From Loxodes magnus (lineage: Eukaryota > Ciliophora > Karyorelictea > Loxodida > Loxodidae): 64,000 nt of DNA. Made by a program: the position numbers and the translations under genes. The stretch spans positions 1-64,000 of the forward strand of contig CAMPDV010001933.1 in the NCBI GenBank assembly GCA_946699065.1. The letters run 5' to 3'. Positions 1 through 64,000 of this stretch are shown here, in pieces. Positions within the stretch are counted from its first letter, which is position 1. Every line of letters starts with the position of its first letter. The notes beneath the pieces are model-generated. The model made no database searches. It was given only the letters and a program-made list of their open reading frames with translations, and had not been told where the DNA came from.

Positions 1-432
1 ATAATAAGAATTTACTGGCAAGCAAAAATTAAGGAAGATTAAATTTAGTAAAAAGATGGGATAAAAGTAAAATACATTGTACAAAGAAATTTGATTATGA
101 TAATGCCTCATATCTTTCAGTTTAGATTATGCAATGAATATGTACTATTATCTTTATAAAAAATAAAATAAGATAATAATTAAATAATTATCATATAATA
201 TGAGTCAATTTTAAATTTTGCTCTAGATATATGTAATATAATGAATTAACGAGATTCTAACTTAATTTTATAAATTAGCTTCTTAAATGTAATAATTTCA
301 GATTTTAAATTATAGGCTTTTTAATCGTATTTAAATTATAAAATTAACAATGTTAAATCCAATTTAAATTAATACAAAATATTTTTATATAACGCTTCAT
401 TTATTTAACTTATAAATAAATAAAAATGATTA

Positions 433-835
433 TAGAGCGCGTAACACCTCGATGGCGCACAGCTCTTTCAATATTAATATTTAATATTTAAAAATGTTCT
501 CATGATTCTTGTTTAAATTCTAGAGGTCCGATGAGTTATGTCAGCTTCTCCAAATGGGGAATCTTCTTATTAAAAATTATTCTAAAATCTTGAGTCAAAT
601 GCTTCAGTCTTCTTTAATAAGGTCCAAATAAGAGATAGTTATTAAGTTGGTAATTAGAAGGCCCGTCAGTCAAACTTTCATACTGCTAGAGAGAACTCTC
701 GGGGTAAGTTAGGTACGCCTCAACAGAGCTTATTCACCCTTCCTCGTGGTGGCATCTAGTGCGAGATTACTCTCAATGCAGTATACACTGCACCAGATTA
801 CCTACTAGTTTGACTGACGCGGCCGACATCCATTT
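433..835 (-). repeat. SINE-like dispersed repeat, family R2 (copy 1)
   Basis: A roughly 400-bp GC-richer island found five times at near full length in this window (also 4049-4458, 15914-16320, 31009-31412 and 42944-43345). Read on the minus strand it starts with a GGATGTCGGCCGCG-type block, contains a conserved GTGCAGTGTATACTGCATTG inverted motif, and ends in the hairpin module GCGCACC..GGTG(T/C)TACGCGC followed by an AT-rich tail. No convincing reading frame is conserved between copies. The 3' hairpin plus tail suggests a non-autonomous retroelement (SINE). The family assignment is inference; the repeat itself is seen directly. Confidence 0.75.
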
Positions 836-1259
836 TATATATATAATAATATTTAGTAATATAGTTGAGTTGCTTAATGAAATATATTTAAGATAATAGT
901 AGATAATTGAAAATTCTATATAGTTCTAGCGTTTAAAATAATTGAAAATATATTATAAAGTTTATTTTTCTTAGTATCTTAACTTTGTTTTTCATAATAT
1001 ACAAAAGCTAACATTTTATTATAGAGAAAACTAAATCTTTTTAACCCTATTTCTTGCTTAATTTACTGAAGCTGTTTTCTTATTGAATGAGTTAATTAAA
1101 AAATTCTAAAGCTGATGCTTGAGAAAAAATAATGACAAGATTGTAAAATAATGAATGATGAATGTATTGCTTTAATAGAAATTATAATATATTTGTATAA
1201 ATATATATCCAATTGAACAAAGTAAACTATTTAAGTAAATTTAGTGTATATATTTATAA
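836..1259. other. AT-rich spacer
   Basis: No gene, repeat or regulatory element recognised between the R2 copy and the tRNA. It is low-complexity A/T DNA. Confidence 0.5.
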
Positions 1260-1332
1260 GGGGATCTAGCTCAAATGGTAGAGCGCTCGCTTAGCATGCG
1301 AGAGGCATTGGGATCGATACCCAAGTTCTCCA
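1260..1332 (+). tRNA. tRNA-Ala (anticodon AGC)
   Basis: This 73-nt sequence folds as a complete cloverleaf. Acceptor strand GGGGATC (1260-1266) pairs with GTTCTCC (1325-1331). The D arm is GCTC/GAGC, the anticodon stem is CTCGC/GCGAG around loop TTAGCAT with AGC at 1293-1295, and the T arm is TTGGG/CCCAA around ATCGATA. Box A (TAGCTCAAATGG) and box B (GGATCGATACC) are present, and a run of T follows at once as a Pol III terminator. There is no intron and CCA is not encoded. One T:T mismatch sits in the acceptor stem (position 6), so slight decay is possible. Confidence 0.93.
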
Positions 1333-1584
1333 TTTTTAAGCTAAAACTTTAAAATTATTTAATTTATTCTTTATTATTACTTTTCAAAAGTTTGCAGCAC
1401 CTTAAATAATTGTAAAATAGCAACAGCATATAAGATAAATTTAGCTAGATAGCTAATAAACTTTTTGCACTCTTTAAATTTAAATTATTTTAATATATCA
1501 TCTAAAATAATTATTCAGAAACTGCCTCCTACAATTATAATTTTAAGTTTATATTATTTGTTATGTATTTAAATTATTTTAGGC

Positions 1585-3027
1585 TTCATAGAAAGGGGTT
1601 AATTATTCCGACTCAAGCGTTATAGGCACATATAAATTGATAATTGCAAGTCTATTATCAAGATTCGACATATGATTCTTTTACGTTATCAGTTCCTATA
1701 TTTAATTAGTTTTGAGTAATCAAATTTCTTGAGCTTCATTTTCTATTTAGTACCAACTTTTAAATTAGAATCCTTTGTTTAGTCTTTTTCAAAACCGAAC
1801 TACTCTAATGTTTGTGATTATTTTAGCTTGAACATAATTTCAGTATTTATTTTAGCAATTTTTATAATTTTAGTTTAGTTGGAATATTTTCTGGATTAAT
1901 GGCTTTTGATAATTCAAGGTACATAGTGATTCAACCATAAAGTTGTTTTGCTCTTTTTATTGTATGTAAAGCTGTTTATTTTATATTTAAGGATGCTTTT
2001 AGCTATCTTTCTGTTGGAAACCGACAGTCATTTATACCTAATGAGTTGTGATATGATTAGCTGATTAAGTTATTCTTAATCAAAGAAAACAATTAGAATA
2101 AATCCAGTTGGGAATATCTGTACTTAATCTATATCTTATCCTAACTCTCTCTGTATGTATATGAAGAGTTCTATTACTGTGTTTCATATTATTTAAATTA
2201 AGTTATGCTTGGGTTATAAATTTTAAAAATATCTCCCTATATAAAATTTAGAAAACTACTCCTAATTGTTAGATAGAGTATTAATAACATCATTTTTATT
2301 TTTACGTTTATCAGTTATGAATTTTTTAATACTTCTACAACAATAGTCCATTTTCCTCTAGGGAACTGTTATTGAAACTATTACATTCGAATCCAATTAA
2401 TCCATTGTTGTACTAAAGTTTTTTAGAATAGCTTCCATCTATGAGGAATTAAAAGCTTAGATTTTAGTAGAAAGATTCAAATACTAGTATCAATCCTAAA
2501 GGTAATTAAAAATGTTTCAGCTAATCATAAATCAACCTTCTTTCTATCGAACCAAACATTTTCTCCACACCAATCAAAGTTGCTAGTAGTTAAGTTTTTC
2601 CTTTGTCTTATTGAAGTGATAATCTCATCATGTATTCTCTCAATCTACACATATTATTTAGAAAAGAAAGAAGTATTATAGAAAGCTAATTTCCTGCTTA
2701 TTTCAGAACTCTCCCTTGATTCCATTTTGGCCTGCTGCTTTACAATAAGGGATTTCTAAAATTTCTTTCAAAGTGAAAAATTAGAAACCTAATAAGTATG
2801 ATAATGGTTAGCTAATAAGCTCTTAATCATTTTATATGTTTGATTTATTCTTTGGCTGCTTAAGTCAATCTATTGCTTTGGTAAGTTTAAATGTTCATTA
2901 ATCACTAAATTTTCTCATGATTATGTCCTAAAAGAGGATAGTTATAAGAGATCATTGAAATCTCCAATTAGAATATGTGAGTTATTTGGGAATTGATTAA
3001 GTAGCAAATTAATATAAGCATCTTTAA
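1585..3027 (-). pseudogene. LINE-type ORF2 remnant: endonuclease end plus reverse transcriptase
   Basis: Read on the minus strand with TAR=Gln, this stretch first gives an AP-endonuclease signature ILIGDFND (about 2951-2971). It is followed by the RT entry motif IPYCKAAGQNGIKGE (about 2708-2755), the typical K-x-x-G-x-(D/N)-G-I of non-LTR RTs. Next comes a motif-A-like segment LIGVEKMFGSIERRLIY (about 2525-2577), and further on a motif-C-like IFPTGFILIV (about 2085-2120). In both catalytic motifs the expected Asp residues are absent (Gly/Gly in A, Thr-Gly in C), so the enzyme would be inactive. The N-terminal endonuclease part is missing: homology stops at 3027 where the next element begins. 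TGA appears in frame at Trp-compatible sites (for example S-TGA-ENL). Motif C is the least certain assignment. Confidence 0.7.
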
Positions 3028-3745
3028 ATGATTGGACATAGTCACCACGGAAAAATTATTAGCTATGGACAATTAGTCAAAGTGGTGCTAGATCTTCAGG
3101 TAGAGGTGATAAGACTAAAGAATTACAACCAAAAATTAGAAGAGATTTTATACAATCAAGTAGATCTTGATTCAAGACTTATGTCACGGGAAAGAGATTT
3201 AATTGCTTTCTGAAACATTCCGAAAGTTCAAAATAGCAAATTTTAAAGGTAGCAATAGAAGTGGACAAAAATTGGAAATAGAATAGAGAAAGTAGAAGAA
3301 AACTAGCAAAATTTACTACTTCAAATGAAGATAAGAAAGCAAAAAAGTGACAATTATGATTGAAGAAGAAGATATGAAAAGCCTTAAAGAAAACAGAGGA
3401 GATAAATATTAGAAAAAAATGCTTCTTTGTGGAAGCTCATAGCATTTTTATTTGAAATCTTAGAAATTCCAGAAAAAAACTGAACTACCAGATTCAAAAA
3501 AACAAAAAAAGGAACAAGAAGAAGCAAGATTAGACCGAATGGAGAAACTTATAAAATCAAAAAAGTTGAGATTAGACAAGAACAAGAAAGGATAGAAAGG
3601 AAAACCTGCAAAAATCCGAATTCTCAATCTCGCTAAAATTGGAGATTCATAGCATTTTTATTTAACAGCAGAGATCATGAACTACTGTTTTCCTGAAGGG
3701 GTTGAAATACCTCATAATGGAAAACTTAAATTAAATTAAATTAAA
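3028..3745 (+). pseudogene. ORF1-like retroelement protein, coiled-coil type (family R4, copy 1)
   Basis: From the Met at 3028 the frame gives QLVKVVLDLQVEVIRLK, a Leu-heptad coiled coil. It then continues through a TGA at 3211-3213 into a long Lys/Arg-rich region that stays readable to about 3730. The same protein lies on the minus strand at 36845-37815, where the codon aligned with the 3211 TGA is TGG (37386-37388). The element ends in AT-rich (AAATT)n DNA after a block shared with copies at 25.7 and 36.85 kb (ending ..GAACTRCTG..GGGGTTG(A)AAT..). Together these suggest ORF1 of a non-LTR element with a 3' microsatellite tail. The 5' side abuts a LINE remnant of opposite strand. Confidence 0.65.
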
Positions 3746-4048
3746 AATAATATAGTTTGCTTAATAGCTTTGAGATGGAAAACTTAAATTTATATATTAT
3801 ATTTTAATTATTATATTATGTTTTAATTATTTTCTTCTTAAATATACTAATTTTCATTTAACTTATTTTAATTGTTTACTTTTATATTAAATTTATAAAG
3901 TAAACAGTTTATTATTAAAGCTGTGTATTTTAATTCTAAAGATCAGATAAATAGTAATATTGTGAATTATTAGAAATAATATTATTGTTTTACTTTTAAC
4001 TATATTCCTTATGTTCAATTTAATCGAATTACTGATTATTATTATATA
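3746..4048. other. AT-rich spacer
   Basis: Nothing recognised. Includes the AT-rich tail of the preceding element. Confidence 0.4.
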
Positions 4049-4458
4049 ATAAAATAGATATCGACTGCGTTTAGGAGAATTAATAGGCAATCTGGTCCAA
4101 TGAATACTGCATTGCGATTAATTTCGTACTAGAAGCCACTATGGGAAAGGGCTGACGAGATCAAAAGAGACAGGACCAACTTCCTGAAAATTCTCACTAG
4201 CAGTATTAACGTTTGGTTGACTGGCCTTCTACTTAATGACTTAATAACTAATTCTAATTTGGACCTTATTTAAGAAGACTGGAGTATTTGATTAAAGATT
4301 GGAGAATAATCTTTAATAAGTAGAATCCTCATTTGGAGAAACTGATGTGACTCATTAAACTACTAGAATTTTAGCAAGAAGCATGAGAACATTTTTTATA
4401 TAAATATTAATATTGAAAAAGCTGTGTATCAACGAGGAGCAACGTGCTCTATAATAAT
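4049..4458 (+). repeat. SINE-like repeat R2 (copy 2)
   Basis: A diverged R2 copy, inverted relative to copy 1. It starts at AGATATCGACTGCG, carries the CTGGTCCAATGAATACTGCATTGCG block and the AACTTCCTGA..CTCACTAGCAGTA segment, and ends with GCTGTGTATC..GAGCAACGTGCTC before an A/T tail. The terminal hairpin is partly decayed. Confidence 0.75.
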
Positions 4459-4549
4459 CTTTATTTATTAAAAAAAATCTTTATTGCATATTCTTTTTAA
4501 CTATTATAAAAGGATATTTTTATTTAAAATTTTGTTCAGATTTGATGGA

Positions 4550-5310
4550 ATTTCTTTAGAGATCCAAATGTCTTAGATAATATCTTATTTTTGCATAGAT
4601 TTTAAGGATAATCTTTTTGTATATTTGGCGATAGTATTTCAGACAGTTAAACTAATTTTCTTCCTATAGTTTGGTTTTTCTTTCAGAAAACGCTACAATT
4701 AATGTCCACGTTGAAGAAATTTCGAAATAATTTCACTTGAATGCGTAAAGAATTTGTTTTCTGGCTTTTAATTACAGGTATTTAGTAATTTTCCTAACAA
4801 ACTCATTATTAAATTACCTATTTGATTTTTAGCGACTACAAACCTTTTATTTGTAGGTTTTTATGCATCTGCCTGTGCTTATTTTTTAGTTTGCAGCTTA
4901 TTTATAATCAATTAAAGAAGAGACGCTATTTAAAACTAGTGAATACTAAATATTCTCCATTTTTTAAAGAAAAACTGATTAAGATTTAGAAATTATGCTT
5001 TTATTGTAAAAGTAAATATCATCTGTGGAAGAACTGGGCTGAATTTTGTAAATCAAGGAAAAATTATGACAGAAATAAATTTAATAAAGAATAAGATAAG
5101 AAAAATTAGATCTGATGCATAAAGAATGTAGCAGTTTACAGGTTGAAAAAGGATTTAAAACCAGGACTAGAATTTTTAAGATGGAAGACAACAAAACAAT
5201 AATCTCGAGTGCTAGAACTCGTAAAAAACTTAGATAAAACTTCAAAATTATTTTAATCAGTGATCTGTCGGATACCAGTGGGCATAATAATAATAATAAT
5301 ATTAAAATTT
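4550..5310 (+). pseudogene. Retroelement ORF1 remnant with degenerate CCHC knuckle (copy C)
   Basis: In the frame beginning KLCFYCKSKYHLWKNWAEF (about 4990) there is a CX2CX4HX4 knuckle whose last Cys is replaced by Trp. About 23 codons later comes an NQI-TGA-CIKN segment that aligns with KL-TGA-RTISKL of the better copy at 20.6-21.3 kb. The frame stays readable to about 5250, then runs into GTCGGATACCAGTGGG followed by (AAT)n at about 5284, a typical LINE/SINE tail. The knuckle is established for Gag/ORF1 nucleic-acid-binding proteins. The N-terminal part before about 4950 could not be resolved. Confidence 0.6.
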
Positions 5311-5764
5311 AATCATACTAGAAGAAACTTAAAGTTATTAGTGAAGGGTTAATTTTTAAATAATTAAAATAAGATACATTCGAATAAATTAAGCCTTAAA
5401 GATAAGCAAATATAAGAGAAAAGATCCCTAAAGAAAGTTTATACCAAAGAGGAATTAGAATGAGAAGCTTAATGCTAACAAGTCATAAGTAAAACATCTT
5501 AAGAATAGATAATTTAAACATCAAATGGAATTATTCAAAAATTTGAACGATATCAGTTATGTTTTAATTTGCTCTTAATGGCTTTAAGAACTGAAATGCA
5601 AGATAAATAGACAAGATAACCAAAATTTAAAAGTTTGGGCTGTGTGAAGTTTCAGGCTAACAAAAATACATATTCTTGAAAATAAGTATACATAAAAAAA
5701 AGCCGATGATTGAAGGAATCCAAGCTTGGTATTATACTTAGAAAAAAATCTAAAGAAAGATTAA

Positions 5765-8700
5765 ATAGCAAGCTTAAATTAAAAAATTATAGATTTTTGT
5801 TTTTAAACATAATTGAAAAATAATTGAGTTTATATGTTATAACATAATAATTAAATTTACATTGGAGTAACTTAAGTAATTATTAAAATAAGATTTTCAA
5901 AAATACTCGAATGAAATTTCTAGTTATAAAAATAAAATTTTAGGAAGTAAAAATTTCTGAAAATATCGAACTAATGTAATTGTAAAAGGACCTCCAACTT
6001 TATTTATTACATATGGTAATTTAACCTTTTTTATTTGAAAATATTTGTAGTTTAATAAGAAATACTTAGAAAGATTTAACTTAAAATAATCCGCATTTAG
6101 TTAGTAGTCATTTTGATATTTGAGTATAATTAATTTTAAACAAATAATGGTTTGAAATAGATTGGTTTTGATTTAAATAGAAGGCTAGATTCATTTATTA
6201 ATAAAATTAATGCTTAGATTGTTTTGAATAGATTTAATATGTTATTTAAGGAAAAGAAGCTGAAATTTGTTTAGAATAATTGGAAATAAATAATTAAGTA
6301 AAAACATTTGAGTAAAGAGAACTTATTAATGATTTAAAAGAATTAATAAAAATAAATAGCTAAATTAAAGCTAGAAAATTATATTATTCTGAAGTACCAA
6401 TTAAAAATCAGTAAAGTAGTAAAAAATAAATCTATAATTTAATGAAGTTTAAATAGAGATTTATCTGATATTTTATAATTTGTGTAGAACCATAAATGAT
6501 AAATGTTTATAAAGAAGAAATGAAGAGTTCCATTAAAAAAAAAACTAATTGAATAAACAAAAAATTTAGTAGCAAATATAATGTGTATATTTTAACAAAA
6601 AGTAATTAAAAATATAATACATTAAGAACTATATTTAGATAATTGTAACGTTTAATTAAATTTAAAATAGAATAATATTTATTTAAGTTTAATAAAGAAA
6701 AAACATAACAGAAGTATGACAATAGTTGTTCACTAATATTTAGTTGAAAGAAATTAACACTTGTAATAAATTTAAAATTTAATTAACTAGAGTGAGTAAA
6801 AAGCATTCTAGAAATAATGTAAAAGATTTAGGATGTTCTCACTAAATAATAAAATTGAGAAAACAAAAATAAATTAATTAAAGCAGAAAATACAATAATT
6901 TTAGCAATTAATTAAAATTCAATTGATTATAATTAAATTGATAATAATTCTTTGATTTTAAATAAAACATTTATCGGATATTTTGCTTAAACCAACTTAA
7001 TTTAAATATTTTTTAAATTTACAAGTTTAGAACAAAAGACATATTACGAATTTTGCATACATTTTTCAATAAAAAAATAAGAAGTAGTATAAAGTAAAAA
7101 AGTGTTGTATAAAATAATAGTGTTACCTTTGCCATATAATTAAGAAAATATTAATGATTAACATACTAAAAGTTGAATGGCTTAAAGAAATATTTTGATA
7201 ATAAAGCTTGAAAACTACAAGATTTTTAATGTTTATATGAAAAAAATAATTTAACTAAAGCATAAAAAATATAATTATGAAGCTAATATGAAAATAGTAA
7301 GTAGTTTAAAAAATTTAAGTTCAATTATCCTTATCTATTTAAAACATAATATTAAAATTTTGTATAAAAAATGTTTAACAATATTTGTAAAAAAGTAGAA
7401 GGAAATCCCTAATAAAAAAAGATTGTACGGATGAAGAAAAGTTAGACATTTTTTAATATGTTCTGAATTTTAAATTTTGATTTGAAACTATCAAAATAAG
7501 TAAATGAGTAAAAGCATAATATGATTACGAAAAAATGCTTAAAAATAAAATCGAATTTAAAAATAGAAAAATAATATAAATTAACTCAATTTCAAGTAGA
7601 AGACATAATAACATTATCAGAAAATTAATAACTCATAATATATTTAAAAATACGTATAAAATAAAATTTAGAGCGAATTATTATTACTAGGATCTGCTTG
7701 TACTGGGAAATTTTTTTTAATTAAATAAATAGAATAAATTTTAATGAAAAATGAACTAATAAAGTGTGCAAAAACTGGTAAAGCTTCAAAAGCAACTGAC
7801 GGAGTTACTGCATCTTAATTACTTAATCTGCCAATAATTGTAAATTTAAAGATTTATCATAAAAAGAAATTAACGAAAAATAAAATTAATCAAAAAATAT
7901 AAACTGAATAATAACAGATGAAATAAGCAAGCTCAGTAATAATGATTTTAAATAGAAAAAAGACTATAATAAATAAATGAAAATGAAAAATATTATGGAG
8001 GCTTTAATATAATTATTGTAGGAATTTTTTGTTCAATTACCTCCGGCTAAAGATAAGTAAATATTCTCAATAAAAATAAATTAAAAAAACAAGCAAAAAG
8101 ATATAGAAGAATCTTAATTAAAAAAATAAATGCTGTAGTATTTCTAGAATAATAACTGGGATAAAAGGATTAAAAGTTTATAACGAATCTTAACAAGAAA
8201 TGGTGAAATTGATAAAGAATTATATAACTATTTAAAAGAAAGTTTTTAGCAAAAACGTAATGTTTAAGAATATTAAAATTAAACTTGTGTTTTTAGTAGC
8301 AGAAAGGAAACATAATTTCATAATTTAAAAATTTTATAAAGTTTAAATAAACCTATTTTTGTATCGAATCTGAAGATAAAGGCAAAATTTAAATGAATTA
8401 TTAAAATTAACAATAAGAACTTGAAAAATATTTATTTTTAAGTATTAATGCTTGAATTATGTTAACTGGAAATTTAAATACTAAATCTGGATTAATAAAT
8501 GGAGCCACAGATTTCATAAGAGATATTATTCGATAAGATAAAGCTTAGTTTTAACATTAGTTGCCATTATGTCTATTAATAGAATTTGAAATTTATAAAG
8601 GCATATCGCTAAAATAATTAACTAAATTTAAAAACAAAAATAAAAAATTTATCAATTTGGTACCAATATTTCCTGTAAAACATAGCTTTACAATTGATGA

Positions 8701-9012
8701 TATTTAATAGCATAGAAAATACCTTCTTTTAATATTATGCTATGCATAAGCTATTCATAAATTTTAAGGAACTACCATTGAAAAAAAATGTTTCATTGAT
8801 ATTGGAAAAAAAGAGGGCAATACAGGCTAAACATAAATAGCTATTTCAAGAGTTAAAAATAAATAGCTTTTGCAGCTAAAAGAATTTATGTTTAAAAGAC
8901 TTTTAAACATAAAAAATACGAAAAACTTTGATTAGAGAATTTAATTTGAAAATTAATTAAGAAATAAATATGTGAAATAAAAAAATAACTTTATTGAAAT
9001 AATTCAATATTT
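5765..9012 (+). mobile_element. Helitron-like element, copy A
   Basis: This 3.2-kb block recurs in direct orientation at 31757-35504, diverged by substitutions and indels. Homology begins near AAATTATAGATTTTTG and ends near AATAACTTTATTGAAATAATTC. It encodes a Rep-type segment followed by a PIF1-family helicase, the combination that defines Helitron rolling-circle transposons. I did not find a convincing 5' TC or 3' CTRR hairpin end, so the exact boundaries come only from the two-copy comparison. A host gene starts 73 bp after the right edge. Confidence 0.75.
5940..8960 (+). pseudogene. Helitron-like Rep/PIF1 helicase (copy A), frame-broken
   Basis: Rep part: GPPTLFITYGNLTF (5988-) matches the Rep motif-1 region, and NPHLVSSHFDIW (about 6088-) the segment after it. 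LEQKTYYEFCIHF and VLPLPYN (about 7027-7145) resemble the linker before the helicase. Helicase part: motif I GSACTGKFFLI (7690-), motif Ia CAKTGKASKATDGVTASQLL (7765-), motif II ITDEISKLS (7911-), a QLPP motif-III remnant (about 8038), LTRNGEIDKELYNYL (8190-), NAWIMLTGNLNTKSGLINGA (about 8445-8507), AIHKFQGTTIEK (8750-) and AISRVKNKQLLQL (about 8837-). Three successive frames are used (breaks near 7830-7900 and 8260-8420), so it is either decayed or interrupted by short introns. The Trp of NAWIML is TGA. Confidence 0.82.
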
Positions 9013-9084
9013 AATGTCAAAGAAAAAAGAAAATTTAGATAGAGCTTTATATTTAAGTTCTTTAAAGCGACCAAAACTATCTTA

Positions 9085-11000
9085 ATGAACAATTAATGTT
9101 TTCATGATAGTTCCTTGATTAAAGATTCAATCCCAAACTCTAAAAAAATTTCTTTTGCATATAGATTTTACTATTGCTTCGTGATGCTTTCTGGTAAACC
9201 TTGTAATTGCTACTTAATAGAAAAATTATGGCTAAGATTTTGGATTTACGCTTTAGTAGGTTTAGGAATGCCTGTAAGGAAGTAGTTTGTTAAAGATCCT
9301 AATATAGTTTAAGAAAATCTAGTAGGCTATTATTTTAACTTCTTTATTTTATTCTTAAATTCCATTTCATGCATTTTCACGTTTTTTAACACTGAAGAAA
9401 CTATTTTTGACTATCTTGTCTCTTTATCAGCTAGTTTTTCTATTATCTCTATTTGATTCTTTATAGTCTTTTTATTGCGATATAATGCTCAAAAAGATGC
9501 TTAGACTGCAAATGAATAAAACTATATCCTAAATATCATAAGCAGTTCATCCTCCTTAAGATGGTAATTATATGAAGGAAGGTTAAAAAGAGAAAAGGAA
9601 GTGACTTAACTATCCTAGAAGTAACTTCTAGATCTATCTTATGGCTGAAGATAGCCCGACTTACTTTATTAAAGCAACTTTATAGCATAAATAAATAATA
9701 AATAACGTGATGTTAATGAATCTTAAATACATCAGTAAACTAAAGACCAATATATGAGTAATGACTATATTAATGATGATGGGTAGATAAAGAGTAGAGT
9801 AGATAGAGAGACAAAACAATTATTTCTTAAAAATAGTAAAAAAGAAAACTCGAAGATTAAAAAGAAATTACAAATCAGTCTGACGACACATTAACTACTA
9901 TGCAAAACTAAGAAGAAATTATCGTTCCTTCTTAATCTAGTTATTTTCCTTTAAATCTACATTCTAAAAAGGAAATTCAGAGACTCATTCAATCATTTTT
10001 ATCATTTTACTTAAAAAATTAATGATATTAGGGTTTCTACTATCCTCTCTTTAATTTAATAGAAGAGCACTTTTAGGTTTGCAAGAAAATCCGTTTAAGT
10101 TTATTTCTTTTTTTAGTAAGTTTATTATGTCTGCTGACTAAGCATTTCAGACTCTTCTTATTGTTGACTTAATTTCTTCGATTACTAAAATTCAATATGG
10201 ACTTTTTGATACATTAATTATAAAAATCTTGATTTTTTCTCTTAATTTTTCTTCAATTTAAAAATTACTTAACTAAGATACCTATAAAGTTCAAATCTCC
10301 TAACGATATGAATGTGGCTTTATAAAGTATATTATTGAGTAGCTTTACATTTTCTACTTGTTCTTAAAACCAAACATATATTAATTTCTCCACTAAATTT
10401 AGAACAATTTTAATCTTTAAATATTCCTACTAAGCTACAAGTTTAGACTAATTTATTTTCTCTCTTAAGCAAGTACTTGTCATTTAATGCTTAAATATAT
10501 CTTTCTTTATATCATAACTTCAATATCTAGACTCATATTTAAATTAAATGCATATGTTAAAGATCTATTCCTTTCTATCTGTAATTAGCAACCTATTAGG
10601 AAAAAGTTTATAGTTGACTAGCTAGACACTAATATATTAGCATTACCTTAAAATGTTTATATATTGTTATCTTTAGCATCTTCTATGATTTTAAGCTTTT
10701 AAATAATCCTAACTTATTTACTTCTTTCTCAACCTATTTTCAGAAATTCTAGATGTTCTATCTACTTACTAGCATTCTCATAATCTTGATTTAGTTTTTT
10801 GGATATGAATATTGATTTAATTAGTAGATATCTAACTAGGATAGAAGTTAGAATAATAATGAATTAGTAACTAAGTCTTATCTGTTCTAATAGCTATATC
10901 ATGGTATGTAGAGTACAAATAGGAATGGCTATTGATTAACATCTTAGCAGCACTATAATTTTAATTTCTACCTTTAGAGCGAAAGCTACTTAGATATTCT
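9085..11000 (+). CDS. Multi-pass membrane protein, exon structure unresolved
   Basis: From ATG 9085 the frame reads about 230 codons of clearly non-random protein: MNNQCFHDSSLIKDSIPNSK, then RFWIYALVGLGMPV and strongly hydrophobic segments YYFNFFILFLNSISCIFTFF and YLVSLSASFSIISIWFFIVF, the last with a TGA Trp. A hydrophilic loop rich in Gln, Asp and Ser follows (9520-9980). After about 9790 the sense moves to the second frame (QSDDTLTTMQNQEEIIVPSQ), consistent with removal of a 17- or 20-nt GT-AG intron at about 9782-9801. After about 10020 it moves to the third frame (LLGLQENPFKFISFFSKFIM, SADQAFQTLLIVDLISSITK, later LPQNVYILLSLASSMILSF). More membrane helices lie in 10060-10800. The family was not recognised. 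The 3' end is approximate. Confidence 0.65.
9782..9801 (+). other. Candidate 20-nt intron in the membrane-protein gene
   Basis: The sequence GTAGATAAAGAGTAGAGTAG begins with GT and ends with AG. Its length (20 nt, or 17 if the earlier AG is used) has the value mod 3 needed to pass from the upstream frame to the frame that reads sensibly downstream. The position is inferred from frame change only. Confidence 0.35.
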
Positions 11001-11499
11001 TTTCTAACTAGTACCATAAATTTACAAATATTTATTGTTATAAAGAAATAAACCAACAAATAGAAATCAATAGGATAACTAGCATTTTCTAAGTTTGGAA
11101 ACAGAATGAAAATAGAATAAAAGAAATAAGATTGATATTAAATTAAAAGTAGCTATATAATAAAAACTATAAGTGATAAAGATAATTAGCAATAATTAAT
11201 TTAAATATAATAGATATGTATTATTATAAGTAAACTATTACAACTACTATACAAATCTTAATAATATAATTATCATAAGTAAATAATTTAAATCTATATA
11301 AGACTAAAAGAGTTAGATAAATAATATTCTAGTAAATGTATTTAAATTGAGAAGGATCAAATATAATAAAATATTTATTACTTAATTAAAAATTACATTA
11401 TTGACTTTATCTATTCAAGTGTCAATACTTGCTTTTGACATTGTAAAAAATATCTCAAGCGTAATAATATAATTAATAAGGAATTTAATTAGGAAAAGA

Positions 11500-12230
11500 A
11501 GGAAAGAGTATTGAAGTTATCGAATATTTTGATATAGATATTATAATAGACCCTAAAAAAGCAAATTTTCATTTTTATAAGAAATTGTACTTTAAAAGTT
11601 AGAAAAATACAACGAAGCCCCCTAGAGCTACAATATAGATCTCAAGCAGGATCTAATAATGCAAGTGCTCATATAATAAAGTAGTTTATCTGAAAAAAAT
11701 TAGGAAAAACAAATGAAACCAATGAAAGTTTTAACTAGGCTATAAAACTAAGCAATTTCAATCCAATCTACTTAAAAATAAAGGTTTTTCCCTCTAAAAA
11801 TTAGGAAATTATCGTGAAGAAATGTAATTTTTCAATCAGCCATTTAACTTGATAATAAATACGCAAATGCTTATTATGAAAAAGGTCTTTTCCTTCAAAC
11901 CAAAAATAAGAATCAAGAAGAAATATAAATTTCCATAAAGGAAACTATCTAAACACGAATCTTAAATTTCATCGAAAAGAGTCTCAATAAAATCCGCCAA
12001 AAAAAGGAAGAAAAACAGAAAAAATGATAAAGAAGTTCTTACAGTAAAAAAAATGGGAATTAAGAGGTTCGAAAATGGACAAAAGAAATTTGATTCTAAT
12101 AAGAAATTCTAGAGAAATTGCAGAAAATAGTTTGTGAAAAATTGGAACAACTAATCTGATAGATATCAAAAAATGTATGCCCTGCCTGAAGTAAATAAAG
12201 AATAGAGTGATAAAAAAAGAAAATTTAAGA
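11500..12230 (+). pseudogene. Degenerate TPR-repeat protein
   Basis: Five tetratricopeptide-like units can be read in order: IIIDPKKANFHFYKKLYFK (about 11543), EKYNEAPQSYNIDLKQDL (about 11605), LGKTNETNESFNQAIKLSNF followed by NPIYLK (about 11699-11775), GFSLQKLGNYREEMQFF (about 11781) and NAYYEKGLFLQTKNKNQEE (about 11865). The spacing and the G-Y/F-A pattern match TPRs of about 34 residues. They lie in different frames, so the gene is either broken by indels or split by very short introns. After about 11980 a Lys/Arg-rich tail follows. TPR domains mediate protein-protein contacts; no specific partner can be named. Confidence 0.6.
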
Positions 12231-12679
12231 TTAAGTGAAGAGAAAATGTGGAACTAAAAAGTTTACAAAATTAAACTAATAAGTATTGCAAATAAAACTT
12301 AAGAATTAGGTGCTTAAAATGATCTTTATAATAAAGGAAAAAAAACAAATAAATTTAGATCAAGCTGGAGAAAAATATACTCAATTAAAAAAAAAGTAAA
12401 TTCAGTTAAGTAAGCAAAGTTTTGATGGCTGGAGGATAAAAGTCCTTTTGTTCTGTTTTGTAAAAGAAATATATATGAAGAAAAAAATTTTAAATTTAAA
12501 TAAAAAGGTTGTATTTTAAGAAGACTGTAGTGTAATATAATGAGTTAAAAATACCTTAAAGAAGTATTATACACTAAGAATGCTTCTTTATAATTTAGAT
12601 TTAAAAAAAAAGTTAAAAGTTTAAATACAGAAAATATTTTTAAAAGATTAAATTAAATTAAATTAAAGTGTTAAAGAAG

Positions 12680-12920
12680 GATTGTCTACTTAAGAGCTTC
12701 CTACTTCCCTATCCAACCAATAGGAACTTGATCTCTAGATGGTCTTCTCTCCCTTCACTGTCAAGTTTTCGGAATGGTTGTCTCTTCATAAAGCTTGCTT
12801 TCTTCTTATAAATTTCTCCATTCCTGGTTGGGTAAAATTAGGTTAGGTCATTCCATATTTTCTATTAAATCTTCTTTCTCTTCCAGCATCGTCTCCATAG
12901 GTGGTCTGTTCTCCTACAGA
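12680..12920 (-). repeat. GC-richer island resembling an ORF1 C-terminal fragment
   Basis: Read on the minus strand this gives RKYGMTQPNFTQPGMEKF followed by IRRKQALW. It loosely resembles the segment after the CCHC knuckle in other ORF1 copies (FRKLFRIYPTQSGKIYRKKF at 34 kb). Base composition is much less AT-biased than its surroundings. Probably a small retroelement fragment; the alignment is short and weak. Confidence 0.35.
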
Positions 12921-14344
12921 TTTAATTTTTAAAAGATATTAAATAAATTTTAATTGAATGTTTTTAAAAATTATAAATAGAAAACAAAAGGAATCATCAA
13001 AGGAAATTCAAATAAAATAAAATGTAAATATAAGAATTGTTAAAAAAATTAATGAAAAAAAAACATGTTAAAACTAAAAACTGCTAGTTTTTTAATCGAA
13101 GTTAATTTTTAAAATAAGTATAAAATATGTAAAAAGAATATCGAAATATTTAAGAATGGTCAAACTCAAAAAAAAGATTATTGTAAAGATATAAAAAGAA
13201 AAAAAATTAAAAGAGTTAAGGAATAAAAAATCAAGTTCAAAAAAAAGGGAAAAACCATGATGATTTTGCTTCGCCTTTTTAAATTTATATTAAAAAAAAT
13301 CAGAATAACAATACCAAAAAAAATCTTCCGCTTTTTTATAAAAATATTCTTAGTACTCAATAAGCTTACGCTTGCTTCAGGCCTTAAAATAATGCAAATT
13401 TTTCTTTTTTTTAAGCTTTTGGTTTCCTTCCATTTATTTAAGCTTGCTCTAACTAAGCTTTATGCCTTTTTATTTAAGCAGCCTTTTTCTATTTTTTTTT
13501 AATCTTGGTTTATTTATTTCATAAGATTTCTTCTGGCTTAAATTCGTTTTTTTCCTTTTTTTTATTTTTTATCTTTGAATTTGCAATGTTTTTTTGTCTT
13601 CTTCAGCTTTTATATCATTTTATAAGTTTTGTCTTTTTTGTTTTTTTTCTTTTAAAGCTTTTTTTAAGACTTTTTTGATATCGACTTTCTAAACAACTAA
13701 CTTTGTTTTCTGTTTTGTTTTCGTTTTTAACTAAAGATATCGCAGACTCATATTCTTTTTTTCTGTTTATTTTAAAAATAATTTTTTCTTTTATTTGTAA
13801 GATCTCTTTTTTTGCATGCTATAATTTTAAATTAAAGTATTTTTGATTTACTTGTACTTTGAATGAGAACAGTATATGAAATTTAAAATTTTTTTTTTTT
13901 ACTTTCGATTTCTCTCTTAGACTCTTTATTAAATTTTCTAAAGTTTTCGAAAGTTCTTTTTTTAAGTTTTCATTCAGTTTTCCTTAATTTGATTCTTATG
14001 TCTACTTCAAACTATTATTATTTACCTTTTTTTATATTGTAGTTTTCAATAATTACTTTTTAAATTTCGGGATTTTCATTGATTCATTTTTAGATTATTT
14101 TTTTTCATTTTTTTCATTTTTTTTGACTTTATTTTTCTTTTTTAATTATTATTTTTATTTTGTAAGTAGTTTTTTTGATTTTCTAATAAAGTTTTTATGT
14201 TTCCTTTTTAATTTTTTTAATCTTTTGATATTTGCTTGTTTAAAATTTAAGATTTTGGCTATTTTTATTCGTTTTATTTCAATCTTTCTATTAATTTTGT
14301 TTTAATTTTTTAATTTAGACATACAATTTTTTCAATATAAGGTT
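12921..14344. other. Very A/T-rich region, no clear gene
   Basis: Long poly-T/poly-A tracts. A minus-strand run (14079 down to 13615, Lys-rich, about 154 codons to TGA) is open under the ciliate code, but its composition is near random for this base content. The 14000-14640 part is similar, inverted, to 38000-38500. Confidence 0.4.
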
Positions 14345-15913
14345 ATAAATTCCATGTTTTGTATTTTTGTATTTTTTTTATTATTTCATTAACATTTTCG
14401 TTTAAAATATTTTTATCTTATATAATGTATTTTTGCTTTACTATCACTTACGATTTACTTTTTAAAGTTTATTTTTAATTTATTTTTTAATTTTTAATTT
14501 TTTTAAACTTTTTTGTAGAAATATTAAAACTTTATTCTTTAGATTTGTTTTATTGAAATGTATTTATTTTATTTTATTAAATGAAATATAATATAAAATT
14601 ATAAATGTTTTACGTTTTTCATCCAGCGTTTAACAGGTTTAAATTTTTTCCATTTTTTTTATTTTAAAAACGAATAAATAAATAAAATATTTAATATAAT
14701 AGAAAAAATTAATTTTAATTTAATAAAAGATATATTCAACTTAAAGAAAAATATACTCATAAAAAGATTAATTTAAGATATTAAGAAAGAAGAAAAAGTA
14801 ATTTGATATAAATTTAATCTAAAGTACGGTCTTCATAAAATTTCTTTATAATCCTATTTTTAAGCTTGATGCTAATTATAAAAAATATAAAATCAAGAAA
14901 TTCGAAAGAAATTCTAAACATCCTTTAAACCCTTTTAAATAATAAAATGCACTTTTATTGTATAATCTTTGAGAGAAAAGTTTAAAAATATAAAATTTGT
15001 ATCTAAAAATAAAAAAATTGAAATATTTAATGAAAACACATTAAAAATTAGAATCTTATTTAAAAAGTTAGAGATACTATTGAATAATAAGTCTCTTATT
15101 TTATAATAAAAAATAAAATATATTTAATTAATGGAAAAAGTTATTTTATATTCATCAAGTTAAAACTTAAAACTTCATTAATTTTTTATAAAATAATTTA
15201 TGTTAAGAAATGATAGAAAATTTTTTTATTCTCCTTTGCTATATCTAGACTCTTCTTAAAAAACATATTTTGTAATTATCAGAAGTCTGTTTAATGAGAA
15301 ATGAAATTCTTAAAAGAATTATCAAAATAATCCAATATGTTAAGAAATTATTTTTAGATCTTTTTATATTTACTCCTTCTTAAATGTAATAGTTTAATGA
15401 ATTCTGAATAAACGTGATAAAATTTCACTATAATTTTTTTTAATGTAAAAGAGGAAACCAATATTGATATAATTAGCATCTAAAAAATTTAAAATAGATA
15501 TTAATAGAGAATAGAACCAGGAAATGAGTCATAAAGTGTTATCAGATAACTTGAAACACTCACCCACGAAGTAAAGACAAGAAAAAGTGCCAAGGGTGAA
15601 ATACTCAAAAATCTTGGGTTTAAAAATAAAAATACAAAACTCGAAAATTTACAGTAATGGTACTGTAAACTAAGAAAGTGAAAAAAATTTAGAACGAGAT
15701 TCAAATTAATCTATTAATATAAAGTTAAAGTGCTAGTACGATTATAATTTTGAAAATTTTTAAATTCCGATTAACTCATAACTATGGCTTAAGAAATTTC
15801 TCTGAAAGTGAATGTGATAAATTGGAACTAATTTCGATGTCAATTGTAGCAATATTATGACGAAAATTGTTACGGAAGCCTTTATGGCTTTAAAATATCA
15901 AATAAATAATATG

Positions 15914-16320
15914 ATTATAGAGCGTGTAGCACCTAGATGGCGCCCATTTCTTTCAATATTAATATTAAAAAAAATTTTCTCGTGCTTCTTGTAGTCATTC
16001 TAACCATCCAATGAGTCATATCAGCTTCTCCAAATTAGAATCTGTTTATTAAAAATTATTCTCAAATCTTGAATCAAATGCTCGAGTCTTCTTGAATAAG
16101 ATCAAAATAAGAATTAGTAATTAAGCCATTAGAAGGTCCGTTAGTCAAATGTACATACTGCTAGCGAGGACTTCCGGGTAAGTTAGATTTGTTTCTTCCG
16201 AGCTTTTCCACCTTTCCCCAGGTGATATCTAGTGTGTGATTACTCGTAATACAGTATACACTGCAGAATACACTGCACCAGATTACATACTAGTTTTTCT
16301 GACCACGGCCGACATCCATA
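15914..16320 (-). repeat. SINE-like repeat R2 (copy 3)
   Basis: Same orientation as copy 1, with the terminal block TAGAGCGTGTAGCACCTAGATGGCGC at the low-coordinate end and ACGGCCGACATCCA at the other. It lies inside arm 1, so it was present before the arm was duplicated. It contains a local duplication of the ACACTGCA motif (about 16255-16280). Confidence 0.78.
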
Positions 16321-18390
16321 TATTCATTAAAAAAAGTAAACTCATAATTATGATATTATAGTTTAAACTATTGCTTATGCAGCTTTAGTTGGATCATTAT
16401 TAACCGCATTTTTTTAATTTACTTCTGTAAGTTTTATTCTGATGACTAAGCTCACGTTCAATCTATTATTTTTACTAAAAATTTCATTTTATTCAAGGCT
16501 TTTGCAAAAGTTAAAATAACAGAAATCAAAATGGTTAAATTATATGAACTTTTGAAATAAATTTTTATTAAATTAGAAATTAAATTACTATTAGTATTTT
16601 AATTAAACTTAATAGTTTTCAAAATTGTTTAAGCGGTATAAATTATAAATATATCAAAATTAAGTTAAAAAATTAACATAAAATAAGTATAAAATTAGAA
16701 TTTATTAATTATCTAAAATTATATAAAAAATGGAGACCAGATGGAAATTGACTGTGGACGTTTTTAACATTCTAGTAAGCGTAGGTGCGCAATTAATACT
16801 GAACACCAACACTGTTTGGAAGCTTTCAGCTTTGAGGACAAAATCATTCCATTCTGATCTCATCCTTTCTAGCCTTTCTTGAGGAGAGGTAAGCATTTTT
16901 TAATTGGTATCGTAGAGAGAAACAAGAAATTAAACCATTTTGTAGATTGAATAAAGTCGAAAGAAGAGCCTAATTCAATTTTAATTAATTTAATTTAATT
17001 TAATTTGAAATATTCTTAAAAAAATAAATTATAAGTTTAAAAAGAAGTAAAAATACAAAAGGCTAAAACTTTAAAAAAATTAAAGAAATTAAAAAATCTA
17101 GTAGATATTATAAAAATTAAGTTGAAATTATTATCGTCATCTTAAGTTAATTTTAATAATAGAAATAAGTGAGTGAAACATGTTAGATCATTATAAAAAT
17201 TTCATATTTAATCTTAAATTAAAATTTTGAAATTTCAATACTCTTTTACATAATATTTATGTAATTATTATTATTTTATGATTTAAAAATATTAAGTATA
17301 CTAATTATATTAGCATAATAATATATGTCTAATTAAAAAAAATGTTGTTAACATTTTAACAGAAATTTAGCAACTTAAATTTTTTAATTTTGTTTAATTA
17401 ATCATAAATATCCAAATCATAAGAAAAACCAAAGTAAGTAAAAAATTTATATGCAGTATTAATAAAATAAATAGAATATTGTATAAAATTTTATTTATTA
17501 AGGAGGTAATTTCTTAATCACTTATATAAAAAATAATTTATTTATTTGCAAAAATAAATTCTAAGGCTTTCTCTGGTTTACATATAAATATAAGGACTTA
17601 TTTAAGATATTTAGGTTTACACGTTAGATTTGTATTTTTTTAATAATAATTTAATCTCAAAAAGTTAACTTTAATAGAATAATTTAGTATAATATCAAAA
17701 ATGCTATAATTAAATATTGAAAAAAAGGGGAATGTACAAGCAGTTAAATTCAAGTAATTATTTTGGTTATTGTACCCTTTAATTGGTGTAAGAGGTAGTG
17801 TGCTTTCTTAACTATTTTGGAAATATGAGATTTAGATAAGGAGGTTTGGAGTCTAATATTTCGCAATATTTACAATGGATTGCAGATTCGATGATGACTT
17901 GGCATTATCTACATTTTAGGCGTAGAAAAGATCAATTCTCAAGTATAGATTCTAGTGAGGTTATTATATGTTGTATTTAAGGCTTTCTTAATTCCGAAAT
18001 TGGGTTCTTAAGCAAAATTAAAGTTTATATAAATTTTTTATCTATTATTAGCTTTAATAGACACTTTATTCTATAAATATTAAGCTAGAATGCTGGATTT
18101 CAGATTTTTTAATGACTAAAAACAAAAAACATTTAAATTATAAAAAAGTTATAATTTTTGCTCCTTTCAATTATAAACATTTTAGTTTTATTATTTTCCA
18201 TTTTTCATTCGTAATTTTTTAGCATAATTTGCTTATTTTTACTTCAGTTAAAACAGTTATTTCATTTATGACTACAAAAAAAGTTTAACAAACTTTCTTC
18301 AAGATTTTTAAATTTAGCATAACTACCACACTAAAATCTTCAAAATAAGAAAGAAAATTATAGAGAATTGTTTAATTATATAATATAATT

Positions 18391-18676
18391 GAAAAGATGG
18401 TGGGAGCTGAGATTGACCTTCTTGACTAAACTTTCTGGCTAGGAAAAAGTTCATGTCTTGTCGCTGAGAAAGTCTTTGGTCAGAGTCATTTTCTCAAGGA
18501 TACGCTGTCTTCTAGATTATCCGCTCTTGGTATGGGCTTGAAGCCTGGCTGCTCATAGCGATGGATTTTCCTTGCTGCTGTGCCTGGAGCATAACAGGAT
18601 ATCCCCGTTATTCCATAAAAAGAGAGCGTCGGGTCGTGCAATCGGAAAGGAGTTTCCGGTCCAAAAACTTTTTTAG
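18391..18676 (+). repeat. Dispersed 280-bp GC-rich repeat R1 (copy 1)
   Basis: R1 runs from AAGATGGTGGGAGCTGAG to GTTTCCGGTCCAAAAACTTT and occurs six times (also 23405-23697, 26331-26627, 40236-40526, 50148-50441 and 63061-63345). Shared internal blocks are TCAGAGTCATTTTCT, GATTATCCGCTCTTGG, GAAGCCTGGCTGCTCATAGC and AGCATAACAGGATATCCCCG. Base composition is near 48% G+C against about 20% around it. It carries no tail, box A/B pair or obvious terminal inverted repeat, so its class is unknown. Confidence 0.85.
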
Positions 18677-19190
18677 TTGAAATTAATTAATTAACTTCTT
18701 GCGATGAACTTTAACTTTTTTTTAATCTTTCTCCTTTTAATTCTCCGCCTTTTCTTTATGTTTCTAAGTAAATTCTTTGAGAGGAGAATATATTAATCTA
18801 TATTTAAGGATCAAATTGATATTTTAATTAAAAAAAGCAAATATTTGTTGGAGTATTATTGACTAAAAAGTTAAATTAAATAATGTAAATAGAATATTTT
18901 AAAAGAAATAATATACTTATAATAGAATCATATAATAAGACTAATATTTATTTTAAAGCTTTTCTATCTATTCGTAATAAAGCTCTGGGGTAAAACAGTA
19001 TATAATTCTAGGAATAATTTATTTTTATTGATCTTTTATAATAAAGAAAACTGAAAAAACTAAAAGGAAATTAGTTTAAATGTTTAAAATAAGAATAGAT
19101 AAATATTTAAAAGATCAGTATTTAATTTAATATAAGATTATTGAATCCATTTTTTTTATACTTAACAAACTCAAAATAAAACAGTAATCT
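18677..19190. other. AT-rich spacer
   Basis: No supported feature seen. Confidence 0.4.
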
Positions 19191-19194
19191 TAAT

Positions 19195-19706
19195 TATTTT
19201 AAGAAATTATAGAAACTATCCTAGCATTTTTAAATTGATTATGTGGATGTTAAAGAAAGCAAATAATTCCTACGATTAGTTTAAAATAAAATTAGACAAA
19301 AATTTTATTAAGATTCAATAAGAAGAATGAACTTAATGCCTACAGAATGCTTATTTTTAGATGAAATTGACAATAACACCTCATAATTTCCAATTTACAC
19401 TTACTCTAATCTTAACAAACATATGGTAAGAGAAATTTTATCGATTTATAAGCTTAGAACATTTTCCTATAACTTCTAATATGATTTGCTGTAAAGGTAT
19501 TATAACATTTAAAGCTCTAAAACATTTTCTTGCGGAGACCTTGATACTTTTAAACCTATTCCAGTATGTGAGGTCTTGAAAGAGTTAATTGAAGAATTTA
19601 AAGACTTAAAAAATTATGATTTATTTAAGCTCTTAACCTAAAACCAAAAATATTTAAATGAAAATTTTACGAGTATTCAGTAGCTCAAGAAAATTGACCT
19701 TAGAAG
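19195..19706 (+). pseudogene. Gene fragment interrupted by a retroelement
   Basis: One frame reads continuously as non-random protein: QIDYVDVKESKQFLRLVQNK (from about 19219), then MNLMPTECLFLDEIDNN (19328-), HMVREILSIYKLRTF, CGDLDTFKPIPVCEVLKELI and DLFKLLTQNQKYL. It contains no TGA. It stops abruptly at about 19706, where minus-strand R4 sequence begins, and no continuation was recognised beyond 19965. The family was not recognised. Acidic and hydrophobic residues are well above what random AT-rich DNA gives, so a real exon is likely. Confidence 0.55.
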
Positions 19707-19965
19707 CTGTTCCATGCTCATCTGGCCAGAAGGATTGAACTTTGAGACCTCCTGGTGCAGAGCAAATTTCATCTGCTTTCTGGGCTTCTCTTCTGAGGTT
19801 GGAGTTATCTCATCTGTTGTCTTCTGAGCTTGTTTCTGTTCCTCTTCAGGTTGTTAGAATTAAGAAAAAGGTTAGGGTTAAGGGTAAGAAGACTATCCAA
19901 GATTGGATTCAGGTTTCCTCTCCAACTTTTTGGAGGTGGTGTAGAAACCTCTTTTGAATCCTTCC
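19707..19965 (-). mobile_element. R4 retroelement 5' fragment
   Basis: Closely matches the 5' part of the element at 36845-37815, including CCAGATGAGCATGGA and GGTTTCTA(C/T)ACCACCTC. It contains the R4 start MSMEQLL and then ends at 19706. The retained piece is the 5' end, unlike usual 5'-truncated LINE copies, so later deletion or recombination is likely. Confidence 0.65.
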
Positions 19966-20636
19966 ATTTTTTTTATTTTTTAAATGTAACTTTATTTATA
20001 CATTTTTTATTATAATTTTATGTGAAATTTTACTACTTTGAGGTTTTTTCATATTATTTGAATCAAATTAAATTTAAAATTTTTGCATATTTTAAAGGAT
20101 TTTCATATTTTTTTAAATCATTTTTTTGATTTTTTTAGTGCTTAATGTTTTTTTATTAATAATTAAACTCAAAAACATCATTTTTTTTTAATTTATAAAA
20201 GAAAAATAAATAAAAAAATAAATTTTTATAAGTTTAAAACTTTTGCTTTTCCTTTAAATTCTTTATAAAAAACCTAATTTAAATATTAAAACATTAATTT
20301 TTAATTTCCTTATATATTCTTTTTAATATTTTATTTTAATACAGTTAAAAGCATTCTTTTTCCTAATTTTTAAAACCTTAATTTGTATTTATTTGTTAAG
20401 ATAAAATCCTAAATAAAAAGATGGAAGATTTAAATTTTTTATTTTTAATAATTAATTCTCTTAACCAAAACGAAATAAAAATAAAAAATTTAACAAAAAA
20501 CTTTCAAAAATATTTAAGAAAATTAGTTATAAAAAAATTATAAAAAAGTTATTAAATTAATTTTAAAAATAATAATGAGAATAAATTTTTCAAATTAATT
20601 AATTAAGAATTAATTTAAATCATTGCATACAGTTTT
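19966..20636. other. AT-rich spacer
   Basis: No supported feature seen. Confidence 0.4.
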
Positions 20637-20640
20637 CTAT

Positions 20641-21324
20641 AATGAAATATATCTAAGAGGATAAAATGGAAAACTTCTTGTAAAAAACCTCTTCTCAAAA
20701 GGATTCATCTTACGAGCAATAAAATATATTTTAGCACTCCAATTGCTGTAATAAGAAAATTTCAACCTCCTAAGAACAGTTCAAGCACTAGAAAGAAAAA
20801 TAGAGCACCTGATGTACAATTAATAAAAATAAATGAAAAATGAAAATAAATAGACAGGAAACAACAAAATAGAAGAGCTAGAGAAAAAATTCGACTAATT
20901 CGCAGAACTAACTGAAAGCATATTTTTGCAAAATATACAGGGGAATGATCCTATGGATGTGGAGAAACAGCCTGCAATAAAAGATATTCCCTATAGGAAA
21001 ATATTGCGATGCTGATACTGCAAGAGACCAGGACACAAAGTTAGAAACTGCTTCTAATTCCAATAAAAACAGAAAGCAGAAAATTTAAAGCTATGAAGAA
21101 CCATAAGTAAACTATATTGCACTGCGGAAGGAAGAATTTATAGAAGAAAGATGTACGCAGGGCATGAAATTCTAGAAGACGTGATTATAGCAGGACAAAG
21201 AAGAAATGAACAAATGCTTGGAATGAAGATTGATTGAAGCAAGATTATGAAAATAAAAAAGGGAGAACACGGCACAGATAGATATGTGCTTCAAGAAGAA
21301 GACCCAGAAGAAGACTGGAAATGA
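20641..21324 (+). CDS. Retroelement ORF1 with CCHC knuckle (copy A)
   Basis: One frame stays open through 228 codons when TAR=Gln and TGA=Trp. A helical N-part (VQALERKIEHLMYN, KIEELEKKFDQFAEL) is followed by NDPMDVEKQ, then the knuckle RC-TGA-YCKRPGHKVRNC (21007-), then GRIYRRKMYAGHEILED and an acidic C-terminus EEDPEEDWK-TGA. Internal TGAs lie at the knuckle (21013-21015), at KL-TGA-RTISK and at KID-TGA-SK. NDPMDVE, the knuckle and GRIYRRK recur as SDPMEIE, CYVCNKQHQWKYC and GKIYRKK in the minus-strand ORF at 34 kb, so these are homologous ORF1 proteins. The element ends at about 21412 in (ATT)n. The true start is unknown; the copy may be 5'-truncated. Confidence 0.75.
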
Positions 21325-21387
21325 AAATTTTAACAAAACTATTAAACTTTAAAAAGTGACGAACCTTATTGATAGGTGGGATCACTA

Positions 21388-21412
21388 TAATTAATTATTA
21401 TTATTATTATTA
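21388..21412 (+). repeat. (TTA)n tail of the CCHC ORF1 element
   Basis: A run of TTA repeats directly follows GATAGGTGGGATCACTATAA. It matches the tail position and unit seen after the R4 elements at 25.7 and 36.85 kb. Confidence 0.7.
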
Positions 21413-22309
21413 TGAAAATTTTTATCATCTTTATAAAAATATCTAAAAACTATTAAATTTATAAAGAACATAAAAATTTATTCTTTAAAAATAAAAAAAA
21501 ATACAAATTTTAGTAAAATAATCAATAAATTTTTTATTTTAAAAAGTTTTAAGTAAAAAATAATTCATTAAATTAATCTTTGATTTTATTGTTTTTAAAG
21601 AATAAATTTTAAATCCATTTATTTAAATAAAAAATAAAATTTTTTTATTTTATTATTTGAAAAAAATTCCTAGTTCTAAATAAAACTTTCTAAAAATTTT
21701 GTTTTAAGTAGTGTAAAATATTTATATATTGCATTAAAATTAAAAAATAATAAATTTTGACTTAAAAAATTTAAAATTATTTTTATTTTTGTTTCTGTTT
21801 TTGGAAAAATATATTAACTTATTATTTATTTTTTATTAACTTTGTAAATTTAATCATCTAGATATGAGATAATTTAGTTCTTTATCCCGTTTTAAAATGA
21901 GCAAACGTTCTTCTTTCAAATTTTCCTTAATTTTAAAAATTTTAATTAAATATATTTTATACAAATTTCCTAATTTTTAATTCATATATTATAAAAAAAA
22001 ATTGATATTTTCAATGTTTTTTTAATTATTGATTGTTATTTATAATTAGCTAATTAGTACATATTTACAATTTATCTTTGATACTTATAAGAAAATCCTT
22101 CTGTATTATTAGAAAAAATGTCAACAAGTGTTAGTTAGATTATGTTTATTTTATACATATATTATACTGTAATTTGTTTAATTTTATTTCTCTTATTAAA
22201 AATAAATTCTAAAATTTATTTTTCTGAAATAGATAAAAACCATAAAAATATCTAATTTTCAAATCCCTAAACCTCTAAAGGAATTTCAAAAATTTATAAA
22301 CAAAAGATT

Positions 22310-22930
22310 ATGAAAAAGCAGAAAAAATAACTAAAACAATTTGTTAAGCTGTGCTTAACTTAAAGGAAGATATTAAAAAACAATAAACTAAAACCTATAA
22401 TTTTAGGAGGATATTTAGAACGCTTAAGACAGTTTAAACAATCAAGTTAAGTAAAATTAAGTTTTCTTTAAAATTTAAATGACTATTCTGCTAGATTTAG
22501 CAAATAAAAATTATCATAAGAATGTAATTATGTAGAATATTCATAAAAAAAATCTAAGTAACGTACTGAAGCAAATGAAGTGTTTAATAAAATCTAAATA
22601 GTTAAAAGGGAGCTTTAGAAGAAAAGGAAAAGAGAAGTTCCTGATCATAATGTTAAGAAAAATTCTTATAAAGTTTAAAATAATTAAATTTTTCTAGTAA
22701 TTATTCAGGAAGGTCATGTATCTGTTATTAAGCAAGGAAAAAACCTGAATCATTGTAAAGCAAAAGGGCAAGAATATACAAAAAAATCAAGAAGAAACCT
22801 ATAGAGAAAAGTTCTAAGAAATTTTAGATTTTTGAGATTCAGAACTTATTAAAAACCCCTTTTAAACATTTCTATTAATCCATTTGGTTTCATACTTTTG
22901 GGTAGTTCGGAGAGCTATAAAAGTATCTGA
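22310..22930 (+). CDS. Hypothetical basic protein, 206 aa
   Basis: ATG 22310 to TGA 22928-22930 is exactly in frame with no internal TGA. The protein starts MKKQKKQLKQFVKLCLTQRK, continues KPIILGGYLERLRQFKQSSQ, has an Arg/Lys-rich middle (KRELQKKRKREVPDHNV), then the hydrophobic strand IFLVIIQEGHVSVIKQG, and ends NISINPFGFILLGSSESYKS. Composition is far from random. Many Gln are TAA/TAG. The family was not recognised; the basic middle could bind nucleic acid, but that is a guess. It matters as a frame whose only TGA is the terminal one. Confidence 0.6.
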
Positions 22931-23404
22931 AAAGAGCAAATTATTTTGTCTATAATAGAATTTCTCTTATTTTTTAATTTAATTTTAAAATTTAAAATTA
23001 TTAAAATAAAATAAAATATTTTATTAAAATCAAACTCAAAATATTTAAAATATTATTTTATCATAATTATTATTATTTAAAAGATTATAACTTTTAGTTC
23101 TAAAGAAAAATGAAATTAGATTATTATATTATTTATTCTTATCTTAGTTTAAGTTAATAAATTAAATTATAAAATTTTATTCTTACAATATGATTAACTA
23201 ATGACTAAATTAAATTCATAAACGTTTAAATTTTTTTTAATTTATATCATAAAAGTTTATTAAATTTAAATTTTTAGAAATTTGTATATTTAAGTTTATT
23301 ATTTATGTTTTTTTACTTTTTCTTTCTTATTTAAAAAAATTGTTACATACTCTTTTTTTATTTTTTTATTATACTACCAATTTGCAAAATTTAATTAATT
23401 TCAA
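22931..23404. other. AT-rich spacer
   Basis: Nothing recognised. Confidence 0.4.
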
Positions 23405-23697
23405 CTAAAAAAGTTTTTGGACCGGAAACTCCTTTCCGATTGCACGACCCGACGCTCTCTTTTTATGGAATAACGGGGATATCCTGTTATGCTCCAGGCA
23501 CAGCAGCAAGGAAAATCCATCGCTATGAGCAGCCAGGCTTCAAGCCCCTACCAAGAGCGGATAATCTCAAAGACAGCGTTCCCTTCAGAAAATGACTCTG
23601 ACCAGGGACTTTCTCAGCGACAGGAAAGGAACTTGTTCCTAGTCATAAAACCAGAAAGTTTAATCACGAAGGTCATTCTCAGCTCCCACCATCTTTT
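23405..23697 (-). repeat. R1 repeat (copy 2)
   Basis: Inverted relative to copy 1, 5 kb away and almost identical over the CCGGAAACTCC..CAGGATAT half. The two copies bracket 18.7-23.4 kb. Confidence 0.85.
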
Positions 23698-24950
23698 CAA
23701 TTATATTTGCAAAATTTAATTTTTATATTTTCAATTAAAAAAAAATTTAAGCCATAATTAGGAAAAAATTTCTTTAAAGTTACCTCATTATTGCTTTTTT
23801 TAAAGATTTATAATAACTAAAGCAAGATATATTAGTGAAGATACATCAAAATCAGTATTTTCTAAATTGCTAGAATGTGTTAAAACATTAAGCACTTTTA
23901 TTTGAATACAAACAAGTCACAATTTCATAAAAGATATAAAAATAAGAAAAATTGGAATAAAAATGTATTTATTTATCTGAGAATATATACAGAGAAATTT
24001 TGCTTATACATTTTATATTTTAAATATAAATTAATTGAGGATTAAATATACATTTATAAATTAAAAAAAAATTTAATTCTGAACTTATTTAAAATAAAAT
24101 ATTTTTAGTCAATAAATTCTTTTGACTTCCAATAATTATATTGAAATTAAAAATTTACTAAGATAATTACAAGAAAAATAAAAATGTTGTTTAGATCTAA
24201 AAGAGTTTAATATAATGATAAAAATATTAGGTGGCTAGTCAATGAATAAAGAAATCAAGTAAACTAGAGTCAAATTAATGGATGTCAACATTATTAAATA
24301 TTAAAACTAAATAATTAAAAACGCTTTTCTTTTATTTTTCACGCTGAAATATTTATAATTGTAATTTTATTTCTACTACTTTAAACCTTATTTTAGCGAA
24401 AAATAAATTATAAATAAAAAATTTAAATTATAAAAATGTAAATATAAGCAAATATAAAATTTAAAAATATTGAAATAATATGCATTTCAATAATTGATTA
24501 AAAGCTTATAAATATATTATAAATAACTGTTAAAAGCATATAGTTGAAAATTATTTAAATATAGTCTCTTTAGATTTAAAATATTTATTTAAAATAGTAT
24601 TAAGTTAATTAAATAGTGTACTATAATCAAAATATTTAAAAATATTAAGTTAAACTTGCTTCCAAATTTATTTTATAAATTTTTAAAGCAAGCAAAACAA
24701 ATATAATGCTTATTAACAAATTAATAATAGTTTATTTAATAAATGTCTTAGTAATATTATTATTATTTTTTAAATATTTTTTTGATGACTTACTTTCTGA
24801 AAAAAATGATAGTAAACTTCAAGAAATGCCTTTTTATAAACACGATGTCTTAAAAAATCAACTACAATAATTTATAAATTTGGGAAAGAAAAAGAAGTTA
24901 CCCTTGAAATTCGGCTGAGAAGTCAATAAAGCAATAGGGAATAGGTAGGC
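23698..24950. other. AT-rich spacer
   Basis: About 1.2 kb with no recognised feature. Confidence 0.4.
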
Positions 24951-24959
24951 ACAGGTGGT

Positions 24960-25712
24960 ACGAGAATCGAACTTTGGAGGGAGTAAGTGAAAATTGCTCA
25001 ACATATGTTGATTATTGTCAATCTTCAGGAAATTGTATGCTCAAGATTTTTAATAAAAAACTCATTCTGATACTGGAGTAATAATTTGAATAAAATGGAT
25101 AGAGGCTGATGACCTAAGGAAGATAAATGGATAAATTTTGAACCATCTAATATGACTAGAGTAAATACCTAATTAGAAGAGCAAGATTAAAATCTGGAAA
25201 ACTTAAAACTCTTTAATATAAGACAGTAAGAACGAAAGTTAGCTGCTGACAAAATGGAAATAGAGCAAAAATAATTCTTGGCCATCAATAAAAAGTAACT
25301 AAACCAACTAAGTAAAATTCTATTGCTGAAGAAGTCACTATCACCTTTACAACAATTACAAAAAATTTAAACAGAGATAAAGAATTTATTGAAACAAATA
25401 TTACTGAAAAAAGAACAAGAAAGAAAAAAAGCATGATTTCTGTAAAAGAAAAAACTTAAATAAATGAACTGAATAGTCTGCATGCAAGCTGGAACATTAC
25501 ACAAGAGAAAAAAATCAATCGTAAGAAAGGAGGAGGCAGTGAAGCAAGAAGGATGTGGAAAGAAAACCTGAAGAAATTAGTACACCCTGTTTCGAAAATA
25601 TATATCAAAAATTTAATATTAAACAGCAAGATACATAAACTACTGCTATCCAGATGGAGTTGAAATCTCGTAATAAAGGAAAATATTAATTGCTATTATT
25701 ATTATTATTATT
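24960..25712 (+). pseudogene. ORF1-like retroelement protein (family R4, copy 2)
   Basis: The opening AQHMLIIVNLQEIVCSRF aligns with the coiled-coil start of the R4 copies at 3.1 and 37.5 kb. From ATG 25095 the frame reads MDRG-TGA-TGA-PKEDKWINFEP, NMTRVNTQLEEQDQNLENLK, RKLAADKMEIEQKQF and a Lys-rich tail to about 25590. It stays open without frameshift when TGA is sense. The 3' end (AACAGCAAGATACATAAACT..GAGTTGAAATC) matches the ends of the other R4 copies and is followed by (ATT)n to 25712. The function is probably nucleic-acid-binding ORF1, inferred from the coiled coil and context. Confidence 0.65.
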
Positions 25713-26330
25713 ATAAATAACATTTTATTTTCAAGCAAAATAATCGAAACTTAGAATTATATTTTTTCCTATCTTTAAATTTGTCTATTTATAATATTTT
25801 TGAAAATTAATTAAAAAAATATTTCAATAACATTAAAAAATATGAGTTTATATATAAAAGTTAGATTAAAAATTGATATCTTCAGAGATATTTCGACCTC
25901 TTTCCCACCTACCTCTAGAGTTATCCAGTTGTTTAATAAAATTTAATGATTTAAAAAATTGTTATTAATCTTTGTATTATTCTTTTATAATCTCTGCTTT
26001 TATCTTCAGTTTAGTCTTTTTACCCTAAGATTATTTTAGTATATTATTTATAATTTTCTTGCTATTTCTTTACATTCTTTCAGTATTATTTCTTAAATAT
26101 TAATTGTATCTTATTACTTTTTTTACATTTAAAATTTTTCGCTAGAAACTTTTAAATCTTTTGCAGAGATACTTCTATGAATTGCGAAAGAATTTTTACT
26201 ATCTAAGTTTTATGCTTTCGATCTTTATATCCTCTACTTGCACTTTGTAATTTATTTAATTTTTTCTTTCAATTTAGTATAAAATTTATTGTACTTTTAT
26301 ATTATATAATATTTTCCATCCTAAATAATT
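25713..26330. other. AT-rich spacer
   Basis: No supported feature seen. Confidence 0.35.
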
Positions 26331-26627
26331 GAAAAGATGGTGGGAGCTGAGAATGACCTTCGTGATTAAACTTTCTGGTTTTATGACTTGGAACAAGTTC
26401 CTTTCCTGTCGCTGAGAAAGTCCCTGGTCAGAGTCATTTTCTGAAGGGAACGCTGTCTTTGAGATTATCCGCTCTTGGTAGGGGCTTGAAGCCTGGCTGC
26501 TCATAGCGATGGAGCTCCCTAGCAGCTGTGCCTGGAGCATAACAGGATATCCCCGTTATTCCATAAAAAGAGAGCGTTGGGTCGTGCAATCGGAAAGGAG
26601 TTTCCGGTCCAAAAACTTTTTTAGTTG
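26331..26627 (+). repeat. R1 repeat (copy 3)
   Basis: Near-identical to copy 2 over most of its length, in opposite orientation. The shared distinctive block is TTTCTGAAGGGAACGCTGTC. Confidence 0.85.
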
Positions 26628-26925
26628 AAATGAATAAAAAAAATCTTAATTATTCTTAATTTTCTTATTTTAATAATTATAACTTTAAAGATAATTTGAG
26701 AATATAATATTTTAACGTTTGCTACATATTTATTATTCTAGTATTAGTTGGAATTAATTATAAACATTTAAAGCTTTTATTGGTTAAATATGATTTAATA
26801 TTAGAATTGATTGTATATATGGGATATATTAATAATAAATAGAATTATAAATAGGTTAATGGCTAAATAAAGTATTTATTTTATAATTAAGTTATTTTAT
26901 AAAGCATTTACAACTATTTTATATT

Positions 26926-29199
26926 ATGTAATCAACTAAAATGTAAGTAGTATGCCATTATTGCAACTAGTAAGTATTCCATAATCAACTTTAATATATC
27001 AAATTACCCTGCTCCAATATTTTGTGCTCTATGTGCAAAAAATTCCAAAATATTTAATCTAATTAATTTACTTGCTAGAAATGTAATTAAGTTCACTGGT
27101 TAGATTAAGAAATTCAATCTATATAATAAAAGAAAATAAAGGATAAAATTTAATTATAGCAGCTTTAAGAGGAGGAAAAGTAGGAAACACTAGAATAAAT
27201 AATAGAAACAGAAAGAAATAAGCTATAAGTAAAGGAAGCATTCTAATAGCTTTGGTGTAATAAATATTTATAAGACTTGGTTTTCTAATTTTTAGATTTA
27301 AGAGAAATATGTGCTTTATAGTAAGTCAACAAGCATTTCTACCGTTTTTACTACTAGCTAAAAAAAATAGAAATAATGAAGATATATGATGATGCTTGTC
27401 TTACTAAAAATAAAATAGAATGAAGTCTAAAATAACTTGCACATAATAATATAAAAAGTGTTTAAATAGATGGTAATGACTTATCTATAAGAGCATGTTA
27501 AGAGATTAAGACAAAACTAGATGAAATTGCTTGAATAAAGTAATAAAATAAACCGAGCAACTGCTTAATTAATATACAGGAAATGTAAATGTAAAATTGA
27601 CCTAAGTAAAATGTTTCTCTTCCTGATTTTTAGAACTTTAGATCTTTAAAATAATTATCCTTGCTTTTTATAAGTTTAAAAGACTAAGAATTAATCTTCT
27701 TACAAAAATTAATTAATTTAGAATAATTAAAACTATGCTAAGCTTCTGGAATAACTGGAGCTTTTTTAGTAAATTATTGCTTAAGTATAGATTTAAAAAT
27801 ATTACGAATTGATAGTAAATAGTTAAATTCAGAGTAAGTGAAGATTTACTTAAAATGGAAAGGATTTTTACTTTAGGAAATACTAATTAATTGAAATTAA
27901 GATATTGACTAGTTTTTATATTTTTGTCCTAATTTGAAAAGACTTAACTTCAATTGAAAATAAAACTTAGATGACTAAATTTTAGGAAAATATAGATGAG
28001 ATAACATAGAAGAGATGTAAGTTCGACTTTAAAATATCCAGCAATTAAATAAGTTTCTAATGCTTTAGTTCGCTTAGTTAAAAGTTTTAGAAATAATAGG
28101 TTTACAATATTTTAACGATAGTGATTTCTGTACGTTAATCTAACAAATTTCTAACTTAAAATATCTTAAATGAATCAAAATTAATGTATTTTAGATAAGC
28201 ATAGAATAATAGTAAAATGCTTTAACTTAATTAAGGGAATAAAGACAAATTGAAACTATTTCACCTAATTTGAACAATACAAATTTAGAAATAATAACCT
28301 TATATAATTGCTCCTAACTTAGAATAGAAAACTTGTGACTTTTACTAATAAAATCCTAATAAATATAAGAATTTAATTTCTTTTAAAATAGTTTATTATC
28401 ACAAATTTAGAACCAAACATCGAAAGTTTGAGAATAAAATTTTGAAGATACAAATGCATTTAAATAAGTGAAATTTTAATAATTTATAAAGCTTTAATCT
28501 ATAACTATTGATAACTGCTAGTGATTCAAAGATTTAGTTTTATAATTATTAATAGAAAATTCTCCTAATTTAGAGCAATTAAATTTAAGAAAATTGTAAT
28601 AAATAAAGGACCCAACTATTAAAGAAATAGGAATTTACAGTTAACATATTAAAAAAATAGAGTTGTAAAGTGTGAATTAAATTACTGAAGAAACTTTATG
28701 CTTTTTATTTTAAAATTGGAATACATTAAGAGAAATTTTCCTTTCAAATATTTCAAATATAAAAACTTAAATGCTTTAGCTAGTAAACAATTAAGTTAAG
28801 AGCTTATCTCTTGTTGACTGTTCTTTTTAAAGGCAAAATTGAATATAAGAAATAGCAAATTTATAATCATTAGTATATCTAAATCTTCAAAATTGCAACA
28901 TTTGCAACAAAGATTTGGTTTGAATCATTAGGAATTTTAAAAATATAGAAAATTTGAATTTGAGTAATAATTAATCTTTGTCGTTTGATGGATTTCTGCT
29001 GAAAGACGAAAAAGGTATATTTTATCCGTTCTGAACAAAATTAAGATTCTTGGATATAAATGATTGCGCTTTATTGAAAGTAGAATTGGCTATTTTTTTA
29101 AAAGGTTTATTTAAGAAGATTAAAATAAAAATAAGCGACCAGAATTTAGCAAGATTTTATGGAAATTTAGATTTTGAGTTAAAATTTAAGTCACTTTGA
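26926..29199 (+). CDS. Zinc-finger / leucine-rich-repeat protein (F-box/LRR-like), 757 aa
   Basis: ATG 26926 to TGA 29197-29199 is 758 codons in one frame. The N-terminus holds a Cys/His cluster VVCHYCNQQ..LPCSNILCSMCKKF..TCQKCNQVH, a zinc-binding module. Near residues 105-135 is an F-box-like hydrophobic stretch (LQDLVFQFLDLREICALQQV). From about residue 240 onward come degenerate LRRs: NLEQLKLCQA, NLKRLNFN, NLKYLK, NLEIITLYNCSQL, LQSITIDNCQ, NLEQLNLRKLQQI, HIKKIELQSVNQI, SLVYLNLQNCNI, NIENLNLSNN. Inside the frame are 14 TGA codons at Trp-compatible sites and 4 TGG, with no frameshift. Such proteins usually recruit substrates to ubiquitin ligases; that role is inferred. TAAs follow the TGA 6 and 18 nt downstream; the exact stop is not proven. 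Confidence 0.85.
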
Positions 29200-29876
29200 A
29201 AAACTTAATTCATTTGTTAAAAAAAATTATTTATAAAATAATCTTGAAATTAATCATAAAAAAAGTAAAAATTAGAATTTTTTGATTACTTTAAGCGAAA
29301 TTACTCATAAAAATTTAACATGCTTTTTTATATTAAATTATTTCCTTTAAAAAATACATTGTAATAAAATTTTGAGATTTAAATTAATTAACATTATAAA
29401 TATTACAATTTGAAATTAATTAATAATACGATTATTCGTTTTAACCTATTTATATTAATTTTTTTATTTTTTATCAAATTCATTTTTATCTATTTATGTT
29501 TTTTTAAGTTTTAAAAATCAAATAAAAAATTATAATTATTCAAGTTATAAAAAAAATTGGTGTTATTTAATTATAATCTCTTTATTTTTCAAAGCAAAAT
29601 AGTTGAATCAAATATTTTAAATTATAAATTAATAATTAAATTTTTAGTCATAAAATTTCAATTAATACTTTTAGTTTAATTTGAAAAAATAAGTTTTTAA
29701 TTAACTAAAAGAAATAAAATATATTATCTTTATTAGAAAAATAGTTGTTAATTATTTTTACAGTTTATGCTTTTATAAATATTATTTAAATTTAGTTTAT
29801 TTTTTCTCTTAACAATTTTAAAATTTCCTTCTTTTCATTTAAAATTTATTAATTTTTTAAATTAATCTTTTTTAGA
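29200..29876. other. AT-rich intergenic spacer
   Basis: No features beyond A/T tracts. Confidence 0.45.
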
Positions 29877-31008
29877 ATGAATAAGATAATAAGTCAATAT
29901 TTAATAGAATGGTATGAACAAAATTATGAAAATTTGATTTTGATTCTAAACTTTTGGGTTCAAAATCTTAAAGGGAACGCAACGGGACAATTTCCAATTT
30001 TGCAGATTCTTGAATTCTATGTTTATGAAGAAGGCATTAATTACTCATAGCGATCAACGACAGCTGTAAGCGATCATCAATATATCTATTAAGAGACTTT
30101 TCTAAGTAGTTGCTCGACAAGAGTTGCGCTTTTCCAATACACCCCTCGGAAATATTTAATCAATAAGATATTAATCCATATAAGAAGCATCAAATATAAA
30201 ATATAAAATATAAGAAGAAGCACTGTTAATTTATCTCTTTTTTCAGTAAAAATTTAAGCTATTATAAATTTTAAAATTTAGTTCTTAACTAAAAAGGTTC
30301 GAATTTTAATTTACCATAATCTTCTTTTTTAACTTTGGAAAAGAAAATAACATGATACCTATGAAATTATTTTAGAATTAGAATTTAAACCAAATTGAGA
30401 AATTATTAATTGCTTGAAGCGATTCGTAATAAAAATAATTTTTTAATATATTTAATCTAATAAAATAATAGGCAAATTTTAACAATTAATGAAAATTTAT
30501 TTACCTTATCAAAAATCTTGCCATGTAATTTAGACGAAATAGAAATTTATAAATGATTGCAGGAAAAGATTAATAAGCTTATAAAGTAGATATCAGTTGA
30601 TAAAAATTAGAATAATGTAGCTATTAATGAATAAAAAATAATAAATCATTTTAAAATTGCGTTTTTAACTAGAACTTTATAAACTTTTTAAAAATTAATA
30701 GTTAGTAATTATTAGATTAATACATTTTTTTGAACGAATAATAAGATTATGGCAAAATTTAATAATTAATAAATAAATATTAAGATTTTTAAGAGCAAAA
30801 AGAAGAAATCAAAATATTAAACATTCAAAAAAATTAAATAGATTTAGAATTTTATTGAAATTAAAAGGCTAAATAATGTTAATTGAAATAAAAAAATAAG
30901 CATAGATAAAAGAAATAAATCAGTTTAAAATATTAAGTAAATAAAAGAAAAAATTTAGAAAATTTAAGACTAAAAAAAATAACTAAAGCTTATAAAATAT
31001 TATATATA
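29877..31008 (+). CDS. Hypothetical gene, multi-exon, 3' end cut by a SINE
   Basis: Exon-like part 1 starts at ATG 29877: MNKIISQYLIEWYEQNYENL, then NFWVQNLKGNATGQFPILQI, YSQRSTTAVSDHQYIYQETF and ALFQYTPRKYL, all non-random. Part 2 starts near 30352 (MIPMKLFQNQNLNQIEKLLI, AWSDS). It joins cleanly to part 3 (QILTINENLFTLSKILPC, DEIEIYKWLQEKINKLIKQ, then a Lys-rich helical tail to about 31000) if a 46-nt GT-AG intron is removed. Frame changes between the parts fit short introns. At 31009 an R2 SINE begins. The join from part 1 to part 2 was not resolved, so two genes remain possible. The family was not recognised. Confidence 0.5.
30426..30471 (+). other. Candidate 46-nt intron
   Basis: Begins GTAATAAAAATAATTT and ends AATAATAG. 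Splicing joins GATTC to GCAAATTTT and keeps the non-random reading SDSQILTINEN. Supported by frame continuity only. Confidence 0.45.
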
Positions 31009-31412
31009 AGATGGATGTCGGCTGCGTCAAAAAAACTAGTAGGTAATCTGGTGCAGTGTATACTGCATTGCGAGTAATCTCGAACTAGATGCCACCACGG
31101 GGAAGGGTGGATAAGATCCGTTGAGATATAACTAACTTACCCCGAGGGTTCTCTCAAGCAGTATGAAAGTTTGACTGGCGGGCCTTCTAATTACCGACTT
31201 AATAACTAATTCTTATTTGGACCTTATTCAAGAAGACTGAAGAATTTGACTCAAGATTTAAGAATAATTTTTAATAAGAAGATTCCCCATTTTGAGAATC
31301 TGACATGATTCTTAGAGACTCTAGAATTTTAACTAGAAACATGAGAACATTTCCTTAATATTAATATTGAAAGAGCTGCGCACCAATGAGGTGCTACGCG
31401 CTCTATAATCAT
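31009..31412 (+). repeat. SINE-like repeat R2 (copy 4, best preserved)
   Basis: Begins GATGGATGTCGGCTGCG, carries GTGCAGTGTATACTGCATTG, and ends with the intact hairpin GCTGCGCACCAATGAGGTGC plus TACGCGCTCTATAATC and a TTTAT-repeat tail (about 31411-31435). This is the most SINE-like arrangement: body, terminal hairpin, microsatellite tail. Confidence 0.82.
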
Positions 31413-33777
31413 TTTTATTTATTTATTTATTATTTGTTTTAACAGAAATAAATAATAAAATGTATTAAAATTTAGTTATTATAAAATAATAAACTCATAA
31501 AGAAAAGGTATAAATTTAGATTTATTGCAGTTAAAACAACGATTATTAATTAAGTTGGATTTAAAAATTTATAAAAGATAAAGTTTTTATCTGAACATTT
31601 AAATTTTAAAAATTAATAAGAAATGTTTTCAATATAAAACATAGCAACAATATTATTTCCTTTTCCATAAGGATTAACCGATTAGTTAAAATAAATTAAT
31701 TGATTATTTGGAGGCATTTAATTTGATTTCGAAATAATAAAAATAGTATTAGGATTAAATTAGCTAAAATTATAGATTTTTGTAATTTGTTTTCAATTTT
31801 AAACATAACTGATCGAAAAACATTTGAGCTTATATGTTAAAACATAATAATGAAATTTTACATTGGAATAACTTAAGTAATTATTAAAATAAGATTTTCA
31901 AAAATATGAAATTTATAAAAATAAAATGTTAGGAAGTAAAAATTTCTGAAAAGCGAAAAATATGGAACTATTGCAAAAGGAACTGCAACTTGATTGATTA
32001 CATTGACATATGCTAAATGATGCATTTTGATTTGAAAATATTTGTAGTTTAAATAAAATTTAATAAGAATTACAAAAATAAAGATTTGAATTAAATAATC
32101 CACATTTAGTAGTTATTTTAGTATAATTAATTTTAAACACCTTAATGGTTTGAAATAGATTGATTTAAATTTGAAGAATAGAATGCCAGAACATATTCAT
32201 TTATAAATTAAGCTTAGATAGACTAAATATGTTATTTAAGGAAAATTAGTTTAGAATAATTCGAAATAAATAAAAACATTTGAGTAAAGAAGAAAACAAA
32301 CATATTAAAAGAATTAATAAATAAAAGGTGAATAGCTAAATTAAAGCTATAAACATTATATTTGATTCTGAAGTACCAATTAAAACAAAAATCAGTAAAG
32401 TAGTAAAAAATAAATCTATAGATCAATTTAATAAAGCTTAAAATAGAGATTTATTTGATATTTTATAATTTGTGAAACATAAATGCAATGATAAACGTTT
32501 ATTAAGAAGAAAAATAAAAATGAAGAGTTCCATTCTAAAATAATAAAATAACTTAATTTAAATAAATACAAATAAAAACAATAGTAGCAAATATAATATA
32601 TATTTTTTAGCAAAAAGTAATTAAAAAATATATTACCTTTACTGTAATTTTGAAGAACTAATTGTTTATTTAATTTTATAAGAAAATTAAATAGAATAAT
32701 ATTTATTTAAGTTTAATAAAGAAAAAGAAGCATGACAATAGTTATTTACTAATATTTAGTTAACACTTGTAATTAACTAGAGTGAGTAAAAAGATTATAT
32801 TATTCCAGAAATAATGCGAAATTTAGATAAAAGAACTGGATGTTCTCACTAAACAATAAAATTAAATTGAGAAAACACAAAATAAATTAATTTAAAAAAA
32901 TTAAGAAAATACTTGAGATTTAACAATAATTAAACTGCAAATGATTATAATTAAATTGATATAATTCTTTAAATAAAACAATTATATTATGCTTAAAGAA
33001 TGTAATATATACCAACTTAATATTCTTAAAAATTTACAAGTTTAGAACAAATTACATGTTACGAGTTTAGGTCAAACTTTTAAATAAAAATTAGTATAAA
33101 GAAAAAAAATGTAGATAAAATAATAGTGTTACCTATACCATATATTTAAGAAAATAATAATGATTAACATACTAAAAGTTGAATAGCTTAAAGATATCTG
33201 TTAGCTTGAAAACTACAAGTTGATATGAAAATAATAATTTAACTAAAGAATAAAAAATATATGAAGCTAAATAGTAAGTAGTTGTAAAAATTTAAGTTCA
33301 ATTATCCATATCTATTTAAACATAATATTAAAATTTTGATTTGAAACTATTAAAATAAATAAATGAGTAAAAACATAATATGATTACGAAAAAATGTTTA
33401 AAAAATAAAATTTAAAAATAGAAAAAATTAATAATAAAAATTAACTAAAGTAGAAGACATAATAAATTATAAAAACTCATAATATATTTAAAAATGCATA
33501 TAATGTAAACTATTATTATCTGCTGGTACTGGAAAATATTTTTTAATTAAATAATTAGAATAATTTTTAATGAACTAATGTGCAACAACTGGTGAAGCTT
33601 CAAAAGCAATTGACGGAGTTACTGTATATTCTTTACTTAATCTAACTTGTAAATTTAAAGATTTAGCATAAAAAGTAATTAAGAAAAATAAAATTAATTA
33701 TAAAATATAAACTGAATAAGTATAGATGAAATAAGCAAGCTCAGTAATAATGATTTTAAATTGAAAAAAGACTATAA

Positions 33778-34655
33778 AAAGTTAAAGTTAAAGTTAAAAA
33801 GCTTTGTTATAGCCTTAGTAGTCAGCCATCTGACCTATTCTATCAGCTTGTCTCCATTAGTTTGTCTTGAATTTCTACTAGGCTTAGTTAGGCGGTGTAG
33901 CACTTCGTTAGCGCACCATCCTTTAATATTCTGAATAGTTTTCATCTTGCATGTAGCGTTCCTAATTATTTCTCCAAGGATTAAGATTTGAATTAAAGAA
34001 TTTTTTTCTATAAATTTTTCCGCTTTATGTTGGATATATCCTAAATAGTTTTCTAAAAATATCTTATTTATTCTTTCTTTAAATTTCGCTTAGTTAGTAG
34101 CAGTATTTTCATTGGTGTTATTTATTGCACACGTAGCATTTTATTCTTCTTTTAACCTATTATTCCTGTAACACTTATTTAATTTAAATTTACTACTTAT
34201 TTTAAATAAACGTTTACTGTTTATTTTAATTTGAGGCTTCATTTTCTATTTCCATAGGATCTGATTAATTCTGTTAAATCGAAAATGGCGTAACCTGAAT
34301 TTATTATTAAATTTAAATAATTCTTTGTTCCAGTTTGTTTTCTATTTCTTATGATGATTAATATTGTTTCTCAAGTAAAGACGTTATTAGTTTTTCTAAT
34401 TTTTCTACTTTATCAGTGAGGTATCTATTTTTAAACATAAACTCTTTTAATGACTTAGATAATATTTCTATTTGAGTTTGTGTCGGAAGTTTTTTTAATT
34501 CTGGATTTCCAAATGGTTAATGTTCGTCATATCAATCATATTTCTCACTTTCACTCATTGTAATTATTTCGCTTTTTTATTTTTTAGAGAATTTTCCTGT
34601 TTAAATGTTTTGTTCAAAGTTCTGTTATTTCTTAGAAGCCATTTTATTATATATA
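33778..34655 (-). mobile_element. Retroelement inserted into Helitron copy B
   Basis: Copy A lacks this 0.88-kb block at the equivalent site (about 7975-7995), so it is an insertion. On the minus strand it carries a complete ORF1, an internal form of the shared hairpin (GGTGCGCTAACGAAGTGCTACACC, 33893-33925) and a (CTTTAA)n tail at 33778-33797. Tail and structure point to target-primed insertion of a non-LTR element or derivative. Confidence 0.75.
33794..34558 (-). CDS. Retroelement ORF1: coiled coil plus CCHC knuckle, open
   Basis: The ATG is at the minus-strand complement of 34556-34558; the frame stays open for 254 codons to a TAA at the tail. It starts MSESEKYD-TGA-YDEHQPFG, then the helical segment IEILSKSLKEFMFKNRYLTD and KVEKLEKLITSLLEKQYQ, the conserved SDPMEIENE, and the knuckle CYVCNKQHQ-TGA-KYC (CX2CX3HX4C). 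GKIYRKKFF and an Arg/Gln-rich tail containing TPPNQAQ follow. TGG also occurs. With no frameshift it is probably a recent insertion. Whether TAA really ends translation is unclear because TAA is Gln elsewhere here. Confidence 0.8.
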
Positions 34656-35504
34656 ATAATAAAATGAAATATTGAGGCTTTAATATAATTTTTTATGAGT
34701 TTTTGCTCAGTTACAGTTAAGTAAATATTCTCAATAAAATTAAAAAAGCAAAGAGATATAGAAGGATTAATTTAAAATACTGTAGTATTTCTAGAATAAT
34801 AACTGCGATAATTAAATTTTATAACAAATCTTAACAAGAAATGGATAAAGAATTATATAACTATTTATAAGTTTTTAGCAAATACTTAGATTTTAAAATT
34901 AAACTTTGTTTTTTTAGAAAGAAAACATAATCTCATAATTTAAACATTTTATAAAGTTTAAATAAGCCTTGTATCGAAGATAAAGCCCAAGAATTATTAA
35001 AATATAAGGACTTTAAAAAATATTTAAAGTATTAATGCTTGAATTATGTTAACTGAAAATTTAATTACTAAATCTGGATTAATAAATAGAGCCATAGGTT
35101 TCAGAAGAGATATTTCTGATGGGATAAAGATTAGTTTTAACATTAATTAATGTCTATTAATTGAAAGGTAACTAAAATAATTAACTAAATTTAAAAAAGA
35201 ACAAATGTAATAATTTGGTACACATATTTTCTGTAAAACATAGCTTTACACTCGATGACATTTAGGATTATAGAAAATAATTTCCTTTAATATTATGCAT
35301 AAACTATTCATAAATTTTAAGGAACTACCATTGAAAAGTTTTATTGATATTGGAAATACAGTACAGGCTAAAAGCTTTTACAGAATTTACGTTTAAAAGA
35401 CTTTTAAACATAAAACGAAAAACTTTGATTAGAGAATTAAAATTAATTAAGAAATGAATATGTGAAATTAAAAAATAACTTTATAGAAATAATTCAATAA
35501 TTAA

Positions 35505-36840
35505 AAATTTAAGAATATTAAAACTTTCAAAATTGTCATTTTTTCTATAATTATGGAATACATAGTCTAATGATCAATTAGTAAAATAGGTAAGTTAATA
35601 TGAAAAAATACATTAACAAAATGAAGATGATTGCTTTTTAATAAAAAAAGAGTTAAAAAATTAACTAATAAATTTAGAAAAATATTAAAAAAAAGAAATA
35701 AAAGAAAAGAAGATCAAAAAGACTTTAACTAAAGCCAATAAAAATTAAGATAAAGTTTCTTAAAAAGTAATCCTAAAATTTGAGTATTGAATCTGAAACC
35801 GTATAAGAATAATGTTTTTAAAATAACAAATATTTAAAAAGATTAAAATCTAAATAAAAAAGAATATCAAGATGTTAATAAAAATTATGAAAGACATCTG
35901 AATAATATAATAAAATAAAGAAAAAAATAAACTAACAATAATAATAGTAACTAGAAAGTCCAGAAAATTAATTTATAAGATTTTATAATCCAATATCTTG
36001 ATGTTGATTAAATTAGATTATCGTAATTCTATACAAATTAGATAAATTCAAAGCTAATTCTTATATTATTGAAATATAAATTAGTCAGAAATTTTTAAAT
36101 ATAGAATGCTTTAAATTAGAAAATGTAAAAGAGTGATTCTTATTTAAATAATGAATATGTGATAATTGCTAAGCGTTTAAAAAAATAATAAGATTAATAA
36201 GAAGCAATTTTTTATATCTTTAAATAATTAAGTTTGTCTTTTGAAGAGACGATAAACTTATTTTTAAAATATTAAAATATTAAAATATTTAGTAAATGAT
36301 ATTTAGTAAATGCTAGAAATAATAATTAATATAATTAAGATTGTGAAAATTATAAAAAAGAAATAAATAGTCCTATGATTGATTTGCATTACTTTAAATA
36401 CTACTTAATAATGTAACTAAAGCTAAAATATTATATATTCTTCTTATTTTTTACATTTACCAACAATAGAGTATATTTGCGAAAAGAATATACATGAAAT
36501 AACTTTAAAAAATTTAATCGATTTTGAATAATAAACTTAGAGTTTGAAGAGTGATTAAAATTGAAAATGTGATAATTTAAAGCATAACTAATAAATTAAT
36601 AAGGTCAAGCAACAAAATTATTATAAGTAGTATATATTATAATAGCTATTTATAGAACAAAATAAATAGAGTAAAATTAATCAAAAATTTAAAACCAAAT
36701 TCATAATATAATTAATTTCTTGATTTTACAAACTTAATATAACGAGATTAAAGTTAAGTATCGATTTAACAAAATATATACAAACTGAAAGCAACAGTTT
36801 ATCATGAAGGCGAAACTTTAGAGCAGGACTATTCTTAAAT
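35505..36840 (+). other. Region with possible but unproven coding sequence
   Basis: A plus-strand frame from about 35555 gives stretches such as INLQDFIIQYLDVDQIRLSQ and KQQDQQEAIFYIFKQLSLSF, but the composition is dominated by K, N, I, L and Q as random AT-rich DNA would be. No motif was recognised. Confidence 0.2.
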
Positions 36841-36844
36841 TAAC

Positions 36845-37815
36845 GGTTAAAATAATAATAATATTAATTTTGAGTTTTCCCTTTTAGGGATTTCCAACCC
36901 CGTCAAGAGGACAGCAGTTCATGCTCAATGCTGTTAAATATAAATGTTTGGGACGTTCAATTTTAGCGAGATTGGGAACTCGGGTTTCTTCAGGTTTTCC
37001 TTCCTTTTACTTGACATGGTTTCGTCTTGATCTTGTATATTGAACCATCCGGGTTGCAATGCATTCTTTTTATTCTTGCTTCTTCTTTTTTCTTCTTTTG
37101 CTGTTCTTTTATCCAATAGTTTCTTTATTTCTATTAGAATTTCTAACACTTCCGATAAAAATGTCATACGCTTCCACAGCAGAAACATTTCTTTTTTATT
37201 TTGAATTATTTTCCTTGATTTGTTTGCTCTTTCTAGAATTCGATTTCCATTTGTATAGCTCCAGTTTCGCTTTACTCTTTCTTAAAAGTTTACAATTTCT
37301 CTTCTACTTTTCCGAGGCTGTTATCCAGTTCAGTCTGTTTCTAAAGCTAATTTTAGAATTCGTTAATCTGACTTTGTGAGATATTCCAAAAGGCGTTAAG
37401 TTCTCTTTTCTAGGACATAAGTCTTGACTCAATTCCTTCTGCTAGGTCTAGCTTTCAGCATATCATTGTCCTTCTTCAATCTCTTGACCTCTTCCTGGAG
37501 GTTCAGTACCACTTTGATGAGTTACTCCATGCTCATCTGGCCAGAAGGGTTTAACTCTGATACCTTTTGGTGGAGAACAGACTTCATCTGTTTTCTCGGT
37601 TTCTCGCTTGAGGTTGGGGTTTCCGTGTGTATATTCTTCAAGGTTGGCTTTCGTTCGTTTTGTTAGATTCCAGGTTGTTAGTTCAGTGTTGGTTAATGTT
37701 GTGATAAAGAAGATTGCTAAGATTATTAAGATTTGGTTTCTTGCTTCCTACATTCCTTTTTAGCTTAAGAAGAGGTGGTATAGAAACCTGACTTGAAACT
37801 TTCAACCATTTTTTT
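36845..37815 (-). pseudogene. ORF1-like retroelement (family R4, copy 3, longest)
   Basis: On the minus strand a 5' leader (from about 37815) precedes MSMEQLIKVVLNLQEEVKRL and KKDNDMLKARPS. After a short frame slip come LNAFWNISQSQINEFQNQLQ (with TGG at 37386-37388), a Lys-rich part, and an ORF at 37188-36934 beginning MFLLWKRMTFLSEVLEILIE. The 3' end is GAACTGCTGTCC..GGGGTTGGAAATCCC followed by (ATT)n at about 36848-36862. It provides the paralogue for reading the TGA at 3211. About 45% GC in parts of the leader. Confidence 0.7.
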
Positions 37816-37999
37816 TATTGAATGGTTAATTAATGTTTTATAAGTAAATACATTAAAAGTGTGATATTTTAAATTTGTATATATTAAAAGTAAAAATTCA
37901 AAATATCTTGCTAAAAAATATTTAGAATATTATATTATACCTGAAGTGATAACTTTGATAAAATAATTTTAACACGAAAAAGTTAAAGGAAAACAAATA

Positions 38000-38280
38000 T
38001 AGTGAAGTCTTAAAATAATGTCGCCAAAAAGCGTTTAAAAAAAATTAAAACTGTTAAACGCTTAGTTTAAAACACAAAGCCTTTTTAATCTTATATTATA
38101 TTTAATAAAGAAAATAAATTAAATAATTTTTTTTAAAACAATCTAAAAAAAGTAAGTTTTAAATTTTCGACAAAAGTAAAAAAAAAAGTAAAAAAAAATA
38201 AAAAAAAGTACATAGAAAAAAGTAAATCTTAAGTAATAGTCAAACCAAAAAAACAAAATATTATGTTTTAATTTAAAAAA
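38000..38280 (+). repeat. Partial third copy of the inverted-repeat outer end
   Basis: The sequence CTGTTAAACGCTTAGTTTAAAACACAAAGC and the following AAAAAGTA-rich stretch match the outer part of arm 2 (about 44610-44870) in the same orientation and arm 1 (about 14340-14640) inverted. It shows the arm end is itself a mobile or repeated unit. Confidence 0.55.
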
Positions 38281-38499
38281 ATTAAAAGAGATTAAAAATA
38301 ATATTAAATAACAATAGCCAAAATATTAAAATATTGAACAATCAAATTTTAAATAAAAATGGCAAAAAAAATGAAAAGATTTAATAAAAAAACATATAAA
38401 AAGATATTTAAAAATCTAGATAGAAAATTTGTAAAATTAGGAGCAAGCAATAAAAAGAAGAAAATTAAGTTAAAAAAATAATCTAAAAATGAATCACTT

Positions 38500-39280
38500 A
38501 TGATTCAAGAAATTTAAAATAGAATTCTTGAAGATAAGATTATAATGATAAGCTTATGAGAGAAGTAAGAAATAGACAAAGAAAAAGCATAATTAAGAAA
38601 AACTGAATTAAAATATCGACAGACAGAATTTTCAAATACTTTAAGATGTGACTATAATAATAAGCTTAAGAATGAATTCTGAACTAAGAAAATGATAAAT
38701 CTTAACTATTTATCAACTAGATTCAATCAATGACAGACATAAATTAAGAATACTTTAAGATATAAATTTAATACAAAACTTAAGAGTGAAGTCTGAAGTA
38801 AGAAAGAGATCAGGCTTAACTAAGTAAAGCTGAATGAATAAATCAACAGATAGAAATTAGAATAAGCGAATATATTACTTAAAAAAAGCTTAAGAAAGAA
38901 ATTTGAAGCAAGACAGAGAAAAAACATAATTAAGTAAAAATTGAATTTTTCATTGAAGGACAGAAGATTTGAATATTGGAAGATGTGATTTTTCAGAAGC
39001 ACTTTAAAGAGAAGTTTTAACAAGATATGGAAAAGTATAGATAAGGCAAACTGGATTCATTTGATTACAGAAAGAAACTAAAAGATTTGAAGGATAGACT
39101 TTAGTTTAAAGATATTTAAAAAGTAAGAAGTAGATCAGAAATATGAATATCTTAGTAACAACTGAATTTTTTCATCGAAATTAAGAAGATTTTAATAATT
39201 AAAGATGTGACTTTAAATCGTAGCTTAAGAGAGAAGTTTAAAGATGATAAGAAAAAAAAACATAGGTATTCAAACTGTTT
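38500..39280 (+). repeat. Diverged tandem repeats, about 110-140 bp unit
   Basis: A recurring block TTTAAGATGTGACT..AATAAGCTTAAGAATGAATT followed by GAAxAAGACAAAGAAAAA..ATAATTAAG is seen about six times. Units are strongly diverged and no stable frame was chosen. Possible remnant of a repetitive Lys-rich coding region. Confidence 0.5.
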
Positions 39281-39685
39281 CTCTTGATTAGTTCTGTCTT
39301 AAAATACAAAGAATAAGAAATTCTTGTATATTATCACTTCAACACAACTTGTAATTTTATATAGTTGAGTTTTTAGAAATGAAACTTATTGTCGAATTAT
39401 TATAATTAATGATTATATATATCTCAATTTATGAGATCCCTAATCTTTTATCAATCAATTAAATTTCTAATTTTCTTCTTTGCAAATTTTTCATTAACAT
39501 TTCGTTAAACTCTCAAAAACGAATGAGTAATAATCTTTAATTAAGAGTCTTAGATTAGAACTATAAAAATTATTAATTTTATGCTTAATAGCTTTAGGAT
39601 TTTAGCCACGATTAATTTTACAAAGCAACAATTAACTTTAAAAATAATAGTTTTATTCAATAAAAAATATTATGATAATTTAAAA

Positions 39686-40215
39686 ATGGTACCTAAGAAA
39701 TAGATTTTTTCCATAAAGTCCAGTATAGCTTAGCTAGATATTATAAATGAATTATAGTTTTTGTAGTTAGAGAACAAAAAACTTACGAAAACAGTAAGTG
39801 ATCTAAGCCGATAAACTGAGAATTTGATGACATCCATTAATCTACTTATAAATGAAAATAAAATTATAAGACAAGAAATAAACTGGATTACTCTATCTTA
39901 ATAAATATTGCTGTAAATTAATGCAATTTAAAATAGCCTAAAAAAGATGCAAATTTAAAGATATTTTGGATTGGAGTAAACCTAACTAAATGAAGAAAAT
40001 AATCCAAGATATTGATCAATATCTTTTCACCGAAATTTTAAAATTTAAGTAGAAAAATGATGAGGTGCTGATACTGCAAATGTAAAGGGCATATGGTAAG
40101 ATAATGCTTTGAATTTCTCTAAAAAAAGCGTAAATAGGAAAAATTATTTATATAATATGTTTGAGATATATTGATCATCGAACGGAAAACTCTAAAGTGT
40201 TGTAATAAACTTTAT
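39686..40215 (+). pseudogene. Retroelement ORF1 remnant with CCHC knuckle (copy B)
   Basis: From ATG 39686: MVPKKQIFSIKSSIAQLDII, then the coiled coil ELQFLQLENKKLTKTVSDLS and INLLINENKIIRQEINWITL. After a frame change near 39990 comes MMRC-TGA-YCKCKGHMVRQC (about 40059-). The TGA sits at the same knuckle position as in copy A, although neighbouring residues differ. The copy ends against R1/arm 2 at 40236. Confidence 0.65.
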
Positions 40216-40921
40216 ACTATATAACTAAATTAATAATTTTAACTAAAAGAATTTTGGGAAATGAAACTCCTTTCCAGTTATACGACCCGATTCTCTCTTT
40301 TTTAGGAATACTGGGGATATCCTATTGCGTTCCAGCACAGATGCCAGGAAGTTCCATCGCTATGAGCAGCCAGCCTTCAAGCCCATACCAAGAGCGGATA
40401 ATCTAGAAAATAGCGTTCCCTTGATAAAATGACTCTGGTCAGGGATTTTCTCATCGACAAGGTAGGAACTTTTACTAGCCAGAAAGTTTAGTCAAGAAAG
40501 TCAATCTCAGCTACCGCCATCTTTTAAATTATATTATATAATTAAATAATTCTCTAAAGCTTTCTTTCTTATTTTTTTTTTGTGTGGAAGTTATGCTAAA
40601 TTTTTAAATCCGAAAGAAAGATTGTTAAATTTTTTTCATAGTCCTTAATGAAATAACTGTTTTAACTGAGGTAAAAATAAGCAAAGCATGTAAAAAAATT
40701 ATGAATGGCGAACTGGAAAATAATAAAATTAAACTGCTTATAATTGAAAAGAGCAAAAATTATAACTTTTTTATAATTTAATTCTTTTTGTTAAAAGCAG
40801 AAAGATTATATTTCATGCTACTTAAATAAAAATTCTAAATATTTTTTGTTTTTAGTCAATATGAAATCTGAAATCCAGCATTCTAGCTTAATATTTATAG
40901 AATAAAGTGTCTATTAAAGTT

Positions 40922-41210
40922 AAGAATATATTAAAAAATGTAATAAAAATCTCAAGTGATTATATAATTACTAAAATATAATATTTTTGTACAATTAAAG
41001 AACAGCGAGAGTAAGATTTTGAATTATCTGATTTTATTTCTAATTTTAGATAGATCACTAGGTGAATCAAAGATCTTGGAGGGAATGCTTATGAAAGATT
41101 TTTCGGTCTTGAAGTGGATATAATTAATGAATATGCCCTTGAGCATTAGAAAATAATTTTAATTAAATTTTATTTAAATTTAAAAAATTTTATAGATTTT
41201 ATATTAAAAT
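40922..41210. mobile_element. Arm-2-specific insertion (or arm-1 deletion), about 290 bp
   Basis: Arm 1 passes directly from TTTATATAAATTTTTTATC to AGCTTTAATAGACACTTTAT (18010-18070). Arm 2 has about 290 extra bases at that point, including ATCACTAGGTGAATCAAAGATCTTGGAGG. In a ciliate germline such a presence/absence difference may be an internal eliminated sequence; a simple indel is equally possible. Confidence 0.5.
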
Positions 41211-42943
41211 TAATATAAAAATTTTAATTTTGCTTAAGAACCCAATTTCGGAATCAAGAAAGCCTTAAATACAACACATAATTACCTCACTAGAATCTAT
41301 GCTTAAGAATTTATCTTTTCTACGCCTAATTTGTAGATAATGCCAAGTCATCATCGAATCTGCAATCCATTGTAAATATTGCGAAATATTAGACTCCAAA
41401 CCTCCTTATCTAAATCTCAAAGTCCAAAAATAGTTAAGAAAGCACATCACCATACACCAATCAAAGGGTACAATAACCAAAATAATTACTTGAATTTAAC
41501 TGCTTGTACCATTCCCCTTTTTATCAATATTTAATTACAGCATTTTTGATATTATACTAAATTATTCTATTAAAGTTAACTTTTTGAGATTAAATTATTA
41601 TTAAAAAAATACAAATCTAACGTGTAAACCTAAATATCTTAAATAAGTCCTTATATTTATATGTAAACCAGAGAAAGTCTTAGAATTTATTTTTGCAAAT
41701 AAATAAATTATTTTTTATATAAGTGATTAAGAAATTACCTCCTTAATAAATAAAATTTTATACAATATTCTATTTATTTTATTAATACTGCATACAAATT
41801 TTTTACTTACTTTGGTTTTTCTTACGATTTAGATATTTTTTGTGATTTAAACAAAATTAAAAAATTTAAGTTGCTAAATTTCTGTTAAAATATTAATAAA
41901 AATTTGTTTAATTAAATATATAATATTATGCTAATATAATTAGTATAATTAATATTTTTAATTCATAAAATAATAATAATTTCATAATAATAATGAAAAA
42001 GAGGATTTTAAATTTAAAAGTTTTAATTTAAGATTAAACACAAAATTTTTGTAATGATCTCAATGTTTCACTCACTTATTTCTATTATTAAAATTAACTT
42101 AAGATGATATTAATAATTTCAACTTAATTTTTTTATAACATCTACTAGATTTTTTAATTTCTTAATATTTAATATAAATTAATAAATTTAATTATTTAAA
42201 TTTTTTAAATTTTAGTCTTTTATTTTTTTAAGCTTATAATTTAATTTTTTAAGAATATTTTAAATTAAATTAAATTAATTTAAATTAAGTTAGATTCTCC
42301 TTTCTGCTTTAATGGACCTACAGAATGGTTAAATTTCTTGTTTCTCTCTACGATACTACCTAAATAATACTTACCTTTCCTCAAAAAAGGCAAGAAAGGA
42401 TGAGATCAGAATGGAATATTTCGCCCCTGAAGCTGAAAGTTTCCAAACAATGTCGGAGTTCAGTATTAACTACGCATCTCCGCTTACTTGATTGCAAACA
42501 ACGGAGTCCACATTCAATTTCCATCTGTTCTCCATTTTTTTATATAACTTTAGATAATTAATTAATAATTATTTTATACTTATTTTCTATTTATTTTTTT
42601 ATCTTAATTTTGATATATTTATCATTTATACCACTTAAGCAATTTTGAAAACTATTAAGTTTAATTAGTATACTAATAGTATTTTTTTCTAATTTAATAA
42701 AAATTTATTTAAAAAATTTATATAATTTAAACATTTTTTTTGTTATTTTAACTTTTGCAAAAGCCTTGAATAAAATTAAATTTTTAGTAAGAATAATAGA
42801 AAAATGTGAGTTTAGCCACCAGAATAAAACTAACATAAATAAATAAAAAAACTGCGGTTAATAATGATCCAACAAAAGCTGCATAAGTAATAGTTTAAAC
42901 TAAAATAACAGAATTATGAATTTACTCACTTTTATAAGGAATA

Positions 42944-43345
42944 TATGGATATCGGTCGGGGTCAGGAGAACTAGTATGTAATCTGGAGCAGTGTATAATG
43001 TATTGCAAATAATCTCGTACTAGATGCCACCACAGAGAAAGGTGGAAAAATTCGAAAGAAAAAGCCCAACTTACCTGAGCGTCCTTGCTAGCAGTATGTA
43101 CATTTGACTGACGGGCTAACTAATGACTTAATTACTAAATCTTATTTTGATCTTATTCAAGAAGATTCGAGTATTTGATTCAAGATTAAAGAATAATCTT
43201 TAATAAACAGATCACTCATTTGGAGAAGCTGACGTGACTCATTAGACAGTAAAAGTGGCAACAAGAAGTATGAGAACACTTTCTTTTAATAATAATATTG
43301 GAAGAACTGAGCGCCATCGAGGTGTTACACGTTCTATAACCATAT
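42944..43345 (+). repeat. SINE-like repeat R2 (copy 5)
   Basis: Counterpart of copy 3 inside arm 2, with GGATATCGGTCGGGGTCAGG at the start and ATCGAGGTGTTACACGTTC at the hairpin end. Confidence 0.78.
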
Positions 43346-44920
43346 TTATATATCTGATATTTTAAAACCATAAAGGCTACAGTAACAATTTTCGTCATAA
43401 TATTGCTACAATTGACATCAAAATTAGTTCCAATTTATCACATTCACTGTCAGAGAAATTTCTTAAGCCATAGTTAGGAGTTAATCGGAACTTAAAAATT
43501 TTCAAAATTATAATTGTGCTAGTACTTTAACTTTATATTAATAGATTAATTTGAATCTTGTTCTAATTTTTTTCACTTTCTTAGTTTTCCAGTGCCATTA
43601 CTGTAAATTTTCGAATTTTAGTATTTTTTTTAAACCCAAGATTTTTGAGTATTTCACCCTTGGCACTTTTTCTTGTCTTTACTTTGTGGGTGAGTGTTTC
43701 AAGTTATCTGATGACACTTTATGAATCATTTCCTGGTTCTATTCTCTATTAATATCTATTTTAAATTTTTTAGATGCGAATTATATCAATATTAGTTTCC
43801 TCTTTTACATTAAAAAAATTATAGTGAAATTTTATCACATTTATTCAGAATTCATTAAACTGTTACATTTAAGAAGGAGTAAATATAAAAAGATCTAAAA
43901 ATAATTTCTTAACATATTGGATTATTTTGATAATTTTTTTAAGACTTTCATTTCTCATTAAATAGACTTCTGATAATTAAAAAAAATATGTTTTTTAAGA
44001 AGAGTCTAGATTTAGCAAAAGAGAATAAAAAAATGTTCTATCATTTCTTCACATAAATTATTTTATAAAAAATTAATGAAGTTTTAAGTTTTAACTTGAT
44101 GAATATAAAATAACTTTTTCCATTAATTAAATATATTTTATTTTTTATTATAAATTAAGAGACTTATTATTCAATAGTATCTGTAACTTTTTATTTAAGA
44201 TTCTAATTTTTAATGTTTTTTCATTCAATATTTCGATTTTTTTTAATTCTTAGATACAAAATTTATATTTTTAAACTTTTCTCTCAAAGATTATACAATA
44301 AAAGTGCATTTTATTATTTAAAAGGGTTTAAAGGATGTTTAGAATTTCTTTCAAATTTCTTGATTTTATATTTTTTATAATTAGCATCAAGCTTAAAAAT
44401 AGGATTATAAAGAAATTTTATGAAGACCGTACTTTAGATTAAATTTATATCAAATTACTTTTTCTTCTTTCTTAATATCTTAAATTAATCTTTTTATGAG
44501 TATATTTTTCTTTAAGTTGAATATATCTTTTATTAAACTAAAATTAATTTTTTCTATTATATTAAATATTTTCTTTTTTTATTCGTTTTAAAAATAAAAA
44601 AAAATTGAAAAATTTAAACCTGTTAAACGCTTGGTGAAAAACGTAAAGCATTTACAATTTTATATTATATTATATTATATTATATTTCATTTAATAAAAT
44701 AAAATAAAATAAAATAAATACATTTTAGTAAAACCAATCTAAAGAAAAAATGTTTTAATATTTCTACAAAAAAGTTAAAAAAAAATAAAAAATAAATTAA
44801 AAATAACTTTAAAAAAGTAAATTGTAAGTAATAGTAAAACCAAAAAAAAACAATATATAGGATAAAAATATTTTAAACGAAAATGTCAATGAAATAATAA
44901 AAAAAACATGGAATTTATAC

Positions 44921-47900
44921 TTTAAGTATTTATCTCATTTTTTTCTAATAATTATTTATATGGAAAATAAAATAATTAAAACATTAAATTTCTATCAAGT
45001 TTCTTTGCTATAAATTTAGATTTATTTAAATTTAGAGGCTCTTATTAAATTTTGCTTACCTTAAAAGCAATGCATGCATTATTGATTAAATTACCTGATT
45101 ATAATTTGTTATAACTCTTTATAATTTTTTTCTATTTTTTTCCTAGTAAAATAAAAATGTTTGATTATTTCAGATTTTATAACTCTTCAATTTTTTATTC
45201 TTTTAAAGTATATAATTTCTTAAGAGATATTTGATTCTTTATGCAAACATCGTTCTTTTCTCGTTTTAATTTAAGATTTACTTACTTGCAGTCTCTCATC
45301 AATAAACCCAGCAATCTTTGAGCTTGAAAATCAAATTAAAGAACATTTATTATGATTTTTTTTCTTATTTATACCAAATTTTAAATTCAAAATATTTTTC
45401 TTATGCTTGGCTTTTATTTTTAGCTAACAAATGGTAGTGTTAATTCTTATGTTCTTAGAAATAAGTTTCTATTCAATTCTTTGAGTTATGTAATTACATA
45501 AAATTTTTGTACTGTCCCCTTTGAAATTTCTTTAGCCAATCTAGGTAAATAAAATTATAAAAGATTTTTTAATGAGAAATCTCAAATCTTTATTATATAG
45601 TTAGTTGCTAATACGATTAAAATTAAGCATCTTCATTTTAGAATCAATTTTTATTAAAGAGCTTTTCCTTCTTGAATATCTGTCATCTACTTTTCTTTAA
45701 ATCTAGTAATTTTTGTGCTTTAATTTCTTCTATGCAAAACTTATTTTATCTATTATTCTTTAAAAAAGTAGAGTTATTTCTGCGTATCATTGAAGCTAAT
45801 TAATTTGAACTTAGCATCCAAAAAGAACTAATATAAATATAGATATTAAAGCTAAATTACTTGCAGACTTAAATAATTAAATAGGAAATTTATAATGTAG
45901 TTTTCTTAGTAAATAGATAATTAACCTAAATTTAAATACAATTATTTATTGAGCAAAGATTAATTACTAAAAGTACCAAAAGCATTAATATTTAATAGAT
46001 TTTAGAAATAATTTAATCTAATAAGCTTGTATATTAAATAGAGTCTTAATCAAGAGTTAAATACATCATTATTTTAAAATAACCGTTAATTATATTAATT
46101 GCTATAACTTAAAAATCTAAAAAAGAGACTAAAAAATTTTATAATATAGTTGGTTATATCTTTCTAATACATATAATTAACTATAGGACTGCTTCTTCTT
46201 AATATTTTTAATTAATATGTTTATTCTTTAAAACAGATATATGATATGGTTAATTTTCCTTCATTACTAATCTCATTCTTTTTATTTTGCATTTATAATT
46301 TTATTAAATTAATAAAATTTCTAACTTCAGAAACTCTAAATCTTAAATTATTTTTATTTCAAAGTTAAAAGACTAATAAGATCTAACTTTATTAGAATAA
46401 AATTATATTTCTTTAATAATAATTTTCTTTCAATTAATCTTAACTCTATACATAAAGAATAGGCTTACTTTATTTAAAGCTAAAACATAGAAACATTTTA
46501 TTAATCTTTATTTCTTATTTAGATTTGTTTTTTTACTTTTTTTAAATATTTTCTTATTCTTAAATTTTAAGAGAAAACAACAAAAAATAAAATTTTAGCA
46601 TAAGCAGACAAATCTATTCTTACTCTTAGCTATATAATAATTATTTAATGCTAAGTCCTTAAATCAGAATTAGATTTATTATAATATATTTTTAAGTTTA
46701 AAGATATGAAATATTTCTCTCTCTGATTCAAATCTAGCAAATAGTATTAAATTTGAGTATTTAATCATTAAAAGTTTAAGTTCGATGATTTAAAAGATTT
46801 TGAAAAGTTGACATAAGTAAAGCTTAGAATTAATTAATAAAACTTATTTAAACTAAGTTTTAAAATATCTATGAAAAAAAGCTTTAGAAATAAATCTTTA
46901 TGTCCTATAAACTAAAATCTAATTTATTTTATAAAAGAATTGCTAAATTTTTTTTGCTTAATGCTTCTGTAGAAAGCTTATATTTTAATTTTATCAAAAA
47001 ATAATGAAAAAAATAAAGTTTCCTTATAATTAATAGCTATCCATAATTAAATTTCCTATCTTTTTTTAATATATTTTGTATGTTTAGAATAATTCAAAAT
47101 CTTAAAAAATATAATTCTAGAAAATTAGTAATTTTAGAAATATAATTAGATTTAGAATTTATATTATCTCATTTTTAAATAAAAAATATAATAATTTATT
47201 AATTATAAAGATATTTTATTATAGTTCTAGCTTTCTTTATTTAAAAATGTATAAATAAACAATAATTTTGTCTTAAATACATTTCTATGATCTCTTATGG
47301 AATTTTTCTAATAAACTTACCTGTAAATTTATTATCTAAGAGCTTTTGAAATAATCTAGATTGTTCTTACATTGACTACTAAATAAATTTCTGACAATTC
47401 CAACTAAAATAACTACTATAATTGGCTTACTTTTTTAATAAATAATAAATGAAAAATAAAATAAAATTTGCTTTAATATTAAAAAAGGAAATAGCTAATA
47501 TTAAATTGTTTAACTTCAATCATTTAAAATTAATTCTTAATAAAATTTTATTAAATAAACTATTGAGGTATATTATTTTTCTTTATCTATTCGTTTTAAA
47601 TTGCTTTGTCTAAAATAATTATTTTATATGTTTTATAATCAATTTTTAAATTTTATTTAGTAATCAATTTATAAGTTATATATCTTTTTCTTTCATAGAT
47701 TTATTTTTCTATCTTTTGCTTTATTTATATATTAAGTAATATAAATATAGTTCAATTATTTTTAAATATATTAATTTATTAATTTAAATTAATTTTTTCT
47801 CATAAAGCATTATACTTAATCATAGTTTGTTTTCACGAAATTTGAAAGTATTCTTCAATAAATTAAATCGATTATTTTTAGCTATAATTTTAATTTAATA

Positions 47901-48220
47901 GAATATTTATAAGAATTTCATCTTAAATAAATTATTTTTAGATCATTTTATTCTAAATTTAAATTATTTTTTACTTTAAGGATATTCCTACATTTTTAAA
48001 AATATAAATTCCTTGGAAAGCAAACGTACTTTCTACTTCTATCTTTAAATAGTTGCTAAATACTATTTTTATCTGATATTAAGAAATAAAGATACCATTA
48101 ATGGATTTGAGGAAATTACTTTACGTGAGATTCTCCAAAATTTTAATTTTCCTTCGATTTAATTTTATTAATTTTTTTATTAATTTCTTGTTAAAAGATT
48201 CGTGTCAGAAATATTATATA
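44921..48220 (-). other. AT-rich region, possible minus-strand coding
   Basis: On the minus strand a frame from about 48150 down to 46000 reads without interruption (for example VFSNYLKIEVESTFAFQGIY, QFIEEYFQISWKQTMIKYNA). Around 45600-44950 two frames both look protein-like (KREKNDVCIKNQISLKKLY; NLINNACIAFKVSKIQQEP). Gln and Trp (stop-codon) frequency is close to what random AT-rich DNA would give, so I do not call genes here. Confidence 0.2.
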
Positions 48221-48225
48221 TAAAT

Positions 48226-48530
48226 AAATAGGGAGGAGCAATCCTCCAACTGAAACTGACTTAAACTCTGGTACCAGGAAGTACCCCATAGGTAAAGAAC
48301 CAGCCAAGAGAAGAGAAGACAAGACAAGATCGAAGAGGCATCAAGTAGAATTAATGATGAAAGATGCCAGATACTAAGGATAGCATGCCGATCGCAGCCC
48401 TATAAAGAAAAAATTCACAAGAGAATGCTAGCACTGTGGAAAACTCCCGCAAGGAATTTTTTTAACTTTAAAAATCTTTATTAAAGAACTGCGCACCATT
48501 GAGGTGTTACGCGCACTATAATCTCATTTG
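48226..48530 (+). repeat. SINE-like repeat, family R3, with the shared 3' hairpin
   Basis: Starts with a small hairpin GGGAGGAGCAATCCTCC, has a GC-richer body (CTGGTACCAGG, GAGGCATCAAGTAGAATTAA, GATGCCAGATACTAAGG, CAAGAGAATGCTAGCACTGTGG) and ends in GAACTGCGCACCATTGAGG plus TGTTACGCGCACTATAATC and a TTTATTATTTATTT tail. The body is unrelated to R2 but the 3' hairpin is the same. A body-only partial copy lies inverted at 54270-54375. Confidence 0.7.
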
Positions 48531-48599
48531 TTTATTATTTATTTAACTAAATTTAAAATAATAAGATATATATAATCACACTATTATAATTATTACATA

Positions 48600-48640
48600 G
48601 TGCTGCGCTCCATTGAGGTGCTACGCGCAGTTTAATCAAA
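48600..48640 (+). repeat. Isolated copy of the shared hairpin module
   Basis: CTGCGCTCCATTGAGGTGC followed by TACGCGCAGTTTAATC, about 75 bp after the R3 element. It shows that the module can stand alone, probably as a heavily 5'-truncated insertion. Confidence 0.65.
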
Positions 48641-50147
48641 GTTTTTTTTTAATGAGAAGATATTTTATTACTCTATTTAATTTAAAGACTTAATTTTTTA
48701 TATTAAGCTTTTAATTCTTAAACATAAAGATTATTCTAACCTACTTGTTATTTAAACAAAGTATCTAAATTTAATTAAAAATTTATGAAAGAGATATACT
48801 TGAATAGAAACTTAAACTGTTTATATAAAATTCGTTGCTTTTATTAGAATTGTTTAGTTCTTAAATTAATTTAGTTATTTAATATCAAGATTTTCATCAT
48901 CTTTTTATTTAGAAATATTTGATTAAGATTTAACAAATCAATTTAAAGTCTAAATTTTTAATAATTTTAAGAATTTATTGACTAAATTTAATTTATGCAC
49001 AAATCTATTAGAAAGCCTTAGTTTATTGAATGATTTTTATTTAAAATTAGAATAATGTTGGAAATAATGATAATTATGAATGTATTCTGAATTTCAATAA
49101 GTTTAGTTTTATAAATTATGTAATACTTATAAGTCAAATTTAATTATAAATGTTTGATAGATTACTCATTTTCGATACTTATTTTTAGAATATATGCCTT
49201 AATATAAATTGATTTTCAGCTTTAAGGCTTAAATTTAAATAACTTTTTGATCTTATTTTAATTCCAAATTAAAGAAAATTAAAAAAATGTCAAATAAACT
49301 TAATTTTTAGCTATTTGACTTTATTGTGAATGAAATATATAATATCTTTAGCAACTTTTATAACTTAAAAGTCTTAATATCCTTTTACATTAAGTTACAT
49401 ATTAATTAGCAGCACTTAATTATCTACATTTTTTAAAGCATAAATCAATTAAATTTAATCTATAATTAAATTTTAGTTACTTTGCTTAATCAATTAATTA
49501 TCTTCTATAATTATTTTCTTCTTTTATAAAAAAATGTATAAAATTAGACTGAAAATTAGTAAGGATGAAAATATATGGAAGTGTATCTTAGTGCAAATTT
49601 ATAAATTAATATTGGAGATAATCATTTTTAGAATCAAAATTTTCACCTTCTTCTCTTCATATTTTTCTACTATAATTTGATTTTAAATAAAATTAATTTT
49701 TAATGTTTAAAGTCATTACTATTAAAAATCATTTAATATTTTTAAAATTTTTATAGAAATCTATCTAATTAATTGGTTGTTTCAAATAGATAACTAAAAT
49801 AGATTAAATTTAATGAAAAATCTATCTTAATTATATAATTTACATTTATAAGAACTAAACCATAAATTTATTAAATATATATCTCTTATTAAAAATTTAA
49901 AGTATCATTATAAATAAAATAATGAATAAGTTCTGACTTAAATATAAATTTATCAACATTTATTAGCATGCTTTGAAATATTTTACTAGAGTATGAATTT
50001 ATTTTATTTTGCGAGTCAAAAATAATAAATAATTATGATTAATATTTCATGGTAGTGCTTGCTCTTTTTCTTGAGACGTTTAAAACATTTCAGTTAAAAA
50101 TCTCTTTTCTAAACATTTATTTTTTAGAATTAATTAATTAATTTTAA
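48641..50147. other. AT-rich spacer
   Basis: No supported feature recognised. Confidence 0.35.
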
Positions 50148-50441
50148 ACTTAAAGAGTTTTTGGACTGAAACTTCTTGCGGTTTAACGACCCCAACACTC
50201 CCTTTATGGGATAACGGGGATATCCTGTTGCTTTCGAAAAGCAGTTGCCAGGGAGCTCCATCGCTATGGGCAGCCAGGCTTCAAGCCCCTACCAGGAGTG
50301 GATAATCAAGAGGAAGGCGTTCCCTTGCAAAGGTTGATTTTGACCAAAGACTTTCTCAGCGACAGGAAAGGAACTTGTTCCTAGCCATAAAACCAGAAAG
50401 TATGATTCAGAAGGTCAATCTCAGCTCCCACCATCTTTTTA
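50148..50441 (-). repeat. R1 repeat (copy 5)
   Basis: A more diverged copy (GTTTTTGGACTGAAACTTC at one end, CTCCCACCATCTTTTT at the other). It shares TTCGAAAAGCAG and CAAAGGTTGA variants with the copy at 63 kb, defining a subfamily. Confidence 0.82.
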
Positions 50442-53400
50442 ATTATATTTTTTAGAATTAAATGATTTTAATATATTCTTCATTAAATTACTTTATATAT
50501 TCTTTAGTATAGCTTTTAATTAATTTTAATTGAGTTTTTTGTTTTAAAATAAAATTTGGTGCTTTTATTAAATTTTTCATGTTTTTCCTTATTTTTAATT
50601 CATCATTAATAACTAAAATACATTTCTTTGATTAAAGATTTTTCTATTTTTCTTATTTAAGATATTTTCTTATTTTAGGTGTAATCAAACATCTTAAAGT
50701 TCAGCGTACTATGACTCTAAAAATCGCATATTAATATGGAAATTTTAAAATTTTTCTTCTCAGATTTCAATTTAAATTAATTATCAGAAACTTAATTTTT
50801 TTTCTGGTTAACAATTACGAGGCGGTGCTGGAACTTTATTTAAAAAATAAATTTTAGTATTATTCGAATTTTTTAACTTTCAGTTTGGAAAAAATTATTG
50901 CAATAGCTCTTTTAAAATCCTAAATTAAATTAGCTAGGAACATAAAAATAATTTAATTTAATGATAAGATTTTCAAATTTTAAGTTATAGATATTTGTTG
51001 TTTCTTTTAAAATGTGGTATTTTTCTATCCATTTAATCGATGCTTGAGGAACTGGTAGCTAACTTTTGCTTATTTAGAACAATTTCGTCTATATTTTCCG
51101 TGCTTATAAAATTTTATCTTCTGCTCTTAAGGAAAGTAAAAAGATTTCAAGTTATTTTTGAATTAAATAATATGAACATAATGATTTAAAATAACTAATG
51201 TGAAGGAAAAATGCTAAATTAAAGTTGCTTATACACTTAAATTTATTAACTAGGAAAGTTATAATATAGTTTTAAAATTCAATTAATTATTAAGAAAAAT
51301 ATCTAAATTAAATAATTGATGCTCATAAATTATTAAATACCTTTAAGCATATAAGCTCATTTCTCTACTAAAAATAAAAAGCATTGCAAATAAAATAGAC
51401 TTAAAATAAAGAATCACCAACTAAAGATGTAAATAAATAATTTAAATGCATACACTCTTATTTTAAAATTAAATAAAAATAAAGAGTTAAAGATATAATT
51501 ATTTAGAAAGACTTGATAAAATCCAAAATTTTAATAGCCTTAAAATAAAAAAAATTTAATTTAGACAATTCTTAATAAACTTTACTTGCTTTTTGATTAT
51601 AAAACTTAACTTTAGAATTGCTTTATCATGATGCTTTTAAATAAATTAAGTACTCTTCATAATAATTATAATAAATGAATTATTTCCTTCTATTATTAAT
51701 CGCTTATATACACTTTTTAATTTTTTGCTAAATTAATAATTAATAATATATAAAAAGTCTATTAGCTTACGATTATTTTTATTCCAAAATAAAAATACTA
51801 GTATTCTCTATCTTAATTCGTATATTATTATTTTTTTTATATTATTTTTTTATCAATTTTCTTTGATTCCACATATAAAGCTTAAGTTTGTTTTATTTCA
51901 AGCTAGAATACAATTTTTTTAATTTTAGTTTTACATTTTTACATCTATTTTCTTTTTAATAGTTTTTTATTCTTAAATTCTAGAAAGATGAAAAATAAAT
52001 TGAAATAATTTATATATAAAATCTCTCTGTAGGTTTAGTTATATAATGATTCAAATTTTACTAGGAACATAAGATTAGAATAGATTTATTGTGGTAATAA
52101 TTTTTTAGTTTGAAGCAAATTTAAACTTTCTCTCTGAGGTTAAAGTGCTGAATATTTGCTAATCATAATCTTAATTTAAATTCATTTTATTTTAGTTCAA
52201 AGCTCGACTTTAATATTAAGTTATAGAGAATTATCATTAAAATTAATGAATTTACCTAAAATTTAAAAGTTATTTTAAATCTTAATTTTCTTAGATTTAT
52301 TAACTGATTCTTTAAAATATTTAAGAAATATTCTAAATATTTTAAAAATGTATTATTTAATTAGGAACTTAATTTTAAAAGAAATATAGCTAAATTTAGA
52401 AATTAAATAAATCTCATTTGTACATAAAATATATTGGTATCCTTTAATCATTATAAAATCTTGTAAAGTTCATTCATATTCTTTTACTTTTAAAGTATAT
52501 AACTATAAAATTTAGTTTCTATAAAAATACTTTTATTTTCTAGGGAAATGATATGATTAATGTATTTTAAAATTTCTCATTTAATATCTTTTTCTTGGAA
52601 TTTCTTCGAGATTTTATAATGACTCTAATCTGATTATAACTTAATTATGAATTATAAGGAAAGCTATTCGAATTCTTTTAAATAAGCTTAGAACCTTGTT
52701 TTTATTTAATAATATTATTTTTTAAAGGGAATCAATAAGAGCATCTTGGTGTTAACAATTAACTAAGAAATAAATAAAGAAAGATGACTAAAACATAAGA
52801 AACAAATAATTTAGAAATTAAAAATTTCTATTTATTATAAAATCTTATATGGATAACTATTTCTAGCATTTCAAAAATTAAATATCATTCTCATTTAACA
52901 ATTATTATTCAAAACTTTTTTATTTATTTTATTCTTAAATTAATTTTTAATTTTAAAGGCCGATATGTACGAGAAGCAATAAATTAGAAAATTGTGATGT
53001 TTGTCTATTTTAACCAAATTTATAATTATCCTGAAATTTCTGCTTTCTAGGGTATTTAAATAAGCAAATATCATTCATATTAATTTGAAAGTTAAAATAA
53101 AACTTTAAGAATATTGGTTCTAAATTATTTTATTTTTAAATAACTAAAAGCAAATAAAAGCTTTAAAGTACTCTTGTAATAATGAAGAAACAAATTTAAA
53201 TAAATATGAAGTGAATTAAATTAAGAAGAACTCAGATTATAGTTACTATTATCTTAGTAATCTATTTAATAATTTCGAAAATGATTACACTTTAAAATAC
53301 CTCTAGGAAATTAGCTTAATAAAACAAATTTAAGGATAGCGCACTTGGATTATTTATTTAATCTTTCGATGTTAGGAAATGTCAATATTATCTATATGGT

Positions 53401-54269
53401 TCATAAGTAATTTTATCATAATTTAATATGCTCTCTTAATTTTTACTCAATCACTCTGAGTAAAAATAGGTAAAAAGCTAAGTTAAAAGAAGGTTAAATT
53501 AATAAAATTGTTTAAAAAATGTTAGTAACTTAGGATTATAACTCACTTAAATATCAATAATTGATAATCAACTTAATTATAATAATGAATATATCGATTT
53601 ATACATAAAGCTTATATATTATGCTTTATACATTAATATCAAATTTATTAAGATAAATTATGAATAGATATATTTGCTAAAAGCTTAAAATAACTAATTT
53701 TATTAATTTTTTTAAAAGAATAAAGAAATTTATTTTGCTGAAAGGGCGGAGAATGGGAAGCTAAAGAGTGAAATTAAAATAGCAGTTGCTTGAAAAGTAG
53801 AGATATATTAATTTATAAAATAAATTTTATTGCCTCATTAAGAATCATATCTTTAGCTATATTTATTACTTGTTTGCCTCCTCTCTGCATTTAATTTTAT
53901 TTCTTTAAATAAGATTCCTTTAAAAAAAATCTATTTTCTCTATCATAATTTTTTCAACTATTAATCTAAATTTATCCAAAGTTTTCTCCTGGTAAAATTT
54001 GACAAAGTCCATTTATATTATGCAGAATACTGACAGGAAGATAATAAAGAAATAAATGCTTAGAATGATTCAATGAATACTGAAAAGAACTCTTCCTAAA
54101 GTTCAATTATATAATGATTAAAAATGCCAGCAAGTTATTCAAATTTCATAATAAATACGTTTAATATTTCAGTATTAAATGATAGAGACTCTCTTTCACT
54201 TTTTTAAATAAAGTCTAAGTAATTTTATTAAACTTAAATAAAAATTTAGCTTGCTTAAGAAGAGTTACC
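50442..54269. other. Long AT-rich region, no confident gene
   Basis: About 3.8 kb. A possible plus-strand exon lies near 53170-53330 (NNEETNLNKYEVNQIKKNSD, FENDYTLKYLQEISLIKQ), but alternative frames also read and no motif decides. No repeats recognised. Confidence 0.3.
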
Positions 54270-54375
54270 CTAAGAGACCTTAGTATCTGGCATCTTTCAC
54301 CATTAATGCTACTTGATGCCTCTTCAACCTTGTCTTCTCTTCTCTTCTCTTTTCTTGTCTGTTTTTCAACTATAG
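54270..54375 (-). repeat. R3 repeat, partial inverted copy
   Basis: Contains the reverse complement of the R3 body: CTTAGTATCTGGCATCTTTC, AATGCTACTTGATGCCTCTTC and a CTTCTCTTCTCTT run. It lacks the terminal hairpin. Confidence 0.7.
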
Positions 54376-54959
54376 GGTACTGAGACTATTTACTAAGCAA
54401 GCGAAAATGAAGATCACACATTATACATTCTTTAACATGATTACCTTCTTGATTGCTCGAACTATTCTACTTGCTTAAATCAATGTGAAATTTTCAGAGG
54501 AGGGTGAGAAGGAGGCTTTAAGTCAATCATTCATAAGGATATGGATGTTCATTGCAAGATTCAAGCTTAACTATGTGTTTTATTAAAAAAGATAAACCCA
54601 TTCTCTTTTTATAATCACAATCACCTTAAATTTTTATGAGTTTGAATTACCTAAATCTTACAAACTTAGCAATTTCTGAAAAAAAATTCTTTAAGGGACT
54701 AATTGCAATTAAACAAGTCGCAATTTTATTAAATCAACTTAATATTCGTTATTAGGAATATCTTCAGTGGTAATAGAACATTTTTCACCTAAAGGTAGTA
54801 ATTAATTTTTATCAATTAAAGTGAAATATGATTTGAGAAATTAAAAATCTCGAATAATATAGCAAATTAAAGTGGCCAAATATTCAATATATAAAATTCT
54901 GAGATTCAAATTGAAGATAGTAAATTTACTAGCGATGAGGGTTTTATTTTATTTAGCTA

Positions 54960-55960
54960 TTAAAATAATATTTTGATGAACAATATTCTGGATAAATTAT
55001 CGAGATGGACAGTTAAAGGATCAAAAGAGAAACGAACTTTTATACCTAGGTCATATAATAAAATAAAACATCAGTTTTGACAAGCAAATGGAGAATAGAC
55101 TAGTAGCAGCATAAAAGATGTAAACATGAATACCGAGAAAAATAACAATGAATAAGGGATTAACACCATATAATTCAAAAATATTGTTAAAAACTTTCCT
55201 AAGCTCAGTTTTCAGTTATGAGGCAGAAGTGATTCCATATTGCAAATAATTTCTAGGAAAATAAGTAATGGAGCAATTAGAGATAATATAGAAAATATTT
55301 CTATAAAACAGATACTCAAAAGTTTAAGAAAATGAAAAAGCTAAAATTTATACTGAGCAGTTTAGTAATCTTAATCAATTTCTAGTAATTACTTACACTA
55401 AGTTGAACAAAGAATTTAGACAAGAAATTATCGTTATATTTAATTTAGAACCCAATCCTTAGCTTTCGAAAAGATCTTTAAGATCATCACTATCCTATAG
55501 ATATTCCTACCGTATGTGTGGAGAGTATGATACATTCGAGCACATTTTTAAATGTATATACTATTCTAATATAAGATATTTACTATTGTAAAAGATTGGA
55601 AATTATGATTTAAGATGACTTATATTATATGATTAAGGTTTTATGAACTCCTTTCATAAGTCTTATTTAGGATATTTAGATTAAAAAATATTTCACAAGA
55701 AACTTATGTCAAGAAGACTAGAATTATTAGAAATGGAAAAAGCATAAAAGGAAGAAATAAAAGATGAGATTAAACTAAAGTAATTTAAAATTGTTAAGAT
55801 CAAGATTATAATTAAAACTAATTAAAAAATTTATTAATGTCTATAATTGAAGGAAGCAATTCTTGCAGTTATAGATGTATAAAAACTCTTTAAGTTTAAA
55901 GTTTAAATTTAGAAATAATATAGAGAAGATCTTTACGAATAATCATAGATGTCCTTTTTT
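54960..55960 (+). pseudogene. LINE reverse transcriptase, thumb to C-terminal knuckle (fragment 1)
   Basis: Reads NYRDGQLKDQKRNELLYLGH (about 54994-55054), containing the YLG signature that follows the RT palm. Then KQNISFDKQMENRLVAAQKM, NKGLTPYNSKILLKTFLSS, VFSYEAEVIPYCKQF and EQLEIIQKIFL, the typical thumb pattern (Y-E-x-E then Leu-Glu-x-I-Q). Next is a C-terminal knuckle YRMCGEYDTFEHIFKC (about 55509-55556) and a Lys/Glu-rich tail. TGA appears in frame at KMQT-TGA-IPRK and DLR-TGA-LILY. The catalytic palm upstream (54400-54950) was not convincingly recovered, so this may be a truncated copy. Confidence 0.7.
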
Positions 55961-56299
55961 AAGTGCAAAGGGAGATGTTAGAACACGAATTGCAGTTTAT
56001 GAAATTTAAACATTGCCTATGACAAAAAGCGTTGAGATTAAGAGGCTAATTAATAGGAAATAAAGGAAAAACAAAAGACTCATTGTTCGATTTTTGTAAA
56101 GAAGAGAACTTTATATTTGAATAATATTGCATGGCAATAAAATTAGAATTAAGAATTGAGGACAAAAATATTTATAGATGATGGTAAAAGTAATTAAAAA
56201 GGGAAGAAACATTAATCGTGCAGTTTGTGAATATAAAGTATACGTAGAAAAGATAGAGAAAGAATGGAGTAAATGATAACAACATTACGGTATAGAAAA

Positions 56300-57094
56300 A
56301 CATAATTTGATGAATATGCAGTAGGACTACCCAACTACTTGAGATATAATAAAAATAGAAAAGAAGAAATATGCTAAATATTTAGAATAAGAACGAGATG
56401 TAATGGGAGCCAGGATTGTTTAAAAGAAAGACACCTAGTTGCGACAAGCAAATGCCCTTTCTGTAATGATGGAAGAGAAAACGAAAGGCATATCATAGAA
56501 AAATGCTCAGAATACAAAGAAAGTAGATAAATATGTATTAAAAAGTTAAGAACAATAGGAGTAGAAAGACAAGGAATGGAACTATTTGATATAATATGAG
56601 GTACGGCAAAATTCGAAAAATTCATTAGAACCTAAGAAGAGTAAAAAAGAGCTAAAACTGACTTGATAATAAAAGATTATATCAAAAACATATTAGAAAA
56701 AAGAAAAAAAATATACTTAGAAAAGAAAATTGAATGAACAAAAGAAATAGGAAAAGACTATATAGCAAGATTTGGATAATTTTTATGAGTTTATAAAAGC
56801 TTGATTAAGAAGAAAAGAATTAGAAACGAAAATTAGCAAAGTATGTAAAAAAAAAAAATGGACGCTTGTAACAAAGAATCAATAAAACGTAGATAGATAG
56901 AAGACAGAAGAACAAGAGATATTGAAGAAGAAAATGATGAAGATATGGAACTAATAAGAGAAGAATTTCTATTACCTGAATGCTTACTTGAAGAAACGGA
57001 TATATATTGAGATATGAAAAGAGCTGCGTACCAACTAGGTGCTACGTTCTCTATAACCATATTTATTATTTATTAAAAAAATTATTTTTAAGAT
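56300..57094 (+). pseudogene. LINE reverse transcriptase C-terminus with zinc knuckle (fragment 2)
   Basis: Reads EYAVGLPNYLRYNKNRKEEI, then CQIFRIRTRCNGSQDCLKER, the knuckle CPFCNDGRENERHIIEKC (about 56453-56506) and SEYKESR, matching the CPxC..H..C end of non-LTR ORF2 proteins. The frame continues to 57060 with TGA at FDII-TGA-GTAKF, KIE-TGA-TKEIG, QFL-TGA-VYKS and DIY-TGA-DMKRAA, and with no frameshift. The hairpin module is at 57022-57055, that is, at the coding 3' end. It is a second element 3' of fragment 1, because one ORF2 normally has a single knuckle. Confidence 0.72.
57018..57060 (+). repeat. Shared 3' hairpin at the end of the LINE ORF2
   Basis: GAGCTGCGTACCAACTAGG plus TGCTACGTTCTCTATAACC corresponds to the end of R2 and R3 (GAGCTGCGCACC..GGTGCTACGCGCTCTATAATC) and is followed by a TTTATTATTTATT tail. 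Its position at the end of an autonomous-type RT gene suggests this is the RT recognition end copied by the SINE-like families. Confidence 0.7.
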
Positions 57095-57650
57095 GATGTG
57101 GATGTAATTATAGATGTTTAATGCTTACTCTTATTTTTTATGAGCTAAATAAAAATAATTTTAGTTTGTCCACCATTTTTTTATTTCTTAAGTCATTTTT
57201 TTTAAATTCTTATATATATTTTTTTTAATCATTTTTTTCGTGGAATAACTGTCTAAATTTGTTTTAGATTAATTAATTTCTAATTTTTTTTAGTTATGAT
57301 TTGTTCATTCTTCAAAATCACTTGTATATTTTTTTTAACCATCATACTAAAATGTTTAATGTATAGTCATTATTATAATAATTTTTTAATATTATATAAT
57401 TACATTTTTTTTCAAAGCTAAAAATTTTGCAGAAAATTCATTTTTTTCTAATTTAAATTATTAATTTGTTATTTTTTAGTTTTTTTTAAATATATTTGTT
57501 TAATTTTCTTTCCTTTAAAAATATTTAAATATTTCGTTAATTTAAATTTTTAAATTTTAAATTTAATTTTTAAATAATAAAAATACTTTATCAATTTTTA
57601 TTTCAATATAATTAGTTTCTATATACTAAATTGTTTTTTAATCTTTATAA
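57061..57650. promoter_or_regulatory. AT-rich upstream region of the WD40 gene
   Basis: About 590 bp of A/T-rich, T-run-rich DNA between the LINE tail and ATG 57651. Presumably includes the promoter, but no motif was recognised. Confidence 0.3.
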
Positions 57651-59977
57651 ATGGATAACAATCAGTGTCCAAACTGTAAAAAGCAATTCGATTAAGACGA
57701 GAGAGTAGCTAAGCAATTACCATGCGGTTGCATTTCATGTTTATTTTGTCTTAAAACAGTATTTTAGTTTACTTAAGAAATCAAATGCAAAGTTCATAAG
57801 CAAGTTTACTACATACAGCCTGAATAGTTATAAGGATATGTAGTTTAATAGCAAGTGTAGTAGTAAATACCAAGGCATTAATAGATCTAAACTGTTGAGT
57901 AAGTAAAGCTTCAAGAGTAGTACCAATGGTTGTAAGGATATTAAGTCTTGAAATAAAATTACCATAATGAAATAAAAGAAGTTGTTTAAGGCAGCTCATA
58001 ATTTATGTAGAGTATATAGGCCATATCGCATCAGTAGATACTCAAGATTTTAACTGATTAGATTGCTGTTACTAATAATAAGATCAAGAATTTACTGAAA
58101 CGTTTGTCTAAGTTGTAAGCTGCAAGTGAATTTTAATAATAATCAACAGGTTAATACTAATAAAAACTAGGGCAATAAGAATTTAATTCAATCTAGCGTG
58201 AGATTGATGAATTGAAAAGAAGTTAGAGTTAGCAAATGAATATCCAAAATTTAGGAATTATTGTTCAATCATGTATGTTCAATGTATGTAGTTATCTAAG
58301 TTAGAACTCCAACGGTTAGTAATTAACTTTAAACGAGGCTGATATGCTAATACAAAACTATTTCAAGCAAGTCAACGTAGTGAATGAATTTTGTTAAGCA
58401 GCAAGCATCGCAGTATAGCCTGAAGTTTAGATCTAAATATAAAAACAAGAGTAATAAAATATGAGCAAGTTTGTAATATAGGACTTCACAAATCTAACGT
58501 TTGAAAAACTAAAGCAGTTGTTGAATCAATTAAAGCAAGAGAATGTAAATTTAGTAATGTTAAAGCAAGGTCCTCTAAGCAAACCAGGATTAACTGATTA
58601 GGTTTAAATTCTGTTACAACTATCATAAGTGGCAGATTAATAAATACAGTAAAAGTTGAGTTAGATAATCTAGTTATGTAAGTCTCAACAAGGAGTATCT
58701 TAAATAGCCTCTAATTCATTAACTTTATTGAACTTCATGAACTTCTAATTCAACAAATAAAACTTCCAGAACACTGAATTAACTAACTCTAATTTATCGG
58801 ACACCACATTCACCTCCTGTAATTTCGCTAACTCTAATCTCTCATCAACCAATCTAAGAAACACCAAATTTATTAACTGCGACCTATCCAATGCCAATCT
58901 CTCTTCCATAATCACTGAAAACCCTCACATACTCACTGGACACTCAGACTCAGTCACTTCCGTGGCCATCTCTCCAGATGCTAACTTAATAGTATCTGCT
59001 TCCCTTGACAAAACTTTAAGACTCTACAACATAGCTACAGGTACCTGTAAGACCATGAGTGGTCACACTAGTTATGTAAGATCTGTGGCTATATCCAGTA
59101 ATTCAGAGTTCATCGTATCGGGAAGTCATGATTATACGGTGAGACTATGGGACGTCAAGACAGGTACCTGTATGACTATGAGTGGTCACACTAGTTATGT
59201 ATATGCTGTGGCAATATCCAGTGATTCAGAGTTCATCGTATCGGGAAGTGCAGATTAGACGGTGAGACTATGGGACGTCAAGACAGGTACCTGTAAGACC
59301 ATGAGTGGTCACACTAGTTATGTATCATCTGTGGCTATATCCAGTGATTCAGAGTTCATCGTATCGGGAAGTGCTGATACTACTCTTAGACTTTACAATA
59401 TCAAGACAGGTACCTGTAAGACCATGAGTGGTCACACTGATTCTGTAAGATCTGTGGCTATATCCAGTGATTCCACTTACATCATATCTGGATCGGGTGA
59501 CAATACTATTCGTGTATGGAACTCTCGAACTCTGTCTTGTACCAAGGTCTTATCGGGACACACCTCTTCTGTCTATTCGGTAATATTCTCGAGCAACAAC
59601 AAGTATATCTTATCTGGATCATATGACAAGTCAATAAGAATCTGAAATATCAATACTGGCTAGTTTATCTGTCTACTAGAAGGGCATAATGATTAGGTTG
59701 GAAGTTTATCTTTATCTAAGGACAATCAATGGTTAGTATCAAGTAACTAAAGTAAATTCTATAATGCTTAAGCAAAAGACTACAACATTCGAAGATGGAA
59801 CTTAGGAAGGATATTGAATGGAGTAGACACTAACAACTAATAACATGTAAGTTCAAATTTACCATTTAGTAGACTGACTGGAACAGTGTATATGCTGACT
59901 ATGGATTAAGATTTAAGAATTGTGTAATGGCTAATACTATAATGAGTGTGGAGGACAAGTAGAGATATATCAAGTGA
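57651..59977 (+). CDS. Zinc-finger / pentapeptide / WD40-repeat protein, 767 aa (spliced)
   Basis: Exon 1 57651-59846, exon 2 59870-59977. The N-terminus is a RING-like Cys cluster, CPNCKKQF..LPCGCISCLFCLK..CKVHK. A Gln-rich helical middle follows (residues about 50-340). Pentapeptide-like repeats (NTELTNSNLSDTTFTSCNF, NSNLSSTNLRNTKF) span about residues 365-415. Seven WD40 repeats start at GHSDSVTSVAISPDANL (about residue 426), each 41 codons, enough for one propeller. Repeats 2-5 are nearly identical in DNA (123-bp period), a recent expansion. Codon 665 (59643-59645) is TGA where the WD motif needs Trp (SIRI-TGA-NINTG). The C-terminus after splicing is TDWNSVYADYGLRFKNCVMA followed by TGA. 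A scaffold or ubiquitin-ligase-like role is inferred. Confidence 0.88.
59847..59869 (+). other. Probable 23-nt intron in the WD40 gene
   Basis: GTAAGTTCAAATTTACC followed by ATTTAG: a strong GTAAGT donor and TTTAG acceptor. Removing it changes frame so that a well-formed C-terminus (QTDWNSVYADYGLRFKN) follows; without splicing the original frame ends in TGA at 59943. Confidence 0.65.
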
Positions 59978-60195
59978 TCTATTATGGAGTTAAACTTCTT
60001 AAACTAATTAATTTTTCATTTAAGAATTTAAATTGTTAAGTATAATTCCTAATTATTTATGTTCTTCTTCTAAATATTATTATTACAAGTAAAATTTTAA
60101 ATTTTTAAAGTTCGTAATTTTTCATAAGTCTTTTTTTCTGAAGTTAGTTATTTTTATTATTATATGTTTAATTCAATTTTAAAATCAGAGTTCAA

Positions 60196-60640
60196 AAAAT
60201 TTTTTTAAAGTGTTTAAAAATTTTTGAGGTACATACTAGACTAGAAAATTTTAAATTTTAAAGTGTTTAAAAATTTTTGAAGTACATACTAGACTAGAAA
60301 ATTTTTAAATTTTAAAGTGTTTAAAAATTTTTGAGGTATGCACTAGACTAGAAAATTTTTAAATTTTAAAGTGTTTAAAAATTTTTGAAGTGCATACTAG
60401 ACTAGAAATTTTTAAATTTTAAAGTGTTTAAAAATTTTTGAAGTGCATACTAGACTAGAAAATTTTTAAATTTTCAAGTGTCAGGAAAAATTTTTGAAGT
60501 ACATACTAGACTAAAAAATTTTTAAATCTTCTAGTGTTAGGAAAATTTTCGAGGTATATACTAGAGCAAAAAGTTCTAAATTTTTCTAGTGTTAGGAAAA
60601 TTTTTGAGTTATGTGATAGAGCTAAAATTTTTTTTAATTT
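60196..60640. repeat. Tandem repeat, about 58-bp unit, 7-8 copies
   Basis: The unit is AAAGTGTTTAAAAATTTTTG plus AGGTACATACTAGACTAGAAAATTTTTAAATTT. Copies from 60196 to about 60480 are near-identical; later copies (GTGTTAGGAAAATTTTTGAG) diverge progressively toward 60640. Begins about 220 bp after the WD40 gene. Confidence 0.9.
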
Positions 60641-60829
60641 TATATTAAAGTCTTAGAATTTGTTTGAGTTACGTGTAAGCGCGAAGTTTTTTTTTTAATT
60701 TGTTATAAAATTTAATTACGTTTGTTACTATTTTTAAGTAGCAATATGTGTTTTTACGATAGGAAAAATTTAGTGTACAATATTTGAATGGGCAGCACAT
60801 TAAAATTTCATGAGTTATAAGCCCAGAAA

Positions 60830-60970
60830 TCGTGAAAAATGCGAAAGCCTTTTTTTGCTCAGCGTTTTACACTATAGGGGTGAGTTGGGACGGAACAAGC
60901 TGGGGGATTTCGGGATTGAAATGAGGTCAGAAAGGAATAAATTTTTTCAAGAACAATTTTAAAAGCATAA
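60830..60970. repeat. Left flank repeat of the satellite
   Basis: Shares ATCGTGAAAAAT, CTCAGCGTTTTACACT, GGACGGAACAAGCTGGGGGA, GGTCAGAAAGGAA and AAAATAAAAGG-type blocks, in the same order, with 62685-62840 on the other side of the satellite. Confidence 0.8.
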
Positions 60971-60974
60971 AAGG

Positions 60975-62520
60975 TTTTTTATTTTGGTTTTGAAATTTTT
61001 GATTTTGGTTTTGAATTTTTTTGATTTTGGTTTTGAAATTTTTGATTTTGGTTTTGAATTTTTTGATTTTGGTTTTGAAATTTTTGATTTTGGTTTTGAA
61101 TTTTTTCGATTTTGATTTTTAATTTTTCGATTTTGGTTTTTAATTTTTTTGATTTTGGTTTTGAAATTTTTGATTTTGGTTTTGAAATTTTTGATTTTGG
61201 TTTTGAATTTTTTGATTTTGGTTTTGAAATTTTTGATTTTGGTTTTGAATTTTTTTGATTTTGGTTTTGAAATTTTTGATTTTGGTTTTGAATTTTTTGA
61301 TTTTGGTTTTGAAATTTTTGATTTTGGTTTTGAATTTTTTCGATTTTGATTTTTAATTTTTCGATTTTGGTTTTTAATTTTTTTGATTTTGGTTTTGAAA
61401 TTTTTGATTTTGGTTTTGAATTTTTTGATTTTGGTTTTGAAATTTTTGATTTTGGTTTTGAATTTTTTCGATTTTGATTTTTAATTTTTCGATTTTGGTT
61501 TTTAATTTTTTTGATTTTGGTTTTGAATTTTTTGATTTTGGTTTTGAAATTTTTGATTTTGGTTTTGAATTTTTTCGATTTTGATTTTTAATTTTTCGAT
61601 TTTGGTTTTGAATTTTTTTGATTTTGGTTTTGAAATTTTTGATTTTGGTTTTGAATTTTTTGATTTTGGTTTTGAAATTTTTGATTTTGGTTTTGAATTT
61701 TTTCGATTTTGATTTTTAATTTTTCGATTTTGGTTTTTAATTTTTTTGATTTTGGTTTTGAAATTTTTGATTTTGGTTTTGAAATTTTTGATTTTGGTTT
61801 TGAATTTTTTGATTTTGGTTTTGAAATTTTTGATTTTGGTTTTGAATTTTTTTGATTTTGGTTTTGAAATTTTTGATTTTGGTTTTGAATTTTTTGATTT
61901 TGGTTTTGAAATTTTTGATTTTGGTTTTGAATTTTTTCGATTTTGATTTTTAATTTTTCGATTTTGGTTTTTAATTTTTTTGATTTTGGTTTTGAAATTT
62001 TTGATTTTGGTTTTGAATTTTTTGATTTTGGTTTTGAAATTTTTGATTTTGGTTTTGAATTTTTTCGATTTTGATTTTTAATTTTTCGATTTTGGTTTTT
62101 AATTTTTTTGATTTTGGTTTTGAATTTTTTGATTTTGGTTTTGAAATTTTTGATTTTGGTTTTGAATTTTTTCGATTTTGATTTTTAATTTTTCGATTTT
62201 GGTTTTTAATTTTTTTGATTTTGGTTTTGAAATTTTTGATTTTGGTTTTGAATTTTTTGATTTTGGTTTTGAAATTTTTGATTTTGGTTTTGAATTTTTT
62301 CGATTTTGATTTTTAATTTTTCGATTTTGGTTTTTAATTTTTTTGATTTTGGTTTTGAAATTTTTGATTTTGGTTTTGAAATTTTTGATTTTGGTTTTGA
62401 ATTTTTTGATTTTGGTTTTGAAATTTTTGATTTTGGTTTTGAATTTTTTGATTTTGGTTTTGAAATTTTTTGATTTTGGTTATGAAAATTTTGGATTTGG
62501 GTTTGAAAATTTTGGATTTT
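60975..62520. repeat. Satellite array with 597-bp higher-order repeat
   Basis: Built from about 20-21-bp monomers GATTTTGGTTTTGAAATTTTT and GATTTTGGTTTTGAATTTTTT with interspersed CGATTTTGATTTTTAATTTTT variants. Identical blocks start at 61149, 61746 and 62343, exactly 597 bp apart. Open frames across it are artefacts of the repeat. G/T versus A/C strand asymmetry is complete. Confidence 0.95.
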
Positions 62521-62684
62521 GTATTTTGCTTTTGAAGATTTAAGTTTTGGTTTTGCAAGTTTTTGTTTTTTTTTTGATTTGAAAATTTTAGATTTTGTTG
62601 CATGATAAAAGTTTTAAGAATTGGGTTTTGGTATTTTTTTTGATTTTTAGAGCTAAATGAAAGGCGAATAAGAGTATTTATAGC

Positions 62685-62840
62685 ATTAAATCGTGAAAAA
62701 TTTAATTTTGTTTTTTTACTCAGCTTTTTACACTGCAAGATTTTTTTCGGACGGAACAAACTGGGGGAAATCGGGATAGATAAAGGTCAGAAAGGAACAA
62801 ATTTTCCAAAAAAAGTTTAAAAATATAAAAGGGTTTTGAG
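62685..62840. repeat. Right flank repeat of the satellite
   Basis: Direct counterpart of 60830-60970 (ACTCAGCTTTTTACACTGC, GGACGGAACAAACTGGGGGA, GGTCAGAAAGGAACAAATTTT). Confidence 0.8.
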
Positions 62841-63060
62841 AAAAAATGGAATTAAAAAAGATAAAGGATATAATTTTTGATTTTGGTTTCGAAATGTATT
62901 GATTTTGTGTTGTGAAAATTTTTTTGATTTTTAGAGTTAATAAAAGTAGAAAAAAATCTTGAAATACAAATAAAAAAAAATCTACTAAGAAGAAATATTT
63001 CAAAAATAAGAATAAAATAAATAAAATAAAAAATATGCTAAGAAAAGTAAGAAATGATAT

Positions 63061-63345
63061 CTAGAAAGGCGAGAGCTGAGATTGACCTTCATAATCAAAA
63101 TTTCTGGTTTTATGGATAGGAACAAGATCCTTTAATGAAGTGAGAAAGTCCCTGGTCAAAGTCAACCTTTGCAAGGGAAAGCCTTCCTCTTGATTATCCA
63201 CTCCTGGTAGGGTGTCGAAGCCTGACTGCCAATATCGATGGAGCTACTGGAAGCTGCTTTTCGAAAGCAACAGGATATACCCGATATACCATGAAGCCAG
63301 CGTTGGGATCGTAAAATGAGAAGAAGTTGAAGTCCGAAACTAATT
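63061..63345 (+). repeat. R1 repeat (copy 6)
   Basis: A diverged copy of the same subfamily as 50148-50441 (CTTTGCAAGGGAAAGCCTTCC, GCTTTTCGAAAGCAACAGGA). One end has decayed. Confidence 0.8.
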
Positions 63346-63559
63346 CAGCTTAAAAATAAATTATAGTAAAAGTAAAATATATAATTTTTTGCAAAATGAA
63401 TAAAAGCAAAACAAGAATTAAAAGTAACCTTTAATCGAAAATATGAAAGTTAATATAAAAAATAAGTATAATAATAAGATAAAATTCAAAGTGAAATTTA
63501 GAAAAATAAAGAAAAAAAAACTACAGTGTTGCAAAAATTAGATGATCTTAGAAATTACA

Positions 63560-64000
63560 TAAGTAAAGTAAGAAAAAAAGATAGAATTTCAGTTTTAGAG
63601 TTACTAAAACTTAGAGATAAAAAGAAGTTATAAGTATTTAGAAAAGTGAGGAAGTAAAGTAAGAAAAGAAGATAGCATTTCAGTTTTAGAGTTACTAAAA
63701 CTTAGAGATAAAAAGAAGTGATAAGTATTCAGAAAAGTGAGGAAGTAAAGTAAGAAAAGAAGATAGAATTTCAGCTTTAGAGTTACTAAAACTTAGAGAT
63801 AAAAAGAAGTTATAAGTATTTAGAAAAGTGAGGAAGTAAAGTAAGAAAAGAAGATAGAATTTCAGCTTTTAGAGTTACTAAAACTTAGAGATAAAAAGAA
63901 GTTATAAGTATTTAGAAAAGTGAGGAAGTAAAGTAAGAAAAAAAGATAGAATTTCAGTTTTAGAGTTACTAAAACTTAGAGATAAAAAGAAGTTATAAGT
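63560..64000. repeat. Tandem repeat, about 91-bp unit, runs off the window
   Basis: The unit includes TTTAGAGTTACTAAAACTTA, GAGATAAAAAGAAGTTATAA and GTATTTAGAAAAGTGAGGAAG. Starts of the TTTAGAG block at 63591, 63682, 63773, 63864 and 63956 give a 91-92-bp period. Copies are over 95% alike by eye. Confidence 0.93.

Follow-up and report, generated by a model that had tools for sequence, protein, structure and literature searches.

Organization of the window

The DNA analysed here (hereafter the window) consists of bases 1–64000 of contig C1933, which belongs to an assembly of 705,730,643 bases in 7843 contigs. This size agrees with that of the published MAC assembly of Loxodes magnus, which is described as a 706 Mbp assembly rich in interspersed and tandem repeats (PMC11441545), although agreement in size is not in itself proof of identity. 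The window is most likely nuclear DNA of this karyorelict ciliate. It carries two protein-coding genes of interest, the first of them inside a repeated segment lying between the arms of a long inverted repeat:

1260–1332: tRNA-Ala(AGC), with no other tRNA detected in the window
14372–18692: left arm of the long inverted repeat, aligned in two stretches (89% to 41206–44906, 78% to 40228–40947)
18691–40049: body of a dispersed repeated segment carrying the LRR gene, with pieces 89–97% identical, with gaps, on contigs C79, C140, C785 and C928
26926–29199, + strand: F-box/LRR-like gene copy of 758 codons, with 13 internal TGA and a terminal TGA, 82 TAA/TAG and 4 TGG
26953–27084 (about aa 10–53), + strand: Cys/His-rich, zinc-module-like N-terminal stretch, seen by eye
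27277–27348, + strand: F-box-like stretch, weak Pfam match below cut-offs
27643–29130, + strand: LRR repeats in one frame throughout, from Pfam PF24758 and the repeat layout, limits set by eye
29197–29199, + strand: TGA taken as the real stop of the LRR gene, with no TAA or TGA just upstream and a low G+C after it
40228–44906: right arm of the long inverted repeat, aligned to 14372–18692
57651–59945, + strand: second gene, with a RING-like N-terminus and a pentapeptide-like stretch (both by eye) and WD40 repeats, TAA/TAG read as Gln
59643–59645, + strand: codon 665 of the second gene, an in-frame TGA at a WD-motif Trp (SIRI-TGA-NINTG), TGA in 7 of the 7 genes read
18385–18690, 23390–23704, 26325–26639, 40230–40532, 50123–50446 and 63073–63312: copies of a short G+C-richer repeat in both orientations
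60975–62521 and 63561–64000: 21-bp and 91-bp satellite arrays

The repeated segment was compared with the four other contigs listed. Pfam gave no match at E ≤ 0.01, to a transposase or to any other family, in the six frames of 14372–18700, 18690–23400 and 29200–33780 or in five frames of 34652–40049, 23400–26925 and 33780–34652 being covered in pieces only. The Pfam-searched frames therefore do not display the transposase between terminal inverted repeats that would define a DNA transposon, in agreement with the passages of PMC11441545 that deal with DNA transposons in Loxodes, where no compelling ones are reported. On ten gene-like pieces of the window, Pfam returned nothing beyond weak matches, under its cut-off, to a zinc knuckle and a DUF. 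A Pif1-like helicase suspected by eye at 7830–8842 and 33522–33902 was discarded, as Pfam gave it no support. The short G+C-richer repeat measures roughly 240–330 bp, occurs in both orientations with copies 70–97% identical, and is SINE-like in size; Rfam gave no match at its copies. The 91-bp satellite fills the last 1500 bases of contig C1933, and no telomere was seen at this end.

The F-box/LRR-like gene

The initial annotation described 26926–29199 as a frame of 758 codons with 14 TGA and 4 TGG codons, no frameshift and many TAA/TAG, and this description is accurate. Indeed, the region is a single open frame containing 64 TAA, 18 TAG, 14 TGA (13 internal ones and the last codon) and 4 TGG, and some 19 LRR units are recognisable in it by eye. 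As TGA accounts for 1.8% of the codons of the frame and for 1.54% of all triplets of the window, its share is near the base-composition background and the TGA count by itself proves nothing. The non-chance feature is that the LRR frame runs across the TGAs, not that they are numerous.

The domains announced for this protein, a Cys/His zinc module and LRRs, fared unequally. The LRRs are matched by PF24758 (aa 516–678, E 6.9e-6), just below cut-off (26.3 bits for a cut-off of 27), whereas the zinc module is visible by eye alone, no zinc domain being matched by Pfam in the translation. Two F-box-like matches were obtained, at aa 119–141 (E 0.0064, 16.7 bits for a cut-off of 24.3) and aa 118–140 (E 0.032). 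Since the F-box and LRR scores are both under the Pfam cut-offs, the gene is named "F-box/LRR-like" only. A BLASTP search with the protein gave one weak match, to an FBXL13-like protein of the sponge Corticium, whose best stretch displays 34% identity over 90 positions. The window gene resembles such F-box/LRR (FBXL) proteins in having an F-box-like stretch and then LRR units, but differs from them by its N-terminal Cys/His module, its very high Gln content and its Pfam scores under the cut-offs.

Ahead of the TGA taken as the stop, 74 codons are devoid of TAA (P 0.0015) and 54 are devoid of TGA (P 0.39). The G+C content just downstream is 9.8%.

Decay and constraint among the copies of the LRR gene

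When the assembly was searched with the LRR gene, 59 of 3265 candidates were scored, yielding 75 matches that were merged by hand into at least 53 loci on 50 contigs, some of these loci being perhaps duplicate haplotypes. Thirty-eight copies were read, and 34 distinct ones were kept after four near-duplicates had been dropped. These copies were drawn from a protein-score ranking, in which copies with few non-synonymous changes come out ahead, and the sample is therefore biased towards intactness. The copies read are 96–99% identical in DNA. Only three of the 34 (those of the window, C79 and C785) are free of frame-breaking indels; each of the other 31 carries 2–9 of them. The argument of the initial annotation that an intact gene without frameshifts speaks for sense TGA codons is thus weak.

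The window copy might nevertheless be a still working host gene in a large functional family, rather than the survivor of a mostly dead set; this is rather unlikely, and the evidence pulls in both directions. In all ten copies compared, divergence is lower in the gene (1.9–4.4%) than in its 3' flank (3.0–7.6%), and the gene carries fewer indels per base, low-ranked copies included. Changes found in two or more copies (139 non-synonymous, 67 synonymous) give an N/S of 0.74 of neutral (p 0.026), and the three frame-intact copies (L001–L003) have pairwise N/S of 18/15, 20/15 and 12/8, for a neutral ratio of 2.8. All this would fit a working gene, but the 31 broken copies would not, nor would the changes confined to a single copy (275 non-synonymous, 105 synonymous, N/S 0.93 of neutral in the 34 copies) or those found in three or more copies (0.90, p 0.36), and the protein-score ranking would itself lower the non-synonymous counts. 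A smaller count on 28 copies gave N/S of 0.98 (single copy) and 0.76 (two or more copies) of neutral. Short 5' stretches give a mixed picture, as the divergence of some of them does not exceed that of the gene (1.7% for a gene at 2.1% in L002, for example). As the gene is less diverged and poorer in indels than its 3' flank, "neutral" is not the whole story, and the lower divergence may reflect constraint that is past or only partial.

Codons at the TGA columns of the LRR gene

At the 13 internal TGA columns, TGA is found in 338 of the 364 cells of the first 28 copies. The 26 other cells comprise TTA (8), TAA (4), CGA (3), AGA (2), TAG (2), AAA (1) and gaps (6). The TGA columns being common to most of the 28 copies, these codons are old in the family, and random decay of a single gene is ruled out as their origin. 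The initial annotation expected TGA columns to be enriched in Trp or other aromatic residues, and on this the LRR gene is equivocal: TGG is absent from the 20 ungapped non-TGA codons at the 13 columns, and in the best stretch aligned with the sponge FBXL protein V and T stand opposite two of the TGA residues and a gap opposite another. By eye, the TGA residues occupy a mixture of buried and exposed positions of the LRRs. Furthermore, three of the four TGG codons of the window copy are minority states among the 28 copies: codon 110 is TGG in 3 and TGA in 25, codon 311 is TGG in 3 and TAG in 24, and codon 598 is TGG in 1 and TGC in 20, codon 58 alone being TGG in all 28. Owing to the lack of TGG at the 13 internal columns, the LRR gene does not by itself establish TGA as a Trp codon, or indeed identify the residue encoded; it is weak evidence on its own.

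The WD40 gene and its family

The second gene ends, tentatively, at the TGA at 59943–59945. This end is uncertain, and the codon immediately upstream of the supposed stop is TAA, contrary to the published depletion of UAA there. Both window genes are thus taken to end at TGA, with this reservation for the WD40 gene.

The WD40 family comprises at least 59 scored loci including that of the window, 56 of them nearly full length; they are mostly 65–72% identical in protein and each contains 1–6 in-frame TGA. The window gene was aligned globally with six paralogues (L060–L065), picked mainly for their high TGA counts. At codon 582, TGA is found in L062, TGG in five genes and TAC in the window gene; at codon 716, TGA is found in L064 and TGG in the six other genes. 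The aromatic position of 38 WD motifs from the seven genes is TGG in 23, TGA in 8 and TAC in 7, the motif pattern admitting W, Y and F with TGA read as W. A separate cut into 39 WD repeats places Trp at position 32 in 26 of them (22 TGG, 4 TGA). When L060, whose repeat region is disturbed, is left out, TGG is the codon most commonly facing TGA (10 of 52), followed by TAT (9). Residues facing TAA are Gln in 138 cases, the next being Glu in 35, with L060, one of the seven genes, partly misaligned there. Many TGAs of the family lie at hypervariable columns, 518, 559 and 600 among them, that lack TGG and have codons for Tyr, Leu, Ser, Arg or Gln opposite the TGA; these TGAs do not by themselves favour Trp.

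Codons 1–427 of the WD40 genes have an N/S of 0.17–0.28 of neutral in all six copies and are therefore under purifying selection. Within the WD repeats, positions 6, 7, 9, 25 and 27 are hypervariable and most others are conserved. In 28 repeats, N:S is 631:57 (neutral 3.55) at the hypervariable columns, a ratio inflated because the columns were chosen for their variability and the pairs are not independent, compared with 987:2138 (neutral 2.86) elsewhere.

The genetic code

The Loxodes code is published as NCBI table 27, in which UAA and UAG encode Gln and UGA is both a Trp codon and the sole stop (PMC11441545). The tRNA-Trp(CCA) of Loxodes is described as having a 4-bp anticodon stem (PMC13092985). 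The window and its WD family agree with table 27, as known in Loxodes and Parduczia: TAA faces mostly Gln in the WD family, internal TGA stands for Trp at the aromatic position of the WD motifs, at codons 582 and 716 and at repeat position 32, both genes are taken to end at TGA, and no difference was found in the features tested here. In the Condylostoma code (NCBI table 28), TGA can likewise be Trp or stop, and TAA and TAG can stop as well, depending on context; in contrast, the two window genes need no TAA or TAG stop. At the scale of the assembly, 136 of 5592 kinase-domain (Pkinase) candidates were scored, and in-frame TGA occurs in 91 of these 136 matches, with a total of 157 such codons. 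The counts were read through all six frames and would thus include any TGA lying in a short intron. An eRF1 domain was located at three places in the assembly, and a motif search in the best of them found nothing.

The kinase matches bear directly on a reading in which TGA would serve strictly as a stop, the LRR frame being a pseudogene of a Tetrahymena-like ciliate. Such a reading would account for a TGA frequency near background in the frame and for the broken state of most copies read. It is nevertheless contradicted by the in-frame TGAs of the kinase domains and by those at WD-motif Trp positions of constrained genes, and the age of the TGA columns of the LRR family also speaks against it, leaving it extremely improbable. 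Scarcely less improbable is a different residue at TGA, whether Cys, Arg, Gln or Leu. By eye, several LRR TGAs do lie at positions able to hold Cys or Leu, and TTA, TAA, CGA and AGA stand opposite TGA in the LRR copies, as do TAT, TCT, TTA and CGA in the WD family; but TGG predominates at the WD-motif aromatic position and is the codon most often facing TGA in that family, which points to Trp, also the published assignment (PMC11441545).

The evidence therefore supports a karyorelict-type code in which TAA and TAG encode Gln and internal TGA encodes Trp. The Trp reading is carried by the WD40 family, the genome-wide kinase matches and the published code, not by the LRR gene. The initial annotation had proposed that all three stops are reassigned. 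This stands insofar as TAA and TAG are read as Gln and TGA, inside genes, as Trp, with the qualification that table 27 keeps TGA as its sole stop. TGA as a sense codon in the source of the window is likewise supported, yet this code was already published for Loxodes. The annotation thus read a known code correctly, starting from an LRR copy that belongs to a repeated and mostly decayed segment.

Taken together, the open frame, the copy number, the decay and the TGAs at WD-motif Trp positions very probably have a single explanation: the window would be nuclear DNA, most likely of L. magnus, read with TAA/TAG as Gln and with TGA as Trp inside genes and as stop near the transcript end, and the LRR frame would be a frame-intact copy in a repeated segment. 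The source LRR gene would already have carried most of these TGA codons and been translated through them. Most copies would then have decayed near-neutrally, the window copy being young enough, or partly constrained enough, to have stayed open.

Linkage of the LRR and WD40 genes and a possible recognition family

A member of the WD40 family is present on 23 of the 50 LRR contigs. In 20 of 27 LRR–WD40 pairs, the two genes share a strand and the WD40 gene lies 28–47 kb downstream of the LRR gene, the seven other pairs differing. This linkage persists though the LRR copies are 96–99% identical in DNA and most WD40 copies only about 65–72% identical in protein. At 12 of the 22 WD40 loci on contigs of known length, the distance from the gene to a contig end is no more than 20 kb; as contig C1933 ends in the 91-bp satellite and not in a telomere, "subtelomeric" is a guess.

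Several known families resemble parts of this arrangement. In Tetrahymena, young LRR gene families have multiplied, near centromeres and chromosome ends and beside LINE-like elements, and WD40 is also listed among the expanded domains (PMC6564038). The LRR genes described there have 90-bp exons and introns in a ciliate where TGA is a stop (PMC6564038), whereas the window gene is one intronless-looking frame in a repeated segment. The fungal HNWD families (het-e, het-d), as far as they are described in the sources consulted, share with the WD40 family many paralogues, near-identical WD repeats and few hypervariable positions. The window gene, unlike them, comes from a ciliate and has, by eye, a RING-like N-terminus, and no NACHT or HET domain is among the Pfam matches listed (25 of 41 families). 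None of the titles listed by the literature searches names a hypervariable WD40 family in Loxodes.

It is conceivable, although doubtful, that the window shows part of a large, perhaps subtelomeric, repeated system of Loxodes. Its segments would combine inverted arms of about 4 kb, an F-box/LRR-like gene and a RING/WD40 gene located 28–47 kb further downstream on that strand. The RING/WD40 family, which numbers at least 59 loci and has WD repeats hypervariable at few positions, where Trp is often written TGA, could be a family of recognition receptors diversifying like fungal HNWD.

Globally, a rare published code in which TGA is both sense and stop is recoverable from raw sequence. For the annotation of Loxodes genomes, TGA-rich open frames can be decaying repeat copies, and tests of the code therefore need diverged, constrained genes. 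The WD40 family is a more interesting lead than the LRR gene, and, linked as it is to the latter, it would matter more if it were a real recognition family.
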